This document shows positions 1 through 64,000 of a DNA stretch of 64,000 bases, in pieces (position 1 is the stretch's first letter; every line of letters begins with the position of its first letter). A program made the translations under genes and the position numbers. The stretch lies in NCBI GenBank assembly GCA_005799265.1, contig SYHD01000138.1, positions 1 to 64,000 on the forward strand, in the 5' to 3' direction. A model generated the notes under the pieces. It searched no databases, was not told the origin of the DNA, and saw nothing but the letters and a program-made list of their open reading frames with translations. This stretch comes from Planctomycetia bacterium (GTDB taxonomy: Bacteria > Planctomycetota > Planctomycetia > Gemmatales > Gemmataceae).

Positions 1-416
1 GCCCACAACAGGCACAGGTGCGGGCATGGGCTTGATATTCCATGACCTCCAGCGGGATCGGCGGAACCTCGACGGTTTGAAATCGCTTCGGCTCCGGATC
101 AGCGGGCCCCGCCTCACGCGGTAGTTCGGCATGGCAATTCGCACACGCGTCGGGCACGAATTGCTTCGTGCGCGTGACACGTTCGGGCGGCAACAGTTGC
201 ATTCAAATGCGGCGGATGATCGGGTTGGCCGCCGCGCTGGCGTTTGGATTTCTGTTTCTTCACGGGCTTGTCCGCGCCCAAGGGATTGGCGGACGGCGGG
301 ATCCCCGAGTTGGTCGCGTTGGTTTTCAAACGCGCTTCCAACTCAGCAAGCCGGCGTTCCAGTTCGGCAATGCGAGCGTCTCGTTGGTCACAACCAGGGC
401 AACCGGGTGCATCCAT
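1..416 (-). pseudogene. tnpC: IS66-family transposase, N-terminal part, frameshifted and cut by window edge
   Basis: Reading leftwards from an ATG at 416, the protein begins MDAPGCPGCDQRDARIAELE and runs into a Leu/Glu-rich coiled segment and then NSGIPPSANPLGADKP, the N-terminal signature of IS66 transposases. After GGQPDHPPHL the frame breaks near 199-203. One extra base is present, and the next frame continues as QLLPPERVTRTKQFVPDACA, then a CxxC and a CACCG zinc-finger part, up to the window edge. IS66 TnpC is normally one uninterrupted frame, so I read this as a decayed copy (or a sequencing error) rather than programmed frameshifting. The partner genes tnpA and tnpB and the terminal repeats lie outside the window or are lost. 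Confidence 0.8.
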
Positions 417-516
417 GCCGACATGCTACAAAAACGGCCCGTGCGCAGCTGCGCCAGTTTTTGATGATGAACGGTTACCAATGCACCTTTTATCATCTCG
501 TAGGAGGGAGCAATTC

Positions 517-2532
517 ATGTCCGCGAAACGCCTGTTCGTCAGCCTGTTCATGGGGCTTCTGCTCGCGTTCTCGGCGCACGCCCAGGACAAGAAAAAACCG
601 CTCGCGATCGAGGATCTCTATCTGATGGAGAGCGTCAAATCGCCGGCGCTTTTCCCGAAGGAGGAGAAGCTCGTCTACGAACGCGTGTGGATCGACGCCA
701 AGACGAAACAGGAATGCCATTCGCTCTGGCTCGTCAGCGAGAATCGCGAGAATCGCAAACCGCTGGAGAAGGACGAACCGGATGGACGTTCGCCCGTCGT
801 GTCGCCGGATGGGCAATGGATTGCGTTTCTTTCGTCCCGGCGCTTCCCTGCGAGCGCTAAACAGGTTCCGTCGGCGCCGCCGTATTCGGATGCGGCCGTC
901 GATGTTATTCTCTATCACGTCAAAACGGAAAAAGTTGTGCCGCTCGGCGCGGGCCGCAAGCATGGCCGCGTGTTTCATGACGGCTTTTATGGCCGCGTCG
1001 CGTTTTCGCCCGATAGCGCCCGGCTCGTGTTCGTGGCGGACGACGGGGCCGATCCGCGCACGCCGGAGGAGATCGAGAACGACGTGGAGATCGTCCGGCC
1101 CGATCAGGGCGAAGGCTACACCGGCTACGGCCCGGCGCAGATCTGGATCGCCGACCTGCCGAAGGGATCGCCGGACGCGGACACGCCGGGCATCACGCGC
1201 GTCACCAACGACGACATCTGGTACGGCGATCCGCAATGGTCGCCCGACGGCAAGTCGCTGGTCGTCGTCGCCAACAAGACGAAGGACCGCGAATCGGTGC
1301 GCTTCAGCATCAATAAGAACTTTGACCTATACCTGATCGACATCGTCAGCAAGAAGCAAACGCAGCTCACCACCAACCCCGGGCCGGACGTGTCGCCGCG
1401 CTTCTCGCCCGACGGCAAACAGATTGCGTACTTGAGCGTGCCGCGCAATGGGCCGCATCGGGATGTGTTCGACCTCGCAGTCGTGACGTTCACTGTGGGC
1501 GCTTCGAAGTCGCGAGTGTTGTCCGAATTTTATGGTCCCGGCGGAGCAGATGAACCCGCTGCGGCGATCTTTCCCTTGCAAGACGACTGTTGGGAGAATG
1601 ACGATTTGCTGCATTTTCTCGCTGAAACACGCATGTGGTCAGTGTTCCGGCTCGCACAAACAAGAAAAGATGGTAGTAAGACGGTTCGGATGCCTGGCCT
1701 CGCCCGGCACGTGCACTGGTCTGAGTTGCGCCCATCGACTACTTCGCTGCCGCCGAAACGCCTCGAGGCAAAGGGGGAGAAGGTCGAATGGAAAAATGAC
1801 GACTTCGATCTCGAAGGCATCTTCACCCCTCCGCCAGCCGAAATCTCCAAGCCGCCCTACAAACTGATCGTCTACCCGCATGGTGGCCCACACGGCCGCA
1901 ATACAATCGGCTTGGACTTCACCGTCCAACTCTTCGCCGCCCACGGTTACGCCGTCTTCCAGCCCAACTTTCGCGGCTCGACCGGCTACGGCAAAAAGTT
2001 CCTCGACGCCGATCGGCTCGACCTCGGCGGCGGCGATATGCGCGACATCCTCACCGGCATCGACAAGCTCGTCAAAGACGGCCTCGTCGATCCGAAACGC
2101 CAGTTCGTCTACGGCATCAGCTACGGCGGCTTCATGACGAGCTGGCTTGTCGGGCACACGCATCAATTCCGCGCGGCCGTCGCGCAGAACGCCGTCACCG
2201 ACATGAACATGATGTACGGCCTCAGCGATCTGCAAAGCTGGACGACCTGGGAGCTCGGCGGCCTCCCGTGGGAGCAGCCGGAGCGCTATGCGAAGCACAG
2301 CCCGCTGACGTACGCCAACAAGGTGAAGACGCCGACGCTGATCTTGCACGCGCGTGACGACCGCCGCTGTCCACTGCCGATGGGCAAGGCGTTTCATCAG
2401 GCGCTGCTCGCGAATAATGTGCCGACGCAGATGGTGATCTATCCGAACGAAGGGCACGGCATTCGGCAGCCGCGGCATCGCGAGGATGTGTATCGGCGCG
2501 TGCTGGCGTGGTTTGCGAAATATGACCAATGA
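517..2532 (+). CDS. Exported S9-family peptidase (prolyl oligopeptidase / acylaminoacyl peptidase type)
   Basis: The ATG at 517 is chosen because AGGAGGGA lies at 502-509 and a signal peptide follows (hydrophobic stretch, AHA-QD cleavage-like site near residue 22). The open frame extends upstream to 244 but only over the IS66 remnant. The product has 671 residues. Residues 30-400 carry WD40/PD40-like beta-propeller motifs (for example WSPDGKSLVVV, FSPDGKQIAYL). The C-terminal third is an alpha/beta hydrolase with Ser535 in GISYGG, Asp615 in ARDDRRCP and His647 in NEGHG, so the triad is complete. It should act outside the cytoplasm on peptides. The gene stands alone upstream of a palindromic repeat. 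Confidence 0.93.
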   Translation: MSAKRLFVSLFMGLLLAFSAHAQDKKKPLAIEDLYLMESVKSPALFPKEEKLVYERVWIDAKTKQECHSLWLVSENRENRKPLEKDEPDGRSPVVSPDGQWIAFLSSRRFPASAKQVPSAPPYSDAAVDVILYHVKTEKVVPLGAGRKHGRVFHDGFYGRVAFSPDSARLVFVADDGADPRTPEEIENDVEIVRPDQGEGYTGYGPAQIWIADLPKGSPDADTPGITRVTNDDIWYGDPQWSPDGKSLVVVANKTKDRESVRFSINKNFDLYLIDIVSKKQTQLTTNPGPDVSPRFSPDGKQIAYLSVPRNGPHRDVFDLAVVTFTVGASKSRVLSEFYGPGGADEPAAAIFPLQDDCWENDDLLHFLAETRMWSVFRLAQTRKDGSKTVRMPGLARHVHWSELRPSTTSLPPKRLEAKGEKVEWKNDDFDLEGIFTPPPAEISKPPYKLIVYPHGGPHGRNTIGLDFTVQLFAAHGYAVFQPNFRGSTGYGKKFLDADRLDLGGGDMRDILTGIDKLVKDGLVDPKRQFVYGISYGGFMTSWLVGHTHQFRAAVAQNAVTDMNMMYGLSDLQSWTTWELGGLPWEQPERYAKHSPLTYANKVKTPTLILHARDDRRCPLPMGKAFHQALLANNVPTQMVIYPNEGHGIRQPRHREDVYRRVLAWFAKYDQ

Positions 2533-2538
2533 ATCCCC

Positions 2539-2594
2539 GTTTAGCGCTCGCGCTGAAGCGCCCTGCACATGGCGATGTACTCCGAGCGCTAAAC
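2539..2594. repeat. Palindromic repeat, GTTTAGCGCTCG class
   Basis: Perfect 12-bp arms, GTTTAGCGCTCG at 2539-2550 and CGAGCGCTAAAC at 2583-2594, around a 32-bp centre. It starts seven bases after the peptidase stop codon. Related elements recur throughout the window. Confidence 0.85.
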
Positions 2595-2610
2595 GAATAC
2601 GGAAAGCACC

Positions 2611-3222
2611 ATGAAATCAATCCTCTGCTACGGCGACTCCAACACATGGGGCTACATCCCCGGCGCCGCTCAGCGCTATCCGCGCGACGTTCGCTGGCCC
2701 GGCGTTCTGCAAGCGAAGCTCGGCGCCGACTTCCACGTCATCGAAGAGGGCCTCAACGCCCGCACCACCGTCATGGACGATCCGATCCGCGGCGGCGCCA
2801 TCAAGAATGGGCTCAGCTATTTGCGCCCTTGCCTCGAATCGCATGCCCCGCTCGATCTCGTCATCCTCGCGCTCGGCGTCAACGATCTCAAGCATCGCTT
2901 CGGCTTCTCGGCTTACGACATCGCCGCCAACATCGCGACCTTGATCGGCGTCATTCAGCCGATCCCGGTGCTGCTCGTGTCGCCGCCGCACGTCGGGCCG
3001 CTGTCCGCGCTTGCCGAGTTGTTTGCTGGGGCGCCGGAGAAGTCGCGGCAACTGGCGCCGCATTATCAAGCGATCGCGAAACAGTTGGGCTGCCATTTCT
3101 TCGATGCCGCGACGCTTGTGCAGACAAGTCCGATCGACGGCGTTCACTGGGCCGCGGATCAACATGTGCTCCTGGGAAGCCGCCTGGCAGAAATGGTGCG
3201 CGGCATCCTGAATCCCGTTTAG
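2611..3222 (+). CDS. SGNH/GDSL hydrolase
   Basis: A 203-residue protein with the block I nucleophile motif YGDSNT (Ser10), the block III-like motif LGVND and the C-terminal IDGVHWAADQH carrying the Asp-x-x-His pair. No signal peptide is visible, so it is probably cytoplasmic. Family members are esterases, lysophospholipases or carbohydrate deacetylases; the substrate cannot be told from sequence. It follows the S9 peptidase in the same direction but is separated from it by a palindromic repeat. The last codons (Pro-Val-stop) fall in a degenerate palindromic repeat whose GTTTAG provides the stop codon. Confidence 0.9.
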   Translation: MKSILCYGDSNTWGYIPGAAQRYPRDVRWPGVLQAKLGADFHVIEEGLNARTTVMDDPIRGGAIKNGLSYLRPCLESHAPLDLVILALGVNDLKHRFGFSAYDIAANIATLIGVIQPIPVLLVSPPHVGPLSALAELFAGAPEKSRQLAPHYQAIAKQLGCHFFDAATLVQTSPIDGVHWAADQHVLLGSRLAEMVRGILNPV

Positions 3223-3272
3223 CGTTCGCAGACGGGCGCCCGTGACTCGACGCATGTCCGCGTATGCTAAAC
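3217..3272. repeat. Degenerate palindromic repeat supplying a stop codon
   Basis: GTTTAGCG at 3217-3224 pairs with GCTAAAC at 3266-3272. The inner arms have diverged. The TAG of the left arm is the stop codon of the SGNH hydrolase. Confidence 0.6.
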
Positions 3273-3741
3273 GAGGACCGCGGCCACATCGACCCCGATC
3301 GCCATCGTATGCGTCCGCCGCCATTCGCGCGAATGAGTTGTTGCGCCTCGCGCCAGCGATCCGTGAACTCGCGAGGGCCTCGTGAAGAGTCTGGTTCAGC
3401 GTTTATATCCGGGACGCCCGGCAATGACAGCGAAAATCGCTCGTTACCGGCGCGGGAAGTCGAGTTCTTCACGGCAAGATGCCAATCGTGCCGAGTTCGT
3501 GGGTCATCCGTGTTCACGAGCCGCAGTCGTTAGAGAGCGGAGGATTCGCATGGCACGAACCTAGCGATCCCTTACGGTCGCGGCTGGCGCTTCGATTAAG
3601 ATAAAAGACGTATCCAAGAGGCCAGCCTTCTCGGTTTTTTTCCTTAAACCCCTTGTCTTTGCCCAGGTGGAATGCGAGAATCGTGTTCATAGCCGGTCCA
3701 GCAGTTTTCTTTATCAGATGTTAACCAAAGCGAGTCCTCTC
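3273..3741. other. Intergenic stretch without a recognisable gene
   Basis: No open frame here has a convincing start, ribosome-binding site or family motif. The only marked element is CTTACGGTCGCGGCTGGC near 3570-3588, half of a palindromic repeat class that is complete at 40919-40972. It probably contains the promoter of the gene at 3742. Confidence 0.5.
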
Positions 3742-4611
3742 ATGCCGCGTGTTACCTGTCCCAACGGCCATCGCGTCAAGGTCAGCGAAGCCGATATGGG
3801 TACGTTCGTCACCTGCGATACCTGTAAAGCGGAGTTTGAAGCCGAAGCGGGCAAGGACGACGCGGACGACGACGGCAAGGAAAAAAGCGTCAAAGCGAAG
3901 CCGTTCGAGAACGGCATGCTCTATGGGCGCTCGATCGCTTTTTGGGTCTGTTCGGTCCTTGGCAAACCGGCGCTGCTCTTCGGGTTGGTACTGGTCATTC
4001 TGGGCCGAGGCTGCGATGCGACCGGCATGCGCTCGGTCTCGCGTACCGACGCCCAGTATCGCCAGGCTCAAATATTGTTCGACCTCGAATGGGATGCAAA
4101 ACTGGCAACTGTCTCTTTGAAGTCGACCAAGAAGCAAAAAGAAAGGGACGAATTGAGTAAGGATGACACCCAGCGCGAGAAGAACAAGGACAAGATTGAA
4201 GCGATTGGGAAGGAACTCAAGACGCTCGGAGAGGAGTACCAAAAGTTGGCTGAGGACAAGAGGTCCCTCAGGTCGGAGAACGAAGTCATAACCTGGAAGC
4301 CCCTGCGCGAGGCGTCCCTGAAGGCGTCGAATGGTCATCGCGTGTGGAGTTACTATTACGAGATTGCCTTCATTCTCGGCACGGTCATCTTGGTGCTGGG
4401 TCTGTTGATCGTCGCATTCGCCGGCGAAGGGGCAGAGCGCTGGGTGGCTTACATCATGATGGCCATCATCACCTTCAGCATCTACGTGGGCGGCGCAGCC
4501 TGGATCGAATCAATTGTCACCTCGGCAACGAGCATGCAAGGCGGACCGCCGCCGATTATTGATCCTCTTGATCCTCCGCGACCCAAAAAAGGCGGCGGTT
4601 TCCAGCCGTGA
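3742..4611 (+). CDS. Zinc-ribbon membrane protein with coiled coil, function unknown
   Basis: I start at the ATG at 3742 because the product then opens with MPRVTCPNGHRVKVSEADMG and a second CxxC (CDTCKAEF), the small zinc-ribbon common at the N-terminus of planctomycete proteins. The upstream 25 codons of open frame look non-coding. The 289-residue protein then has a hydrophobic segment near 70-95 (LFGLVLVILG), a charged coiled coil near 120-185 rich in Lys/Glu, two membrane segments near 200-260, and a Pro-rich tail ending GGGFQP. The order soluble ribbon, membrane, coil, two membrane spans suggests a bound sensor or scaffold. No function can be assigned. Confidence 0.75.
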   Translation: MPRVTCPNGHRVKVSEADMGTFVTCDTCKAEFEAEAGKDDADDDGKEKSVKAKPFENGMLYGRSIAFWVCSVLGKPALLFGLVLVILGRGCDATGMRSVSRTDAQYRQAQILFDLEWDAKLATVSLKSTKKQKERDELSKDDTQREKNKDKIEAIGKELKTLGEEYQKLAEDKRSLRSENEVITWKPLREASLKASNGHRVWSYYYEIAFILGTVILVLGLLIVAFAGEGAERWVAYIMMAIITFSIYVGGAAWIESIVTSATSMQGGPPPIIDPLDPPRPKKGGGFQP

Positions 4612-4825
4612 CCGTGGGCTGTTCGCGCCGAATGACTCCGCGGGCAACTTGTTGAGGCCCTACGCGTGCAGTTGTTCCGTCGTCAGGACCCACCGGTTCA
4701 CGTCTCAGTCCGTCACGAATCGGGACATGTTCTTGCTCTTGATGACGTACCAAATGAGCACGTCTGATTGCATGTTACGCACGACGGGTGCAGTGCTCGT
4801 GAGAATACACGATATCGAATGCCGC

Positions 4826-6296
4826 TTACGCTGGGATCCACATCGCCATGAACGCATCGACCGGCGTCGCCTCCAAGCGCTGGCGATCCTGGCACAATTC
4901 CAGAATCGCATTGGCCTGTGCCGGCTTCAAGCGCGTCGCCAGGTTCTCCTCGAACTTCTTGACCAGCAACGGGACGCCTTCGCCGCGGCGACGACGATGG
5001 CCGAGCGGATATTCGACCTCGATCTTCGCCGTTGACGTGCCGTCCTTGAAAAAGACCTGCACCGCGTTGGCGATCGAGCGTTTGTCGGCTTCGAGATATT
5101 CGCGCGTATAGCGAGGGTCCTCGACGACTTGCATCTTGGCACGCAAGGCATCGATGCGCGGGTCGAGCGCGATTTTGTCTTCGTAATGATCCGCGGTCAA
5201 TGTGCCGAAGATGAGCGGGATGGCGACGATGTATTGCAAGCTGTGATCACGATCGGCCGGGTTGTGCAGCGGGCCGGTTTTGCTGATGATGCGGATCGCC
5301 GACTCCTGCGTCGTCAGCACGATGCGGTCGATGGCGTCGAGCCGATCCTTGACGAGCGGATGAAGTTTCATGGCGCACTCGGCGGCGGTCTGGGCGTGGA
5401 ACTCGGCCGGGAACGCGATTTTGAAGAGGACGTTCTCCATGACGTAGGAGCCGTAAGGGCGCGGCCGCTTGAGCGCGTTGCCCTTGAAGAGCACGTCATG
5501 GAAGCCCCACTTCGGGACCGTCAATGCGCTGGGCAGCCCCGGTTCGCCGTTGAGCGCCAGCAACGCTAGCCGTACGGCCCGGCTTGTCGCATCGCCGGCG
5601 GCCCATGATTTGCGCTGTCCCGCGTTCGGCGCATGCCGGTAAGTACGCAAGCTCTGGCCGTCGATCCAGGCGTGCGACAGGGCGTTGATGATTTGCTCCC
5701 TCGTACCGCCGAGCAGCTTGGTCGCGACCGCCGTGGAGGCGACCTTGACAAGGAGGACGTGATCGAGGCCAACGCGATTGAACGAATTTTCGAGAGCGAG
5801 CACGCCCTGGATTTCGTGCGCCTGGATCATCGCGGTGAGAACATCGCGCATCGTCAGCGAATTCCCGCCCCTCTCCCAGAGGGAGAGGGGGGCAATACGC
5901 ACGCCGGCACAGATAGTCCGTGACCGCCAGTATCGCGCCGAGGTTGTCCGACGGATGTCCCCATTCCGCCGCGAGCCAGGTGTCGTTGTAATCGAGCCAA
6001 CGGACTGTGCAGCCGATGTCGAACGCGCCTTTGACAGGATCGAGCTGATGGCTTGTCCCCGGCACGCGCACGCCGCCCGGCACGACGGTCCCCGGCACAA
6101 TTGGCCCGAGATGCTTGACGCAGGCGGGATATTGCAGCGCCAACAGTGCGCAGCCGAGGCTGTCCATCAGGCAATAGCGCGCGGGGTCGAACGCGGCGGC
6201 GCTCGTGATCGGCGTGTTGAGCACGTAGTCGGCGATGGCGACGAGCTCGGCGTCGGGTTCGGGTCGGGCGTTGCTGTCGGCGGCGTGTACGGACAT
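4826..6296 (-). pseudogene. prpD: MmgE/PrpD-family (2-methylcitrate dehydratase-like) gene broken at a palindromic repeat
   Basis: The N-terminal part starts at ATG 6296 and reads through [26 protein letters not shown] and a [19 protein letters not shown] motif typical of PrpD. At 5864-5893 lies a CCCCTCTCCC-type palindrome. After it the match resumes in another frame as [20 protein letters not shown] and continues to the end ([10 protein letters not shown], stop at 4826). The downstream frame is shifted by one base, so no single frame encodes the whole enzyme of about 480 residues. PrpD dehydrates 2-methylcitrate in propionate breakdown. No prpB or prpC is next to it. Either the insertion killed the gene or a sequencing error coincides with the repeat. 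Confidence 0.8.
5864..5893. repeat. CCCCTCTCCC-class palindrome inside the prpD gene
   Basis: GCCCCTCTCCC, a 3-base loop AGA, then GGGAGAGGGGG. It is the same class as the elements at 10446, 27945, 38341, 58946 and 59054. It lies exactly at the frame break of the PrpD gene. Confidence 0.8.
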
Positions 6297-6313
6297 AGGT
6301 GTTTTTTCCTTTT

Positions 6314-6357
6314 ATTCGTCTTACGCTCGCATGGCGCCGCGCGAGCGCTAAACGAAT
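6314..6357. repeat. Palindromic repeat, GTTTAGCGCTCG class
   Basis: ATTCGTCTTACGCTCGC pairs imperfectly with GCGAGCGCTAAACGAAT across 10 bases. It lies between the divergent PrpD and DUF1080 genes, on the PrpD promoter side. Confidence 0.75.
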
Positions 6358-6438
6358 ACGGACCATTGCATCAGTTGGTAATGCTGGTATAACTAATTCG
6401 CACAAGGCATCATCGTCAAACCCCGTGGAGATCGCATC

Positions 6439-7077
6439 ATGACGCGTCTGCTGTCCCTCGTGTTCCTTTTGCCTTTTTCCTTTTTCCTCTCGCCTTGGGC
6501 CATGACCGCCGGCGACAAGAAGGATGACGGCTGGGTTCCGATTTTCAACGGCAAGGACCTCAAAGGCTGGAAGACCGATCCTGGCGACCAGCTCGAAAAA
6601 TCATGGTACGTCAAGGACGGTATCCTCTACTCGAAGGGCAAGGCCGCCAGCCACATCTTCAGCCCGCGCGACGATTACCAAAACTTCCACTATCGCATCG
6701 AAGTCAAGATCAGCGACAAGGGCAACAGCGGGCAATACTTCCGCACCAAGTACGGCCCCGGCTATCCCAAGGGGTACGAAGCGCAGATCAACAGCAACTT
6801 CCCCGATCCGCAAAAAACCGGCAGCCTCTACAACTTCGTCAAGATCACCGAGATGCTTGTGCCGCCGGATACCTGGTTCACGCAGGAAGTAATCGCCAAC
6901 GGCAATCACATCCAGATCTTCGTCAACGGCAAGAAGACCGCCGATTTCAAGGATGAGAAGAACACGCATACGCGTGGCCATTTCGCAATCCAGCAGCACG
7001 GCCCCGCCAAGGGCGGCCCGGACGTGGTGGTCGCGCTGAAGAAGATTGAAGTAAAGGAACTGCCGCCGTCGAAGTAA
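6439..7077 (+). CDS. Exported DUF1080 (3-keto-disaccharide hydrolase / LamG-like) protein
   Basis: The ATG at 6439 has GGAG eight bases upstream and opens a signal peptide (LSLVFLLPFSFFLSPWAMTA). The mature part begins with the hallmark WVPIFNGKDLKGWK, followed by FHYRIEVKISDKGNSGQYF, a GYEAQINSN motif and the C-terminal FAIQQHGP. It has 212 residues, the usual size of the single-domain form. DUF1080 proteins fold as a concanavalin-like jelly roll, and some cleave 3-keto-sugars; planctomycetes have many copies. It probably acts on sugars outside the cytoplasm. A second member is at 53234. Confidence 0.92.
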   Translation: MTRLLSLVFLLPFSFFLSPWAMTAGDKKDDGWVPIFNGKDLKGWKTDPGDQLEKSWYVKDGILYSKGKAASHIFSPRDDYQNFHYRIEVKISDKGNSGQYFRTKYGPGYPKGYEAQINSNFPDPQKTGSLYNFVKITEMLVPPDTWFTQEVIANGNHIQIFVNGKKTADFKDEKNTHTRGHFAIQQHGPAKGGPDVVVALKKIEVKELPPSK

Positions 7078-7083
7078 CGCATC

Positions 7084-7141
7084 AGCCGCTCGCGGCTTAG
7101 CGCTCGCGCGGCGCCATGCGAACGCCAAGCCGCGCGCGGCT
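7084..7141. repeat. Palindromic repeat, GCTCGCGGCTTAGCGCTCG class
   Basis: The left arm AGCCGCTCGCGGCTTAGCG continues with CTCGC. It pairs with a right arm ending AAGCCGCGCGCGGCT. The element ends at the first possible start codon of the next gene (7142). Confidence 0.75.
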
Positions 7142-7156
7142 ATGAGATCTTGTTCC

Positions 7157-8962
7157 ATGAGCGTAATGTGCAACAGTTGTGGCCGGCTTTCGCAGGATCA
7201 CGAATTTTGCGACAGTTGCAATGTCGATCTGACGGTTACGACGGCGAGCTTGCCGCCCGAATGTTGCCCGCTGTCGCCGTCGGGAGTGCAGTTGACGTTG
7301 GAGCAGCGACAGATTCTGAGCTTTCCGGAAGCGTCGTTACTGGTTCAAGGGTTGGGCGAGGCGAGCCGGCTGCACTGGATCTCCGCGAAAGACTGGGTCG
7401 AGCATGGGCCTCGCATCGAGAAGCGTTTGTCCGTGCAATTTCCGTCGCTTCCCACGGGCCGTCTCATTGAGGTTGCGCAAGGCCGTTGGCTGATCTACGA
7501 CACGTCGGTGAACTCGGTGCGCGCCTGGACGCTGCCGCGCCTGGACGATCCGATCGCGGAACTGGAGCGCCTCTCGAAGGCTGTCCATTCCCTCGCACAG
7601 ACGCTGGGTTGGCTCCATCAGCATTCGCTGCTTTGGCTCAACTTCGATCCACAAACGCTGGAGGACATCGGCCCGCTCGAAGGGAAATCAGCCCCGGTGG
7701 GGCTTCGACGCTTGCACATCACGAATCTCGACCTCGAATTGTTCCCTTTCGGTGTGATGCCCGAGCGCGTTCGTGTTCATCCCAGTTATGCGGCTCCCGA
7801 AATTGTGCAATTTCGCGCCGTTGACATCGGGCCACGCACCGATGTTTACCACCTCACACTGTTCGTCTACTACTGGCTTGCCGGTCGATTTCCAGATGGA
7901 CTGTCGGGCGGCGGTCTGGAGCGGTATCACTACGAGCTGCCGTTCTTGCGCATATTCGCGCCTCATTTACCCGTGGGGATCATTCCGGTGCTCGAGCGGG
8001 GTCTGTCGATCCAGCCCGATCGCCGTCATGCAACGCCGCGCGCGTTCGCGCACGCTCTTGACGCCGGCATCGCGCGCGCCAAGGAGCGAAGCGCGGCGAT
8101 CGGGCCGTTTCGTTGGGATGTTGGCGGCGAGACGCGCGCGGGGCGTGCCAAACAAGAGCTGCAACGTGGCAACGAGGATACCGTTCTCATCAAGGACGAC
8201 GGCGCCGCCACGCTTGTCGCGGTAGCTGACGGTGTCTCGACATGCGATATCGGCTCTGGCGGTCTCGCCAGCGTCATGACCACCATCGTCATCGAAAATG
8301 CGTTCGGCGCGGGCTGCACGCATGAATCATTTGCGAAGCTCATTGCCACGGCAACTACGGGTGCCTCGACAGGCTTGCTCGAATGGGCACTCGCCCATAA
8401 TTGCCGGGCCGAGCTCGAAGCAGGCAGAGACCTCATGGGCACGACGCTGACGGTCGGCTGGCTGCAAGATTGCGAGCTCAGCATCGCCAACCTCGGCGAC
8501 AGCCGCGCGTACTTGGTGACGGCCGACGCCATCGAGCAATTGACCGTGGATGGCGATCTCGCCTCGGACCTCCTGTCGCAAGGGGTGGCTCCCGAGGAAG
8601 TCCTCGAACTCGGCGCCATGGCACGTTCATTGCGCGAGTGCGTCGGCGGCTGCACGCGCTCCCCCGACGGCGAACTGGCGATCCTCCCGGAGAGCACGCA
8701 GCCGAAGGTGACGCGCTGGCCGCTCGCGATTGGCGATGTGATCGTGCTGTGCTCCGATGGCCTGGTCGAGGAGGGCTTCTTTCTGGAGCCACACACCGTT
8801 GCCGCCATCGTCCGCGAAAGCAAGGATCGCCCCGCCGCGGAAATTGCTCACCTTCTAGTCGAGGCCGCCGATTCGTTGCAGCGTGTGCCGACGGTGCTCG
8901 AGCCGGACGGATTCGGCGACAATATTTCGTGTGTGGTGGTTAAGATTAAGGATACCGTTTAG
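7157..8962 (+). CDS. Zinc ribbon - pseudokinase - PP2C phosphatase fusion
   Basis: A 601-residue protein. A four-Cys ribbon opens it (C5, C8, C18, C21). Residues of about 50-325 resemble a protein kinase that has lost its catalytic residues: the HRDxKPxN loop reads LNFDPQTL and the DFG reads NLD, while the APE motif (YAAPEI) and the following Asp-Val-Tyr helix remain. Residues 335-600 are a PP2C phosphatase: NEDTVLI, VAVADGVSTCDIGSGG, MGTTLTVGW, IANLGDSRAYLV, VLCSDGLVEEG and a terminal DNISCVVV. The start is uncertain. ATG 7142 overlaps the repeat, so I prefer 7157. The stop TAG comes from the next palindromic repeat. It leads a co-directional series with VWA, FHA and kinase genes and is likely the dephosphorylating arm of that system. 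Confidence 0.88.
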   Translation: MSVMCNSCGRLSQDHEFCDSCNVDLTVTTASLPPECCPLSPSGVQLTLEQRQILSFPEASLLVQGLGEASRLHWISAKDWVEHGPRIEKRLSVQFPSLPTGRLIEVAQGRWLIYDTSVNSVRAWTLPRLDDPIAELERLSKAVHSLAQTLGWLHQHSLLWLNFDPQTLEDIGPLEGKSAPVGLRRLHITNLDLELFPFGVMPERVRVHPSYAAPEIVQFRAVDIGPRTDVYHLTLFVYYWLAGRFPDGLSGGGLERYHYELPFLRIFAPHLPVGIIPVLERGLSIQPDRRHATPRAFAHALDAGIARAKERSAAIGPFRWDVGGETRAGRAKQELQRGNEDTVLIKDDGAATLVAVADGVSTCDIGSGGLASVMTTIVIENAFGAGCTHESFAKLIATATTGASTGLLEWALAHNCRAELEAGRDLMGTTLTVGWLQDCELSIANLGDSRAYLVTADAIEQLTVDGDLASDLLSQGVAPEEVLELGAMARSLRECVGGCTRSPDGELAILPESTQPKVTRWPLAIGDVIVLCSDGLVEEGFFLEPHTVAAIVRESKDRPAAEIAHLLVEAADSLQRVPTVLEPDGFGDNISCVVVKIKDTV

Positions 8963-9018
8963 GCCCGCGTCGCAGATGCGGGATTTGCTCCACTCGCGTC
9001 TGCGACGCGGGGCTAAAC
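8957..9018. repeat. Palindromic repeat, GTTTAGCCCCGCGTCGCAGA class, supplying a stop codon
   Basis: Arms of 20 bp with one mismatch: GTTTAGGCCCGCGTCGCAGA at 8957-8976 and its partner ending GGGGCTAAAC at 9018. The TAG at 8960-8962 is the stop codon of the PP2C gene. A sister copy is at 27300-27366. Confidence 0.9.
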
Positions 9019-9035
9019 GAATGGAATGACATGCC

Positions 9036-10439
9036 ATGGCCGACGCGTTCATTCTGCGCTGGAAACTCGATCGACCGTATCTGGAACAGAATACGCCAGG
9101 GGACGTGTACGCGCTCGTGACGATTGAGCCGAACCCGGCGGCAGTCGTCAGCGCCCCGGCGGCAGCGTCGATTCCGACACACCTCATCCTGCTCGTCGAT
9201 GTCTCCGAATCGATGGACGTGCTGGTACGACGCGATCCGAATGCACAGAAGGTGGGCGCCGCCTCGGCCGAGGGGAAGGCCGCCCAGCGTGTTGTCTCTG
9301 ATGTCCCTAGCCGGCGCGAGATGGCGGCTGGCGTCGTCCAGAAGATGATCGAGCGATTACACGGCGACGATCTCGTCACGCTTATCGCCTTCGACGATAA
9401 GGCGCACGTTCTGGCGAAGGCTCTCAGCCCAAACGACATGGACGCTGTCTGTAGCGCCATCCAGAAAATTCACAGCGAAGGCGGCGGCGGCACGGCCATC
9501 GGCAAGGCTTTCGAGAGCATCCGCGACGTACTCTCAAGCATTGAAGACGCGCCGCGTACACGCAAGGTCGTCCTCCTCACCGATGGCGAGGACAAGGAGC
9601 CGGACAGCACGCTTGCTATCGCCAAGTCGGTCGGCTGGGACTTCAAATTGCCGATCGTCGCCTTCGGCACCGGCGAGTGCAAGATTGCTTTTTTGACGGA
9701 GCTTGCCAAGACGAGTCTCGCCGGCGCCTTCAACCACATTCGCGATGAGACGGTCGCGCAGAAGCTCTTCGGCCAGGCCGTCAACAGCCAGAAGAACATC
9801 CAGGCGACCAATGTTCAGCTTCAACTTTGGCTGTCGCCGGAATTGCAGGTGCGCGAGTTGTATCGCACCAAGCCCGAGATCCTTTTCGTCGGCGATCTGG
9901 TCCCCGACGCGAATCATCTGATTTCGCTTCGGCTCGAACAGATGGAACGCGGCAAGGCCTACGAGTTTCTTTTCCGCTGCACCTTGCCGGGCCGGGCGGC
10001 AAATCAACGTTTGCGCATCGCCAAGGCGACGCTAACCTACGATGTGCCGAGCATGCAGAAGAAGGACGAGAAACTGGAGTCGAATATCGTCGTCGAGTTC
10101 ACCGCCGACGCCAACCGCGCCGCCGAGCGCTCCGGCGACGTGCGCAAGGTGCTCGCTCGCGCGGAGGTCCAGCGTCAGGTACTTTTCCTGCAAGGTAAGA
10201 TCGATATCCTCAAGGCCGGCGGCGGCACGCAGCGCGATCGCGAAATCGTTGCCCGGTTGCTGGAAGCGCTCATCAAGAAGTTCGAGGACTTTGGCGATCA
10301 GGCGACCGCGAACCAGTATCGCGGCATGAAGGACGAGTTCACGCGCAAGGGGACGATCTCGCAGGAGATGCTCAATCGCTCGCTGGCGGCGTCGTCGCGC
10401 GCCGAGGAGATGGTGATGGCGGGGGATATTGATTTTTGA
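9036..10439 (+). CDS. VWA-domain protein (TerY-like position in a kinase/phosphatase cassette)
   Basis: A 467-residue protein without signal peptide. Residues 48-240 are a von Willebrand factor A domain with a complete metal-ion-dependent adhesion site: DVSES (Asp55, Ser57, Ser59), the GGGGTAIG threonine loop and LLTDGED. The rest has a beta-rich region (VQLQLWLSPELQVRELY) and a helical C-terminus. The charged 'DxSxS' is intact, so it should bind a divalent metal and a partner protein. Its place between a PP2C gene and an FHA gene, with a Ser/Thr kinase downstream, matches the VWA + PP2C + kinase triads of Ter-type systems, where VWA proteins organise complexes. Confidence 0.9.
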   Translation: MADAFILRWKLDRPYLEQNTPGDVYALVTIEPNPAAVVSAPAAASIPTHLILLVDVSESMDVLVRRDPNAQKVGAASAEGKAAQRVVSDVPSRREMAAGVVQKMIERLHGDDLVTLIAFDDKAHVLAKALSPNDMDAVCSAIQKIHSEGGGGTAIGKAFESIRDVLSSIEDAPRTRKVVLLTDGEDKEPDSTLAIAKSVGWDFKLPIVAFGTGECKIAFLTELAKTSLAGAFNHIRDETVAQKLFGQAVNSQKNIQATNVQLQLWLSPELQVRELYRTKPEILFVGDLVPDANHLISLRLEQMERGKAYEFLFRCTLPGRAANQRLRIAKATLTYDVPSMQKKDEKLESNIVVEFTADANRAAERSGDVRKVLARAEVQRQVLFLQGKIDILKAGGGTQRDREIVARLLEALIKKFEDFGDQATANQYRGMKDEFTRKGTISQEMLNRSLAASSRAEEMVMAGDIDF

Positions 10440-10445
10440 GGAATT

Positions 10446-10474
10446 TCTCCCCTCTCCCTCTGGGAGAGGGGAGA
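10446..10474. repeat. CCCCTCTCCC-class palindrome next to a ribosome-binding site
   Basis: TCTCCCCTCTCCC and GGGAGAGGGGAGA form a 13-bp stem with a 3-base loop. The right arm runs into GAGAGGAGA, which sits seven bases before the ATG of the FHA gene at 10486 and is its only plausible Shine-Dalgarno sequence. Confidence 0.85.
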
Positions 10475-10485
10475 GGAGAATCACT

Positions 10486-11319
10486 ATGCCCGCATGCAGC
10501 ATTTGTGGTGAAGCGATCCCGGCGGGGAGCCGAACCTGCGCCATGTGCGGTTCGAGCGCTGATGAACCCACGTCGCCGGCGTCGGGCCTGTTCCTGGAAA
10601 AGCCGGCGCGTCCCCTGCCCGCGAAGTTGCCGCCGGGGTGTCGTTACTGTCCTGGTTGCTACGAAATCTATGGCCCGGCCTTTACGGACTCGTATTGCAA
10701 ATGTGGCACCGAATTGTTGAGCGAGTTGCCGACGAAGTCCGAGACGATACCTATGGCCGCGCTGGCCGCTCCGCCGACCGCCGCGCTCGCCGATGTGGTG
10801 CCATTGGCGCCGCTGCTGGATGAAGAGCCGATGGCGCCATTCGACGGCGACCTGCCGCCGATGGCGCCGCTCCTGGACGATGTGCCCATGGCCCCGTTTG
10901 CCGAAGCCGCGCCACCGCCGGAGGATCCCGCCGACACGCCGGTGAAAATTCGTCTGGTCAAGCCGCCGACGGGAACGCCGAGTATCGTCCTGTACGGCCC
11001 CGACAAGCAGCCGTTGCAGTACTTTGCTCTGAACAAGGACGCGACGCTGATTGGCCGGCTCGACGCGGTGGCGGGCGTCTTTCCCGACATCGATCTCGAC
11101 CAGTGGTTCGACCGCGCCACCATCCGCAAGATCTCGCGTCAGCACGCCCTTATCCTGCGCACCCGCGCGAGCAAGACGTTTGTCCTTCGCCCCTTGATCG
11201 GCAACACCGGCACGCAGCTCGAAACCGAAATGCTCGAAGCCCAGCAAGACTACCCGCTCCAACCAGGCCACCGCATCATCCTCGGCGGAACGATACGGTT
11301 GAAGTTTGAGATCGCGTAG
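10486..11319 (+). CDS. Zinc ribbon - FHA domain protein
   Basis: A 277-residue protein starting at ATG 10486 (AGGAG seven bases upstream). It has an N-terminal four-Cys ribbon (C4, C7, C18, C21) and a second Cys cluster (CRYCPGCYEIYG ... CKCG). A low-complexity linker follows with repeats of the type PMAPL/PMAPF. A C-terminal forkhead-associated domain carries the key motifs IGR, ISRQHALI and the asparagine loop GNTGTQ. FHA domains read phosphothreonine, so this is the likely reader of the kinase encoded at 11991. It lies 46 bases after the VWA gene in the same direction. Confidence 0.88.
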   Translation: MPACSICGEAIPAGSRTCAMCGSSADEPTSPASGLFLEKPARPLPAKLPPGCRYCPGCYEIYGPAFTDSYCKCGTELLSELPTKSETIPMAALAAPPTAALADVVPLAPLLDEEPMAPFDGDLPPMAPLLDDVPMAPFAEAAPPPEDPADTPVKIRLVKPPTGTPSIVLYGPDKQPLQYFALNKDATLIGRLDAVAGVFPDIDLDQWFDRATIRKISRQHALILRTRASKTFVLRPLIGNTGTQLETEMLEAQQDYPLQPGHRIILGGTIRLKFEIA

Positions 11320-11356
11320 CCGCTGGCAGTGTGATAAGTTAATCGGAAGGGATCCT

Positions 11357-11779
11357 ATGAGCGCAGCCGCATTGACTCCGCGTGTTCGCACCATGGTGAT
11401 CTGCGATTCAGTCCGAAAGAGCAAGATGGAAGCCGGCGTATTTCACTTGAAGGGAGTTCGACAGGGGATGACGGCCCGCGCGTTTCCGTTGGCATCGGAA
11501 CTTTGGTTGTTTCTGTTGCTGTCGAGCCCACGCGCGGGTGTCTTCCCAGCATATGTTCGAGTGGCAAATGCCAGGACCGATCGGGCAGTCTTCCATGCCA
11601 ATCTAAATCCTCAACCCGAATTCACTCTGGACGGTCAGTATTTGACGTACAGCACGCCGATCCGATGTGAATTTCCTGATGAAGGAACATACACTGTCCA
11701 GTTGTCGTTTTTTCAAGCCGTGGGCATCGATGTTCTAAAAGGAGAGATGCCGTTCTCGATTTCCTTGGAAGGAGATTAG
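11357..11779 (+). CDS. DUF6941-like small protein
   Basis: A 140-residue protein with GGAAGGGA (11345-11352) before the ATG at 11357. Visible features are VICDSVRKSKMEAGVFHLKG at the start, LWLFLLLSSPRAG in the middle, a FPAYVRVAN strand and YTVQLSFFQAVGIDVLKGE near the end. This pattern (a beta-rich protein with 'CD.VR....G.F.L.GV') matches what I know as DUF6941; no biochemical role is established. It has no signal peptide. It is translated just ahead of the 66-residue protein and the kinase, so it is likely part of the same signalling unit. Confidence 0.75.
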   Translation: MSAAALTPRVRTMVICDSVRKSKMEAGVFHLKGVRQGMTARAFPLASELWLFLLLSSPRAGVFPAYVRVANARTDRAVFHANLNPQPEFTLDGQYLTYSTPIRCEFPDEGTYTVQLSFFQAVGIDVLKGEMPFSISLEGD

Positions 11780-11980
11780 ATGATGAACAACAAGACGCGC
11801 AAGATGGCGGCAACGTCGATTCACATTGATGGTGAACTTGTTCCGATTACCGACCCCGCTCATCAGGCCGCGGTCGATCGTCTATTTGAGTTGGGGGCGG
11901 CCAAGCTTAGCAAGGCCGACAGGATACTGCTCGCCAATTTGCCGAGTGCCAAAAAGCCCAAGGCACGCAAACGAAAATAG
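11780..11980 (+). CDS. Small basic protein of unknown function
   Basis: A 66-residue frame with GAAGGAGA directly upstream, starting at the base after the stop of the previous gene. It contains SIHIDGELVPITDPAHQAAV and ends in a very basic tail (KKPKARKRK). It belongs to no family I recognise. Tight spacing on both sides (1 and 10 bases) argues that it is a real member of the operon. Confidence 0.65.
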   Translation: MMNNKTRKMAATSIHIDGELVPITDPAHQAAVDRLFELGAAKLSKADRILLANLPSAKKPKARKRK

Positions 11981-11990
11981 TCGCCAGGCA

Positions 11991-13073
11991 ATGCCCTCCA
12001 AAAATACCAGCACCCTGAACGCCCAAACCTTCGAATGGAACAAGCGGCCCTACGTGCGCGCCGAAGTCCCGAGCGGCGACAACCGTGGCAAGGTTTTCAC
12101 GGTCGCGCAGCCGCTTGCGGAACGCTATGAGATCGTCAACTTCTTCGCGTCCGGCGGCATGGGGCTCCTTTTAGAGGGGCTCGATCAGCGCACGCAATGC
12201 CGCGTCCTTATCAAGACGAATCTGTTCTACGACGTGATCCCCTATGCAAAGGTGCGCGATCAGGAAGGCTTCACGAATCAACTGCGGTTGCCGAGGAAGA
12301 CACTGGAGATGGAGCGGCGCATCCTGGTGCTGTTGCGCAACGCCGGCTGCAACGCGGTGCCGCACCCGAACGATTTTGTTTACGACTCGAATCCGCATTT
12401 GGAGGGGCCGTACACGACCGAGGATCGCAAGGAGTGGAAGTACAACGATCAGGACATGCTCGACGCGGAGCCGTACTTGGTCATGGAAGCAGTGGAGGGG
12501 CAATCACTGGAGCAAGTGCTGGCGAGCACGCCGGGGCGTCGGCTCTCGGAGATGCGCGCCCTGCGGATCATGTGCCAGGTCGCGGACGTGCTGCACGTCT
12601 TGCATCAGCCGAAGCCGATGCGCGCGGGCATGACCTGGCAGCTCATCTATCAGGACCTGAAGCCGGCGAATTTGTTGATCTCCTCGCAGGATCGCGTGAC
12701 GGTGATCGATCTGGGCGGCTGCCAGCTTCTCAATCTCGATTCGGGCCAGAAGCTGCTGCCCGGCGCCTCCACGGCGGGTTACTGTCCGCCGGAGAGCGAA
12801 CAGCCGTACAACCTGTTGACGCCGGCGGCGGACGTGTACACGGTCGGCGCCAACCTGTTTCAATTGCTGACCGGCAGAAGCCCTCTCGAGTTCCTGCCGT
12901 CAGCGGTGGGAACGATGCAAGCGCGCGCGGCCCAGTTCGATTTCAAGCACCTCGACTGCCGGCCCGCGCTGAAGGAGCTGATACAGCGTTGCCTCGACCC
13001 GGAGCCGGCGAAGCGCTTCGCGGATGCGCAAACGTTGCAGCGGGCGATGAGCGCGATACTGCGGGGGATGTGA
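11991..13073 (+). CDS. Serine/threonine protein kinase, apparently active
   Basis: The ATG at 11991 gives 360 residues and lies 10 bases after the previous gene; the open frame upstream reads through that gene in another frame. The Hanks-type motifs are present: Gly-rich loop ASGGMGLLLEG (53-63), Lys75 in VLIK, Glu107 in the C-helix, catalytic loop YQDLKPANLL (Asp222, Lys224, Asn227; His of HRD replaced by Tyr), the DFG equivalent IDLGG (Asp240) and GYCPPE for APE. There is no membrane segment, so it is cytoplasmic. It is the only kinase of this cassette with the full catalytic set and is the likely writer for the FHA reader and substrate of the PP2C. Confidence 0.9.
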   Translation: MPSKNTSTLNAQTFEWNKRPYVRAEVPSGDNRGKVFTVAQPLAERYEIVNFFASGGMGLLLEGLDQRTQCRVLIKTNLFYDVIPYAKVRDQEGFTNQLRLPRKTLEMERRILVLLRNAGCNAVPHPNDFVYDSNPHLEGPYTTEDRKEWKYNDQDMLDAEPYLVMEAVEGQSLEQVLASTPGRRLSEMRALRIMCQVADVLHVLHQPKPMRAGMTWQLIYQDLKPANLLISSQDRVTVIDLGGCQLLNLDSGQKLLPGASTAGYCPPESEQPYNLLTPAADVYTVGANLFQLLTGRSPLEFLPSAVGTMQARAAQFDFKHLDCRPALKELIQRCLDPEPAKRFADAQTLQRAMSAILRGM

Positions 13074-13097
13074 TTAAACTATGGTCCACTCAATGGG

Positions 13098-13523
13098 CTA
13101 CGGAAGTGTCGACAAAGCGACGATGAATGGGAATGCCGGTTGGAGATTCCTGACCAGCCGATCATCCGCCGTGATGAACTCGCATTGCTCACGTTCTGCG
13201 AGTGCGACGTAAAGGCAGTCATAGACGCCGATGCGCATTTGCGACGAGATTGCGATGGCCCTCGGTGTAAGTTGGACTGCCGGGAACAACTGCGGCGCGG
13301 TCGTCATCACGTTGGTCCAGAGCGTCAGGGCGTCACCCGGTGTCAGGCGTCCTTGCCGTTCTGCACGAGTGAGGGCGTGAGCGACTTCGGTTGTGAAAAC
13401 ATCGGGAGCGAGGAGTTGATGGACGTTGGTGCGAGATTCGTCGCGCAGCAGTCGAGCATTCGTATCATCCTGCTCCGTGAGGACCCACTTGAGCGCTACG
13501 GATGAATCGATGACGTAGATCAT
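13098..13523 (-). CDS. vapC: PIN-domain toxin, VapC type
   Basis: A 141-residue PIN-fold ribonuclease with the acidic active-site residues Asp6 (YVIDSSVALKW), Glu46 (TTEVAHAL), Asp102 (VYDCLYVALA) and Asp120/121 (FITADDRL). VapC toxins cut tRNA or rRNA and are held by a co-expressed antitoxin. Here the toxin start overlaps the end of the small upstream gene by four bases (ATGA), as usual in vapBC operons. The pair lies on the opposite strand between the kinase and the 1594-residue pseudokinase, so it interrupts the signalling cassette. Confidence 0.9.
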   Translation of the reverse strand: MIYVIDSSVALKWVLTEQDDTNARLLRDESRTNVHQLLAPDVFTTEVAHALTRAERQGRLTPGDALTLWTNVMTTAPQLFPAVQLTPRAIAISSQMRIGVYDCLYVALAEREQCEFITADDRLVRNLQPAFPFIVALSTLP

Positions 13524-13753
13524 GGTTGCGGCAATTCACCACGGAACTCGCGGATGGCAGGCACCCCGATGTCGAGGACGCCGTGCTTGGCGAGAACCTC
13601 CTGTCGGATCCGTTCCGCTCGTTTCTGCACACGCAGCGCAATTTCCGGAGGAATCGGCTTGCCCGCGGCGACGCACTCGGCGACGAACTGGGCATCAGCC
13701 ATCAGATCGGCCGGAATCGTTGTGTCTGTTTCGGTTGCGTTCATGACTTCCAT
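13520..13753 (-). CDS. vapB: Antitoxin of the PIN toxin
   Basis: A 77-residue acidic protein with a helical centre (PIPPEIALRVQKRAERIRQE) and a short C-terminal tail. Starts at ATG 13753 or 13744 are both possible; AGGA precedes the first, GGAAG the second. It overlaps vapC by four bases. I assign it by position and size; no AbrB- or RHH-type fold is evident. Confidence 0.8.
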   Translation of the reverse strand: MEVMNATETDTTIPADLMADAQFVAECVAAGKPIPPEIALRVQKRAERIRQEVLAKHGVLDIGVPAIREFRGELPQP

Positions 13754-13843
13754 TCTGTCCTATTCGTGGAAGAGGGTCAAGTCCGTCCGAACATTTCCCG
13801 TTTCGCGCTTCATGCAGCCTGCGTCAATTGCCATAATATCCCC

Positions 13844-16800
13844 ATGAAGCTCATCGTCGGCGAACGTCTGGAGGGCGCTGGCCCCGCGCAGCAACCGGGC
13901 GGCTACGTCATCACCGGTGTCGTGCGCGAGACGGCCTGGCATGGGCTCTATGCCGCCAAGAAGATCTTCTACAACTTCGACTTTACCGCCAAGCGCGTGC
14001 GCGAGACCGATGAAGTCGAATGGCTCGACGTTTTCCTACGTGCCAACCGCTATCCCTATCTCGACGATCCCGCCTACGTGCAGGCACGCCGCGCTCTCGC
14101 GCGTGCCGAGGTGCGCGCGGTCCTGGGCAATCGGCACTCGAACCTTTGGCCCGAGCCGCTCGATCTGCTAGAGATCGAGAACACGCGCGATCCGTTCACG
14201 TTCGGCGACGATTGGGCGCGCGTGGGCGAGCCGATCCTCGTCTACACGCGGCCGACGGGGCGATTCACGCCGGAGTGGCGGCAGCAGATCTTGCCGGTTT
14301 CGTCGATCCTCTCCGTGCTGGCGGAGCTGCTGGAGTTCATGCGACAGGCGCACGCGGAAGGGTTGCTGTTGCTCGGCCTGGGCCCGTCGTCGCTATTGAT
14401 CGACGCCAGCGATCGCATCCATTACCTCGGCACCGAAATGGTGCTGTCGCAGCAGAGCGCCTTGCTCAAGGACCTGACCTCGTCCGCCGTCTGGCAACGG
14501 CTCTATCCCGCGGAACGCTTCGCCTCGGGCTACTCGGCGCCTGAATGCTTCGACCCGGCTCGGCGGCCCGACGTTCGCTCCGATCTCTACTCATGGGGCA
14601 CGCTTGCCTTCGGGCTCCTCACCGGCGCCGAATTGACCAAGCTCGCCCAGGAGCAAGGTCGGCCGTGGCAGGTCTTCGGCGACGCTCATTGGACGCAGCT
14701 TGAGAAAGTCCTCGGGCAGTTGCCGAAGAACAGCGTGCAGGGCTGGGCGGAGCAGCTCGGCGTCGAGGCGCGCGGCTTCTTGCAGGATTGGCCGCGCAAG
14801 TTTCTGACGGTGTTACGCATGCTCTTGGATGCCGAGCCGGGGAGGCGTCCATCGTCGGCGCAGGAGCTGCTGAAGTGGCTGGTCGATCCGCCGCCGCCGC
14901 CGGTCGCGGGGGTTGTCGCGCTGCACATCGAAGCGGACATGGCCAAGCTGCTGCTCGATTGCACTGGCGTCGAAGCGGGGCTGGACATTTCGATCCAATG
15001 CACGCGCAACGAGCCGGCGCGGCTGCCGTCGGATGGCGAGACCGTGGTCGAGGGGCCGGTGCGGCCAATCATTGGTTTGGATCGGTTGCCGTTGACGGAC
15101 CAGGCGATCTACTACACGGTCTTCACGCGGCGCAAACAGGACAACGGCATCGTTCACTCGCGTGGCGTCTCGGCGGAGTTGTGGCAACCCAACGAGAAGA
15201 ACCTGCGTGCCTGGGTCGAGGAGCAAGCTGTCGGCGCATTCGACGCGCAGAATATCCCGACCCGCGTCGGCATGGTGCTCGGCGCACTTGATTTCAGCCT
15301 GGTGTCGGACGCCCTCCTTGGTTCAACCATTCCACGATTACGTTCCTGGGTGCTGCGCCGCATCGAGCAGGTGTTGCGGGGCCAGGGATTCAACCCGGCC
15401 GTGGAGGGGAGCCTCTGGCGCTGTCTGCGCGATCCACACGTCGAGATGCGTCAGGCCGCGGCGACGACCCTCTGGAGCGCTCATCCCAACAAGTCCGATG
15501 CGCTCCTCGTACGCCTCATCGAAGCGCTCGAAGCGCCCCCGCTCGAGGCGCCGATCGCGCTGGCTCATTTTCTCCGGCATCTGCAATTGCCCGAAGAACG
15601 CATTCGTGCCACGCTACAGCGGCTTGAGACACAGCGTCCGACGGAGTGCCCACTGTGCAAGAAAACGCTGACGCACGGCGAGCGCGGCGCCCATCTGCAG
15701 ACAGAACACGGCTACGTGCTTTTCGAAGGCGACCTGCTGCCCGCCGAGGTCGTTATCGCCCGCTTGTGGGAACGCGTATTCGAGCGGCCCGACCGCGCGG
15801 CGCACGAGGAGCTTGTCGGCATCTATCTCAACCTGCCCGGGATAGGTGCAAATACGGATGCCGCCGCCGCTCGCTACGTCGAGGGACTCCATCGCTTCCT
15901 GCTCGGTCAGTCGAAGGAATCAGCGGCTTCGACCATCCCGGTCGCCTTGCCGTATTCGTCGATCCTCTCGTATCAGATGAACCTTCGGCACAGCGCATCC
16001 TTTACGCCGATTGTACGCACGCTGCTCGCCTCGCCTCACCAGCGTCTACGGGAGCTCGGCAGCCAGAGCGTGCTGCCGTCGTTTCAAACGCAGTTGCGCC
16101 TGCACCCCATGTTGTCGGAAATGCGACGTTTGCTCGCGACCGTTTCGAGCGACATCGGCCAGACCGATTTGCGAATCGATCTGTGCCGGCAGTTGGGGCA
16201 ACTTGGCGTCGATGCGGCGCTCGTCAACGACTGCATTGCCCAATTGCAAGAAGAGCGACTCGTCGTTTGTCCCGATTGTCAGGCCTCGGTCAAGTCGCGC
16301 GATCTGGAATTGCACATGCGGCGCGCGCACGAGGTATTCCAGTTTCGCGGCACGCGCCGCACCTACATCGACACGCGCGACGCCATTCTCAAAGCTGTGT
16401 GTACGTCACCGACCGATCTCGCCGCCTGGAAGAGCCTGCAATCGCTGGCGGCGGACAAGCATCCCCAGGACACGAATCGCTATCTGGTCGTTTGGCTTTA
16501 TCAATTCATCAAGGACGTGGACGCCGAACTGCGCGGCCCGGCCTTGACGGCGTTAGCGGACGTCCTGGTGTCCTCGGAGAGCGCGGCCTCGCTTTTGCCG
16601 TTGTTCGTCGGGCCGAGCAAGAACGCCTCGTGGGAGCTGCTCGGCCAGCGTCTTGGCCTGGAACTATGTACGCGCCTGCCGCCGCCGATCCCCGCGCCGG
16701 TCATTCCGGCGCTATTGCCGCTGTTGGATCATAAAGAGCTACCACGCCGCGTGCGTGAAAATGCGACGCTGACGCTGTTGCGCTCGGTGGATAGGGATCG

Positions 16801-18628
16801 CACACGGACAGCGGAGTTGCTGCGCGCCTACGTCGGGCAGTCGAGCAAAAAACGTGGCATGGAAAAGCTACAGCAACTTGAGCAACGCTTCGGACATTCG
16901 CCGGCGCTCGACCTCGTCGTACAGGAGCTCGACGATGAGCTTCGCATGGCCTGCCCGCGCTGCGAGATCGAATTGCGCAAAAAGGACATGGTTGCGCATC
17001 TCTGGGACAAACATCGGCTGATTCTCGACGGGCAGCGCGTGCGCGAGCCGTGGCGCGTCATCGAGGATTGGATCGTCGATTACGGTCTGGAAAAGGACCC
17101 GCAGGTGCTGCAGCGTTGTCGTGAACTCGCGCTCAAGGATGACCCGTCGGCCGGCCTGGCGCGGCTGCAACGGCTGCTCTATCGGCGCGGCTTGCGCGAT
17201 CGCGAATTGCTGACGGAGTTGCGCTCGCTCGTGAAGACGGACAAGGCGACGCTCTGCCCGCATTGTTGCGCTTCGGTTCCGATTGAAAGCGACCCGGAAC
17301 TTGAGCCGCTTGTTTTCGAGGAGTCGTGTCTGGAAGGCTACGGCTATAAACTCGAGGCCCTGGAACGCGGTCTGGTGCCAGCGCTGCGAATCGAATCGCC
17401 CGAGGCAATCCTCTTTCGCGGGCGAGAGCCGGGACGCTGGATGACGCGCGTCGGCGGCATCTTGTTGTTGACGGGGCCGCTGGTCGTGATAACCTTCATC
17501 GCGCTGCGTTCGCAGATCCAGCGGGAAACCCCATCGTCGGTTCTTGCCGGCCTGGCGTTGGGTATCGGCATGCTCGCGGCGGGCTTCCTCTATCTCATCT
17601 GGCCCGGTCCGCGCTCGGCGCAGGACCGGCTCATCAAGTCGGCGTGGAAGCTGCTCGTGCCGGAAATGCTGCAAGATCACATGGGCAAACGCGAGTGGAG
17701 CTTCCTCAACGGGCTTCTCCAGATGTCCGATGGGCTGACGAATTACCAGCCATCGCGGGATCTACTTCTGGAGTGTTGCGAGGAAGCCAGCGATGCTGCC
17801 AGGAACGAGGTCGCCGCACGCATCTGTTTGGCGTCGTTGAGCCGGCGCTGTCTTGCCGACATGCGCGAGCGCGGGCAGCGTCCGTTCGACATTGTTCTGA
17901 CGCTCGCGGCGGAGAGCTTCAAGGGAAAGCTGCCGTTGTCGTCTCTCAGCGAACTTTACGAGAACTTCCACGGCCGCGAACGGTCGGTGTGGACGAAGAG
18001 CGAGCTCAATTACCTGACGATCTTGACCGCCCATCACGCGGGCCTGGCGGAAGTGGATACCGACGATTGGCTGAACCTGGGCCGAGCGTTTCCCGTGTTG
18101 CATGCGGTCCTGAATCTCGAATCGCGCTGGCACTGGCTGCAATTTTTCGCCATCTGGACGGCGCGCTCGGGCAAGTTGTGGGAGAAAGCCGGCCCCGCGC
18201 TGACGATGCTCGAACTTGCCGAGGATCCCGCCGAGCACGAGGAGATTCTCGCCTACTATTCCGACGTGCTGCTGTTTGCGCCAGGGCCGAACCTCGTCGT
18301 CGGCAGCAAGGGCATCTGGCTCGAAGGGATCTGCGTCACCACATTCTCGGCGAATACGGAAATATCCGTGGAGCGAGGCGCCGCCGGCTTCGAGCTAACT
18401 ATTGGCAAGGTGTGTGTGCGCTACGACGAAAGCCCGCGTCCGTATCTCGACGAGATTAAACGCTGGCTGCGCTGGTACTTCTTCGAGTTCGTGCCGGTGA
18501 TTGCCAATGTAGCCCATCCGATGAGCGAGAGTCGGCATCGCATGTGGCAGCTCTCGAAGGTGGAATGCCCGGAGTGCAAGCGGCCGCTCGTGCCGTGCTT
18601 GGGCGATTTGGGCGTGGTGCTCCGTTGA
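13844..18628 (+). CDS. Giant pseudokinase with Cys2-His2-like fingers, helical repeats and two membrane spans
   Basis: The start is ATG 13844; the frame is open further up but over the antisense vapB. The product has 1594 residues. Residues of about 15-350 look like a protein kinase without catalytic residues: the loop equivalent to HRD reads LGLGPSSLLI and DFG reads YLGTEM, while YSAPE and the DLYSWGTLAFGLLTG helix are kept. A helical region with HEAT-like repeats follows (about 480-1130), interrupted by finger-like motifs at C602/C605 (then HLQTEH), C809/C812 (HMRRAH), C1037/C1040 (HLWDKH) and a CxxCC at 1138-1142. Two membrane spans lie near 1205-1225 and 1232-1253, and the C-terminus has VECPECKRPLVPC. 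It is probably the membrane-anchored scaffold of the cassette at 7157-13073. No named family. Confidence 0.82.
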   Translation: MKLIVGERLEGAGPAQQPGGYVITGVVRETAWHGLYAAKKIFYNFDFTAKRVRETDEVEWLDVFLRANRYPYLDDPAYVQARRALARAEVRAVLGNRHSNLWPEPLDLLEIENTRDPFTFGDDWARVGEPILVYTRPTGRFTPEWRQQILPVSSILSVLAELLEFMRQAHAEGLLLLGLGPSSLLIDASDRIHYLGTEMVLSQQSALLKDLTSSAVWQRLYPAERFASGYSAPECFDPARRPDVRSDLYSWGTLAFGLLTGAELTKLAQEQGRPWQVFGDAHWTQLEKVLGQLPKNSVQGWAEQLGVEARGFLQDWPRKFLTVLRMLLDAEPGRRPSSAQELLKWLVDPPPPPVAGVVALHIEADMAKLLLDCTGVEAGLDISIQCTRNEPARLPSDGETVVEGPVRPIIGLDRLPLTDQAIYYTVFTRRKQDNGIVHSRGVSAELWQPNEKNLRAWVEEQAVGAFDAQNIPTRVGMVLGALDFSLVSDALLGSTIPRLRSWVLRRIEQVLRGQGFNPAVEGSLWRCLRDPHVEMRQAAATTLWSAHPNKSDALLVRLIEALEAPPLEAPIALAHFLRHLQLPEERIRATLQRLETQRPTECPLCKKTLTHGERGAHLQTEHGYVLFEGDLLPAEVVIARLWERVFERPDRAAHEELVGIYLNLPGIGANTDAAAARYVEGLHRFLLGQSKESAASTIPVALPYSSILSYQMNLRHSASFTPIVRTLLASPHQRLRELGSQSVLPSFQTQLRLHPMLSEMRRLLATVSSDIGQTDLRIDLCRQLGQLGVDAALVNDCIAQLQEERLVVCPDCQASVKSRDLELHMRRAHEVFQFRGTRRTYIDTRDAILKAVCTSPTDLAAWKSLQSLAADKHPQDTNRYLVVWLYQFIKDVDAELRGPALTALADVLVSSESAASLLPLFVGPSKNASWELLGQRLGLELCTRLPPPIPAPVIPALLPLLDHKELPRRVRENATLTLLRSVDRDRTRTAELLRAYVGQSSKKRGMEKLQQLEQRFGHSPALDLVVQELDDELRMACPRCEIELRKKDMVAHLWDKHRLILDGQRVREPWRVIEDWIVDYGLEKDPQVLQRCRELALKDDPSAGLARLQRLLYRRGLRDRELLTELRSLVKTDKATLCPHCCASVPIESDPELEPLVFEESCLEGYGYKLEALERGLVPALRIESPEAILFRGREPGRWMTRVGGILLLTGPLVVITFIALRSQIQRETPSSVLAGLALGIGMLAAGFLYLIWPGPRSAQDRLIKSAWKLLVPEMLQDHMGKREWSFLNGLLQMSDGLTNYQPSRDLLLECCEEASDAARNEVAARICLASLSRRCLADMRERGQRPFDIVLTLAAESFKGKLPLSSLSELYENFHGRERSVWTKSELNYLTILTAHHAGLAEVDTDDWLNLGRAFPVLHAVLNLESRWHWLQFFAIWTARSGKLWEKAGPALTMLELAEDPAEHEEILAYYSDVLLFAPGPNLVVGSKGIWLEGICVTTFSANTEISVERGAAGFELTIGKVCVRYDESPRPYLDEIKRWLRWYFFEFVPVIANVAHPMSESRHRMWQLSKVECPECKRPLVPCLGDLGVVLR

Positions 18629-18660
18629 GGCGCTGGCGGCGATGCGTTCGGGCACAATAA

Positions 18661-19833
18661 TCATTTACCAAGGATGCGATCCCAGCGTGCCTTCTGATAC
18701 GCCAGCTTCTCGGCCGTCGTCATCTTCGCGAAGTCCGGCTCGGCGGCCGCGTGTTTCTTCGTGTCGGCTTTCTTCTTAATCGGCAAACTGATCGTCGTCC
18801 CACTTCCGCCGTAGCTCATCACCCCGGTTTGCAGCGTCAGATCCTCGTCGAGCGTGCGCTGCGGTTTGACACCCAGGCCCTGCAGGACGCCGTGGTACGC
18901 TTTCACCGCTTCCTCGGCCGTGATTTCGCCGTCCGCGATCCAGCGCAGGAAACGCACGAAGGCGAGCTGGTTCTCGGCGTTGTTGATCTTGCGGCCAAAG
19001 AGGGCGACGCGAGCGCCGTACTTCTTCGCCTCGCTGAGTAGCTTGAAGGCGTCATAGGTGGTTCCCGCCGAGCCGCCGAGGATGCCGACGACAAGGTGTG
19101 GATCGTAGTGCACGAGATCTTCCATCGCCTTGGGACCGTGATAGACCATCTTCAGGAAAAGCGGTCGGCCTTTCGTCGTGACGCCGGCGAGCGTGCGCGC
19201 GATGACGTCGTTGATGAAGTCGGGAATCTTGCTCGGCTCGATGGATTCCGGGCAATTCGGGTCGAAGACTTCGAGAAAGTGGCGAAAACCCTTGCGCTCG
19301 GCTTCGAGGCGAAATTCCTTGTAGCGTTCCAGCGCCTCGCGATCGATGCCGCTGTCGTTCTGGAAGGTGATGCTGTAAAGGCCAAGATTGGCGCCGCGGT
19401 GCCGTTCGCCGTCCGCGCACGCGAGCTGCCCGCACTGGATGTGGTCGAGTGTCGCCGTGCGAAAGGGGAGGGCGGGCTGCGCGGGGCTGCGGCTGCCACG
19501 CATCACGTGGATGTCGGTCGAGTCATTGGCGCGGGCGGCAGGCGAAACATGGCTGGTGTCGAAGAGGCGTTTCTGGATGGTCAGCATGTCATTCGTGTGG
19601 GCCGACATGAGCATGATGTCGACGAGGCCCTGCGCGACGATTTGCTCGATTTGCTCGCGATATTCCTGCAAGCTGCGCTGGCGTGCCTCGCCGCCAGGCG
19701 CTTCGGGCGACCGGCCGGTGGCGACGACGCCGAAGCCCATGTCGGCGTCCTTGGCATCGGCAAGGATGAAATCCTTGGCGCGTTGTGGGTCGGCGTGGAT
19801 GCGGGACAGTTTTTCGTCGAGAGATTTTTTCAT
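18661..19833 (-). CDS. TIM-barrel protein, class I aldolase-like, of the microcompartment operon
   Basis: A 390-residue protein; the last gene of the operon. It has barrel-type motifs such as FGVVATGRSP, VDIMLMSAHTNDML, the strand RPLFLKMVYHG and a phosphate-site-like end VVGILGGSAGTTYDAF followed by VALFGRKIN. This order (late Lys-containing strand, then GGSAGT, then GRKI) recalls DhnA/LacD/DeoC class I aldolases, and database names for such proteins are usually only 'beta/alpha barrel protein'. A Schiff-base lysine may be in FLKMVYHG. It begins 17 bases after the dehydrogenase gene and has no evident encapsulation peptide. A role as a second aldolase is inference. Confidence 0.8.
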   Translation of the reverse strand: MKKSLDEKLSRIHADPQRAKDFILADAKDADMGFGVVATGRSPEAPGGEARQRSLQEYREQIEQIVAQGLVDIMLMSAHTNDMLTIQKRLFDTSHVSPAARANDSTDIHVMRGSRSPAQPALPFRTATLDHIQCGQLACADGERHRGANLGLYSITFQNDSGIDREALERYKEFRLEAERKGFRHFLEVFDPNCPESIEPSKIPDFINDVIARTLAGVTTKGRPLFLKMVYHGPKAMEDLVHYDPHLVVGILGGSAGTTYDAFKLLSEAKKYGARVALFGRKINNAENQLAFVRFLRWIADGEITAEEAVKAYHGVLQGLGVKPQRTLDEDLTLQTGVMSYGGSGTTISLPIKKKADTKKHAAAEPDFAKMTTAEKLAYQKARWDRILGK

Positions 19834-19850
19834 GGTCAGTCAACAAGCCC

Positions 19851-20861
19851 CTATTTTGCCCACGCGTTGCGAGGTATCGCGCGTTGCGCCGGTTTGCCTT
19901 CGACAACGGCTGTCGCCTTCGAGCCTCCCGTCAGGCGTGCCTCAACCTGCTCGATCGTCTCGCGCAACACGCGCGCCGAGTTTTGCAGGCCGAGCCGTTC
20001 CTTCGGCGTTAGTGCCAGTTCGATCTGTTTGCGCACGCCGCCACAACCGATTTCGGTCGGGACGGACAGGCACACGTCGCGGATGCCGTACGGTCCGCCG
20101 ATGAGCGAACTGATCGGCAGAACGCGGCGCGAATCGAGCGCAATCGCATGCACGACTTCACGGATCGACAGCCCGACCGCGAAGCCGGCGCCGCCTTTTT
20201 GCTTGATGACCTGAGCGCCGGCGCCCTTGGTCGCGTCGAACACTTCCTTGGCACAGACCGCATCGAAGCCGGGCCATTGCTCCAGCGGCAACCCGTTGAT
20301 AGTTGCGCTGGACCAGATGGGAACCATACTGTCGCCGTGTTCGCCGAGGATGAGGGCGTTGACCTGCGTAGCGGGAACTTGCAGCCGTTTGGCGAGATTG
20401 CTGCGAAAGCGTGTGGTGTCGAGCACCGTCCCCAGGCCGATGACGCGCTGCCAGGCCAGGCCAAGCCGTTTGACCGCCAGATAGGTCAGCACATCGACCG
20501 GATTGCTGACGACGATGACATAGGTGTTTTCTTTTAGTCCCGCGGCTTTCATCTGGTCGAGGATGCCGGTGAAGAGATCGACGTTGCGATTGATGAGATC
20601 GAGTCGGCTCTCGTCGGGCTTGCGGCGCAGCCCCGCGGTGATGACAACGATCTGGCTCGTCGCGACTTCGCTCATGTCGCCGGCGCTGATGCGCTGGTCC
20701 GCGACGAGACTTGCTCCGTGGAGCAAATCGAGCGCTTGCCCCTGCGCGAGTTCGGCGTTGGCGTCGATCAGGCAGATGCCGCTGACGACGCCGCCGCATT
20801 GCAGTGCATAGCCCGTCGAGCTGCCGACGAGGCCGCCGCCGCCGATGATGGAGACTTTCAT
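19851..20861 (-). CDS. Lactate/malate dehydrogenase family enzyme with malate-type specificity residue
   Basis: A 336-residue NAD-dependent 2-hydroxyacid dehydrogenase. It has the Rossmann start IIGGGGLVGSSTGYAL, an Asp (LIDAN) for NAD, VVITAGLRRKPDESR with Arg80, Lys81 and Arg86, and the catalytic GEHGDSMVP (His175). The residue at the position that is Gln in lactate dehydrogenases and Arg in malate dehydrogenases is Arg80 in this sequence. That favours a dicarboxylate or another bulky substrate over lactate. In microcompartment operons of this type the enzyme is placed to recycle the NADH made by the aldehyde dehydrogenase. No encapsulation peptide is obvious. Confidence 0.9.
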   Translation of the reverse strand: MKVSIIGGGGLVGSSTGYALQCGGVVSGICLIDANAELAQGQALDLLHGASLVADQRISAGDMSEVATSQIVVITAGLRRKPDESRLDLINRNVDLFTGILDQMKAAGLKENTYVIVVSNPVDVLTYLAVKRLGLAWQRVIGLGTVLDTTRFRSNLAKRLQVPATQVNALILGEHGDSMVPIWSSATINGLPLEQWPGFDAVCAKEVFDATKGAGAQVIKQKGGAGFAVGLSIREVVHAIALDSRRVLPISSLIGGPYGIRDVCLSVPTEIGCGGVRKQIELALTPKERLGLQNSARVLRETIEQVEARLTGGSKATAVVEGKPAQRAIPRNAWAK

Positions 20862-20871
20862 GTTGATAACC

Positions 20872-21300
20872 TCATCTTGTCCAATCTTCGACCATAAGCC
20901 CTGGGATTAGCTTGAAATCACGCATATTCCTGCTGACCAGGGTGGTGGCTTGATGTGCCAGAGTAATCGATGCAATTTTCAAGTCGTTTGCATTCAGCCG
21001 ACGGAACTGTCTGCGAAGGGATTGATATCGAACGGCAGCTGGTTCATCAAAATCAACCATCGGGAGTTTGCAATAGAGCTTGAGTTGCCGGCGCAGCCGC
21101 TGATAGGCTTGGATTTCTTGAGACATATTTTTCGCACGGCCGATGTACGCGGTCCAGCCGCGCATCTGTTCGTCGAAGCTGATAATGCTTGCGTGAATTT
21201 CGCTGGGCGGATACTGGCTGAACCGCTGGCGAAGTTTCTGGCTCACGGCACTCATTTCCCATTCCACGAGGCTCAGAATGTCGGTGTCAAGAACGACCAT
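20872..21300 (-). CDS. vapC: PIN-domain toxin, VapC type, inside the microcompartment operon
   Basis: A 142-residue PIN protein with Asp5 and Asp7 (LDTDILSL), Glu44, Asp106 (ANDLKIAS) and the terminal NMRDF motif. The start overlaps the upstream small gene by 14 bases. It ends only 10 bases before the start of the dehydrogenase gene, in the same direction, so it must be transcribed with the microcompartment genes unless it has its own promoter. It has no metabolic link to them and looks like a later insertion into the operon. Confidence 0.88.
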   Translation of the reverse strand: MVVLDTDILSLVEWEMSAVSQKLRQRFSQYPPSEIHASIISFDEQMRGWTAYIGRAKNMSQEIQAYQRLRRQLKLYCKLPMVDFDEPAAVRYQSLRRQFRRLNANDLKIASITLAHQATTLVSRNMRDFKLIPGLMVEDWTR

Positions 21301-21508
21301 TCTTCACTTTTCGCTTTCTTTTCGGCCTTGGCTTTTGCGATTCTCGCCACTTCCGTCCGAGTTTCATTGCTTCCTCAAAATGCGAATCGTTCGCGAATGC
21401 GCCGAACCACTCCTCCCACCATGGCGTGCCGTCCTCGTGCTTCAGCTTGGCCACTTCAGCCTCCAATGAGGCCAGCCGTTTTTCCAATTTTTCAAGAGCT
21501 GACATCAT
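21287..21508 (-). CDS. Probable antitoxin of the embedded PIN toxin
   Basis: A 73-residue protein: a coiled coil at the start (LEKLEKRLASLEAEVAKLKH), a Trp-rich centre (PWWEEWFGAF) and a very basic tail (KPRPKRKRKVKNGRS). It overlaps the toxin gene by 14 bases. The assignment rests on position; the fold is not a recognised antitoxin type. Confidence 0.72.
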   Translation of the reverse strand: MMSALEKLEKRLASLEAEVAKLKHEDGTPWWEEWFGAFANDSHFEEAMKLGRKWRESQKPRPKRKRKVKNGRS

Positions 21509-21541
21509 TCTCTCCTTTACAGAGGTTTGGCGCTCATTATA

Positions 21542-22444
21542 TCACGCCTTCGTCTCCGCCAGCGCCGCCATCACCTTCTCCGTGACGATGCGCACCAGCT
21601 CGTTCATGTCCTTCACCTGCACCTGCGGCTTCGGCGTCGGGTTCGCACACGCACAGGCCGACGACGGTTGATCGACGAAGGTCGTCGGCTCCTGGGCGTC
21701 GCGCTGGAAAGCGTAGGGCTCGGGGACGAAATCGCCGTAGCCATCGCCAAAGATGCTTGGGCCGCACACTTCGCAATCCTTGATGTGGATGCGCGGATCG
21801 TCGATCTTGATGCGTTTCTTGAACTCCATCAACTCTTGCGTGTGTTCCTCGCTGAAGTAGTTGACGCGCCCGAGCTGCTTGGCGAGCATGAGGATCTTGC
21901 AGTAGGCATCGATGATCTCGGTGTTGAAGTACGCCAGCTCGACCGTTGTGCCCCACGACACCGTGCCATGATTGGCAAGCAGGATCGTGTTGCAATCCTT
22001 CACGTACGGGATGATCGTGTTCGGCAAGCGCTGATCGCCCGGCGTCGCATATTTCGCGATGGGCACTTCGCCGAGAAACACCTCGACCTCCGGCAACACG
22101 CACTTCGGGATCGGTTCATGTGCGACGGCAAACGCGGTTGCGTGCGGCGGATGGCAGTGTACGCAAGCATTGATGTCGGGCCGATTCTTGTACACGGCCA
22201 GATGGAGCAATACTTCGCTGGTGCGCTTGCGCGTGCCGGCGAGTTGCTTGCCGTCGTAGTCGACCTTGCAGATGTCCTCGGGTTTCAAGAATCCTTTCGA
22301 CACCATCGTTGGCGTACAAAGGATTTCTCTCTCGTTGAGCCGATAGGTAATATTACCGTCATTGGCGGCCGCGAAGCCCTTGGCGTACAGGCGGCGGCCG
22401 ATCTCGCAGATTTCTTGTTTGATCTTGTGTTCGTTGACGTTCAT
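21542..22444 (-). CDS. Class II aldolase (fuculose/rhamnulose-1-phosphate aldolase type) with C-terminal encapsulation peptide
   Basis: The ATG at 22444 has AGGAGG upstream; the open frame above it is spurious. The 300-residue protein has the class II aldolase core: ANDGNITYRL, the substrate segment SKGF, the zinc-binding HCHPPHATAF and a later GTVSWG. The C-terminal DMNELVRIVTEKVMAALAE is an amphipathic helix after a Pro-rich linker, the form of an encapsulation peptide. Such enzymes cleave L-fuculose-1-phosphate or L-rhamnulose-1-phosphate to dihydroxyacetone phosphate and L-lactaldehyde. Lactaldehyde is then used by the aldehyde dehydrogenase of the same shell. This gene marks the operon as the fucose/rhamnose type. 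Confidence 0.92.
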   Translation of the reverse strand: MNVNEHKIKQEICEIGRRLYAKGFAAANDGNITYRLNEREILCTPTMVSKGFLKPEDICKVDYDGKQLAGTRKRTSEVLLHLAVYKNRPDINACVHCHPPHATAFAVAHEPIPKCVLPEVEVFLGEVPIAKYATPGDQRLPNTIIPYVKDCNTILLANHGTVSWGTTVELAYFNTEIIDAYCKILMLAKQLGRVNYFSEEHTQELMEFKKRIKIDDPRIHIKDCEVCGPSIFGDGYGDFVPEPYAFQRDAQEPTTFVDQPSSACACANPTPKPQVQVKDMNELVRIVTEKVMAALAETKA

Positions 22445-22460
22445 GATTATCCTCCTGCCG

Positions 22461-22493
22461 CTTGCGGCGTAGCAATTGTTGCTGCGCCGCGAG
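22461..22493. repeat. Small palindrome upstream of the aldolase ribosome-binding site
   Basis: CTTGCGGCGTAGCA pairs with TGCTGCGCCGCGAG (two mismatches) around ATTGT. It falls in the 56-base gap between the BMC-P gene and the aldolase gene and may stabilise or tune the messenger there. Confidence 0.55.
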
Positions 22494-22500
22494 CCGCTAG

Positions 22501-22779
22501 TTATTTGATCTCGATCGTGTCCAAGATGCCTGCACAATACGCGTCGATTGGCTTGCGTTGCGGATGAAACGGCATCATCGCCTCGACGCCTTCGCTGACG
22601 GCGATTCGCTGACCGAGCCCCACGCCGAGTTCATCGAGAATCACGAGATCCTCGCCGTCAGGGACGTTCTTCTTGAGCGCCTTCAGGCTGAACGGCACGC
22701 CGACAATCCAGCGATAACCCGCGAGCGACGGATGGCAGCGCGAGAGCGTCACGGTGCCGATGACTTCAGCGATGCGCAT
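22501..22779 (-). CDS. BMC-P (EutN/CcmL-type) pentameric vertex protein 1
   Basis: A 92-residue shell protein that begins MRIAEVIGTVTLSRCHPSL, the typical EutN/CcmL opening, and keeps WIVGVPF, DLVILDELGVGLGQRIAVSEG and a short C-terminal strand. Pentamers of this fold cap the vertices of the polyhedral shell. The start overlaps the upstream unknown gene by 14 bases, indicating translational coupling. It is one of three BMC-P paralogues in the operon, the usual number for this locus type. Confidence 0.92.
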   Translation of the reverse strand: MRIAEVIGTVTLSRCHPSLAGYRWIVGVPFSLKALKKNVPDGEDLVILDELGVGLGQRIAVSEGVEAMMPFHPQRKPIDAYCAGILDTIEIK

Positions 22780-23389
22780 GGCCGTCTAGCTCCTTGAGCA
22801 CCTTGGCGATGTCGTCAGGGCACGGCGCGATGCCTGTGACGATTGCTTTCGACATTTGTCTCAACTCGAAAAACGTCCGGCCCGCGGTTTCGATGGCGAA
22901 CAGGTTCGCGCCAAGTTTTTGTTTGCTACGAATCACCTGGGCGACGCTGCTGACGGAAACCGCGCGCATCCCGGCGATCTTGTTGGTGATGCAGCACACC
23001 AGCGGCGCATCGATGGCGAACACGAGGCCGCCGCAATGGCCGTCACGCAGGATTGTCTCGGCGATGACGGTCGGCGAACCGTTGATCAATGACAGCGTGA
23101 TGCCGTCGCGCTCCAGCGCCTGAATCGTTGAGCGGATCATCGCCTCGGATTGCTCCATCGCATAACACCAGCCGTCCGCCTTCGATCCCGTCGTCTTCTT
23201 CGCTTGAACCTGCCACAGCACGCGCACGCCCTTCGCGCGCAGTTCATCCGCGGCCAGAGGGGTGATGACGGTCTTGGGCAGCAGCAACAGTTCGCGCTGG
23301 CTGGTCAGATGTCGGCGCAGGTCGTCCGCGCTCAGCACCTTTTTCGGCCAGCACAGGACGTTCGCGGTAGTTGGCGGCAGCGCACTCAT
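22766..23389 (-). CDS. Conserved microcompartment-operon protein with RpiB-like C-terminal half
   Basis: A 207-residue protein between two BMC-P genes, overlapping both (4 and 14 bases). The N-terminal half contains LLLLPKTVITPLAADELRAK, similar to a short segment found in cobalamin adenosyltransferase-type and other microcompartment proteins. The C-terminal half has GLVFAIDAPLVCCITNKI, AGMRAVSVSS and KLGANLFAIE, in the order seen in sugar-phosphate isomerases of the RpiB/LacA type (strand, 'NK.pGiRa', 'aNv.aig'). The catalytic Cys of RpiB could be one of the two Cys in VCCIT. It may be a phosphosugar isomerase of the pathway or a cargo protein; I cannot decide. Confidence 0.75.
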   Translation of the reverse strand: MSALPPTTANVLCWPKKVLSADDLRRHLTSQRELLLLPKTVITPLAADELRAKGVRVLWQVQAKKTTGSKADGWCYAMEQSEAMIRSTIQALERDGITLSLINGSPTVIAETILRDGHCGGLVFAIDAPLVCCITNKIAGMRAVSVSSVAQVIRSKQKLGANLFAIETAGRTFFELRQMSKAIVTGIAPCPDDIAKVLKELDGHAHR

Positions 23390-23643
23390 CGATCACAAAT
23401 TCCCATCACGAACCAGCGGACTGGCGAATTCTTGCTATCCATCAGCTTGCGCGTCCCGGCGCCGTCGTTGCAGATGATGACGCGATCCGCGGCGCCTGCG
23501 CCAAGATTATCAATCACGAGTTGCGGCTCGCCGTCGTCTTTACCGTCATGCGTCAACGGCTGCGCGACGAGCAGCTTCCAGCCCGTCATGCTCGGGTGCT
23601 TGACGGTCGCGGTCGCATGGCCGACGATGGTCGCGAGTTGCAT
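23386..23643 (-). CDS. BMC-P (EutN/CcmL-type) pentameric vertex protein 2
   Basis: An 85-residue protein starting MQLATIVGHATATVKHPSMT, with GWKLLVAQPLT, VIDNLGAGAADRVIICNDG and the C-terminal strand RWFVMGICD. This is a standard vertex pentamer. Its TGA overlaps the ATG of the following gene (ATGA). A strong GTTTAG-type palindrome separates it from the aldehyde dehydrogenase gene upstream. Confidence 0.92.
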   Translation of the reverse strand: MQLATIVGHATATVKHPSMTGWKLLVAQPLTHDGKDDGEPQLVIDNLGAGAADRVIICNDGAGTRKLMDSKNSPVRWFVMGICDR

Positions 23644-23663
23644 GTTGGTTGGCCCCGGTATTC

Positions 23664-23699
23664 GTTTAGCGCTCGCGCGGCGTCGCGCGAGCGCTAAAC
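23664..23699. repeat. Perfect GTTTAGCGCTCGCGCG palindrome inside the operon
   Basis: Arms of 16 bp, perfect, around the loop GCGT. It lies between the aldehyde dehydrogenase and BMC-P 2 genes and could lower or protect the downstream messenger. Confidence 0.88.
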
Positions 23700-23706
23700 A
23701 AATTCA

Positions 23707-25119
23707 TCAAATCACCCGCATCGATCCGTACGTCGTCGAACGCCGCACGCGTGTGAACGTCAACGGTGTCGTCACGCCCTCGCCGGTCGGTGTCGCGATC
23801 GAAAAGCTCAGGTACGCTTCTCCAAGGCCCGCGGTGCAGGGCCCGTTCTGCACGTAGATCGTCACGTCCATCGCCTTGCCCATGCGTGTGATCGTCTCGA
23901 TATTGCGCGAATGTATGATGGCGGTGTGCTTGAAGCCGTGCTCGTATTTCTTGGCCAGGTCGATCGCGACATCGACATCTTTCGCGCGCACGAACGGTAC
24001 GAACGGCATCATTTGCTCGTGATCGACGAACGGGTGCGATTCATCCGTCTCGCCGAAGAGCAGCTCCGTGTCGGCCGGCACGCTGAGGCCGGCATGCTTG
24101 GCGAGGACTGCGGCGTCCTGGCCGATCAGGTCCTTGTTGACGACGAGTTTACCTTCGACAGTAACGAAGGCCGACTTCGTCAGTGTCGCGATCTGCTCCT
24201 TGCTCAAGCGCACGGCTTTGTTTTTGGTCATCGCTTCCATCATCTCGTCGAAGACCGACGCGACGACAAAGACTTCCTTTTCGGCGATGCACAGCAAGTT
24301 GTTGTCGTAAGCGGCGCCATAGATAATCGACTTGGCAGCGTTGTCGAGATCGGCCGTCTCATCGACGACGACCGGCGGATTGCCCGGCCCCGCGACAATG
24401 GCGCGTTTCGGGCTGCGCAACGCCGCCCGGCCGACTGCGGGACCGCCGGTGACGCAGAGCATGCGCACGTCGCGGTGATCGAAAATGGCCTGGGCGCTTT
24501 CGAGCGTCGGTTTGCCGATGATCGTAATCAGGTTGTCGATGCCGATCGTCTTGTGAATGGCCTGATTGAATAGCTGCGTACCGTGGCAGGCGACGCGAAC
24601 GCCGGACGGATGCGGATTGCAGACGATCGTGTTGCCGGCGGCGATCATGCTAATGGCGTTGTTGGCCAGCGTCGGCAGCGAATGCGTGACCGGCGTGATG
24701 ATGCCGATGACGCCGAACGGGGCGTATTCTTCGAGGGTGACACTGCCGCCCTTCGCGCCGCTGCCGAACGCAGCCGTGCGCAGGAACTCGACGCCAGGCG
24801 AGCGTTCGCCGGCAGTGACCAGCTTTTCGACCTTGTGTTTGAGTCGACCGATCTTGGTTTCCTCGAACTCTTCGAGGCCGAGCATGTCCGCCTTGTCGAT
24901 GCAGATTTTGCGAATGCAGTCGGTCGCCTTCTTGCGCGCGTCGAGGCCGAGAGCGTCGAGTTGCTTCTGCGCTTGGAGGGCGGCGGCGACGGCGTCATTG
25001 GCGTTGTCGAAGACGCCGGAGACACTCGTTGGACTTGGCGCGGCAACGGGCTTGCCCTTCATGTTGGCGAGGACTTCGTGGACAACACTGCGGATCAGAT
25101 CGTCGGTGACTTGCAACAT
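23707..25119 (-). CDS. CoA-acylating aldehyde dehydrogenase of the microcompartment (EutE/PduP type)
   Basis: A 470-residue enzyme. The N-terminal helix MLQVTDDLIRSVVHEVLANM, followed by a Pro/Ala/Ser linker, is an encapsulation peptide. The catalytic domain has FGVIGIITPVTHSL, NAISMIAAGNTIVCNPHPS and the nucleophile Cys277 in NNLLCIAEKE, as in EutE/PduP. It should turn lactaldehyde (or propionaldehyde) and CoA into the acyl-CoA with reduction of NAD. The acyl-CoA then goes to PduL and the acetate kinase-like enzyme. It is one base pair triplet away from BMC-P 3 upstream. Confidence 0.94.
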   Translation of the reverse strand: MLQVTDDLIRSVVHEVLANMKGKPVAAPSPTSVSGVFDNANDAVAAALQAQKQLDALGLDARKKATDCIRKICIDKADMLGLEEFEETKIGRLKHKVEKLVTAGERSPGVEFLRTAAFGSGAKGGSVTLEEYAPFGVIGIITPVTHSLPTLANNAISMIAAGNTIVCNPHPSGVRVACHGTQLFNQAIHKTIGIDNLITIIGKPTLESAQAIFDHRDVRMLCVTGGPAVGRAALRSPKRAIVAGPGNPPVVVDETADLDNAAKSIIYGAAYDNNLLCIAEKEVFVVASVFDEMMEAMTKNKAVRLSKEQIATLTKSAFVTVEGKLVVNKDLIGQDAAVLAKHAGLSVPADTELLFGETDESHPFVDHEQMMPFVPFVRAKDVDVAIDLAKKYEHGFKHTAIIHSRNIETITRMGKAMDVTIYVQNGPCTAGLGEAYLSFSIATPTGEGVTTPLTFTRVRRSTTYGSMRVI

Positions 25120-25121
25120 GG

Positions 25122-25433
25122 TTAGGCCTTTGCATCAAAGATCGTCTTGTTCTCGACATTGACTGTGTCGACAATCCCGATGATCGTCGCATCGACCGGC
25201 AACTTCTCGACCTCGGGCGCCATGCGAGCGCTTGAACCCTGCACGATGAGGACCATCTCGCCTTGCCCGGCGCCGACGGTATCGACGCACACGAAGGTTC
25301 GCCCCGTGCCGATCAGCTTGTCGCGACCGGCGGGATCGACGCGCAGCGGCTCGACGGTCAGGAGCTTGCTGCCCTTCATGGTCGCGACTTTCTGCGTCGC
25401 GATGATGGATCCGATGACGCGCGCCAGGAACAT
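25122..25433 (-). CDS. BMC-P (EutN/CcmL-type) pentameric vertex protein 3
   Basis: A 103-residue protein starting MFLARVIGSIIATQKVATMK, with KLLTVEPLRVD, FVCVDTVGAGQGEMVLIVQG and IIGIVDTVNVE. It is the longest of the three pentamer paralogues, with an extended loop DPAGRDKLIGTGRT. It lies two bases before the aldehyde dehydrogenase start. Confidence 0.92.
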   Translation of the reverse strand: MFLARVIGSIIATQKVATMKGSKLLTVEPLRVDPAGRDKLIGTGRTFVCVDTVGAGQGEMVLIVQGSSARMAPEVEKLPVDATIIGIVDTVNVENKTIFDAKA

Positions 25434-25457
25434 GGCTTTCTCCGAGTCCGCCCGCCT

Positions 25458-26648
25458 CTACGAGGCGAGGCTAAACGCCAGACAATCGCGCGACTGTCGG
25501 GCGACGATCAACTCTTCATTCGTCGGCATGATCCACACCTGAACGCGGCTCGTCGGTCCGTCAATTCGCGTCTCGCCTTTGGCGCTTTTGTTCTTGTCCG
25601 CAGCGAGATCGATGCCGAACCACGTCAGATCTTTGCAAATCGCCGCGCGCATCGTGCTGGAATTTTCACCGATGCCGCCGGTGAACACGATGGCGTCGGC
25701 GCCTCCGAGCAGGACGAGATACGCGCCGAGATAATGACGGACCGAGGCGATATACACGTCGAGCGCCAGTCTTGCTTTAACATCACCATTCAGTGCAGCC
25801 TGCTCGACGTCGCGCAGATCGTTGCTCTTGCCACTCAATCCTTCGAGGCCCGACTGGTTCGCGAGAATCGCCAACAATTCGTCGAGCGTCTTGCCCGTCG
25901 CGCGGATCAATGCAGGCAAGGCGAACGGATCGAAATCGCCGACGCGATTGTTCTGCGGCAACCCACTCTGCGGCGTCATGCCCATGCTCGTGGCCTGCGA
26001 TTTCCCGGCTTTGATCGCACACAGCGAACTGCTGCCGCCGAGGTGGCACGAGATAATCTTCGCTTCCGGATTACCGAGCCATTTCGTCGCACGCTCGCTG
26101 ATGTAGCGATGACTCGCGCCGTGAAAGCCCCAGCGTTTGATGCCGTGCTTTTCGGCCCATTCGAGCGGAATCGCGTAATGCTTTTCGCTCGGTGGTATCG
26201 TCTCGTGAAATCCCGTCTCGAAGGCGGCAACCAGCGGGATATCGGGCAGCTCCTTCGCGAGCAGACGCATCGCCTTCACGTAAGGCGGATTGTGCGCCGG
26301 CACGATGTCGTTGAAGGCTTCCATCGCCGCGAGCACCTTTTCATCGACTCGATGAACGCCCGTGATGCCTTTCGCGTGGACGGCCTTGAAGCCGATGGCG
26401 GCCAATTCCTTCGGACTCGCCAGGCGCCTCTTGTCGGTCAACTGTTGCAAGCACAACTTTACGGCGACCGCGTGGTCCTTGGCCGCGATCGTCATCTCCT
26501 CGCGTGATCCGTCCGCTTCAACGAAGCACTTCGACTGCGGGGAGCCGATGCGTTCGACGCCGCCGCGCGCGAGCACTTGCTCGTCCGTCATATCGAAGAG
26601 ACGGTACTTGAAGCTTGTGCTGCCCAGGTTTGCGATGAGGATCTTCAT
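25458..26648 (-). CDS. ackA: Acetate/propionate kinase family enzyme
   Basis: A 396-residue acetokinase. The first phosphate-binding motif reads NLGSTSFKYRLF, a variant of the usual N-A-G-S-S-S form. Other motifs are conserved: VPAHNPP, AAFETGFH, GFHGASHRY, ISCHLGGSSS and the late FTGGIGENS. It should make ATP from acyl phosphate delivered by PduL, here probably lactyl or propionyl phosphate rather than only acetyl phosphate. The last residues (FSLAS and the stop) come from half of a GTTTAG-type palindrome (about 25455-25480). It lies between the BMC-H genes and BMC-P 3. Confidence 0.93.
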   Translation of the reverse strand: MKILIANLGSTSFKYRLFDMTDEQVLARGGVERIGSPQSKCFVEADGSREEMTIAAKDHAVAVKLCLQQLTDKRRLASPKELAAIGFKAVHAKGITGVHRVDEKVLAAMEAFNDIVPAHNPPYVKAMRLLAKELPDIPLVAAFETGFHETIPPSEKHYAIPLEWAEKHGIKRWGFHGASHRYISERATKWLGNPEAKIISCHLGGSSSLCAIKAGKSQATSMGMTPQSGLPQNNRVGDFDPFALPALIRATGKTLDELLAILANQSGLEGLSGKSNDLRDVEQAALNGDVKARLALDVYIASVRHYLGAYLVLLGGADAIVFTGGIGENSSTMRAAICKDLTWFGIDLAADKNKSAKGETRIDGPTSRVQVWIMPTNEELIVARQSRDCLAFSLAS

Positions 26649-26657
26649 GGCGATCCG

Positions 26658-26942
26658 CTATTTGGCCAGAAACATGCTGATGACCGCTTCTTCGGGACGC
26701 GGGATCACGTGGGCGCTGACGAGCTCGCCGTGCTGCTGAGCGGCGGCGGCGCCTGCATCCACGGCGGCGCGGACGCTGCCGACGTCGCCCTTGACGAAGA
26801 TGGCGACAAAGGCGTTGCCGATCGCCACCTGGTCGAGAATGGTGACGGTGGCGGCCTTGGCCATGGCGTCCGTGGCGGCGATGGAGGCGATCAGGCCCTT
26901 GGTTTCGATCATCCCCAGGGCTTCATTAAGAGGCTTCGACAT
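26658..26942 (-). CDS. BMC-H hexameric shell protein 1
   Basis: I start at ATG 26942, where AAGGAAA precedes the codon and the product opens [20 protein letters not shown], the exact beginning of a BMC-H (Pfam 00936) protein; the longer open frame adds only a basic tail. The 94 residues include [18 protein letters not shown] and HVIPRPE, both hallmarks. Hexamers tile the shell facets, and their central pores let substrates in. The sister gene is 49 bases upstream. Confidence 0.95.
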   Translation of the reverse strand: MSKPLNEALGMIETKGLIASIAATDAMAKAATVTILDQVAIGNAFVAIFVKGDVGSVRAAVDAGAAAAQQHGELVSAHVIPRPEEAVISMFLAK

Positions 26943-26990
26943 GACAGGTTTCCTTTTTCGAGATGGTTTCATGTGGATAAGTGAATATTC

Positions 26991-27275
26991 TTAGGAACGC
27001 TTGGGGAGCACGTTAGCCAAATCCTCGGCGGGGCGCGGAATGACCTGAACGCCGACGACTTCGCCGAGCCGTCCGCCCGCGGCGGCGCCTGCGTCCACGG
27101 CCGCTTTGACGGCGGCGACATCGCCGGCGACAAACGCCGTCACCAGGCCGCTGCCGATCTTTTGCCAGCCGACGAGCGTGACGTTGGCGGCCTTGAGCAT
27201 CGCGTCACACGCTTCGACCAGTGTTACCAGGCCTTTGGTTTCGATCATGCCAAGGGCCTCGAGATTCGTTGCCAT
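26991..27275 (-). CDS. BMC-H hexameric shell protein 2
   Basis: ATG 27275 with AAAGAGGT upstream gives 94 residues: [40 protein letters not shown] and [16 protein letters not shown]. The two BMC-H proteins differ mainly around the pore loop (KIGSG here, QVAIGN in the other) and in the tail, so pore chemistry may differ. No BMC-T gene is present in the operon, as usual for this locus type. Confidence 0.95.
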
Positions 27276-27299
27276 GAGTACCTCTTTCAACAAGGTTTT

Positions 27300-27366
27300 G
27301 TTTAGCCCCGCGTCGCAGGCCTGGGAGGACGGCGTGCCCGCCCGCGTCTGCGACGCGGGGCTAAAC
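27300..27366. repeat. Perfect GTTTAGCCCCGCGTCGCAG palindrome
   Basis: Two 19-bp arms, perfect, with a 29-base centre, between pduL and BMC-H 2. It is a close relative of the element at 8957-9018. Confidence 0.9.
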
Positions 27367-27369
27367 GGG

Positions 27370-28044
27370 TTACTTGACCAATTCAAACTTCGTCGCGCGC
27401 GGGTAATCCACCGCGTTGCCTTCATCCGTGTCTATGTGCACTTCCAGCTTGCTGGCCGGCGCCATGCGTACGAGCAGGTCCTCCAGTACGGCCGAGCAAT
27501 CGCTTTTCACGCGCAGGTGCAGGCGATCGCCGTCCTTGACTCCGTAGTGCTCGGCGTCCTTCGGGCCGATGTGAACGTGGCGTTCGTGGCGAATCACGCC
27601 GCGCTCCAGGCGAATCATGCCGGCGGGGCCCATCATCCAGCAGCCGGGCGAATCGCGATGGTCGCCGCTCTTGCGTACCGGAATGTCGAGGCCGAGCGCC
27701 ACGGCGTCCGTGAAGGCAAGCTCGATCTGGCTGTGATCGCGACACGGGCCGAGGATGCGCACATTCGGGATGATGCGCTGTCTTGGTCCGATGACCGTGA
27801 CCGTTTCTTCCGCCGCGAAGAAGCCGTCCTGATAGAGCCACTTGAATGGCTTGAGCTGATGCCCCTTGCCGAACAGGCGCTCCAGATCCTCCTGCGTCAC
27901 ATGGGCGTGGCGGGCGCTGACATTCACGACGAGCTCGGGACGGTCCTCACCCCCAACCCCTCTCCCAGAGGGAGAGGAGAGTAACTGTTTGCTCAACGCG
28001 TCGCGCACCAGGCGCTCCACGATGCCGCGATCCAGCGTGATCAT
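27370..28044 (-). CDS. pduL: Phosphotransacylase PduL with encapsulation peptide and in-frame repeat insertion
   Basis: A 224-residue PduL. The N-terminal helix [17 protein letters not shown] is the encapsulation peptide. The catalytic domain has the zinc-ligand pairs SARHAHV (His46, His48) and ERHVHIG (His156, His158), plus [11 protein letters not shown] and [13 protein letters not shown]. It exchanges CoA of the acyl-CoA for phosphate. Between the helix and the domain, residues of about 23-35 ([11 protein letters not shown]) are encoded by a CCCCTCTCCC-type palindrome, so the linker was lengthened by a mobile repeat without loss of frame. The start overlaps the deoR-type gene by four bases. 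Confidence 0.95.
27945..27981. repeat. CCCCTCTCCC-class palindrome inserted in frame in pduL
   Basis: CCTCACCCCCAACCCCTCTC followed by CCAGAGGGAGAGGAG. It encodes the linker between the encapsulation peptide and the catalytic domain of PduL and contains no stop in that frame. Confidence 0.85.
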
Positions 28045-28820
28045 GAACGAAATTCCTCCGTCTCGCCGGCGACGATCAACTTGACGTTGGCGTGGCCGAT
28101 CATCTTCCGCTGCTCCGGCGCGATCGCCTTATCGACGATCAGCGTGTCGATGGCAGCCAGATCGCACAGGAACGCCAGCGCCTTTTGGCCGAGCTTGGTG
28201 TGGTCGGTCAGCACCACGACCTCGTCGGCCGAGCGCATCATGGCGAGCTCGGTCTCAACGAGCAGAAGGTTGCTGTTGAACAGTCCTTCCGACGTGACGC
28301 CGCCGACGCCCAGGAGCAATTGATGGACGTGAATCTCTTCGAGCATGCGAATCGTCAACGGCCCCAGGGCGACGCCGGTGCGCGGATAGACGTAGCCGCC
28401 CAGGATTACCAGATCGGTCTCCCGACTCGACGCGAAGAGCTGGGCGATCGGCAAGCTGTTGGTGACGATCTGCAGCGGTCGGCCGACGAGCAGCCGGGCC
28501 AGTTCCAGTGTGGTTGTGCCGCCGTCGATGAGGATCGAGGCGCCGTCTTCGATACGCGTTGCCGCAGCCTGGGCGATCTGGCGTTTTTCGTCGATCGCGC
28601 GGGAGGTCCGTTCCTCAAGTGCCGGCATCGCCTGTCCATCGGCGCGGAACATTGCCCCACCGTGCGTCCGCTTGACGAGGCCGTGCTCATCCCAGTAGTC
28701 GAGATCGCGGCGGATCGTCGATTCGGAGGCATTGAGCGTGGCGGCAAGGTCAGCCAGGGCGACGTAGCCTCGCTCATTTACCAGGTCTAGCACCTTTTGC
28801 CTGCGTTCTTCCACAATCAC
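28041..28820 (-). CDS. DeoR-family transcriptional regulator of the microcompartment operon
   Basis: A 259-residue regulator starting at GTG 28820, with AGGAAG upstream. It has an N-terminal DeoR helix-turn-helix (ERRQKVLDLVNERGYVALAD, then LNASESTIRRDLD) and a C-terminal sugar-phosphate sensor domain with GASILIDGGTTTLELARLL, VTNSLPIAQL and LLGVGGVTSEGL. DeoR proteins usually repress sugar catabolic genes and release DNA on binding a sugar phosphate. It is the first gene of the operon, coupled to pduL (ATGA), and a 13-bp palindrome lies 32 bases upstream, so autoregulation is likely. The inducer may be a fucose or rhamnose pathway phosphate. Confidence 0.93.
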   Translation of the reverse strand: MIVEERRQKVLDLVNERGYVALADLAATLNASESTIRRDLDYWDEHGLVKRTHGGAMFRADGQAMPALEERTSRAIDEKRQIAQAAATRIEDGASILIDGGTTTLELARLLVGRPLQIVTNSLPIAQLFASSRETDLVILGGYVYPRTGVALGPLTIRMLEEIHVHQLLLGVGGVTSEGLFNSNLLLVETELAMMRSADEVVVLTDHTKLGQKALAFLCDLAAIDTLIVDKAIAPEQRKMIGHANVKLIVAGETEEFRS

Positions 28821-28851
28821 GGCACTTCCTGAACTTTATTGTGATATCGAT

Positions 28852-28864
28852 GTCATATTATGAC
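28852..28864. promoter_or_regulatory. Candidate operator of the microcompartment operon
   Basis: GTCATATTATGAC is a perfect 6+1+6 palindrome 32 bases before the DeoR-type start codon, in the only AT-rich stretch of the region. GTGATATCGATGTCA overlaps it. On the minus strand a TTGACG box lies upstream (28901-28906), but no good -10 box is clear. An operator for the DeoR-type regulator is inference. Confidence 0.5.
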
Positions 28865-29127
28865 TGATATATTCCTATTTTGCGCATTTTGTCCTGTCTC
28901 GTCAAGCGTTATTTTGAGATAAATTTACGCAATGTTCTCAAATTGCCTCTGATGACGCTTCTTGGAAATTTCCGCCAGCCGCCATCGTAAGATAGTTGTC
29001 CCACCCACAGCGCTTCCTTACGGTCACGGCTCGTGATTCAACTCAGTTCGGCTAGGTTCGCGCGACGGTTTTTGGTAGCGTTCCCAACACACGGACGTTC
29101 CTTCCTGGCTGCAAGGAGTGCGACGCG
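28865..29127. other. AT-rich divergent promoter region
   Basis: Together with 28821-28864 this forms a 307-base gap between the divergently transcribed regulator and PLD genes. The left half is AT-rich; the right half has a half repeat (CTTACGGTCACGGCTCG near 29010). No gene is seen. Confidence 0.5.
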
Positions 29128-29736
29128 ATGCCCTGGCCGCTCGATCCGATGACGTTGATGTGGATTCAGGTCGCCACCGGCGCGATGGGCATGTTGACGC
29201 TCGTATTCCTGGTCCGCTGGCTTTGGCGCAAGCTTGGCCAGTCGCCCCACGTCGAAGTTTTCTTCTCGCCCAAGGGCGGATGTCAGGCGGCGATCGTGCG
29301 CGAGATGATGCAAGCGCGCAGTGAGATTCTCGTGCAGGCCTACTCCTTCACCGCCGACCCACTGACTTATGCTCTCGTCGAACTCAAGAAGAAGGGCGTG
29401 GCCGTGGAGATCGTGCTCGACAAGAGCAACGAGATCGACCGCTATTCGGACCTGCACATTTTTCTCGACCAGGGGGTCGAAGTGAAGATCGACCACGAGC
29501 ACGCGATCTCACATAACAAGATCATCCTCATCGATAAGAAGGTCATCATCACCGGCAGCTACAATTTCACGAATCAGGCCGAGAGCGACAATGCGGAGAA
29601 CGTGGTCGTCATCAAGGGGAATCCGGAACTGGTAAGGCTTTATCGCGAGAATTTTTTCAAGCACCGCGAGCATGCGAAGCCGGCGCAAGTGAAGGAATCG
29701 ATTGATCGACGAGCTCATCATAAGGTCGCGGCATAA
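29128..29736 (+). CDS. Membrane-anchored phospholipase D-family nuclease
   Basis: A 202-residue protein with AAGGAG upstream. It has one N-terminal membrane helix (about residues 10-34, MWIQVATGAMGMLTLVFLV) and a single PLD domain with the HKD motif: HNKIILIDKKVIITGSYNFT followed by NQAESDNAEN. Single-HKD proteins of this length act as dimers, as in the nuclease Nuc, and cleave DNA or phosphodiesters. The Nuc family often has a signal or anchor helix. It is divergent from the microcompartment operon and has no functional tie to it. Confidence 0.9.
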   Translation: MPWPLDPMTLMWIQVATGAMGMLTLVFLVRWLWRKLGQSPHVEVFFSPKGGCQAAIVREMMQARSEILVQAYSFTADPLTYALVELKKKGVAVEIVLDKSNEIDRYSDLHIFLDQGVEVKIDHEHAISHNKIILIDKKVIITGSYNFTNQAESDNAENVVVIKGNPELVRLYRENFFKHREHAKPAQVKESIDRRAHHKVAA

Positions 29737-29948
29737 CCAGCGTCTATCTTGTGGAAATGAGATGTCGCTGGCTGGCACGCACTTCGATCGCTAGAATAAC
29801 AACAACGGAATGGACCCATCAGCGCATTCCTGAACGGTGTTTCATCGTTCGGGAAGCCCCACCCACGCTCCAATTACCCGAGAGTTTGCGTGCCGTGCAT
29901 CATCCTGACGCCGCACTGCAAATGCCACTGCCAATGAGATCCGCAACC

Positions 29949-30950
29949 ATGAGCAATGCGTCGTTGAAACGCTACACCAGCGTGGACTGTCCGCCGAACG
30001 CCTTGGCCGGGGAGCGCCTCGCGGTGTTGGGTTACGGCAACCTCGGCCGCTCGTTTGCCCAGAACCTGCGCGATGCCGGCGTTTGCATCACCATTGGCAA
30101 CATCGAGGACACCTACGCCGACAAGGCACGCGCGGACGGCTTCACGGTGGCCGGGATCGCCGCGGCGTGCAAGGGTGCGGATGTCGTCCTGGTGTTGCTG
30201 CCCGATGAGATTATCCCAGAGGTATTCGCGGCCCAAATCGAGCCGAACCTCGCGAACGGCTCGGCGCTCCTGTTCGCGTCCGGATACTGTCTCGCGTATC
30301 GTCTGGTCACGGCGGGCGCGGGCATCGACGCGCTGATGTTGGCGCCGCGCATGGGAGGCGAGACGATTCGGCAACGCTATGTCGACAAGCAAGGCTATAA
30401 CGCGTTCATCTCGGTCGAGCAAGATTGCAGTGGCAAGGCGTGGCGACGGCTCTTGGGTGTCGCCAATGCCGTGGGCGCTTTGCAGGCGGGCGCGTTTGAG
30501 CTAGGCGCGCAAACCGAGGCGAATCTCGATCTCTTCATCGAGCAGACGCTCGGCGCCGCCATTGGCGCGGCGGTGATGTCCGCCTTCTCCGTCGGCGTCG
30601 AACAGGGGCTGCCGGCCGAGGCACTGGCGCTGGAGATGTACATGTCGGGCGAGATGGAATCGGTGTGGCAAGGCTTTCGCACCGAGGGTTTTCGCAATTC
30701 CGCGACGACGCACGGCCCGACCGCGATGTTCGGCGGCATGTTGCGGACGATGCAGCTATTCCAGGTCGGGCTCGAAGAGCAGTTTCGGCAAACATTCGAG
30801 GAAATACGGAGCGGCCAATTCGCCGAACGCTTTAATGCCGAGCGTGAGGCGGGCTACCCTCTATTGTCGAAAGTGGCGGCAATGAATGCCCAACTCGATC
30901 CTCTCGGCGAGGCGGAGGCCCTGATGCGAGGCTGCCTGAAGAAGAAGTGA
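29949..30950 (+). CDS. Ketol-acid reductoisomerase-like protein with altered active site
   Basis: The ATG at 29949 gives 333 residues, the length of class I KARI. The Rossmann part has LAVLGYGNLGRSFAQNLRDA and VVLVLLPDEIIPEVF. The second domain has QDCSGKAWRRLLG and LDLFIEQTLG, which keeps the Asp and Glu metal ligands. However, the catalytic Lys of the APKxPG motif is Arg (APRMGG), the HGF motif reads ASGY, and the later E-x3-E pair is not evident by eye. So it is probably not the IlvC of branched-chain synthesis but a paralogue with another substrate. No ilvB, ilvN or leuA is nearby. Several in-frame ATGs exist upstream without better ribosome-binding sites. Confidence 0.78.
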   Translation: MSNASLKRYTSVDCPPNALAGERLAVLGYGNLGRSFAQNLRDAGVCITIGNIEDTYADKARADGFTVAGIAAACKGADVVLVLLPDEIIPEVFAAQIEPNLANGSALLFASGYCLAYRLVTAGAGIDALMLAPRMGGETIRQRYVDKQGYNAFISVEQDCSGKAWRRLLGVANAVGALQAGAFELGAQTEANLDLFIEQTLGAAIGAAVMSAFSVGVEQGLPAEALALEMYMSGEMESVWQGFRTEGFRNSATTHGPTAMFGGMLRTMQLFQVGLEEQFRQTFEEIRSGQFAERFNAEREAGYPLLSKVAAMNAQLDPLGEAEALMRGCLKKK

Positions 30951-30971
30951 TCTATTCGCGAATTGCGCAAG

Positions 30972-31009
30972 AAAAAAAATCCCACGGACTGCTTCCATGG
31001 GATTTTCTT
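30972..31009. terminator. Bidirectional intrinsic terminator
   Basis: AAAAATCCCACGG and CCATGGGATTTTCTT form a hairpin with an A-run on one side and a T-run on the other, between the KARI-like gene (+) and the convergent small exported protein (-). Confidence 0.75.
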
Positions 31010-31031
31010 GGCGGGAGTCCGGAGCGTGTAA

Positions 31032-31418
31032 CTACTCGGCGGCTTTCTTCTTCTTGGTGATGCCTACCTGTGTCACCTTCGCGTCTTTGCCTTCGCCTTC
31101 GGTAGTGAGACGAGCGTTGACGCCCTTTTCGCCGATCTTCGCGAACATATCGTTCTTCAAGCCACCCTCGATCGCGTCGGTGGCATCGAACTTCTTGGTG
31201 TCTTTGTTGTAGGTGCCGAAGGTGACTTTCGCGCCCTTGGCATTGATCACGACGGCGTCGCCGTCCTTCTCGGGGGCCTTGCCCTTGATCTTCTTGAATT
31301 TTTGATAGGTAATCTTGTCGCCATCGACCTTGGTGATGGTCGCGCCGAATTCATCTGCGCCGACAAAGCCGATACCGATCACCGTCACGACCATCGAGCA
31401 GAGCAATTTGCTGTACAT
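31032..31418 (-). CDS. Small exported protein, paralogue 1
   Basis: Start at ATG 31418 with CAGGAG upstream. The 128 residues begin with a signal peptide (MYSKLLCSMVVTVIGIGFVG, then ADEF). The mature protein reads ATITKVDGDKITYQKFK, then VTFGTYNKDTKKFDATDAIE, GGLKNDMFAKIGEKGVNARL and a Lys-rich end. The next gene upstream encodes a protein of the same plan. The pattern 'I.KVDGDKIT', 'AIEGGLKN' is one I associate with planctomycete exported proteins of unknown role. It has about 25 percent charged residues and no catalytic motif. Confidence 0.82.
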   Translation of the reverse strand: MYSKLLCSMVVTVIGIGFVGADEFGATITKVDGDKITYQKFKKIKGKAPEKDGDAVVINAKGAKVTFGTYNKDTKKFDATDAIEGGLKNDMFAKIGEKGVNARLTTEGEGKDAKVTQVGITKKKKAAE

Positions 31419-31602
31419 GGAACACACTCCTGATGTAAATCGTTGGGGAACCTCGCACGATGCGAACTTCCCACTACTATATAACCGGCACACAAATAAG
31501 TTGGCAGGGGATTCTCATAGTTTTTTCAAAAACGACTTTCGCCGAGGAACCCGCCGCGAGTTGGCGCCTCGGCGCTGCGAATGAAACGAATGCCCCGGCG
31601 AT

Positions 31603-31998
31603 CTAGTTGGTGCCCTTCTTCTTGCCAAAGGCGGGCAGGACGACGATGTTGGTGATCGTCTTGTTGTCCGCGTCGGTGGTGATGCGTGCGATGACGCGAT
31701 TCTTGTCGTCGATCTTCGTGAAGATTTCGTTTTTCAGGCCGCCTTCGATGGCGTCGCCGACCTTGGTTTCCTTGGCCTTGAAATCGCGCGTGCCCTTGTT
31801 GATCTTGCAGTCTTTGGCCGTGGGCAACGTGATATCTTCTGCCTTCTTGTCCTTGTCCTTGCCCTTGCCGAAGGCGAGCTTGGCGAAAGTGATCTTGTCG
31901 CCATCCACCTTCTTGATGATGCCCGTGAACTCCTCGGCCGCGACGAGTCCCATGCTGACGCTCATGACGAAGAGCGCGCAAAGCAGTTTGCGAAACAT
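31603..31998 (-). CDS. Small exported protein, paralogue 2
   Basis: Start at ATG 31998, chosen because AGGAG stands at the same distance as in paralogue 1; a GTG at 32007 is the alternative. The 131 residues open with a signal peptide (MFRKLLCALFVMSVSMGLVA). They share GIIKKVDGDKITFAKL, GTRDFKAKETKVGDAIEGGL and KNEIFTKIDDKN with the neighbour. The leader regions of the two genes (CATCAGGAGTGTG before the start codon) are also alike, so a tandem duplication including the upstream region is likely. Confidence 0.82.
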   Translation of the reverse strand: MFRKLLCALFVMSVSMGLVAAEEFTGIIKKVDGDKITFAKLAFGKGKDKDKKAEDITLPTAKDCKINKGTRDFKAKETKVGDAIEGGLKNEIFTKIDDKNRVIARITTDADNKTITNIVVLPAFGKKKGTN

Positions 31999-32242
31999 AT
32001 TCCACACTCCTGATGCGAGTCATTGACGGATGCTCGCCCGATGCAAGCAACTCTCTTTCATCTAATGGGACGCTGTTCGCATTGCAAGCGACAATCGGAT
32101 TAAATCTTGATTAGAAGTAATTTTCAGACGCGCGGCGAAAATTGCCATGCGCCAGAAGCATTTTTGCGGCACGGCGCAAAAACGTGACATATGGTTGTTT
32201 GGTTAGGCTGCGCCCCCCAAACGCCAACACGTGAGAGCGGCC

Positions 32243-32692
32243 ATGCTTGTCCTGGACAAATTCAATCAACTCGTGACATATCCCGTCGATAGCGTTTTTC
32301 TTCAGATGCCGCGCGCCCTGGTGGCGTCAGTGCTGGCACTGTTCGTCGATGTTGCGATTCTCGAACTCTGCGTGCGCGTGGTGGGCACGGGGGCGATTCC
32401 GGCAGCGGTCATCGGTTACCTCGTCGGCGGTGTGCTCCAATATGTGCTCTGCTCGGTCTGGGTGTTCTCGACCTCGTTGAAGAACGACGCCGTCGGCTTC
32501 CTCACGTTTACGATCCTGTCGCTCGTCGGCCTGGGCATCACCTGGCTGGTGATGCTGGTCGGCCACGAATGGGCCCAGCTGCCGATTGAAATCGCAAAAT
32601 TCGGCGCCGTCGGCCTGGCGTTCACCTGGAACTTCCTGAGCCGCAAATACTTGCTGTTCAAGCCCGAAAACACCGTGGCGCCTTCCACGTAA
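32243..32692 (+). CDS. GtrA-like membrane protein
   Basis: About 149 residues with four membrane helices: RALVASVLALFVDVAILELC, AAVIGYLVGGVLQYVLCSVW, FTILSLVGLGITWLVMLVG and FGAVGLAFTWNFLSRKYLLF. The last segment, with the WNFLSRKYLLF end, is the signature of GtrA/DPMS-type proteins, which help move or attach lipid-linked sugars. A GTG at 32231 could be used instead of the ATG at 32243. An intrinsic terminator follows. The next genes, a large membrane protein and a UDP-galactopyranose-mutase-like enzyme, also suggest a cell-surface polysaccharide setting. Confidence 0.85.
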   Translation: MLVLDKFNQLVTYPVDSVFLQMPRALVASVLALFVDVAILELCVRVVGTGAIPAAVIGYLVGGVLQYVLCSVWVFSTSLKNDAVGFLTFTILSLVGLGITWLVMLVGHEWAQLPIEIAKFGAVGLAFTWNFLSRKYLLFKPENTVAPST

Positions 32693-32716
32693 TGTGACTA
32701 TCGATGCCATCTCAAG

Positions 32717-32768
32717 AAGCCGCCGGTTCCCGTGGTATTGCCGCGAGGACCGGCGGCTTTAGGTTTTT
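32717..32768 (+). terminator. Intrinsic terminator after the GtrA-like gene
   Basis: Perfect 11-bp stem AAGCCGCCGGT / ACCGGCGGCTT with a 21-base loop, followed by TAGGTTTTT. Confidence 0.85.
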
Positions 32769-32956
32769 GGAACCGAAATATTCATAGTCGGCGATGATCT
32801 TTTGTAAACTCCGCGGGGCGCGGCTTGAAAATAATCTCCGATGGAAAGGAAAGTTGACAATCTTGAGACGAAATTCGGCTTTCGGCTTTTTTTTGACCTA
32901 TAGTTGGGGAGCGAACACGGATTTGTTTGACTCCCTCCAACGGTCCGACAGCACCC

Positions 32957-34960
32957 ATGGTGAATCTTTTTCCAGCCTGGCTTGCCAAGTCCACGGATGC
33001 CTTTCGGAGTTTGGCAGAACAGCCCGTCACCCTCTTTCTGTTGTTGCTCGCCCTCAACGCCGTGGTCCGCCCCTACTCGAACTGCACGCACGATGCGCGG
33101 CTGTATAGTCTGCAAGTGATCAATCAGGCGGAAGGCGGAGCGTACGTGGACGACGTTTTCCTGCGTTACGGGTCGCAAGATCAGTATTCGATCTTCTCGC
33201 GCATCGTCGCGCCCTTGGTGGCGCTGGGCGGATTGCGCAGCACGTTTTTCGTTCTCTATCTGATCTTCAACACCATCTTCCTCTGGGGCTTGTTTCGCCT
33301 GGTCAGGATGCTGATCGCGGATCCTTTCGTGTCCACCACGGCGTTGATCTATCTCGTCAGTGCGGAACTGTACTACGGCGGACACAATATCTTTACCGTC
33401 CATGAACAGTTCTTCACGCCGCGATTGATCGCGACCGGCCTGGCCTTGCATGCGATGGAGCGTCTGTTGTCGCAGCGCTTCGCCGTTTCGTTCGTCCTGC
33501 TCGCGATCGCGATGCTGTTTCACCCGTTGATGGCGTTCGGCGGCGTGCTCATCTGGATCGGCTTTCTCGCCCGGTTGCTGATGAACGATCGCGTTTTCTC
33601 GGCATCGTTGGTGGTGGCGAGCGTGCTGGGCGTGTTGCTGCTGTCGTTTCCGCCGCTCGCGCTCCGTGTATTCGGCGAAATCGACGACGACTGGCACGAC
33701 ATGATTCGTCTCGCCGTCCAGTACAACTATCCTGACAGCTGGGGCATTTCCGACTGGCTCAACCATCTATTCATGTTCGCCTTGAGCGCGGCCGGCGCCT
33801 GTTGGCTCTATCGCGCCGACCCGATCCGGTCGCGTTTTCTGGGCATCGCAACGCTGATTGGCGTCATTGGTCTGGCAGCGACGTTTGTTGCCTCGCTTTC
33901 CCCCTACGCACTATTGTTTCAAGGCCAGCCGTACCGGGCCGTGTGGATTCTGAAGATCCTGCAAGCCCCGCTGGGCTTCATGATCTTCGCCCGCTGCTGC
34001 CAATCGGCCGCGCTGCTGCCCCGCGTGACGGCCATTGCGTTGGCGGCGTTCTTCCTGACGGTCAGCTTCGACCCGAATCAACTCATGATGTTACTTTTTG
34101 TTTTGCCGCTCGCGATCTTTTATTGGCGCAAACTCGAAGATCCCGTTCGGCCCGATTGGTGGTATCGCGCGGCTCTGTCCACACTCATCGCCGGCGCGAT
34201 GGGCTGGATGCTCTATCGCTGGGGCTTTATCATCGCCCAGCATGAGACCATTCTCACCTACTACGATCAAGCCGACCTGATTCGCGTCTTCATAAAGTGC
34301 GTGCCCGCGCTATTCTGGGTGGGCGCAGTCTTCCTGGCGCTCCGCTGGCTTGGTTCAAAAGGCGAATCACGCACGCTCGGCTGGGGCTGTCTGTTGCTGG
34401 CGCTGGCGTTGCCGACGGTGTATTTTGGGCTCGATGTGATCGGTGCAACGCGCAGTCGCTTGACGCGTCACGGTGCTGATATTGCCTTCGCGCGGGAAGT
34501 GATCGTGGCGCGCGGACAACGTCGGATTCCGGCAGTCTATTCATCGCTGGGCCGTGCCGATCAAGTCTGGCTCGACCTGCGTGCGACCAGTTATTACGAC
34601 CCCCTCCAGACTGCGGGCGTCATGTTTCGCCGAGACACCGCGCTTGAGCTGCGCCGCCGTAGCGAGCTCATTCGCAATTTCGAGATGGCCCGTCTGCGCA
34701 AGCAAACGATGTTCCTTTCCGACGACGTCAAAGAGGCGCTGGAGAGCATGTATCAAACGAAGTTCGACGGCCCCGGCCCCAGCGAGGCGGACCTGGCCCG
34801 GCTTTGTCAGGAACCTGGTCTGGACTTTGTCGTCATCCCTCATGAATTCCCTGGCCTCTACGCGGCCAGCAATGGTCGGATTTTTGTGTACGAGTGTGCG
34901 CAAGTGAGCCGCTTGCGGCTTAGCGCTCGCAGTGAAATGCCGCGTTGTTGCGAGCGCTGA
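32957..34960 (+). CDS. Large polytopic membrane protein, glycosyltransferase-C-like architecture
   Basis: ATG 32957 gives 667 residues (a TTG start at 32927 is possible). At least ten membrane helices fill residues 20-480, for example VTLFLLLLALNAVV, LLSFPPLALRVFGE and AFFLTVSFDP. An extracytoplasmic loop after the first helix is rich in Asp and Tyr (NCTHDARLYSLQVINQ ... DDVFLRYG). A soluble domain of about 190 residues ends the protein. This plan is like lipid-linked-sugar glycosyltransferases (GT-C), but I see no certain catalytic motif. The last 17 codons are encoded by a palindromic repeat, so the natural C-terminus has been changed. Confidence 0.75.
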   Translation: MVNLFPAWLAKSTDAFRSLAEQPVTLFLLLLALNAVVRPYSNCTHDARLYSLQVINQAEGGAYVDDVFLRYGSQDQYSIFSRIVAPLVALGGLRSTFFVLYLIFNTIFLWGLFRLVRMLIADPFVSTTALIYLVSAELYYGGHNIFTVHEQFFTPRLIATGLALHAMERLLSQRFAVSFVLLAIAMLFHPLMAFGGVLIWIGFLARLLMNDRVFSASLVVASVLGVLLLSFPPLALRVFGEIDDDWHDMIRLAVQYNYPDSWGISDWLNHLFMFALSAAGACWLYRADPIRSRFLGIATLIGVIGLAATFVASLSPYALLFQGQPYRAVWILKILQAPLGFMIFARCCQSAALLPRVTAIALAAFFLTVSFDPNQLMMLLFVLPLAIFYWRKLEDPVRPDWWYRAALSTLIAGAMGWMLYRWGFIIAQHETILTYYDQADLIRVFIKCVPALFWVGAVFLALRWLGSKGESRTLGWGCLLLALALPTVYFGLDVIGATRSRLTRHGADIAFAREVIVARGQRRIPAVYSSLGRADQVWLDLRATSYYDPLQTAGVMFRRDTALELRRRSELIRNFEMARLRKQTMFLSDDVKEALESMYQTKFDGPGPSEADLARLCQEPGLDFVVIPHEFPGLYAASNGRIFVYECAQVSRLRLSARSEMPRCCER

Positions 34961-34972
34961 GCCGCGAGCGAC
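34907..34972. repeat. Palindromic repeat overlapping the 3' end of a gene
   Basis: GAGCCGCTTGCGGCTTAGCG with CTCGCA pairs with TGCGAGCGCTGAGCCGCGAG (imperfect). The left arm is read as the C-terminal residues LRLSARSEM of the membrane protein, and its stop (TGA 34958-34960) is in the right arm. Confidence 0.8.
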
Positions 34973-35000
34973 TAAAAACCCTTGATACGAGGAACTCCCC

Positions 35001-36530
35001 ATGACTCATCCCAATAACGTCGCCATCATCGGCGCTGGTCCCGCAGGCCTCACCGCCGGCTATCTTCTGAGCAAAGAGGGCGTCCCCGTCACGATCCTCG
35101 AAGCGGATCCAACTTACGTCGGCGGCATCGCGCGCACCGCCAAATACAAGGGCTACCACTTCGACATCGGCGGCCATCGCTTCTTCTCGAAATCGAAGGA
35201 AGTCGAAGACCTCTGGACCGAGCTGCTCCCCAACGACATGCTCGACCGCCCCCGCTCGAGCCGCATCTTCTATCGCGACAGCTTCTTCTCCTATCCGCTC
35301 AAAGCCGGCGAGGCGCTCAGGAAGCTCGGCATCTTCGAATCGACGCGCTGCGTCTTCTCGTACTTCTGGGCCAAGCTACTGCCGGTCAAGAACCCGAAGA
35401 GCTTCGAGGACTGGGTGTCGAACCAGTTCGGCAAACGCCTGTTCAACATCTTCTTCAAGACCTACACGGAGAAGGTCTGGGGCATGAGCTGCAAGGAGAT
35501 ATCCGCCGACTGGGCTGCCCAGCGCATCAAGGGTTTGTCCTTGTGGTCGGCCGCGTGGAACTCGCTGTGCAAGCCGAAGCCTCGCGCTGCCGGCGCCGAC
35601 AAGAAGAACGTCATCAAGTCGCTGATCGACACCTTCCGCTACCCGCGCCGCGGCCCCGGCATGATGTGGGACGCCGCCGCCGAACGAATCAAAGAAATGG
35701 GCGGCGACATCGAAATGGGCATGAAGGTCGTCGCCTGCCATTACGACGCGGCCTCCAAGCTCTGGACCACGACGTACCAGGACAAGGACGGCAACAAACA
35801 CACGATCGAATCGAAGCACGTGATCTCGTCGGCGCCGATGAAGCAGCTCGTCAACGGCATCACGCCGAAGATGCCGGAGCACGTCATCAAGGCCGCCGAT
35901 TCGCTGAAGTATCGCGACTTCCTCACGGTGGTCTTGATCCTGAAAGACCGCAACGCCTTCGACGACAACTGGATCTACATCCACGATCCGAGCGTGCAGG
36001 TGGGCCGCATTCAGAACTTCAAGAGCTGGTCGCCGGAGATGGTCGCCTATCCGTCGATGACCTGTTATGGCCTGGAATACTTCTGCTTCGAAGGCGACGG
36101 CCTGTGGAATTCAACTGACGCCGACCTGATCGAGCAAGCCAAGCGCGAACTCGCCAAGATCGGCATCGCGAAGCCGGAAGACATCGTGGACGGCACGGTG
36201 GTGCGGCAACCGAAGGCGTACCCGGTCTACGACGACGATTACGCCAAGCACGTCAACACGATCCGCGAGGAACTGGACAAGAACTACCCGAACCTGCACC
36301 TGGTCGGCCGCAACGGCATGCACAAGTACAACAACCAGGACCACGCCATGATGACGGCGATGCTGTGCGCGAAAAACATCGTCGCCGGCGAAGCGGTCTT
36401 CGATCTGTGGCAAGTGAACCAGGACGCGGAGTACCACGAAGCCGGCAAAGCGGGCGAGCAGCAGACGAGCGGGGCGACGGGGCTGCGCATGGTGCCGACG
36501 AAAGTGAAGGAAGCGGCAGCGGCGTCGTAA
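35001..36530 (+). CDS. FAD-dependent oxidoreductase, UDP-galactopyranose mutase / amine oxidase type
   Basis: A 509-residue flavoprotein with GAGGAA before the ATG. The dinucleotide fold opens [20 protein letters not shown] and is followed by Glu in VTILEAD, then [16 protein letters not shown], a motif seen in UDP-galactopyranose mutase-like enzymes. Further motifs are [18 protein letters not shown] and [16 protein letters not shown], and FAD contacts [20 protein letters not shown] at the end. No signal peptide. Members act on sugars of the cell surface or on phytoene/protoporphyrinogen-like substrates. Next to GtrA-like and GT-C-like genes a surface-glycan role seems more likely. Confidence 0.88.
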
Positions 36531-36617
36531 TCAGAGGCTGAAACGTAACCCAAGGCGGCGCTGCGCTCTGCCGTGAGCTGGTTTGGGCCCTTTCAGGGCC
36601 GAAGCCGGGCGGTTGGA

Positions 36618-36887
36618 TCACGCCACTTCCAGCAACGCCTGCGGGTTCTTCGCCGCGATCATCAGCAGCGTTCGCGCGGCTCCCGAAGGCGCTCGGCGGC
36701 CTTGCTCCCAATCTTGCAAGGTCCGCACCGATACGTCGAGCAGCTTGGCGAACTGCGCTTGCGACAATCCCGTCTTCTCCCGAATCGCCGTGACGCTCGG
36801 CACGGTCGTCACCCGGCCGTGTTCGCCGCGTTTGAGTTCGCGCAACCCTTGTAGAATCTCGGCGCCGATGTTTCGCTTCTTAGCCAT
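36618..36887 (-). CDS. higA: XRE-type antitoxin, HigA/Xre-like
   Basis: An 89-residue protein with a helix-turn-helix, REKTGLSQAQFAKLLDVSVR followed by TLQDWEQGRRAPSGAA. It overlaps the upstream toxin gene by eight bases. The order toxin then antitoxin is the HigBA-type arrangement. It should bind and neutralise the toxin and repress the pair. Confidence 0.9.
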   Translation of the reverse strand: MAKKRNIGAEILQGLRELKRGEHGRVTTVPSVTAIREKTGLSQAQFAKLLDVSVRTLQDWEQGRRAPSGAARTLLMIAAKNPQALLEVA

Positions 36888-37212
36888 TTTCGATTTCTTC
36901 CCGGATCTTCTTCAGAACGTCCGCCGAAATAGTGTCGGTGACGTTCTTCGGATACATGGTAACGAGCCAGATCTCCTCTTCGGCGAAGCGCATGAAGTAG
37001 ATGATGCGGTAGCCGCCGCGCTTGCCGCGTCCCTTGGCGCGCCATCGAATTTTGTGGACGCCGCCGGAACCAGGGATAACATCGCCCGCTTCCGGAGACT
37101 CAATCAAGGCGGTCTGAAGTTCGCGATATTCCTCGTCCGTCAAGTAGTCCTTGACAAGGCGGGTGAACAGCTTGGTTTCGATGAACGTGAACACATTCAG
37201 TGTATACGGCAT
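36880..37212 (-). CDS. higB: RelE/HigB-type toxin
   Basis: A 110-residue RelE-superfamily protein with LVKDYLTDEEYRELQTALIE, then GSGGVHKIRWRAKGRGKRGG, YRIIYFMRFAEEEIWLVTMY and a terminal helix. RelE-type toxins cut messenger RNA on the ribosome. The basic KGRGKRGG stretch and the Tyr that follows are typical of the HigB-2 branch. It precedes its antitoxin, overlapping by eight bases. Confidence 0.9.
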   Translation of the reverse strand: MPYTLNVFTFIETKLFTRLVKDYLTDEEYRELQTALIESPEAGDVIPGSGGVHKIRWRAKGRGKRGGYRIIYFMRFAEEEIWLVTMYPKNVTDTISADVLKKIREEIENG

Positions 37213-37340
37213 TGCCGTATCGAGTCAAGCTGATTTCGCGCGTGGCCGAGCAAAGCATGGGCACGAGATGAATCATCGCAGCGATTCGGAGCAGACGGCA
37301 GGACGGGAATCTTGCCGCCATGTGAATGCGAAAACGTAAT

Positions 37341-38066
37341 TCACTCAGCGCTACTTCTCGTCCAGCTCAGCACAAGCAAGACGATCCCCCCGACGACGCC
37401 GATAAGCCCGGCAAAACAACAACAGCCGCCCGCGACCATGGCACCGATGGAAGTTTCTGACGAAGACGGCGAACGGCCATCCTCCAGGATGACGATTTTG
37501 TTGAAGTCGATCTTGGGGAAGTCATCTTTGATAAGCTGCTTCTCTTCGCGCGTGAGCGAGCTGATTTCGTTGATGACGAGGCCGCGGATCGAATTCTCGG
37601 CGCGCACGAAATCCAGGGGGATGTCGTCGATCTTCTTGAAGCGTTTTGTCTTGACCAGGACGACGAAGTGTGCGGGCACGGGGAAATCGATTTCAATCGG
37701 AACCTTATCCAGACTGCCGAACTTGGCCTTGAGCTTGTCCAGCTCTTTCATGTCCGGATTGGTCGAGGAAACGATGGGATAGAAAGTGTAATCCACCTTC
37801 ACGTTGCCGCCGGGCTCAACTTTGCCTTTTTTCTTGGTCTTGAACGAATAGATGCTGCTGTCGTAGAGGGCGTGATGCTCGCCGAGTTTGATATGGTTGT
37901 TGACCACCTTTTCGCCGGCTTCCAGCTTCGCCAGGTCCATCACGACCGGTTCGGCAGTGGCATTGGTGCTCACTTTGTTTTCCATCCAGCCCCAAACAGA
38001 CAGGCCGCAACCCGCGAACGCAAGCAGTAGGCTCACTCCCAGCAAGGCTCGGGCAAGAAATTTCAT
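37341..38066 (-). CDS. Membrane-anchored protein of unknown function
   Basis: I start at ATG 38066, six bases after GGAG; upstream open frame is unlikely. The product has 241 residues: one N-terminal hydrophobic segment (LARALLGVSLLLAFAGCGLS) with a lipobox-like FAGC, an extracytoplasmic part of about 170 residues with beta-strand motifs (GGNVKVDYTFYPI, DFPVPAHFVVLVKTKRFKKI) and a C-terminal membrane span preceded by three Cys (GGCCCFAGLIGVVGG). Two-span anchoring with the middle part outside is likely. No family was recognised. Confidence 0.72.
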   Translation of the reverse strand: MKFLARALLGVSLLLAFAGCGLSVWGWMENKVSTNATAEPVVMDLAKLEAGEKVVNNHIKLGEHHALYDSSIYSFKTKKKGKVEPGGNVKVDYTFYPIVSSTNPDMKELDKLKAKFGSLDKVPIEIDFPVPAHFVVLVKTKRFKKIDDIPLDFVRAENSIRGLVINEISSLTREEKQLIKDDFPKIDFNKIVILEDGRSPSSSETSIGAMVAGGCCCFAGLIGVVGGIVLLVLSWTRSSAE

Positions 38067-38379
38067 GTACATCTCCGAAAAGGAACCGCCACGCGGCATC
38101 CTCCTGAGTAGTCGCGCGCAAAAGAACCCAGGTCCATTCACTCGGTTCGTCCGGGAACCGCGCCCAGATGCAGAACGTTGCAGGTCAAAGTTTGGGTTGA
38201 AAAGTGATTCTACCTGATCCGCCGGGGACTGGCGAGCAAATTGGTGTAGTCGTTCTGCTTTGGTCACGCCAACTCAACGCAACCGTCCGCTCCGCCACTT
38301 GTGAAGCGGCGTGGGCGGCTTCTTGATCACACGTCGCACCCTCACCCCCGGCCTCTCTCCCAGAGGGAGAGGGGAGAAA
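38067..38379. other. Intergenic stretch with a CCCCTCTCCC-class palindrome
   Basis: No gene is seen. At 38341-38376 is a copy of the palindrome CCTCTCTCCCAGAGGGAGAG; it lies directly behind the stop codon of the DAHP synthase gene. The left part probably holds the promoter of the gene at 37341. Confidence 0.6.
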
Positions 38380-39393
38380 TTACATCGCGCGGCCTAGCGC
38401 CGTGGCGATCTTGCGGCACTCGGCCATCAGTTCGCGGAAGGCGGCCGGCGTCAGCGATTGATAGCCGTCGCTCATCGCTTTTTCCGGGTTAGGGTGCACT
38501 TCGAGGATGAGGCCGTCAGCTCCAGCCGCGATCGATGCGACTGCCATCGGCGTTACCAGACTCGCTTTGCCGGTGCCGTGGCTCGGATCGACGACGACGG
38601 GCAGATGCGTCGTCTGGTGCAGGTACGGCACGGTCGCGAGCGGCAACGTGAAGCGTGTGTGGTCCTCGAAGGTGCGGATGCCCCGTTCGCAGAGCATCAC
38701 GTTGGGGTTCCCCGTCTTTAGGATGTACTCGGCGGCGAGGAGGAATTCGTCCATCGTGGCACTGGGCCCGCGCTTCAAGAGGACTGTCTTGCCGGATTCG
38801 CCGACGGCTTCGAGCAGCGGATAGTTCTGCATGTTGCGGGCGCCGACTTGCAACACGTCGGTGTAGCGGGCGACCATGGGCACATGCTCGGGCGCCATCA
38901 CCTCGGTGACGATCGCCAAGCCCGTCGCCGCGCGCGCCTCGGCGAGCAGTTCCAGGCCCTTCTCCTTCAAACCTTGAAAACTGTACGGACTGGTGCGCGG
39001 CTTGAAGGCGCCGCCGCGCAGGCCCGTGGCGCCGGCTTCGCGCACGGCGTGGGCGACTTCGAGGATTTGCTCGCGCGTCTCGACGGAGCAGGGCCCCGCT
39101 ATGACGCCGATCGTGCCGGCGCCGACTTTGAGCTTGAGGACCTCGACGCAGGTGGGGGCCTTTCTGACCTCGGTGGAGGCCATCTTGTAGGGAGCGAGAA
39201 TGGGCACGACTTTTTCCACGCCATCCCCCGTTTCCAGGGCTTGCTTGGCCCCGTCGCGTTTTTCGCCGAGGGCACAGACCACGGTGCGATCGGTGCCGAC
39301 GATCAGCTGGCTCTTCAGGCCGAGCCCGGCGATGAGTTCGACGATGTGGTCGATTTGCTTTTGGGTTGACCCGGGTTTCATGACGACGATCAT
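38380..39393 (-). CDS. aroF: 3-deoxy-7-phosphoheptulonate (DAHP) synthase with N-terminal regulatory domain
   Basis: The ATG at 39393 has GAAGGAG upstream and gives 337 residues. Residues 1-70 form the ferredoxin-like domain of Thermotoga-type enzymes ([20 protein letters not shown]), which binds aromatic amino acids. The catalytic barrel has [66 protein letters not shown] and VDPSHGTGK. It joins phosphoenolpyruvate and erythrose-4-phosphate, the first step of the shikimate pathway. Upstream on the same strand lies a likely attenuator (39527-39660), so transcription probably responds to tryptophan supply in addition to enzyme feedback. Confidence 0.95.
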
Positions 39394-39410
39394 GACACAC
39401 TCCTTCGTCG

Positions 39411-39478
39411 CTTGTCGTTTAGCGCTCGCGGAGATGGGCCAGCACATTGGCGCATCACCGCGAGCGCCAAACGGCAAG
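39411..39478. repeat. GTTTAGCGCTCGC-class palindrome in the aroF leader
   Basis: The arms begin CTTGTCGTTTAGCGCTCGCG and end with a near-complement (few mismatches) at 39478. It lies between the attenuator terminator and the aroF ribosome-binding site. Confidence 0.8.
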
Positions 39479-39526
39479 CGGCTTCTTCAAGAAATCAACC
39501 GTTGCCACGGACAACGGACAACGGAC

Positions 39527-39567
39527 AAAAAAAGAGACGCCCCGGCCAGATACGGGCCGAGGCGTCT
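39527..39567 (-). terminator. Attenuator terminator in the aroF leader
   Basis: Read on the minus strand: AGACGCCTCGGCC, a 7-base loop, GGCCGGGGCGTCT (13 pairs, one G-U), then C and seven T. It sits 134 bases before the aroF start codon and would stop transcription before the gene. Its left arm can alternatively pair with an upstream segment. Confidence 0.85.
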
Positions 39568-39575
39568 TACAAATT

Positions 39576-39622
39576 GTGGCTGCTTCCGACGGCAGCCCGT
39601 CGGCTGCTACTGAAGCAGCCAC
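39576..39622 (-). promoter_or_regulatory. Leader hairpin with antiterminator segment upstream of aroF
   Basis: GTGGCTGCTT (39622-39613) pairs perfectly with AAGCAGCCAC (39585-39576), forming a protecting hairpin whose first arm includes the leader Trp codon. The loop side segment ACGGGCTG (39600-39593) can instead pair over eight positions (one G-U) with CGGCCCGT (39559-39552), which is the left arm of the terminator. The two states are mutually exclusive, as in ribosome-controlled attenuators. A TTGACA box on the same strand lies at 39693-39698, without a clear -10 box. Confidence 0.75.
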
Positions 39623-39642
39623 CTCTGGTTACCACTACTCAC
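39607..39642 (-). CDS. Leader peptide of the aroF attenuator
   Basis: GTG start at 39642, preceded by GGAAGGAGGTGG at the right distance (seven bases from GGAGG). It encodes the 11-residue peptide MSSGNQRWLLQ and ends in TAG. The single Trp codon lies in the first arm of the leader hairpin. When charged tRNA-Trp is scarce a ribosome would stall there and free the antiterminator segment. An overlapping 23-codon frame from GTG 39635 has a worse ribosome-binding distance. Confidence 0.68.
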   Translation of the reverse strand: MSSGNQRWLLQ

Positions 39643-39859
39643 TAGACCACCTCCTTCCGCTAAAGCCACCCTGCAAGGCCGTCGGCGACCAGTGTCAACC
39701 GCCCGCAGGCTCTAGCCCGTCACGCCACGATAGCGTGACCCAATATATCCCAATTCTAACGTCGCGCCGTCCGGACTTCAATACGCTCTTGAAAAAATCA
39801 CGTTGGCGGCGCAGAATAGGTGAATTCACCGGCCCCCGTCTCGCGAATGGAGTCGCGTC

Positions 39860-40933
39860 ATGGTCTCTCGCATTGCCGTCGTTTTCTCGCTTCTCGGATT
39901 CTTCTTTCTGTTCCCCGATCCAGATCCCGCGGACGCCTGCTGTGCAGTCTCCTCCTTCGGCAAGCCGGTCGTCAACGCGGATCAAAGCGTCATCATCATC
40001 TGGGACGCGGCGAACAAGACGCAGCACTTCATTCGCCGGGCGTCGTTCAAGGGCGACGCGGACGATTTCGGCTTTTTGATACCGTCGCCGACGCAGCCGG
40101 AGCTGTCCGAATCGGGCAATGAAGCGTTTCCTTATCTGCAAAAGCTGACCGAGCCGGAGACGCAAACCCGGCTGCGCCCGATCAGCTTCGGTTGTAGCGT
40201 GGCCACGATGAGGGATGCGCCGGGCCTCGCCTGGTCGAACGTGACGGTTCTCGAAGAAAAAACTGTTGCAGGCTTCCACGCCGCAGTACTGGAAACGAAT
40301 TCGACGACCGCGCTCGTACAATGGCTGAAGCAGCATGGCTACGCTTTCTCGCCTGAAGTCGAGGCGTGGGCCAAGCCGTATGTCGAACAGGGCTGGAAGA
40401 TCACCGCTCTCAAAGTCGCGCAGGACAAGGACGTCATCGGCAAGAGCGTGTCGGCGGGCGCCTTGCGCATGTCTTTCAAGACCGATCGCCCGCTGTTCCC
40501 GTATCGGGAACCGGAGTACAAGGGCATCAACGAGGCGCTCGGCGTCAAACAGCGGCTCCTGCGCATCTACTTTCTCGCCGAGGCGCGTTATCAGGGCGAC
40601 CTGACGAAAACGCAAGCGTGGTCCGGCAAAGTCGCCTGGTCGGGCAAACTCAAGGCCCGGGAGCGTTCGAGGATCTATCAACTGTTGAAGTTGCCCGAAG
40701 CGAGTGACCCGATGCCGTTCTGGCTGACGGAGTTCGAGGATAACTGGTCGTACCAGCTTGCCCCGGCAGACGTCTATTTCACGCGTGCCGCCAATCAGGA
40801 CGCCGTCAAACGCGAACCGATCGTTCGCTACGTGTCGAGCCGGTATCCGACGGACGTGGCACTCTACGCCATGGTCGCGATTGCGTTCGTGCCGGCGCTG
40901 GTTCGGTGGACGAGAATGAGCCGCGACCGTTAG
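39860..40933 (+). CDS. Exported DUF2330 protein
   Basis: A 357-residue protein with GGAG before the ATG. It has a signal peptide (MVSRIAVVFSLLGFFFLFP), then PADACCAVSSFGKPVVNADQ and SVIIIWDAANKTQHFIRRAS, the standard DUF2330 opening with paired Cys. The body includes ADDFGFLIPSPTQPEL. A C-terminal membrane span is near VALYAMVAIAFVPALVRW. The function of the family is unknown; proteins are anchored outside the cytoplasm. The last codons, Ser-Arg-Asp-Arg-stop, come from the left arm of a palindromic repeat. Confidence 0.9.
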   Translation: MVSRIAVVFSLLGFFFLFPDPDPADACCAVSSFGKPVVNADQSVIIIWDAANKTQHFIRRASFKGDADDFGFLIPSPTQPELSESGNEAFPYLQKLTEPETQTRLRPISFGCSVATMRDAPGLAWSNVTVLEEKTVAGFHAAVLETNSTTALVQWLKQHGYAFSPEVEAWAKPYVEQGWKITALKVAQDKDVIGKSVSAGALRMSFKTDRPLFPYREPEYKGINEALGVKQRLLRIYFLAEARYQGDLTKTQAWSGKVAWSGKLKARERSRIYQLLKLPEASDPMPFWLTEFEDNWSYQLAPADVYFTRAANQDAVKREPIVRYVSSRYPTDVALYAMVAIAFVPALVRWTRMSRDR

Positions 40934-40972
40934 GGAGCGTTTTCCTTTCACCGCTCCCTGACGGTCGCGGCT
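40919..40972. repeat. Palindromic repeat AGCCGCGACCGTTAGGGAGC class, supplying a stop codon
   Basis: Two 21-bp arms with one mismatch and a 12-base loop. TAG at 40931-40933 is the stop codon of the DUF2330 gene. Half copies occur near 3570, 29010 and 43435. Confidence 0.9.
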
Positions 40973-41073
40973 CGGCGCGGGAAAATTGCTCTAGTTTTTC
41001 GTGAGGAAAGCGAAGACAATACAGATGAAAGGATAAGGATAGTCCCAAAATCGTCATAGCTGAGGAGTAACGC

Positions 41074-41877
41074 ATGAACCGGCTCGCCATTGCTGCCCTT
41101 TTCGCGCTCGGATTTCTGCCTGGCGTCTCGTCCGCCATCGAGATCAAGAATATTCGTCCCTGCTACGCTCCGTTCGGGGCGACGCGCTTCGAGTCCAAGT
41201 GTTTGCCGGGCGATGTGCTGTTCATCACGTATGACATCGAAGGATTGGCTCTCAAAGACGGGAAAGTCAGCTACGTCACGATCCTCGAATTGCTCGACGC
41301 CACGGGCAAATCGCTCTTCAAAAAGGAATCCGAAAACGACGCCATCCCGCAGCTCGGCGGCGCCCGCATGCCTGGCGATCTGCACGTCATCATGGGTCCC
41401 AAGCAAGCGCCGGGCCGTTACTCGATCAAGCTGACGGTGCATGACAAGTACGAAAATGACAAGAACCTCAATGCGAAAGCGTTCAAGTATGATTTCGATG
41501 TCGTGGCAGAGACGTTCGGCTTCGTCGGTGTGTCGGCTCCCGCAGTCGGCTTTCCGGGGCAGCACCACATTACCGGTTTTGCGCTTGTCAACATGAGCCT
41601 CAACGCCAACAAAATGCCGAATGCCGAAGTTTCGATTCGTGTTGTCGATGCCAATAACGTCGAGGTGAGCAAAGTGAAAATGCTGCTGCCGCGCGACATG
41701 CCCGCTGACACCGATCTGGACAAGGCGAATTTCGTGCCGCTGAGTTATCCCATGTTTCTGAACCGCGTGGGCCGTTACACGATCGAGATTCAAGCGCAAG
41801 ACAAGAACGGCAACAAGAAGGCGGAGCTGCGCTTCCCGATGACGGTCGTGGACATCGGCAGCTTTATGGGTAGGTAG
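41074..41877 (+). CDS. Exported protein of unknown function, beta-sandwich-like
   Basis: A 267-residue protein with GAGGAG before the ATG and a signal peptide (LAIAALFALGFLPGVSSA). Two similar halves can be made out: residues 20-140 (GDVLFITYDIEGL ... APGRYSIKLTVHDKYENDK) and 145-265 (GQHHITGFALVNMSLN ... VGRYTIEIQAQDKNGNKKAE). The endings 'GRYSIKLTVHDK' and 'GRYTIEIQAQDK' are alike, which suggests a duplicated immunoglobulin-like or C2-like domain. No catalytic motif. Directly downstream of the DUF2330 gene in the same direction. Confidence 0.75.
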   Translation: MNRLAIAALFALGFLPGVSSAIEIKNIRPCYAPFGATRFESKCLPGDVLFITYDIEGLALKDGKVSYVTILELLDATGKSLFKKESENDAIPQLGGARMPGDLHVIMGPKQAPGRYSIKLTVHDKYENDKNLNAKAFKYDFDVVAETFGFVGVSAPAVGFPGQHHITGFALVNMSLNANKMPNAEVSIRVVDANNVEVSKVKMLLPRDMPADTDLDKANFVPLSYPMFLNRVGRYTIEIQAQDKNGNKKAELRFPMTVVDIGSFMGR

Positions 41878-41882
41878 CAGAT

Positions 41883-41940
41883 CTGCCGCTCGCGGCTTGG
41901 CGTTCAAAATCGAGCCGGCGAGCGCTAAGGCGACCGGCAG
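41883..41940. repeat. Palindromic repeat, GCTCGCGGCTTGGCG class
   Basis: CTGCCGCTCGCGGCTTGGCG pairs imperfectly with GCGAGCGCTAAGGCGACCGG and CAG. It is followed by a second, stronger palindrome. Confidence 0.7.
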
Positions 41941-41947
41941 GAGTTAC

Positions 41948-42010
41948 TATACCAACCCGAAGCGTTAGCGAGGGCCACAGCACCCCTCGATAACGCTTCG
42001 GGTTGGTATA
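41948..42010. repeat. Long palindrome TATACCAACCCGAAGCGTTA class
   Basis: Two 27-bp arms with one mismatch and a 9-base loop between 41948 and 42010. It ends 63 bases before the TPR-YggX gene. AAGCGTTAGCGA in the arm links it to the element at 48096. Confidence 0.9.
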
Positions 42011-42073
42011 ATATTTTCTGCCGCTCGTCCAAGCCGCAAGCGGCAATAACGCGAAGAAAGCGAGTTAGCATCG

Positions 42074-42688
42074 ATGAACCCACTCCAAGAACGCATCACG
42101 CAATTTCGCAAGATGGCGAATGATGATCCCGACAATGAACTTGGGCACTTTCGCCTCGGCCAACTTTTGATGGAAGACGGCCAACACGAGGAGGCTGTCC
42201 AGTCGTTTCGGCGCACGCTCGAATTGAGCCCGCAATTCTCGAAGGTGTTTCAGCTCCTGGGCACGTGCCTGATGAAGCTCAACAAGCGCGACGATGCCGT
42301 GAAAGTTCTGCGCGACGGCTTCGCGGTCGCGGACGAACGCGGCGACAACATCCCGCGCGACGAGATGGTCAAGCTGCTGATCCAGCTTGGCGAACCGGCG
42401 CCCGTGTCGCAAAAGGTCGGCAGAGCCGCCGCGAGCGGCAGAGGCGACGGCTTTCACTGCCAGCGCCCCGGCTGCCTGGAAGGAGCGCACGCTCGTCAGT
42501 TACCCAAGCCGCCGATGAATGATGAGGTAGGCAAGAAGATCCACGAGCAAGTGTGCGGCCGTTGCTGGGAGTACTGGCTGCGCGATCTAAGCGTCAAGGT
42601 CATCAACGAAATGAGGCTCGACCTGAGCACCGAGCAGGGCTGCCAGATGTACGATCAGGTCATGCGAGAAACGCTGGGCGTCACATGA
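42074..42688 (+). CDS. TPR - Fe(2+)-trafficking (YggX) fusion protein
   Basis: A 204-residue protein. Residues 5-100 have about two and a half TPR units (NELGHFRLGQLLMEDGQHEE and KVFQLLGTCLMKLNKRDDAV). Residues 125-204 are a complete YggX domain: FHCQRPGCLEGAHARQLPKP, then GKKIHEQVCGRCWEYWL and GCQMYDQVMRETLG. YggX protects iron-sulfur clusters and handles iron; it is normally a free protein of about 90 residues. The linker (GRAAASGRGDG) is GC-rich and resembles repeat sequence. The gene overlaps the next one by four bases (ATGA). Confidence 0.88.
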   Translation: MNPLQERITQFRKMANDDPDNELGHFRLGQLLMEDGQHEEAVQSFRRTLELSPQFSKVFQLLGTCLMKLNKRDDAVKVLRDGFAVADERGDNIPRDEMVKLLIQLGEPAPVSQKVGRAAASGRGDGFHCQRPGCLEGAHARQLPKPPMNDEVGKKIHEQVCGRCWEYWLRDLSVKVINEMRLDLSTEQGCQMYDQVMRETLGVT

Positions 42689-43362
42689 GCACGCTGCTGC
42701 CCGATCCCCCTGTGCTCGGCGTGAAAGCTCACGATCAATACGTCGTCAGCCACGGCCGCGGCGGCGCCGTGGGCGTTTTCACTGCGGACGAGCCGATGCT
42801 ATTGCGGCGCGGCACACGCGTCCTCTTACAAACTGCCCGCGGCATGGAGGTCGGCGAAGTCCTCAGTCCGGCGACCATCCGGCAAGCGCGCCTGCTCGGA
42901 GCGACCTCGTCGGGAATGCTTGTCCGTGCCATGACAGTCGACGACGAAGGGCGACACGCGGAACATCGTCCGACGGAGAACGCAGTCTTTGAGGCAGGGC
43001 GCGCGTGGGCCGAGCGCGATGGCCTTGCGCTGGAGATTCTCGACGTCGAGCTTCTTTTCGACGGACAGGTCGCGATCTTGCAATTCGTAGGGAAAGACGC
43101 CGATACGGAAAAATTCGCACAAGCTCTCGAAGAGCGGTTCAGCCTGACGATCCGTCTGGAGAACCTCGCGATCCCCGCGGCTGCCGAAGAACATCATCAT
43201 TGCGACAAACCCGACTGTGGCCGCGAGGCGGGGGGCGGCTGCACGACCTGCAGCACCGGCGGCGGCTGTTCAAGCTGCGGCTCGGCACAAGTGGACATCA
43301 AAGAGTACTTCGGCCATCTGCGCACGAAGATGGAGGCGAACAATCGCATTCCGCTGACGTGA
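42685..43362 (+). CDS. PSP1-type (RicT/YaaT-like) protein with Cys-rich tail
   Basis: ATG 42685 overlaps the stop of the YggX fusion. The 225-residue protein has the PSP1 C-terminal domain: ARGMEVGEVLSPATIRQ, then VLDVELLFDG-type strands (LEILDVELLFDGQVAILQFV) and DTEKFAQALEERFSLTIRLE. The tail is rich in His and Cys (HHHCDKPDCGREAGGG, CTTCSTGGGCSSCGS) and may carry a metal or iron-sulfur cluster. RicT of Bacillus also works in a complex that holds Fe-S clusters. With the coupled YggX gene this points to iron or redox handling linked to RNA or signalling. Confidence 0.85.
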   Translation: MSTLLPDPPVLGVKAHDQYVVSHGRGGAVGVFTADEPMLLRRGTRVLLQTARGMEVGEVLSPATIRQARLLGATSSGMLVRAMTVDDEGRHAEHRPTENAVFEAGRAWAERDGLALEILDVELLFDGQVAILQFVGKDADTEKFAQALEERFSLTIRLENLAIPAAAEEHHHCDKPDCGREAGGGCTTCSTGGGCSSCGSAQVDIKEYFGHLRTKMEANNRIPLT

Positions 43363-43463
43363 TCCAACTGGCGTTCGGACTCATGCATGCGAGCGCTACG
43401 CAGAGCGACGCCGGCGCCCTTGGCGTGCTCAACGCTCCCTAACGGTCGCGGCTCGTAATTGCG

Positions 43464-44699
43464 TTACCAGCGCAACTCGAGGCCGACGCTGATGCCGTGG
43501 GCCCAGAAGTCGGTGTCGTTGTGCTGTGGCGCGGGGCGCGCGGAGCCGACCAGGCCTCCCGCGAGGCCGCCGAAATTGGGTGAGCCTTGAGTGAAATTGA
43601 TGGTGCGGTCGATCTGTTGGCCGGGGCGAACGATGTTGTTCCAATAAAGCACGTCGTAGGCTAATGTGGCGCGCAAGCAGCGTGTCAAGTCGTAGCCGAC
43701 CTTGGCCTGGAGTTGAGGCACTACCGAGAACGTGCCGTGGTGGGTGCTGCCGATGTTGCTCGGCTGCGTGTAGACGAAGCCGGAGCGAATGCCGGGCGTG
43801 GTCGCGCCGGCGCCGAAGAAGTTGCTCGTGCCGACAGCGTTGATGAGTTGCTCCGTGCCGCCCAACGCGACCAGGCCGGTGAGCTCGCCCGAGAGTCGGA
43901 AACCCTGGATGCCGGTGCGGGCGCCGAGTTGTCCGCCGTAAAACTGATTGCGCGTGCGGAAACGCTCGATGGCGGAGTAGCTCAAACTCGTACTGGTTCG
44001 TTCGGTGTTGGTGACGATATCGAGGCTCTCCATCAGATCGTAATAGCGGAACCCGACCAGGAAATCGACGGAGCACGTTTCCGTCTGGGTGAAATTGACG
44101 ACGCCGTTGACGTGCGCGCCCCACAGGCGATTTTCGAGCGTGGCGCGAACATTGCCTCGGGTCTTGGTGTTGGGATTGGCGATCACGATTCCCTGCTCGG
44201 CGCCGGCCGTGTCCTGGTAAGGAAAGAGTAGCAGCGGCAGGCCCGTGGCGGGGTTGGTGGCGGCGCGAAAGTCGCGGCTGCGGCTCTGCGTCCAGAAACC
44301 GCCGCCTTCGATGCCGAAGGTTTGTTGATCGTCCACCCACCAGACGAGGCCGAGGCGTCCGCCGGAGTACGCGCCCATGTCGTAGGAGGAATTGCCGAAC
44401 AGGATCGTGGTCGTGGGATCGCCGATGCGTCCGGCGGTCGCCTTCGTGAAGTCGCCGGTGGTGACGACGGGAACGTTGACGGGGCTGTTCGAGAGCCACC
44501 AGATCAGATAGTCGGCGCTCGCGGCGATTCGTGGTCGGCACACGATAGGCGCATCGAAGTTGATGCCTTGCGTCGGCGTCGGCGTCGGCGTCGGCGGTGC
44601 GAGGCCGTCAACGCCCGAGGTTGCCGGTAAATACTGTTGCGCGATGCTCGGCCCGGCGGCGAGAATGACAATGAGGACCGATAGAAGAGAGGATCGCAT
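43464..44699 (-). CDS. BBP7-family outer-membrane beta-barrel protein
   Basis: A 411-residue protein with GGAGG before ATG 44699 and a signal peptide (MRSSLLSVLIVILAAGPSIA). After a Pro/Thr linker (PPTPTPTPTQG) come strands typical of BBP7 proteins: RIAASADYLIWWLSNSPVNV, GGRLGLVWWVDDQQTFGIEG and the aromatic-ended terminal strand GISVGLELRW. BBP7 proteins are found in planctomycetes and are predicted barrels in the outer membrane. The terminal aromatic residue agrees with insertion by the BAM machinery. Confidence 0.9.
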   Translation of the reverse strand: MRSSLLSVLIVILAAGPSIAQQYLPATSGVDGLAPPTPTPTPTQGINFDAPIVCRPRIAASADYLIWWLSNSPVNVPVVTTGDFTKATAGRIGDPTTTILFGNSSYDMGAYSGGRLGLVWWVDDQQTFGIEGGGFWTQSRSRDFRAATNPATGLPLLLFPYQDTAGAEQGIVIANPNTKTRGNVRATLENRLWGAHVNGVVNFTQTETCSVDFLVGFRYYDLMESLDIVTNTERTSTSLSYSAIERFRTRNQFYGGQLGARTGIQGFRLSGELTGLVALGGTEQLINAVGTSNFFGAGATTPGIRSGFVYTQPSNIGSTHHGTFSVVPQLQAKVGYDLTRCLRATLAYDVLYWNNIVRPGQQIDRTINFTQGSPNFGGLAGGLVGSARPAPQHNDTDFWAHGISVGLELRW

Positions 44700-44933
44700 G
44701 GCGCCTCCGTGCCTGATGACTGCCGATTTCCGCCACCCACGGTAGGGAATCCGACGATTGCAGCGATTCTTTGAATTCTATCGAGCGTGCCGGGGCGGAT
44801 TGCACGCTGGAAACGATAGGATCGCCAGGAAACGGTGGAACGATTCGCGAATAATCGACAGGGTTTGCGGGACAGGCACAATCGGCATCGAAGGCAAAGA
44901 TTCACCAAACTTCCCAGAGACGTATGGTACCAG

Positions 44934-44977
44934 TGCCGCTCGCGGATTAGCGCTCGGAATCGAGCACACGAGCGGCA
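44934..44977. repeat. Degenerate palindromic repeat behind the TPR gene
   Basis: GCCGCTCGCGGATTAGCGCT pairs in part with CGAGCACACGAGCGGC. The rest of the 290-base gap 44700-44989 shows no gene; it should hold the promoter of the BBP7 gene on the minus strand. Confidence 0.6.
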
Positions 44978-44989
44978 ATGCGGCCAATC

Positions 44990-47305
44990 TCACCAGAACT
45001 CGTCCTCGTCGTCTTCGGAACCGGGTCCGAAGTCGCCGAACATCTGGCCTAGCATGTTGAACATGTTCGGCTGGCGCGCCTCCAACTCCGCGATCATCTC
45101 CCCCATCAGCGTGATCTGTTTGACATACGTTTGTTGCAAATCACCACGCGGCATCTCTTCGACCAACATTCGGGCTTGTTCGAGATGTTCGCGTGCCAGA
45201 TGCATTTTGAGATTGCGTGAGTCGTCGTGCACGTAGTATTCGACGAAACAAATATGAAAGAACGGATTCTTGGGGTACTTTCGCCGCGCGTGATTCAAAC
45301 TCTTGAGCCATGCCTTGCGTGCCCGCAGCACGCCGAGAGCGGCGCAGAGACGCTGAAGTTGCGCCTCGTCGAACTGATTGAGCGAAATCTTCTCAAGAAA
45401 CTTGAGGATGGTCTTCTCATGCGTTTTCTGGCCGGGGCACTCATTGCCGTAGGTGACGTGGTCGAACGCCATGTTGTCCAGCAGAGTCTGGACTTCCTCA
45501 AGGGTTGCTGGCTGGCTCAGCGCGGCCTTGAGATCCTCCGCGAATTGCTTCTTGTCCTTGGCGGGTAATTCAACTCGCGCGGCGGCGATGACCAGTCCAT
45601 AACGGAAACCCAGGCGATGGTTCGGCTCGGCAAGAGCTTGCGCGCTCAGTTCGTTGGCGCGCGCTGTCTCGCCCGCCTTTATCTCGGCGACGGCCCACAG
45701 GCTCATGAGCGCCAGTCCCGGACCGTCGCACAGTTGCAGCGTCTGCTCGAATTGCTTGCGTGCTTTGGCGAACTGGCCCTCGCAGGTGTACTTGAGGGCG
45801 AGGTTCTGGCGGGCACGCCGTAGTTTGACACGCAGGCCGCGTTCCAACGGATTGGCGTGGATCGCCTTCTCGTAATACTGCTCGGCCCTTGTGTGAGTCG
45901 CGGTCTCCATGTGCAGGTCGCCGAGAATCTCCAGCGTCTCGGCGTGGTCCGGAAAACGCTTGACCAGTTCGGCGCCGATCTTCTTGGCCTTGGGGAGTTT
46001 GGTCTCATCAAGGTAAAGGTTGAGCAGAGCGCGATAATTCTCAAGCCGATCGGGGGCGAGTGCAATGGCTTTTTCGAGGCAGGCTTCGGGGCTGGGCTTC
46101 AGCGGCTTGGTTTGCCGCGCGAAGAGATCGAAAAACGGATTGCCGGACGTGCTCCGCTGCTGCATGTGCGGATGGGCGTTGTCGGCCATGCGCCGCCAGA
46201 TCAGCGCCTTCACGCGGGCGGCCGAACCGTTGGGCCAGACGTTCGGATTCGCATCGATGTCCTTGAGGAAATCCTGCCAGGCCGTATGTGCTTCGGGCCA
46301 CATGCCACGCGATTCCAGGGCGAGTGCTTGCAGGCGATTGCGGCGTGGATCGTCCGGGGTCGCGCCGAAAACGCGCGCGTGGCGATCGACGTCTTCGGGT
46401 TCGCCGCGCTCGATGATGGACCAGTAGAAACAGAGCGCCAGGCGCCGGGCCAGATCGGGATGCTCCTGACGCAAGGTCGCGATGAGCGGTTCCGCCCTGC
46501 GAAACGCGGGAGCGAGATTTTTCTTGGCGAGGGCGTCGCGCAGTTCGCGCAAAGGTGCTGCGACCGCGGCGCCCTGATGCTGCATCAGTTTAGTTCTAAG
46601 TGCTTGCTGCGCGGCCTTGGGCTGCGCTTCCATGAAAGCCGGATCGATTGAGGCGTGCAGTGGGGCCGCCACACGATAGGGGAGTCGTTGTGGATCGAGA
46701 CGTTGCCAGTTCTCGGCGGCGCGAACGTCGTCCTTGGCCTGATATGCAATCAAGCCGCGCAGAAGGACCTTCCATTCGAGAAAAGGGGATTGCAACCCGA
46801 TGGCTTGCAGTGCGGTCCGGGCATTTTCATCGTGGCCTGCTTCGTAATGAGCGAACGCATCGAGAATTTGGTCGAACCCGGCGTGCAGTTCGGTAGGCAA
46901 GGTGTTCTTGCCGGCGCGGCCTTGCGCGAGGGCGGCATCGGCGGTCTGAACAAGAACCTTCTGGCGTTCGACCGGATCCGCAACCTGGGTCAACGCCGCC
47001 AACGCTTGCTCCGGTGCCTCGCAAGCCGCCAGTCCCTGGGCCGCCTGCGCAATCTGCGACGCTGAGCCGCCGAGCGTCAACAGGTTGTCAAAGACCGTGG
47101 CAGCGTCCTTGAGTTTCCCCTGTGCCTGGAGTTGCTTGCCGCGCTCCAGCGTCACCTGGCGCAGCAGTTCGCGGTTTTCTTCGTTCTGATTCTGCTTGTA
47201 GAGTTGGCGCGTCAGATCGAGCGCCTGCTGGGTGCGGCCTTCCCGGCGTGCGATGGCAATCTTCACGGGAAGGGGTTGTTCCATGACCATCGCTTTCTTG
47301 GCCAT
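44990..47305 (-). CDS. Large TPR-repeat protein
   Basis: The ATG at 47305, with GAGGAT upstream, gives 771 residues; the extension to 47578 overlaps the divergent gene and is unlikely. The protein is almost wholly helical with TPR-like units, e.g. ARREGRTQQALDLTRQLYKQ and QAQGKLKDAATVFDNLLTLG near the start and LEILGDLHMETATHTRAEQY later. It ends in an acidic tail (PGSEDDEDEF). No signal peptide or enzyme motif is present. It is a cytoplasmic scaffold, partners unknown. It is divergent from the GH38-like gene across 169 bases. Confidence 0.82.
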   Translation of the reverse strand: MAKKAMVMEQPLPVKIAIARREGRTQQALDLTRQLYKQNQNEENRELLRQVTLERGKQLQAQGKLKDAATVFDNLLTLGGSASQIAQAAQGLAACEAPEQALAALTQVADPVERQKVLVQTADAALAQGRAGKNTLPTELHAGFDQILDAFAHYEAGHDENARTALQAIGLQSPFLEWKVLLRGLIAYQAKDDVRAAENWQRLDPQRLPYRVAAPLHASIDPAFMEAQPKAAQQALRTKLMQHQGAAVAAPLRELRDALAKKNLAPAFRRAEPLIATLRQEHPDLARRLALCFYWSIIERGEPEDVDRHARVFGATPDDPRRNRLQALALESRGMWPEAHTAWQDFLKDIDANPNVWPNGSAARVKALIWRRMADNAHPHMQQRSTSGNPFFDLFARQTKPLKPSPEACLEKAIALAPDRLENYRALLNLYLDETKLPKAKKIGAELVKRFPDHAETLEILGDLHMETATHTRAEQYYEKAIHANPLERGLRVKLRRARQNLALKYTCEGQFAKARKQFEQTLQLCDGPGLALMSLWAVAEIKAGETARANELSAQALAEPNHRLGFRYGLVIAAARVELPAKDKKQFAEDLKAALSQPATLEEVQTLLDNMAFDHVTYGNECPGQKTHEKTILKFLEKISLNQFDEAQLQRLCAALGVLRARKAWLKSLNHARRKYPKNPFFHICFVEYYVHDDSRNLKMHLAREHLEQARMLVEEMPRGDLQQTYVKQITLMGEMIAELEARQPNMFNMLGQMFGDFGPGSEDDEDEFW

Positions 47306-47474
47306 CGGACGATCCTCAAGGCATCCGGCGATGTCGGATTCGTCAACCATCCATGCCGGCGCAAACCAAGTTGTCGCGCTCCGCCAACCGTGGCGAGCGT
47401 AGAATGAAATTGTACGAATTTTCCCGCCTTGTGTTTTCCTTGCTTTTGCCCCATGCCGCTGATAAACCCACACC

Positions 47475-50400
47475 ATGACTATGCATGAACTTGTTCTCTT
47501 GAGTCCGTATCGATTCCCGGCCCAGTACGCGATGACCATGTCCGACGAAGACATGGCGTGCTGGCTCAACGGCTTCACGCTCCTCTGGCATCCCGCGCTG
47601 GCGTGGCAGGCGAAGGGAACGCCGCGCTGCGAGGCGACCTACGATCATGAAACGCCCAAGCCCGGCTTCATCTACGCCTTGCCGGAGGCGCCGCCGGCGT
47701 ACCTGCCCGACGACTGGGATCAGCGCGTGCGCGCGGTTGGGGCCATCACCTTCAAGACGACGCCCGATCGAGCGGCGACGTTAGCGAATCTCAGGGCCGC
47801 CCTGAACGCCGAGGGAGCGCCCGCGCTTGGTTGGACGGCGGGACTCGACCTCACGGACGACGAACTTGGCCCGTTTTTCGGCATCGCCTGGGGCCATCAG
47901 ATGCTGGCCGCCCTCAGTGAAGCGATGGAGCACGAGAATCTGCTCGACCAGGTCGCCTTCTGGAACGACGTGCAGCAAGCGATCGCGACGCTCGGCAAAC
48001 TCCCCTTCGTCGCTGTGCAACCAGAGACGCCGAGCCGCGAGCAGACCGATCACGTCGAGAGCTTGCCTGACGAAAATGACGCGCCATCGGATCAGTCAGA
48101 GCCTGAAGCGTTAGCGAAGGACGCCTCGACCTTCGCTAACGCTTCAGGCTCTGAAACGTCGGCGGACTGGCGCGACCCGTTGCGCGCCGCCGCGGCGAAG
48201 CTGCTGTCCGCGCGCGAAGTGCTTTACCCCGTCACGATCCATCTGCTCGATGTTAGCTTCCTCGACGATGCCAGCTTCGAGCGTGGCATGCCCGCAGCCT
48301 TCGAGTTCGGCATCGCGACCAACTTCATCGCCGACACGCTCACGCTTGAAAAGCTGTACGAACAGAATCCGCAGAAGTTCGCCGAGCTGCAATCGGCCGT
48401 CAGCAATGAGCTTGCCGAGGTGTGCGGCGGCAATTACGTCGAGCGCGAGGACGTGATCCTGCCCATCGACTCGCAACTGTGGAACCTGCGCCACGGCCTC
48501 GATCGCGCGAAAGAGTTGCTCGGCGCCGACATCCGCGTCTTCGCGCGCAAGCGTTTCGGCTATCACCCGCACTTGCCGCTTTTTCTCAGCTCGAACGGTG
48601 TCACGAAGGCCCTGTTTCTGACGTTCGACGAGAACTCCGGTCTGCCGCATTATTCCAACATTGTCGTTAGTTGGCCGTCTCCCGACGGCAAGCAGGTCGA
48701 TGCCTTCGCCCGGGCGCCAAAATACGCGGACGCTGTCGAGACGTACTACAACCTCGGGCACACGTGGTTCAAGACGACGCGCGAGGATCACGCCGCGACG
48801 ATCTTCTTGCTGCATCGGGACAAGCCGACGGGCGTCTGGCATCGCGATCTCATGGAACTGGCTCGCCTCGCCCCGGTGCTCGGGCAATGGACGACGTTTT
48901 CCCCCTATCTCGGCCAGGTTATGCCGGGCGAGTATCCGTCGATGATGACGGCCGACGATTTCCACTTCGACGCGCTCAGCGAGCGCATCACCGCCAAGAG
49001 CGACGAACCAGTCAGCGCCTTCCCGCGCCATCAACGCACGCGCCGGCGTATCGACGCTTGTTGGACCTACGCGGCTCTCCATCGTGCCTTGAGCGGCATC
49101 CGCGATACGCTGGATGTCGAGGACGCGCTGCGAGCCCTCGAGAACCAGGCCGAGGGTACGCTGACCGTACCACCTGGGCTTGACAATCTCGAAAAACGCA
49201 TCGCTGCCGCCTTGGCCGAGCGCTTACAATCGCGGGCCCAGCCGAATCAAGCAGGCTACATGATCCTCAACCCGTGCGGCTTCGCGCGCCGCGCTGCCCT
49301 TGAACTTGAAGGAGCCAAGCATCCGTTGCCGATTGAGGGCATCGTCAAGGCGTGCCAGCTTGACAATGGCCTGATGCGCGCCGTCATCGAGGTTCCCGCG
49401 CTCGGCTTCGCGTGGCTGCCCAAGGAAGGCCCGCCCGGCACGCCGCCGATGACGTCGAGAGTGCGCATGGCCGATCCAGAGTCGAAAACGATCCGCAACG
49501 ACGCATATGAGGTCGAAGTCGATGCGGCGAGCGGTGGCCTCAAGGCGATTCGCGATCACAAGACGCGCATCAATCGCCTTGGCCAGATGCTCGTCTTCAA
49601 TCCCGGCAGCCGCATGGTCGCCAAGGAGATCAAGGTGACATCGAGCGGGCCGGCACTGGCGGAGATCGTCTCCGAGGGCGTCTTGATTGGCGAGCAGGAC
49701 CAGATCCTCGCGACCTTTCGGCAGCGTTTGCGTCTGTGGTTCGGTCGTCCGCTCTTGGAGATGCGTATCGAGATCACGCCGCAGCAGCCTCCCGCGGGCT
49801 ACGGTTGGCACGCGTACTTCGGCGCACGATTCGCGTGGCGCGACGAACGCGCGACCTTGATTCGCGGCTTCAACGGCATGGGTTACGTCACCGGCCATCC
49901 GCGCCCGCAGACACCAGACTATCTCGACATCCGCACGCCGCCGGTCAACACGACGATCTTCACGGGCGGGCTGCCGTTCCATCAGAAGCAAGGCGGCCGC
50001 ATGGTCGATGTGATCCTGATCCCCGAGGGCGAAAAGGCGACGGCATTCGAGATGGGCATCGCGTTGGACCGCGAGGTGCCCGCGCAAACCGCATGGGGCT
50101 ACGTCTCGCCGCTGGCGATCGTGCCGACGCTGAAGGGTCCGCCGCATATCGGCTCGTCGGGCTGGCTATTCCACATCGACGCGTCGAATCTGCTGCTGAC
50201 GCGCATGACGCCGGGGCGCAGCGAAGGTCGCTCCGCTTCTCCGTTAGCCGGACGCGCAAGCGACGGACAAGCCAATCCGTCGCTTGCGCGTCCGGCTAAC
50301 ATGGCGCCCGGTGACGAGGTCGAGGACGCGATCACCGCCCGCTTCCTGGAGTGCGCCAACTACAGCGGGCTGGCGGAGTTCCGCTGCGTGCGCGATCCGC

Positions 50401-50567
50401 AGCGCGCGATCGTGCTCGATACGCGCGGCCAATTCCTGCTCGAAGCGAATCGCTCGGGCGACACCGTTCATCTGGAAGTGACACCCAACGATCTCGCGCA
50501 CGTGCAGGTGGAGTTCAGCTTGCCGACGCCGCTGCCGGAAGCCGACGCGGGCGGGCCGCAGGATTGA
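47475..50567 (+). CDS. GH38-like large glycosidase with two in-frame palindromic insertions
   Basis: A 1030-residue cytoplasmic protein. The second half resembles the C-terminal part of family 38 alpha-mannosidases: ILNPCGFARRAALELEGA, MRAVIEVPALGFAWLPKEG, IRNDAYEVEVDAASGGLKAI and RLRLWFGRPLLEMRIEITP. The N-terminal half keeps a barrel-like pattern (RVFARKRFGYHPHLPLF, FDENSGLPHYSNIVV), but the HxD metal motif normally near the start of GH38 enzymes is not found, so activity is uncertain. Two stretches are palindromic repeats read in frame: EPEALAKDASTFANASGSE (48096-48154) and LAGRASDGQANPSLARPAN (50243-50300). Both probably form surface loops. Confidence 0.72.
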   Translation: MTMHELVLLSPYRFPAQYAMTMSDEDMACWLNGFTLLWHPALAWQAKGTPRCEATYDHETPKPGFIYALPEAPPAYLPDDWDQRVRAVGAITFKTTPDRAATLANLRAALNAEGAPALGWTAGLDLTDDELGPFFGIAWGHQMLAALSEAMEHENLLDQVAFWNDVQQAIATLGKLPFVAVQPETPSREQTDHVESLPDENDAPSDQSEPEALAKDASTFANASGSETSADWRDPLRAAAAKLLSAREVLYPVTIHLLDVSFLDDASFERGMPAAFEFGIATNFIADTLTLEKLYEQNPQKFAELQSAVSNELAEVCGGNYVEREDVILPIDSQLWNLRHGLDRAKELLGADIRVFARKRFGYHPHLPLFLSSNGVTKALFLTFDENSGLPHYSNIVVSWPSPDGKQVDAFARAPKYADAVETYYNLGHTWFKTTREDHAATIFLLHRDKPTGVWHRDLMELARLAPVLGQWTTFSPYLGQVMPGEYPSMMTADDFHFDALSERITAKSDEPVSAFPRHQRTRRRIDACWTYAALHRALSGIRDTLDVEDALRALENQAEGTLTVPPGLDNLEKRIAAALAERLQSRAQPNQAGYMILNPCGFARRAALELEGAKHPLPIEGIVKACQLDNGLMRAVIEVPALGFAWLPKEGPPGTPPMTSRVRMADPESKTIRNDAYEVEVDAASGGLKAIRDHKTRINRLGQMLVFNPGSRMVAKEIKVTSSGPALAEIVSEGVLIGEQDQILATFRQRLRLWFGRPLLEMRIEITPQQPPAGYGWHAYFGARFAWRDERATLIRGFNGMGYVTGHPRPQTPDYLDIRTPPVNTTIFTGGLPFHQKQGGRMVDVILIPEGEKATAFEMGIALDREVPAQTAWGYVSPLAIVPTLKGPPHIGSSGWLFHIDASNLLLTRMTPGRSEGRSASPLAGRASDGQANPSLARPANMAPGDEVEDAITARFLECANYSGLAEFRCVRDPQRAIVLDTRGQFLLEANRSGDTVHLEVTPNDLAHVQVEFSLPTPLPEADAGGPQD
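48096..48154. repeat. Perfect palindrome inserted in the GH38-like gene (site 1)
   Basis: Two 25-bp arms, perfect, beginning TCAGAGCCTGAAGCGTTAGC, with a 9-base loop. Read in the gene frame it contains no stop. Confidence 0.92.
50243..50300. repeat. Perfect palindrome inserted in the GH38-like gene (site 2)
   Basis: Two 25-bp arms, perfect, beginning GTTAGCCGGACGCGCAAGCG, with an 8-base loop. The same sequence class is intergenic at 51752-51816. Confidence 0.92.
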
Positions 50568-50734
50568 CGTGGGAACATTCGTTGCTTTGTTGCAGCACAT
50601 GTGCCGGAAATGCAATGAATTCGACGAACTTGCTGGTCCTGGCAATCGGCGGCGCGCACCCTCGTTGTTCGAGTTTCCTGTCCTGGGCAAGCACACCCAT
50701 TGCGTTGAGCCGTCTGGGGCGGTATCCTACTGAC

Positions 50735-50935
50735 ATGAGTACTGTAAACCAAATTGAACATGCCGTGCGGGGGCTGGCGCCGCAAGACCTTGCGGCGTTC
50801 CGAGCCTGGTTTGCCGAATTCGAGGCCGAGTCCTGGGACCGGCAGATGGAGGAAGACGCGGCGGCCGGGCGGCTGGACCGCCTCGCTGACGAGGCGCTAC
50901 GCGACCTCCGCGAAGGGCGGTGCACCGATCTATGA
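50735..50935 (+). CDS. Small antitoxin-like protein
   Basis: A 66-residue protein with NQIEHAVRGLAPQDLAAFRA and WFAEFEAESWDRQMEEDAAA, then a short helix RLADEALRDLREG. The C-terminal 'W..Q...D...G.L..L...AL.D...G' is the toxin-binding motif seen in many ParD/RelB-like antitoxins. The last four bases overlap the start of the next gene. Confidence 0.85.
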   Translation: MSTVNQIEHAVRGLAPQDLAAFRAWFAEFEAESWDRQMEEDAAAGRLDRLADEALRDLREGRCTDL

Positions 50936-51192
50936 GGCACCGGGCCACCCCGCGCTTCTGGGGTTGCTACCACGCCCTTCCGGTCGAGGTGCAGCGGCTG
51001 GCGGATCGGTGCTATGAGGCACTGCGCCACGATCCACACCACCCGTCGCTTCATTTCAAGAAGGTCGGACGGTGCTGGTCCGTCCGGGTCGGGCTGCACT
51101 ACCGGGCTATGGCGGTCGAGGACGGCCAGGATATGGCCTGGTTTTGGATCGGATCCCATGCCGACTACGACCACCTGATCAGCCAGCAGTAG
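50932..51192 (+). CDS. RelE/ParE-superfamily toxin
   Basis: An 86-residue protein starting at ATG 50932 (ATGA overlap). It has FWGCYHALPVEVQRLADRCY, LHFKKVGRCWSVRVGLHYRA and FWIGSHADYDHLI. The conserved end 'W.GsH.dYd.l' is typical of a RelE/ParE-like branch of plasmid-stabilisation toxins. With the upstream gene it makes a complete toxin-antitoxin pair. Confidence 0.87.
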   Translation: MRHRATPRFWGCYHALPVEVQRLADRCYEALRHDPHHPSLHFKKVGRCWSVRVGLHYRAMAVEDGQDMAWFWIGSHADYDHLISQQ

Positions 51193-51216
51193 CCAAGCCC
51201 AAGCCGAGCCTCCCGT

Positions 51217-51315
51217 AACTTTCCGGCGCGGCGACACGTCAACGATCAATTTCGTCTGTGCTTTGTGTGGACCGCACAAGGACCGGAGAACGTAGAGCTT
51301 GTTGATTACCACTGA
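51217..51315 (+). pseudogene. higB: Decayed higB toxin, C-terminal remnant
   Basis: The frame ending at TGA 51313-51315 reads VNDQFRLCFVWTAQGPENVE and then LVDYH, the C-terminus of HigB-type toxins (VNDQ.R.CF.W ... VDYH). The upstream part with the active core is missing or scrambled; the frame reaches a stop at 51190-51192, the end of the neighbouring toxin gene. It lies 12 bases before the intact higA, in normal HigBA order. Confidence 0.8.
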
Positions 51316-51327
51316 CAGGGAAGAATC

Positions 51328-51645
51328 ATGGCGAAAAAACTGAAACCCATTCATCCGGGCGAACACCTGCGCGAGGATTTCATGAAGCCGCTGGGGCTTT
51401 CCAGCAATGCGCTGGCCCGCGCCTTGGAAGTAACCCCAGCGCGCATCAATGAGATCCTTCGCGAACGGCGCGGCATCAGCGCGGACACGGCGCTGCGGCT
51501 CGCGCGTTTTTTCGGCACCGACGCGCAGAGTTGGTTGAATTTGCAAAGCCACTACGACATCCAGTGCGCGGAAGATGCGGCGGGCCAAGCGATCCAGCGC
51601 ATTCGACCGTGCCGGGCTGTCGTCGAGGCGGAATCGCTGGCTTGA
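51328..51645 (+). CDS. higA: HigA-family antitoxin, orphan
   Basis: A 105-residue helix-turn-helix protein opening MAKKLKPIHPGEHLREDFMK, the classic HigA start, then LARALEVTPARINEILRERR, GISADTALRLARFFGTDAQS and WLNLQSHYDIQCAED. Its toxin partner just upstream survives only as a fragment, so the antitoxin is an orphan that may still repress its own or related promoters. Confidence 0.92.
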   Translation: MAKKLKPIHPGEHLREDFMKPLGLSSNALARALEVTPARINEILRERRGISADTALRLARFFGTDAQSWLNLQSHYDIQCAEDAAGQAIQRIRPCRAVVEAESLA

Positions 51646-51751
51646 CGCGGCGGAATCCGCGTGCTCGGTAACGCCTCTTGCGAACCACCGCGCAGTTTCC
51701 GAGAATAGGGGCGTGGGCAAGAAAAACTTCGTCAACTGCTTTCACTGATTT

Positions 51752-51816
51752 GTTAGCCGGACGCGCAAGCGACGGTCCGTTGAATCCTGAATCCGTCGCT
51801 TGCGCGTCCGGCTAAC
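51752..51816. repeat. Perfect palindrome, GTTAGCCGGACGCGCAAGCG class
   Basis: Two 24-bp arms, perfect, with a 17-base centre, 17 bases before the start of the next gene. It has the same arm sequence as the copy inside the GH38-like gene at 50243-50300. Confidence 0.92.
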
Positions 51817-51832
51817 TCGGGACTACGCACCC

Positions 51833-53053
51833 ATGTCCGTCGCCGAACTGACTCCCGCCACTGCCGCGCCGTCGCGCCTAACGACGAACTGGATCGTCGG
51901 CGCCGGCACCGATCTGCCCTGGTTCATCGGCGGCGCGCTCGCAGGCTATGCGATGTTCGCCATCCACATGGCCATCGAAGCGGGGCATCTGTGGTCCTGG
52001 AACATGTTCACCGTCTGGCTCATCTGGTGGATGTTCCTCGACATTCCGCATTTCTTCGGCACCTACGCGCGCACCTACCTGGACAGGGAAGAACGCCACA
52101 AGCGGCGCGGCCTGCTCCTGGGCAGCCTGGCGTTTCCCTTCATCGGCCCATTCCTGATCCTCATCAGCTTCGGGCTATTTAGCATCGGGATCGAGCGCTA
52201 CAGTCTGCCGTTCGATTTGCTGTTCGCGTTCGTCGGCTTGTGGGCGTATTGGCACGTAGTCCGGCAACACTATGGCCTGATGACCCTCTACAAGCGCAAG
52301 AACAACGACGCCGCAGCCGTCGATCGTTGGATCGACAACACGCTCCTCTACGTCGGCCTGCTGGCGCCGTTCGTCGCGCTGGTGGCGCGGCATCCGTTGG
52401 CCAGGGCGGAGCTGCACCTGCCGGCTCAGGCGCTCCCGGGCACCACGCCATACTTCGTCACCGAGGCGACTGTTTGGGGCGCGATTGTCGCGATCTTCCT
52501 CGCGAGCCTGGCGTTCGCGGCGCGGCAAGCGTACCGTTGGCGTTCGGGGATGCCCCTCAATGTGCCAAAGATCCTGTTTCTGCTCGCCGTCGTGCCGCTG
52601 CACATTTTCGTGTGCTTTCATCCAGCCGTGCTTCAAGCGTCGCCGACTTCGTTCGCGGCGTTCGTGACCATATTTCACGACATTCAGTATCACGCCATCG
52701 TCTGGCACTACCAGCGCAATCGCATTCATCGTCCCGGCGTGGACAAGAGCCGTTTCGGCCTGGCGGCGCTGGTGAGCAGCCACTTCGTGATTTTCTTGGG
52801 CTGCGCGATCGCAATGGGCATCGGCGCCTGGGCCTTGAGCTGCACGCTGGGCATCCAGGCCGGCTGCATGAGCTGGATGCCCCACATCGAGAGTGAAGGC
52901 TGGCGGCTGTTCGGCGGGTTCACGTGGTATCACGTCTTTTTCGGCGTCGCGGTCGGCTTTATCATGCACCACTACTTCGTCGATCAATTCATCTGGCGGC
53001 CGAGCAAGGACAGCGAGTTACGTCACGATCTGCGGCTCAACGCGGCGGAGTAG
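51833..53053 (+). CDS. Polytopic membrane protein with conserved His motifs
   Basis: ATG 51833 gives 406 residues with about eight membrane helices. His-containing motifs recur at helix ends: MFLDIPHFFGTYART, AYWHVVRQHYGLM, FHDIQYHAIVWHYQRNR and GFIMHHYFVDQFIWRPSKD. Such a spread of His/Asp in membrane helices is typical of membrane di-iron oxygenases or desaturase-like and Brp/Blh-type proteins. No exact family box is recognised, so only a possible metal-binding membrane enzyme is suggested. The gene stands alone behind a palindromic repeat. Confidence 0.75.
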   Translation: MSVAELTPATAAPSRLTTNWIVGAGTDLPWFIGGALAGYAMFAIHMAIEAGHLWSWNMFTVWLIWWMFLDIPHFFGTYARTYLDREERHKRRGLLLGSLAFPFIGPFLILISFGLFSIGIERYSLPFDLLFAFVGLWAYWHVVRQHYGLMTLYKRKNNDAAAVDRWIDNTLLYVGLLAPFVALVARHPLARAELHLPAQALPGTTPYFVTEATVWGAIVAIFLASLAFAARQAYRWRSGMPLNVPKILFLLAVVPLHIFVCFHPAVLQASPTSFAAFVTIFHDIQYHAIVWHYQRNRIHRPGVDKSRFGLAALVSSHFVIFLGCAIAMGIGAWALSCTLGIQAGCMSWMPHIESEGWRLFGGFTWYHVFFGVAVGFIMHHYFVDQFIWRPSKDSELRHDLRLNAAE

Positions 53054-53233
53054 CATGAACTCGTTGAGCGCTCGCAGGATCCTTGCAGTTACCGTATCCC
53101 ATTGCCAGCGTCCTGTTATCCCCTCGCTTGCTCTCAGGTTTGGTGAAGAACGGGTTGCCGTTCCGCTGATGGACTCGCGAACGAATTTGGCTATGGTAAG
53201 CCTGTTCCCAAAATTCACGCCTTCCGGTGCTCC

Positions 53234-53956
53234 ATGTTGCGACTCCTTACGTCTGTCTTCTTGATCTCATCCGCCGGCATTGCGTCCGCCCAGGGAAAAA
53301 ACGACGGCTGGCTCGACCTCCTCGGCGACAATCTTTCTGCGTGGAAGGAGCCGTACGGCGATTGGCAGCAAATCGCCGGCGTCGAACTCGATGCGAAGTT
53401 GCCGCGCAAGTTTCTCGCCAAGGACGGCAAGGGCGTCTGGTACAACGGGCCCAAAGGCAACGCCCGCAATCTTTTTTCCAGGCAGAACTTCGGCGACGTC
53501 GAGATTCACTTTGAATTCAACATCCCCAAGGGCTCCAACTCCGGCATCAAGTTTCACGGCCATTATGAAATCCAGATCCTAGACAGCTTCGGCAAGAAAA
53601 ATCTCACCGGCGACGACTGCGGCGGCATCTACCCGCGCGCCGAGTTGAAGCCGCGCTACATGCACATCGACAAAGGGATCGCGCCGAAACTCAATGCGTG
53701 CAAGGCGCCGGGCGAATGGCAGACGCTCGATGTCGTCTTTTTGGCGCCGCGCTTCGACAAAGAGGGGAAAAAGATCAAGAACGCGATGATCGCCCAAGCC
53801 ATGTTGAACGGCCAGGTGATTCACAACAAGCAAGAGCTGATGACGCCGACGGGCGATCGCTGGAAGAATGCGGAGATGCGTGAAGGGCCACTGATGGTGC
53901 AGGCTGACCACGGGCCGGTCGCGTTTCGCAACATGAAGGTGCGCGCGATCAAGTAG
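53234..53956 (+). CDS. Exported DUF1080 protein 2
   Basis: A 240-residue protein with a signal peptide (MLRLLTSVFLISSAGIASA). The DUF1080 features are WLDLLGDNLSAWKEPYGDW, VEIHFEFNIPKGSNSGIKF, then HGHYEIQILDSFGKK and the end GPVAFRNMKVRAI. It has an extra loop after the YEIQILDS motif (DDCGGIYPRAE) that is common in the 3-keto-disaccharide hydrolase-type branch. A role in extracytoplasmic sugar processing is likely. It ends 14 bases from the convergent ceramidase-like gene. Confidence 0.92.
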   Translation: MLRLLTSVFLISSAGIASAQGKNDGWLDLLGDNLSAWKEPYGDWQQIAGVELDAKLPRKFLAKDGKGVWYNGPKGNARNLFSRQNFGDVEIHFEFNIPKGSNSGIKFHGHYEIQILDSFGKKNLTGDDCGGIYPRAELKPRYMHIDKGIAPKLNACKAPGEWQTLDVVFLAPRFDKEGKKIKNAMIAQAMLNGQVIHNKQELMTPTGDRWKNAEMREGPLMVQADHGPVAFRNMKVRAIK

Positions 53957-53970
53957 CCGGAAGCGGTCAA

Positions 53971-55236
53971 TCATTTCCGTATCTTCCCCTGCAACTCCAG
54001 TAAGTCCAGCAGCGCCTGATCCATCATGCGTTCGCCGGCGCCGACCTCGATCGGGCTGACGGTCGTGTCCGCGCCGTAGCCTCCTTCCGCGACGGCTTCG
54101 ATGGTTGGGAAGTACTGGTGATAATCGTTGCAGTAGCCGAAGACGAAGAGATGTTCGAGCCGGGCTCGGCGTTTGAGTTGCATGGCGTGGCTGGTGAAGA
54201 GTTCGCCGGAGAGGCCGACGAAGCCGATCTTGCCGTCGAGGAGGGCGGTCGTCATGTGCGGGCGGACGCCCCCCTTGTATTCGCGTTCGTAGAAATCGAC
54301 AAGCTTGGGGAAGAAGGCGAGCGCGTAGGCCGCGTAGACGAGCGGATTGGAGATGTCGATGCGCGAAGCGAACTTGAAGTCGCGTTCGCGCGCATGCAGG
54401 TTTTTCGCGTCGGCCATTTCGCACTTCAGCTTTTTGCTTTTTTCGACGACAAACTTGCCGACCGCCGCGCCGAATTTTTCGGGGCCGCCTTCACCTTGCG
54501 GGTTCGGGGACAGATCGCCTGCCGCGCCTTGCAGGAAAACGCAGACGCCGCCGAGCTCTTTCTCGACGTGCTGCGTGAGGAAGCCCGGATAGTCGTGCGA
54601 GAACTCGCGCAGCGCGGCGGGGAGCATGGTCGGATGGGCCGCAAAATGGACGAGGTGGGCGATCGTTTTGCCGTCGGCGTCGTCGAAGCGAGCGATGAGC
54701 ATCTCGCGATCGACGGGCTTGTCGGCCCGCTTGGAGTGGCGATTGCGATTGAAGCTAACTTCGTGCGACGCAACACCGAGCCTGGCGGGGCGCAGTTCCT
54801 TGTGGGCAGTGACGATCACCTGGACGAGCTTTTCTTCAAGCGTGCGGATGTACGGTTTTTCCTTGCTCGGCCAATCGTCGAGTTCGAGCACAGGGGCGTG
54901 ATGCGTGTGGCTGGCGACGAGAAAGAGCGTGTCGATGCCGGTGGCGTCCTTGACCTGCTTGCGAATGTTGGCCATGCTATTGCGCGTCGGCGCTCGGCCC
55001 AGATCGAGGCCGACGAGCGCCAACTTGCTGTTGCCGACGGCGAGAACGCAGGCGCGCGCGTGCAGCCGATCGCGCACGCCGGTTGAGCCGAGATCGCGCC
55101 GAGCAGCGTAGCCCCACATCGGGAAGCCGGTCGGCGGCGTGATGTCGATGTGGGCCGCGCCGGCTCTGATCGCCTCGGCGGACGCGCTTGCGACAATCGT
55201 CAAGATAACGAAAAAACTGCCGGCGATTATTCTCAC
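53971..55236 (-). CDS. Neutral/alkaline non-lysosomal ceramidase-like exported enzyme
   Basis: I start at GTG 55236 because GGAG stands seven bases upstream and a signal peptide follows (IIAGSFFVILTIVASASA); the longer frame has none. The 421 residues contain AGAAHIDITPPTGFPMWGY, the characteristic opening, FLVASHTHHAPVLELDDW with the zinc-binding His cluster, VHFAAHPTMLP, and LQGAAGDLSPNPQGEG. Neutral ceramidase-type proteins cleave N-acyl bonds of lipids; planctomycete copies may use other amides. It is probably in the periplasm. A small membrane protein gene lies just upstream. Confidence 0.9.
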   Translation of the reverse strand: MRIIAGSFFVILTIVASASAEAIRAGAAHIDITPPTGFPMWGYAARRDLGSTGVRDRLHARACVLAVGNSKLALVGLDLGRAPTRNSMANIRKQVKDATGIDTLFLVASHTHHAPVLELDDWPSKEKPYIRTLEEKLVQVIVTAHKELRPARLGVASHEVSFNRNRHSKRADKPVDREMLIARFDDADGKTIAHLVHFAAHPTMLPAALREFSHDYPGFLTQHVEKELGGVCVFLQGAAGDLSPNPQGEGGPEKFGAAVGKFVVEKSKKLKCEMADAKNLHARERDFKFASRIDISNPLVYAAYALAFFPKLVDFYEREYKGGVRPHMTTALLDGKIGFVGLSGELFTSHAMQLKRRARLEHLFVFGYCNDYHQYFPTIEAVAEGGYGADTTVSPIEVGAGERMMDQALLDLLELQGKIRK

Positions 55237-55268
55237 GAGATGCTCCAATCGAGCAGGCCGCGCGTGCG

Positions 55269-55772
55269 TCACGTTGACCGGACCGGTGGTTCGCCAGACT
55301 TGAACGCGCCAACTGCCGGCGGCGGATTTTCGACGGCAGCCGGCGGCGCCATCAGAGCGGCGACGAGCTTGCCGGCCATCATCGACACGGGCAGCGGACT
55401 CAACAAGCTGGCGACGATCATCCAATCGGGATGTCCAACCCCCATCGAGTACTTCAGCATGGCGAAATTGCCGACCGTCATCGCCAGCACGAGTGCGCCG
55501 ATAACGCCCGCATGCACGACCCGGCAACAACTCGCGAGCGCCGCCGCCACGCCGCCGCCTACGAGCGAACCGGCGATATAGCTGCATAGCACGATGGCGA
55601 ACGCCGTCCACGGCAGCGAGCCCACGTGAGCCCGAACCTGTTCCTGATTGCGCCAGTCGAAACCCGGCGGCGGCGGGGACATGACATTGCTTATCATCTG
55701 AATCAACCCAATCGCCACGACGGCGACGATCGCGCCAACGAGGATGGCCGCGATGCTGCGAAGGATCTTCAT
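55269..55772 (-). CDS. Small membrane protein, four predicted helices
   Basis: A 167-residue protein with four hydrophobic segments: LRSIAAILVGAIVAVVAIGL, AFAIVLCSYIAGSLVGGGVA, VHAGVIGALVLAMTVGNFAM and MIVASLLSPLPVSMMAGKLV. The Gly/Ala-rich pattern resembles small unknown membrane proteins of planctomycetes. It may be co-transcribed with the ceramidase-like gene 32 bases downstream. No function assigned. Confidence 0.75.
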   Translation of the reverse strand: MKILRSIAAILVGAIVAVVAIGLIQMISNVMSPPPPGFDWRNQEQVRAHVGSLPWTAFAIVLCSYIAGSLVGGGVAAALASCCRVVHAGVIGALVLAMTVGNFAMLKYSMGVGHPDWMIVASLLSPLPVSMMAGKLVAALMAPPAAVENPPPAVGAFKSGEPPVRST

Positions 55773-55911
55773 GGCAGTTCCAACTCCCGCGATTCGAGCA
55801 TGGCGGCATTTCGTGCCGCCATGTGTGGAATATCATGTTGAATTCAAATGACCGGCGCAGGAGTGTACCCGATAAGGCGAAGTGTTGCCAGAGATCTTGC
55901 AGCGAAGGACG

Positions 55912-56970
55912 CTATTGCCCGCGCGACGCCGAGCCATGCCGCGACGCCGCGATCGGCGCTCCCGGCGGCAAAGGTCGGCCGGCCACATCGTGGCCGCGCT
56001 CGTAGAGATGATTGCGCAGTTCGCGGAACAATTCGAAACTGTCGGGATAGACCCAGAAGGTCACCGTCGTCAGCCTGGCGTCGATCGGATCGACGAGTCG
56101 CCGAAACGCGGAGTTTGCGCGTAAGGCTTGCTCCTTGGTCTCGCCGCGTTCGTTTGTCAACGGCTCCACGACCCACTCGCTCAAACCATAGCGATAGCTT
56201 CCGGGCGCTGGAGTCGGACCCGCGTCCATAATGCCGCGTTCGCGCTCGACGGCGAATCGCAGGCGATACGCCCCGATGGGGGAGGTCCTGCGTTCGACGC
56301 GCCAGCTCGTCTTCAATTCGTCGCCGAGATCATCGATCGAACCCTTGACCTCGCGCATGAACGCGGGCACATCGATGTACGTCACGCGCCCGGCCTGGCA
56401 CTCGAAGAACAGCTCTTCCGTGTCCACGGCTCGACTCAATGGAGCGTGGTACTTGAGTTCTTTCTTCGGCGCCGGCTCGGCTTCGAGCTTCTTGAGTTCA
56501 TCGAGCAACTGCTTCGAGCGTTGCCGAACTTGCGCGACGGTGAGACTTGCCTGCTGTACCTGGACACCGTGGACCGCGCCCTTGGATTGCAGCGTCTTCT
56601 CTTTGTGTTCGAGTTCGTTGCGGCGTCCGATCACAAGGACGAGTTGACGCGCGACGTCTTTCGACGATTGCTCGGCCAATTCGAGGTCCTTTAGTTGCTT
56701 GAGCAGCTTGGTCTTGGCGTCGTCGAGGTCGTTTTTTGATTGTTCGACGCGTGCGTGCAGTGGATCGTCGCTGGCTTTCAGCTCCATTGATGCACCGGCC
56801 GGCGACTCCAAGTTGAGCCAGTGCATGGATGTGTGATACGAGCGCGCGCCAACCCAAGTGACCAGAATGAGCCGGATAATGATGCCGACGACGTTGGTCA
56901 CCAGATCGAGAAACGAATCGAAGCTGAAGTGGGTCGATTCGTCTCGTTTGGGTCTTCTTCGGCGTAACAT
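55912..56970 (-). CDS. ExbD/MotB-like partner protein with coiled coil (stator operon)
   Basis: A 352-residue protein with AAGGG before ATG 56970. A basic N-terminus is followed by FSFDSFLDLVTNVVGIIIRL, a single membrane helix with an Asp (Asp22) at its start in the ExbD/MotB-like position. A long coiled coil (about residues 70-165, e.g. DDAKTKLLKQLKDLELAEQS) and a C-terminal domain of about 180 residues with strands such as RVTYIDVPAFMREV and LTTVTFWVYPDSFELFREL follow. No OmpA-type peptidoglycan motif is seen. It is the third gene of the operon with the MotA/TolQ-like channel. Confidence 0.8.
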   Translation of the reverse strand: MLRRRRPKRDESTHFSFDSFLDLVTNVVGIIIRLILVTWVGARSYHTSMHWLNLESPAGASMELKASDDPLHARVEQSKNDLDDAKTKLLKQLKDLELAEQSSKDVARQLVLVIGRRNELEHKEKTLQSKGAVHGVQVQQASLTVAQVRQRSKQLLDELKKLEAEPAPKKELKYHAPLSRAVDTEELFFECQAGRVTYIDVPAFMREVKGSIDDLGDELKTSWRVERRTSPIGAYRLRFAVERERGIMDAGPTPAPGSYRYGLSEWVVEPLTNERGETKEQALRANSAFRRLVDPIDARLTTVTFWVYPDSFELFRELRNHLYERGHDVAGRPLPPGAPIAASRHGSASRGQ

Positions 56971-57035
56971 CGTCGGCCCTTCATGCTTGGTCCATGGTCC
57001 GTCGCAAAGATTTAGGACTTACCACGGACTACGGA

Positions 57036-58937
57036 CTAATTCTCCACGTTCTCGCGCGTCATCGGTACGTTGAGTGGGACCAGCAAGGGATACGCGTGAT
57101 AATACGAGCGCAAGCCCGTGGACGACACATGGAAACGGATCACTGGACGGTAGGGAGGCTCGCCGGGGCGGACCGAGGCCTGGCGCTTGTGGATCAGGTT
57201 CGCGATGGATTGCGCGAAAGTCTGGTCGAGCGAAGGCGTGTTGCCGGCGGACCAGCGGAAGGGGGTGCCGCCAGGGGAGACGGTGACGTAGTCGGCGTGA
57301 CAATCGATGGTGATGACGAAATCACGATCGCCGAAAAGCCGGACGGGCGTCGAGGTTTTTCGGACTGGTGCGGGATCGATCGGCGGGAACATCTTGGCGC
57401 CGGCGTCGAGGGGACCTTGGTCGGATGGGGCTCCATTGGAGGGGCGTTGGCCCGCGCTGCTGTTGCCAGGCATGGGCGCGTTGCTCGTGCCGCTGTTGCC
57501 AGGCATGGGCGCGTTGCTCGGGTTGCTGTTGCCAGGCATGGGCGCGTTGCTCGTGCCGCTGTTGCCAGGCATGGGCGCGTTGATCGGGTTGTTGTTGCCA
57601 GGAATGGGCGCGTTGCTCGGGTTGTTGTTGCCAGGAATGGGCGCGTTGCTCGGGCCGACGCCTGGTGAGTTGGGAGGACCGACGTTGGAGCCTGGAATGG
57701 GCGGGATCAACGGTTTGCCGACGTCGCCGGTCGAGGCGATGGGAACGGGAGGCGTCATTCGCGAGGTCGGTACGAATGCCGGTCCGGGGCCGGCGTTGTT
57801 ATACGAATTAGTACCTATTACCGGCGGCGGACCAGGAGTGCCTGACGTCGGCGTGCCGCCCGATGGAATGCCACCGAACGAATGCGGCATGCTGCCCGAC
57901 GGATTGCGGAGATCCGACGAAGGCGGCGTGCTTCCTAGGGGAAAGCCGACGAGCGCAGGCAGCGGCGCGATTCCGCCGGGCGACTTCGGGGCGTCTTTCG
58001 GCCAGGCGATCTGGACCGGACGCGCCGGCTTGGCGTTGGGGTCGCCATTGAAATCGAGAGCCCAATCCTGATCGACCAGCTCATAGCCAAAATCAAGCTC
58101 GAAGCCCGCGAGCGTGGCGGCCGCCTTGTAGTAGCTGGCGATGCCATCGGGCCGAATCAGGAAGAGCACGTAAGGCCCCGCCTTGTCCTCAGCGGGTGAG
58201 CGTGTTTTGTCCTTGGCGGCCTTCGCGCTGACGAGCGGGCCGGCGTGGCGCTCGACCTCGGCGCGGATCGAGTTCGGCGTGAAGTCGAGTCCGTCGAGCA
58301 GCTTTCTCTCAGGATGAAAGAGCACCCCGGTGCGGACGCATTCGACGTAGATTGGCGGTCGGCCATCACCGCGCTTGCCGCGATAGGGGACGAGCGAGTA
58401 CACCGGCGTCTCGCGCGCTTTCAATGCGCGCAGCGCCTGGAATGCGAGTTCAAGGTCGGCTAACTCCTTGGTCGCGTCGATCAATTCCTTCTTCGACGCG
58501 GTCTCTTTTTGCGCGGTGTCGTTGAGCTCAGTGTGCTGACTTGCGATTTGCAACTGGATGGCGCCGATTTTCGCCGTCTCACTCTTGACTTGCTGCGCGA
58601 GCTCGTTGTGCCGGGATTGGATGAGCACCAGTTTCTTGCTGGTGTCGTCGAGTTGGCCGTGCAGTAGCTTGGCGTCGCTGTCGAGCTGCCCTTGCTGGTC
58701 CAGGAGCGTTTGCCGCAAGCGCTCTTTTGCGTTCTCCCATTCGGCATTGCGAGTCTCTTCCTCCTCCTGCGTACGTTTCTTGCGTTCGGCGTGCAGGGCG
58801 TTGACTTGATGCTGGGCGGCGATCTTGGCTCGGCGATCCATCATGAAAAGCAACAAGAGGAGCGACCCCATCGCGCAGAGCAAGACTGCGAGAAATGGGA
58901 ACGTCGAGACCTGCAATTTCGTACGTGGTCGGCGCAT
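57036..58937 (-). CDS. ExbD/MotB-like partner protein with coiled coil and Asn-Ala-Pro repeats
   Basis: ATG 58937 gives 633 residues. The N-terminus RRPRTKLQVSTFPFLAVLLC continues as one membrane helix (AMGSLLLLLFMMDRR), without an acidic residue in it. A coiled coil of about 120 residues and a domain with YSLVPYRGKRGDGRPPIYVE and YVLFLIRPDGIASYYKAAAT follow; then a Pro/Gly/Asn linker with six 11-residue repeats of the type NAPMPGNSGTS; then a domain with DFVITIDCHADYVTVSPGG. Its first folded domain resembles the sister gene's C-terminal domain in plan. GGGGAG from a CCCCTCTCCC-type repeat may act as ribosome-binding site. Confidence 0.8.
   Translation of the reverse strand: MRRPRTKLQVSTFPFLAVLLCAMGSLLLLLFMMDRRAKIAAQHQVNALHAERKKRTQEEEETRNAEWENAKERLRQTLLDQQGQLDSDAKLLHGQLDDTSKKLVLIQSRHNELAQQVKSETAKIGAIQLQIASQHTELNDTAQKETASKKELIDATKELADLELAFQALRALKARETPVYSLVPYRGKRGDGRPPIYVECVRTGVLFHPERKLLDGLDFTPNSIRAEVERHAGPLVSAKAAKDKTRSPAEDKAGPYVLFLIRPDGIASYYKAAATLAGFELDFGYELVDQDWALDFNGDPNAKPARPVQIAWPKDAPKSPGGIAPLPALVGFPLGSTPPSSDLRNPSGSMPHSFGGIPSGGTPTSGTPGPPPVIGTNSYNNAGPGPAFVPTSRMTPPVPIASTGDVGKPLIPPIPGSNVGPPNSPGVGPSNAPIPGNNNPSNAPIPGNNNPINAPMPGNSGTSNAPMPGNSNPSNAPMPGNSGTSNAPMPGNSSAGQRPSNGAPSDQGPLDAGAKMFPPIDPAPVRKTSTPVRLFGDRDFVITIDCHADYVTVSPGGTPFRWSAGNTPSLDQTFAQSIANLIHKRQASVRPGEPPYRPVIRFHVSSTGLRSYYHAYPLLVPLNVPMTRENVEN
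57466..57660. repeat. Six tandem 33-bp coding repeats
   Basis: Six copies of a 33-base unit (start CCAGGCATGGGCGCGTTG) with few changes, encoding 11-residue Asn-Ala-Pro-Met/Ile-Pro-Gly-Asn repeats of the stator partner protein. There are no spacers, so this is a protein repeat and not a CRISPR. Confidence 0.92.
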
Positions 58938-58945
58938 CGCTGTTT

Positions 58946-58978
58946 TTCTCCCCTCTCCCACAGAGAGAGGGGCCGGGG
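58946..58978. repeat. CCCCTCTCCC-class palindrome before the stator partner gene
   Basis: CTCCCCTCTCCCACAGAGAG followed by AGGGGCC. On the minus strand the copy ends GAGAGGGGAG about ten bases before the ATG at 58937. Confidence 0.75.
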
Positions 58979-59053
58979 ACTAAGGGCGGGGCGTCCAGGG
59001 ATTCAGTGTCTTCGTAGCGGTCGTGGGAGGCGAGACATTCGTGGGTACACCGA

Positions 59054-59093
59054 CCCTCACCCCCGGCCCCTCTCCCAATGGCAGAGGGGAGAA
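59054..59093. repeat. CCCCTCTCCC-class palindrome behind the channel gene
   Basis: CCTCACCCCCGGCCCCTCTC followed by CCAATGGCAGAGGGGAG, directly behind the stop codon of the MotA/TolQ-like gene. With the element at 58946 it fills most of the gap. Confidence 0.8.
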
Positions 59094-59097
59094 ATAC

Positions 59098-60396
59098 CTA
59101 TGCCGCGCCCTTGTGCATCGGCACGATGCGTGGCGTCGATTGCTGGGCCGGGCTGACGCGCGTCGTCAGCAGATGGATGGCCCCGGTCAAGCTCTCGACG
59201 GCTTGCTTGAACGTCGCGGAATTCGCGAGCAAGCCGAGGTTCTGATTGAGCGCCTCCTGCAAGCGGATGAGCTGTGATTCACTCGACTGCACGTTGGCGA
59301 TCAATTCGATCGACAGGTTGATCGCGTCGGTCAGCCGGGCAAGGCCGGCCTGATGCTCGCGGCCGTTCTCGTTGGCCGACGCGGCGAACTTGGCCAGGCC
59401 GTCGATCAGGGTCTGATGGCGTTCCAGTAGCTTTTTTTCGGTCTCGACGATGCGTTGCCCGAAGCGCGTCAGCGTCGCCTCGAGCGCTTGCACCAGCTTG
59501 TCGTGCTGCGGCGTCGCCTGCTGCCAGCGTTCTTCGGTCTTTTTCATACTCGCTTCCCACAGGCTGTTTTGATTCTGCAGGAGATGCTGGATCATGTTCG
59601 GAAGATCGAGCGGCGTGGCGGCGCCTCCATGAGTGCGTGCGAAACGATGCGCCAACTCCGCATCGACGTATTGATCGACGCGTTCGAGCAGGTTCTGTTC
59701 GATCTTCTCGACGAGGTAGTTGAAGAACATCGCGATCAAAGTCAACGCCAGGGCCAGCGCCGTCGCGTCGAAGGCTTTGGTCAGGCCTTGCGTGACGTTG
59801 TCGGCGCCTCCTTTTTCCAGATCGGCGGGATTGATGCTGCCGATCGCGTCGGTGATGCCGAGCACGGTGCCGAGGAAGCCCAAGATCGGCATCGCCCAGA
59901 TGAGGAAGCGATTGAGCGCGTAGCTCCCGTCGAGTGCCATCGCATCGTTGTCCGCAAGCGTGCGCATCTGATCGTCGAGATCGGCGGCAGTCCCGCGGTT
60001 CTGGACGAAGCTCAGAATGTTGGCGATGCGTCGGCCGATGTACGTGCTCTTGGCGCCGTCCCAGACGAGGTTGAGCTTCTGTTGCAATTTGGTCACATCG
60101 CTCGCGGGCATCGGTTTGCCGTCCCAGCTGGGCAACAGGTCCTGACCCTGCATGTAGCGTTCATAGATCGAGCCGAGAAACTTGGCGACGAGCGCGGCGA
60201 AGCAACAAAAGAAGATCACGACGACTGCCTGCTCGGCAAGGTGCTGGACGTAGCGCTGCACCGTCGGATCTTGCCAGGGGCCGAACTGAATCAGGTAGAG
60301 CGTGCCGATGCCGACCGGCGTGCCGATCAGGAACGTGAACCAGGTGACGAACGAACTGCGGCGCGTTTCCAGACCTGTGCGAGCGGATTGGCCCAT
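59098..60396 (-). CDS. MotA/TolQ/ExbB-type proton-channel protein with long cytoplasmic tail
   Basis: ATG 60396 has GGAGG seven bases upstream; the ATG at 60414 has none. The 432 residues carry two membrane helices near 15-40 and 55-80, then the paired helices of the family: LNRFLIWAMPILGFLGTVLG (the conserved Pro-x-LGxLGTVxG motif) and ATALALALTLIAMFFNYLVE. The last 180 residues are helical and coiled-coil-forming (LEATLTRFGQRIVETEKKLL). TolQ/MotA proteins form pentamers around two ExbD/MotB helices and use proton flow for work at the envelope. The two partner genes follow in the operon. Confidence 0.88.
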   Translation of the reverse strand: MGQSARTGLETRRSSFVTWFTFLIGTPVGIGTLYLIQFGPWQDPTVQRYVQHLAEQAVVVIFFCCFAALVAKFLGSIYERYMQGQDLLPSWDGKPMPASDVTKLQQKLNLVWDGAKSTYIGRRIANILSFVQNRGTAADLDDQMRTLADNDAMALDGSYALNRFLIWAMPILGFLGTVLGITDAIGSINPADLEKGGADNVTQGLTKAFDATALALALTLIAMFFNYLVEKIEQNLLERVDQYVDAELAHRFARTHGGAATPLDLPNMIQHLLQNQNSLWEASMKKTEERWQQATPQHDKLVQALEATLTRFGQRIVETEKKLLERHQTLIDGLAKFAASANENGREHQAGLARLTDAINLSIELIANVQSSESQLIRLQEALNQNLGLLANSATFKQAVESLTGAIHLLTTRVSPAQQSTPRIVPMHKGAA

Positions 60397-60585
60397 GACG
60401 ATGCCTCCATGCATTGGATAATGCTCGTAACATCGGCAATTGCCGCGTCAGATCATGACGGTATTACGCCTCGTGTACGATGGCCGCGCGAAGTTGCATA
60501 GAATAGCAAAAGCTCGTTTTGTTTGACGAGAGTCTGGGCAATGTTTAGCCGCGGGTCGCAGACCCGCGCGGATGGAATTGACGAC

Positions 60586-61134
60586 ATGAACGCACGCAAT
60601 CGTTTACTTGAAGCCTTCAAAGCGAGGGCCTTCTCGTTCGGCGACTTCACGCTCGCCTCGGGCAAGAAGAGCAGCTACTACGTCAACAGCAAGAAGGCGA
60701 TCTTCAACGGCGCCGTCGTCAACCTGTTGAGCGAAGTCCTGTGGGAGATGACGCAAGACCTGAACCTCGATGCTGCGGGCGGACTCGAAGTCGGTGCGAT
60801 ACCGATGGCCGCCGTTTTGGCGCAGCGCTACGCCATGAACGGCAAGGCGCTCGAAGGCTTTTTCGTGCGTAAACAGGCGAAGGAGCACGGCGCCAAGGAA
60901 CGGGTCGAAGGCGTCTTGAAAGCGGGGATGCGCGTCGCGGTGCTCGATGACGTGTTGACAACGGGCGGATCGGTATTGCAAGCGATCGCGGAGATCGAGA
61001 AGGTCGGCGCACTCGTCGTCGCGGTGGTGTGCATCGTCGATCGTCTCGAAGGCGCGGGCACGGCCCTGGCGAAGTACCCGTTTCGGCCGATTTTCACGAT
61101 CCGCGATTTCGGCGTCGAACCGCCGGTGGGGTGA
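60586..61134 (+). CDS. pyrE: Orotate phosphoribosyltransferase
   Basis: ATG 60586 gives 182 residues. Motifs are GDFTLASGKKSSYYVNSKKA at the start, VRKQAKEHGAKERVEG for the flexible loop and the PRPP-binding VAVLDDVLTTGGSVLQAIAE. It makes orotidine-5-phosphate in pyrimidine synthesis. The frame is open upstream across a half palindrome (GTTTAGCCGCGGGTCGCAGA, 60543-60562). It is short compared with the usual 200-215 residues but keeps all motifs. hemD follows 18 bases later. Confidence 0.93.
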   Translation: MNARNRLLEAFKARAFSFGDFTLASGKKSSYYVNSKKAIFNGAVVNLLSEVLWEMTQDLNLDAAGGLEVGAIPMAAVLAQRYAMNGKALEGFFVRKQAKEHGAKERVEGVLKAGMRVAVLDDVLTTGGSVLQAIAEIEKVGALVVAVVCIVDRLEGAGTALAKYPFRPIFTIRDFGVEPPVG

Positions 61135-61152
61135 GTCATTGAAGAGGACAAC

Positions 61153-61965
61153 ATGACCTTGCCGTTGACGAATCGCACGATCGCGCTTGCCGAGGGCCGC
61201 CAACTCGAAGAGCTGGCGGCGATGCTCGAAAAGGAAGGCGCGACCCCACTTCGCTGTCCCCTGCTGGCGATTCTCGACGCGCCCGATGACACGCCGATTC
61301 TCGCCTGGCTCGAACAACTGCAAGCGGGCAAACTTGACTGGGTGATTCTGCTCACGGGCGAAGGCTTGCGGCGTTTGCTCACGTGCGCGGATCGACACGG
61401 CCGACGGGACGCCGTCATCACAGCCCTCGCGAAGACGCGCACCATCACGCGTGGGCCGAAGCCCGTGCGCGCGATGAAAGACGTTGGTCTTGCGCCAACG
61501 CTGATCGCCCAGACGCCGACAACCGACGGCGTCATCGCGTCCATGCGCTCGGTCGAACTGCGCGGCTTAACCGTGGGCGTCCAGCTTTACAGCGACGCCA
61601 ATCCGCCGCTTACGCAGTTCTTGCGCGACGCCGGCGCGACCCCCTTCTCCGTGCAGCCTTACGTTTATGCGCCCGCTAGCGATGCGGAGCACGTTGTCGG
61701 CTTGTTTCAGCGCATGGCGGCCGGCACGGTCGATGCGCTTGTTTTGACAAGCTCGCCGCAGATCGATCGGTTGTTCGAGATCGCAGAGGAACGTCAGCAA
61801 CTTGCCTTGCTCAAGCAAGGCCTCGCGAACACATTGGTTGCCGCGGTTGGTCCCATCGTGCAAGAGAATTTGCACAAGCGCGGCGTCGAGGTACACGTCT
61901 GCCCAGAACAAGGATTTGTCATGAAGAACCTGGTGCAGCACCTCAAGAAGGCGTTGGCGAAATGA
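61153..61965 (+). CDS. hemD: Uroporphyrinogen-III synthase family protein
   Basis: A 270-residue protein with AAGAGGA before the ATG. It has the two-domain HemD pattern: RTIALAEGRQLEELAAMLEK (domain 1), LDWVILLTGEGLRRLL, the linker TRGPKPVRAMKDVGL, PYVYAPASDAEHVVGLF and VDALVLTSSPQIDRLFEIAE with the conserved Thr-Ser. HemD closes hydroxymethylbilane to uroporphyrinogen III on the way to haem. No other hem gene is next to it. It overlaps the next frame by four bases. Confidence 0.88.
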   Translation: MTLPLTNRTIALAEGRQLEELAAMLEKEGATPLRCPLLAILDAPDDTPILAWLEQLQAGKLDWVILLTGEGLRRLLTCADRHGRRDAVITALAKTRTITRGPKPVRAMKDVGLAPTLIAQTPTTDGVIASMRSVELRGLTVGVQLYSDANPPLTQFLRDAGATPFSVQPYVYAPASDAEHVVGLFQRMAAGTVDALVLTSSPQIDRLFEIAEERQQLALLKQGLANTLVAAVGPIVQENLHKRGVEVHVCPEQGFVMKNLVQHLKKALAK

Positions 61966-62435
61966 CGCTCATCCGTATCGATCCAAAGCGCGCCGGCCCG
62001 ACCGCTTTCGGCGTGCTCATTCCGCATGGCGCGAAGACGCTCGTGATACTGCGGCCGCGCGCATTGGAGTGGGACCTCTTGCCCGCACGATGGGACGACC
62101 AACGCGAACACGCCCCGGAGTTCTGCGCGTTTGCGCGTGACGAGGCGGCCGGCGTTGCGCGCAAGCTCGTCGCGGCTTTGGAAGCGGCGGTCGCGGATGG
62201 CGTGTGTCCCGTGCAGACGTTCGGCGATCCAGTCGGTCGCCAGCTGCAAGTCTGGCTGCGCGCCGCCGAGCTTGTTTGGATAGTGTGCCAGAGAACGCCA
62301 GGGCAAGCATATCAACCAATGATCTTCCATACGCTTGAAGAGGCAACGAGCGCGGGAGAAAAAATCGCGGCAATCGTTTGGCCAAACGAGGACGCCAAGC
62401 AAGAGTATTACGTCAACACACAGAATCTCGAATAG
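61962..62435 (+). CDS. Conserved small protein coupled to hemD
   Basis: A 157-residue protein starting at ATG 61962 (ATGA overlap with hemD). Sequence features are FGVLIPHGAKTLVILRPRAL, EWDLLPARWDDQREHAPEFC and an end TLEEATSAGEKIAAIVWPNE. No family is recognised, and there is no signal peptide or membrane helix. Translational coupling suggests a function near haem synthesis, but this is only inference from position. A perfect 9-bp palindrome, GCCGATTTC-GCC-GAAATCGGC, lies behind it at 62477-62497 without a T-run. Confidence 0.75.
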   Translation: MTLIRIDPKRAGPTAFGVLIPHGAKTLVILRPRALEWDLLPARWDDQREHAPEFCAFARDEAAGVARKLVAALEAAVADGVCPVQTFGDPVGRQLQVWLRAAELVWIVCQRTPGQAYQPMIFHTLEEATSAGEKIAAIVWPNEDAKQEYYVNTQNLE

Positions 62436-62671
62436 GTCAGGGAATATCCGGTGCCGCCACGGATCAAGAGCTGTGGGCCGATTTCGCCGAAATCGGCGTG
62501 CTGCATTGCCCTCGGCGAGGTCACCCTACTGTGGCGGCCCATATTACAATTGGTGCGTTTGTTCACTGCGGGCCAAAATATTCCGCTTTTCCTGTTGTCG
62601 TGAAGAGATAGATGCGGAGATAATACCACACGGCTAGAATCGTCCCCATTTCCTTCGACAGGGAGTACGCC

Positions 62672-64000
62672 ATGGCCAGCTCCACTCTGTGCGTCGCATG
62701 TGCGCAGTTGCCACAAAAAGATGCGGGTCTCGCCGTCTCCAAGCAACAGTGCCTTGCGTGCAAGACGACCTTCGGGCTCACGTCATATGGCGCGCCGTTT
62801 CGCATCAAGCCGACGAAGCGCAGTCTGGTGATGTCTCCCATGGTCCTGACGGGCGTGACGATCGGCTGCGGTTTTTTCATGTTCGTGATGTTTCTCGTGG
62901 GGCTGGGTTTCTGGACGAAGGATCAAGTGCGTCCGAAAGCGAATCGCCCCGCCGATCCCCCCGCGCCGAACGAGCTGGCGCGCATTCGCGAGGTCGCGGT
63001 AGATGAGCGCTTCCCATCGAACATCGCTCCCCCGACGGCCAAGAAGCGCATTCGCGATCTGATCGCGATGATCAAAGGCGAGAACGATGTCAAGCAGGAC
63101 AATTTCCTCGTGATGCACATGGAACGCCGGTCGGAGTTGCGCGGCATGCCGTTCGTCATGGGCGACGCGTGCCGGATGGACGGCAAGCGGGCCCGCTCCT
63201 TCCAGACCTCCGTCGAGGCCGTGCGCAACGGGTTCGATCGCGATTCAGGCCAGAAGCGCGGGGCCCCGGCCAAAGACGACGGCCAGCACTCCGGTTTCTG
63301 GAACGCCTACATGTCACAGGCCGGCGCTCAAGGCGGCATGGAGAGCGACGCGGGTATCGCCGCTCTGACGCAGATGATCGGCCCCGAACGCAAGTCGATG
63401 CGGGCCGGGCTGGTGCGCCAACTCGCCAGCGCCAAGCGCGCGGAAGCGACCCGTGCCCTTGCTCGTGCCGCGGTCTTCGATGTCGATCTCGATGTGCGCG
63501 AAGCCGCCATCAAGGCGTTGAAAGAGGACGGCCGCGGCAAGGACGTCTCCGGCGAGGTCTTCGTGCGTGCGATTCGCTATCCGATGGCGTCCGTCGCCAA
63601 GCAAGCCGCCCATGCAATGCTCGCTCTCGAACGCACGGATCTGCTGCCGGAACTCGCCGCGTTTCTCGATGAAAAGGCGCCGGGTGATCCGGAAGACAAA
63701 GTGGTCGATGGCAAGTTCGCGTGTGTGGTCCGCGAGGTCGTCAAGATTAACCACCATCGCAATTGCTTGTTGTGTCATCCTCCCGCGCAGACCGGCCAAA
63801 CGCACGAGGTGCCGGGTGTGATGCCGATCCCGGGTGCGCCGTTTCCGTCGTCGCCGAGTGAGGCGTACGGCAACGCTCAATCTTCAAACGATCCGATGGT
63901 TCGCGCGGATACGACGTACTTGCGTCAGGATTTCTCCGTGATGATGCCGGTCGAGAACGCCGCGCCGTGGCCGGAAATGCAACGGTTCGACTTCTTAGTG
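62672..64000 (+). CDS. Zinc ribbon - membrane - HEAT-repeat protein with CXXCH motif (partial, runs off the edge)
   Basis: Open from ATG 62672 to the last base (443 codons, no stop). A four-Cys ribbon opens it (C7, C10, C27, C30), followed by one membrane helix (about 55-80, VLTGVTIGCGFFMFVMFLVG). The outside part has helical, HEAT-like repeats, e.g. MRAGLVRQLASAKRAEATRA and DVREAAIKALKEDGRGKDV. At C365-C368-H369 there is NCLLCHPP, a cytochrome-c-type CXXCH haem-attachment motif, in an extracytoplasmic position if the helix is a single anchor. Many planctomycetes have large membrane-bound cytochrome-like proteins with helical repeats. Function unknown. Confidence 0.8.
   Translation, partial: MASSTLCVACAQLPQKDAGLAVSKQQCLACKTTFGLTSYGAPFRIKPTKRSLVMSPMVLTGVTIGCGFFMFVMFLVGLGFWTKDQVRPKANRPADPPAPNELARIREVAVDERFPSNIAPPTAKKRIRDLIAMIKGENDVKQDNFLVMHMERRSELRGMPFVMGDACRMDGKRARSFQTSVEAVRNGFDRDSGQKRGAPAKDDGQHSGFWNAYMSQAGAQGGMESDAGIAALTQMIGPERKSMRAGLVRQLASAKRAEATRALARAAVFDVDLDVREAAIKALKEDGRGKDVSGEVFVRAIRYPMASVAKQAAHAMLALERTDLLPELAAFLDEKAPGDPEDKVVDGKFACVVREVVKINHHRNCLLCHPPAQTGQTHEVPGVMPIPGAPFPSSPSEAYGNAQSSNDPMVRADTTYLRQDFSVMMPVENAAPWPEMQRFDFLV

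Follow-up and report, generated by a model that had tools for sequence, protein, structure and literature searches.

Planctomycetes encode very many protein kinases and have few known circuits, and pseudokinases, which are well studied in eukaryotes, have rarely been studied in bacteria. The locus at 7157-18628 of the window (the whole 64,000-nt stretch of DNA analysed here, from contig C94 of a 6.47-Mb assembly that is 87% complete and has the Gemmataceae assemblies Baikal-deep-G160 and G178 among its relatives) therein raises the question of whether its run of kinase-related genes constitutes one signalling unit and, if so, which of the genes belong to it. All genes named in the first-pass annotation were recovered at the positions that it had given (Table 1). 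The genes from PP2C to kinase all lie on the plus strand, with intergenic gaps of 73 nt or less, and the giant gene is found on the same strand beyond the antisense VapBC pair. The module consists of five of these genes, encoding the zinc ribbon-pseudokinase-PP2C protein, the VWA protein, the zinc ribbon-FHA protein, the active kinase and the 1594-residue giant protein. It is almost certainly a real signalling unit: one branch of the Gemmata family has retained the set throughout, and a planctomycete far from that branch has it again with the gene order unchanged.

Table 1. Genes of the locus (positions in the window) and parts of the giant protein (residue numbers).
Feature	Position	Strand	Evidence or remark
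Zinc ribbon (CxxC...CxxC)-pseudokinase-PP2C phosphatase, 601 aa	7157-8962	+	PP2C_2, E=8e-8
VWA-domain protein, 467 aa, MIDAS (DxSxS...T...D) intact	9036-10439	+	VWA_2, E=7e-13
Zinc ribbon-FHA phosphothreonine reader, 277 aa	10486-11319	+	FHA, E=4e-7
DUF6941-like protein, 140 aa; cassette gene, outside the module core	11357-11779	+	E=0.0016, under the Pfam cut-off
Basic protein, 66 aa, partner of the DUF6941 gene	11780-11980	+	directly 3' of a DUF6941 gene in L061, L073 and L060
Active Ser/Thr kinase, 360 aa, YQDLKP catalytic loop	11991-13073	+	Pkinase, E=2e-22; best start ATG 11991
VapC-type PIN toxin, passenger	13098-13523	-	PIN, E=1e-11
VapB-type antitoxin, 77-aa ORF, passenger	13520-13753	-	4-nt overlap with the PIN gene
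Giant protein, 1594 aa	13844-18628	+	ATG 13844; pseudokinase/solenoid/membrane protein
Giant, pseudokinase	residues 1-348		profile evidence, motif loss
Giant, FN3-like domain	residues about 349-470		
Giant, three C2H2-type fingers	residues 602, 809, 1037		within alpha-solenoid stretches
Giant, two CxxC motifs	residues 1138, 1575		
Giant, membrane hairpin, two spans	residues about 1200-1250		followed by a helical and beta C-terminal part

A larger unit of seven genes, as first suggested, had to be given up, since neither the DUF6941/basic pair nor VapBC follows the module; their distributions differ from that of the module, and they appear as passengers. The DUF6941-like gene and its 66-aa partner form a two-gene cassette that is found elsewhere, away from the module, in G005, G009 and G022. 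For the VapC-type PIN protein, no homologue was found among the fetched module loci besides that of the window, and VapB had no match among the relatives' loci examined. A second PIN-domain gene lies near the module, at 20875-21300 on the minus strand (E=3e-9).

The orthologue alignments, with sequences from up to 13 genomes, show a uniform residue status for the module proteins, with catalytic and ligand residues kept, and lost in the pseudokinases, which argues that the genes represent more than chance. The kinase (68-84% identity among orthologues) retains the Gly loop, the Lys, YQDLKPAN (with Ser for Ala in one case) and DLG in 13 of 13 orthologues; judging from these conserved catalytic residues, it is probably an active Ser/Thr kinase, as proposed earlier. 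Among the 95 family genomes, no kinase match below 1e-40 was found outside the 13 carriers. The kinase domain extends almost to the end of its protein (matches up to residue 356-359 of 360) and CxxC motifs are absent, so that there is neither a zinc ribbon nor an OB fold at the C-terminus. The VWA orthologues are 59-82% identical and conserve the DxSxS, T and D of the MIDAS. Their nearest NCBIfam models are marine_srt_targ and BatB-like, and the VWA protein had no match among the PADLOC models at E values up to 10, in a library that may not include a TerY model. In the FHA protein, the GR, SRxH and NTGT residues are conserved among orthologues. Membership of BREX/PglW, PD-T4-6 or other defence kinases was considered and rejected, the PADLOC matches of the kinase and the PP2C protein being to generic kinase domains only.

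Two further proteins carry kinase-like domains at their N-termini. In the PP2C protein, a CxxC...CxxC ribbon is followed by a kinase C-lobe, the N-lobe being short and unrecognizable. The HRDLKP position reads WLNFDP or a variant thereof and the DFG position reads NLD or a variant, so that the HRD Asp is replaced (by Asn, Thr or Pro in most orthologues) and the DFG Asp is missing in all of them. The APE Glu and the alpha-F Asp are retained, and the metal-site Asp residues of the PP2C domain in the same protein are intact. In the giant, the Asp residues of HRD and DFG are absent from the N-terminal domain in every orthologue, and APE and the alpha-F Asp are retained. In profile-against-profile comparisons (probabilities in %), the kinase matched the giant N-terminus at 98 (E=6e-13) and the PP2C N-terminus at 94 (E=1e-7), and the two N-termini matched each other at 95; control pairs nearly all scored 3 or less, the exception, at 17, being a pair in which both members come from the giant. 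Searches of PDB profiles with either N-terminus returned kinases only. Taken as sequence evidence, these comparisons make kinase homology of both domains very probable, and the two pseudokinases of the first-pass annotation are upheld by profile homology together with the absence of the HRD and DFG Asp residues from all orthologues. The label 'pseudokinase' refers to sequence profiles and motif loss, not to fold: the structure prediction that had been suggested as a check gave, for giant residues 1-480 in AlphaFold (six-row alignment), a model with a pLDDT of 42.5, too poor to use and uninformative on the kinase fold.

Of the 95 genomes of the Gemmata family, 13 encode the full-length giant, and precisely these 13 encode the kinase; within a 59-relative sample, the FHA protein occurs in the same 13, and the PP2C and VWA proteins in 11 of these. 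The two genomes in which PP2C and VWA were not found are G001 and G010; in one of them the assembled sequence stops at the FHA gene, and the other assembly is 79% complete. In the rpoB tree, from which the rows of G015 and G016 were ignored as apparently misread, the 11 carriers with a usable rpoB form a single clade (support 100/99). The joint distribution thus reflects one acquisition and faithful retention rather than repeated co-gain, and the single clade weakens co-occurrence as proof of shared function.

Gene order carries additional information. In most of the carrier genomes the module genes are scattered, and in G026 no adjacency is left, all five genes being unlinked; tight co-expression is therefore not required in many of the relatives. 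The adjacencies that do survive are always a piece of the order in the window: PP2C-VWA in G003, G005 and G008, PP2C-VWA-FHA in G035, all four genes from PP2C to kinase in G002 and G006, FHA-kinase in G001, G010 and G032, and kinase-giant in G009. Only the window has all five in a row among the genomes examined. The simplest reading is that the window keeps the ancestral order, into which the DUF6941/basic cassette and VapBC were inserted later.

The giant is the least conventional component. Its pseudokinase is among its most conserved parts, with 48-57% identity across genera versus 21-36% for the solenoids. Four finger motifs had been annotated; fingers are indeed present, as three of the C2H2 type accompanied by two CxxC motifs, and the two membrane spans were recovered as described. 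All of these elements, the two-span hairpin included, are conserved among full-length giants, a simple hydropathy cut-off calling one span only in G003, G005 and the partial G008. The predicted structure of residues 800-1594 (pLDDT 65) would comprise an alpha-solenoid, a finger, the hairpin, a further solenoid and a small beta domain. A fold search with this model yielded generic alpha-solenoid matches, none at E<=0.001, the PDB profile search with the C-terminal and FN3-like parts gave no match, and domain and PDB profile searches recognized no enzyme or channel family in the giant. A stand-alone form of the C-terminal half, without the pseudokinase, is encoded in many other genera of the family and has retained finger three along with the two CxxC motifs and the membrane hairpin; among the forms read, those of G022 and G033 also have the second finger. 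The giant thus may have grown at its N-terminus, from a one-finger stand-alone protein through a two-finger form to one with three fingers and a pseudokinase.

The short form has a neighbourhood of its own. In six genomes (L050, L055, L056, L058, L059 and L049) it is preceded by members of one gene family, which in the two members scanned is DsbH/DUF255 thioredoxin-like, suggesting that the DsbH/DUF255-type gene and the short giant are a separate conserved pair. Kinases near the giant (G035, G010) or near the short form (G014), and a PP2C gene beside the short form (G029), were dropped as links because chance proximity is plausible with so many kinases.

Outside the family, a profile search for the zinc ribbon-pseudokinase-PP2C type across 392 genomes of the phylum recovered it, beyond the window's own genome, only in G241, where it has no module neighbours, and in G174, which belongs to another class. 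In G174 (locus L123) the zinc ribbon-pseudokinase-PP2C gene is followed, in the same order as in the window, by genes for VWA (E=1e-41), zinc ribbon-FHA (3e-18), a kinase (1e-32) that also has the YQDLKP loop and, in fifth place, a second kinase-like protein. A radical-SAM gene comes directly after the latter, and each of the six genes overlaps its successor by exactly 4 nt. The G174 kinase groups with those of the clade against seven others (SH-aLRT 98, on a long branch), and the second kinase-like protein resembles the giant N-terminus weakly but in register, with 0 of 2000 shuffles scoring as high and an hhalign probability of 9. No module of this type was found in the 22 other genomes of the class of G174, and plasmid searches with PP2C, VWA, the kinase and the second pseudokinase of G174 returned generic PP2C or kinase matches only. 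The strongest case for treating the five activities as one unit comes from the G174 operon. The conserved neighbourhood expected by the first-pass annotation is accordingly present in part in the clade relatives and in full in one distant genome, in its five-gene but not its seven-gene version; the proposal that kinase, phosphatase, reader and scaffold belong to one unit holds, the giant being the putative scaffold. Downstream in L123, positions 11768-15455 encode radical-SAM (Fer4_12), coiled-coil and AAA+ ATPase proteins, and the AAA protein matches the PADLOC family PDC-M37B (E=7e-31).

How does this set compare with known systems? Like the TerY-P triad, the module encodes together a VWA protein with an intact MIDAS, an active PP2C and an active kinase, with zinc ribbons in the set. 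However, TerY-P is defined by a C-terminal zinc ribbon or OB fold on the kinase (PMC11090510), and the module is not filed there because its kinase has neither, its zinc ribbons being on the PP2C and FHA proteins; in addition, it contains an FHA protein, a PP2C-fused pseudokinase and a giant membrane pseudokinase. The earlier reading as a planctomycete variant of the triads in Ter-type systems is thus not supported as it stood. In the threonine phosphorylation pathway of the type VI secretion system (T6SS), PpkA, PppA and Fha likewise combine kinase, PP2C and FHA reader, acting together on the assembly of a membrane machine (PMC3953482, PMC12607579), and the PpkA of P. aeruginosa carries a VWA domain. 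By contrast, the kinase and VWA of the module are separate soluble proteins and its membrane part is a solenoid pseudokinase; the annotated genes surrounding the module included no T6SS structural gene. The PP2C-kinase fusions of Pseudomonas and Deinococcus, published in 2005 (PMC1262709), also join a PP2C and a kinase-type domain in one chain, but with the PP2C first, whereas in the module protein it comes last, after a zinc ribbon and an inactive kinase domain. In the GAP1-N2 systems, a zinc-ribbon kinase, a PP2C and a stand-alone vWA protein are neighbours; unlike the module, these systems are GTPase-centred and actinobacterial and have no FHA protein, pseudokinase or membrane giant (PMC7159879). 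With respect to vWA-MoxR ternary conflict systems, 7157-18628 contains no AAA+ ATPase gene, and one is found downstream in G174. Since PP2C-kinase fusions (PMC1262709) and inactive kinase domains in vWA systems, the latter published in 2020 (PMC7159879), are known, the first description of the fusion and the giant pseudokinase as undescribed was too strong. As far as the searched literature goes, what is new is the combination, the joint presence of a phosphatase-borne and a membrane-borne pseudokinase, and a gene order conserved over two classes.

A unit that combines a kinase, a phosphatase and an FHA reader points to a mark that can be removed again and is recognized through binding, and the membrane-hairpin solenoid with its catalytically dead kinase domain points to the giant as the platform. 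By analogy with PpkA, PppA and Fha, which control T6SS assembly in this manner, we propose an assembly switch at the membrane: a five-gene phospho-switch with FHA read-out on a membrane scaffold, to which we give a probability of about 0.5. The soluble kinase would phosphorylate Ser/Thr residues on a complex built at the membrane by the giant, the FHA protein would bind the phosphothreonine and recruit or lock partners, and the PP2C would remove the mark, with the VWA protein acting as a Mg-dependent adaptor. The pseudokinases would be non-enzymatic docking or allosteric modules, one directing the phosphatase and the other tying the membrane solenoid to the kinase system, and together they may set the threshold for assembly of the membrane-anchored complex. 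More tentatively, one active kinase might be framed by two dedicated pseudokinases, one joined to the opposing phosphatase and one membrane-anchored on a solenoid, such that kinase and phosphatase compete for the FHA-read platform; if so, G174, with its free-standing second pseudokinase and the radical-SAM gene in its operon, would represent the older, unfused form.

Several other readings would account for parts of these data. The module could be a TerY-P-like stress or antiphage system, in which the triad, as a sensor of metal or of invasion, would switch a linked effector, the giant being effector or sensor. The TerY-P triad, which has the same three activities, does occur in defence contexts (PMC11090510, PMC7699616), and the radical-SAM gene and more distal AAA+ ATPase of G174 are of kinds found in vWA conflict systems (PMC7159879); yet the kinase architecture and the PADLOC results described above speak against this, and in Gemmataceae the genes are a vertically kept, dispersed clade core, unlike mobile defence islands, so we regard it as improbable. 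Slightly less probable still is that five signalling genes were gained once and are neighbours by history only, as clade-specific core genes without a common mechanism. Such a history would fit the single clade behind the joint distribution, the scattering of the genes in most relatives and the kinase-rich genomes of planctomycetes, but it is hard to reconcile with the recurrence, in a second class, of an identically ordered set of these five components joined by 4-nt overlaps, with conserved adjacencies that are all pieces of one order, and with catalytically dead domains under strong constraint.

To the same low degree of likelihood, the giant could be the regulated machine itself, for instance a transporter in the membrane or a protein of the envelope whose sensor is the pseudokinase, rather than the scaffold of the module. 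The widespread stand-alone form, often beside a DsbH/DUF255-type gene, implies that the C-terminal part has a function of its own; nevertheless, a protein with only two membrane spans and no recognized enzyme or channel family makes a doubtful machine. Under the preferred reading, a phospho-switch on a membrane scaffold, one heritable set comprises the kinase and its phosphatase, the reader and adaptor, and the protein that is the probable target at the membrane, and the substrates are therefore directly testable. One active kinase accompanied by two pseudokinases, the first carried by a phosphatase and the second by a membrane protein, would provide a tractable bacterial case, and the stepwise N-terminal growth of the giant would illustrate a way in which a kinase circuit may recruit a scaffold.

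The surroundings of the module have features of their own. Beside the giant, at 18661-25119 on the minus strand, lies a microcompartment-type sugar-aldehyde locus with genes for two EutN/CcmL vertex proteins, an aldehyde dehydrogenase, a class II aldolase and a lactate/malate dehydrogenase-type protein, parts of which also adjoin the giant in G001, G004 and G006. Upstream, an MmgE/PrpD gene (4829-6300, minus strand) is split over two frames, and a palindromic repeat (CTCCCTCTGGGAGAGGG) is found near the break, around 5869-5889. This repeat has 11 matches in the window, compared to 0.05 expected (up to 3 mismatches, both strands, palindromic sites counted twice), and one of its sites, at 10450-10470, lies between the VWA and FHA genes.
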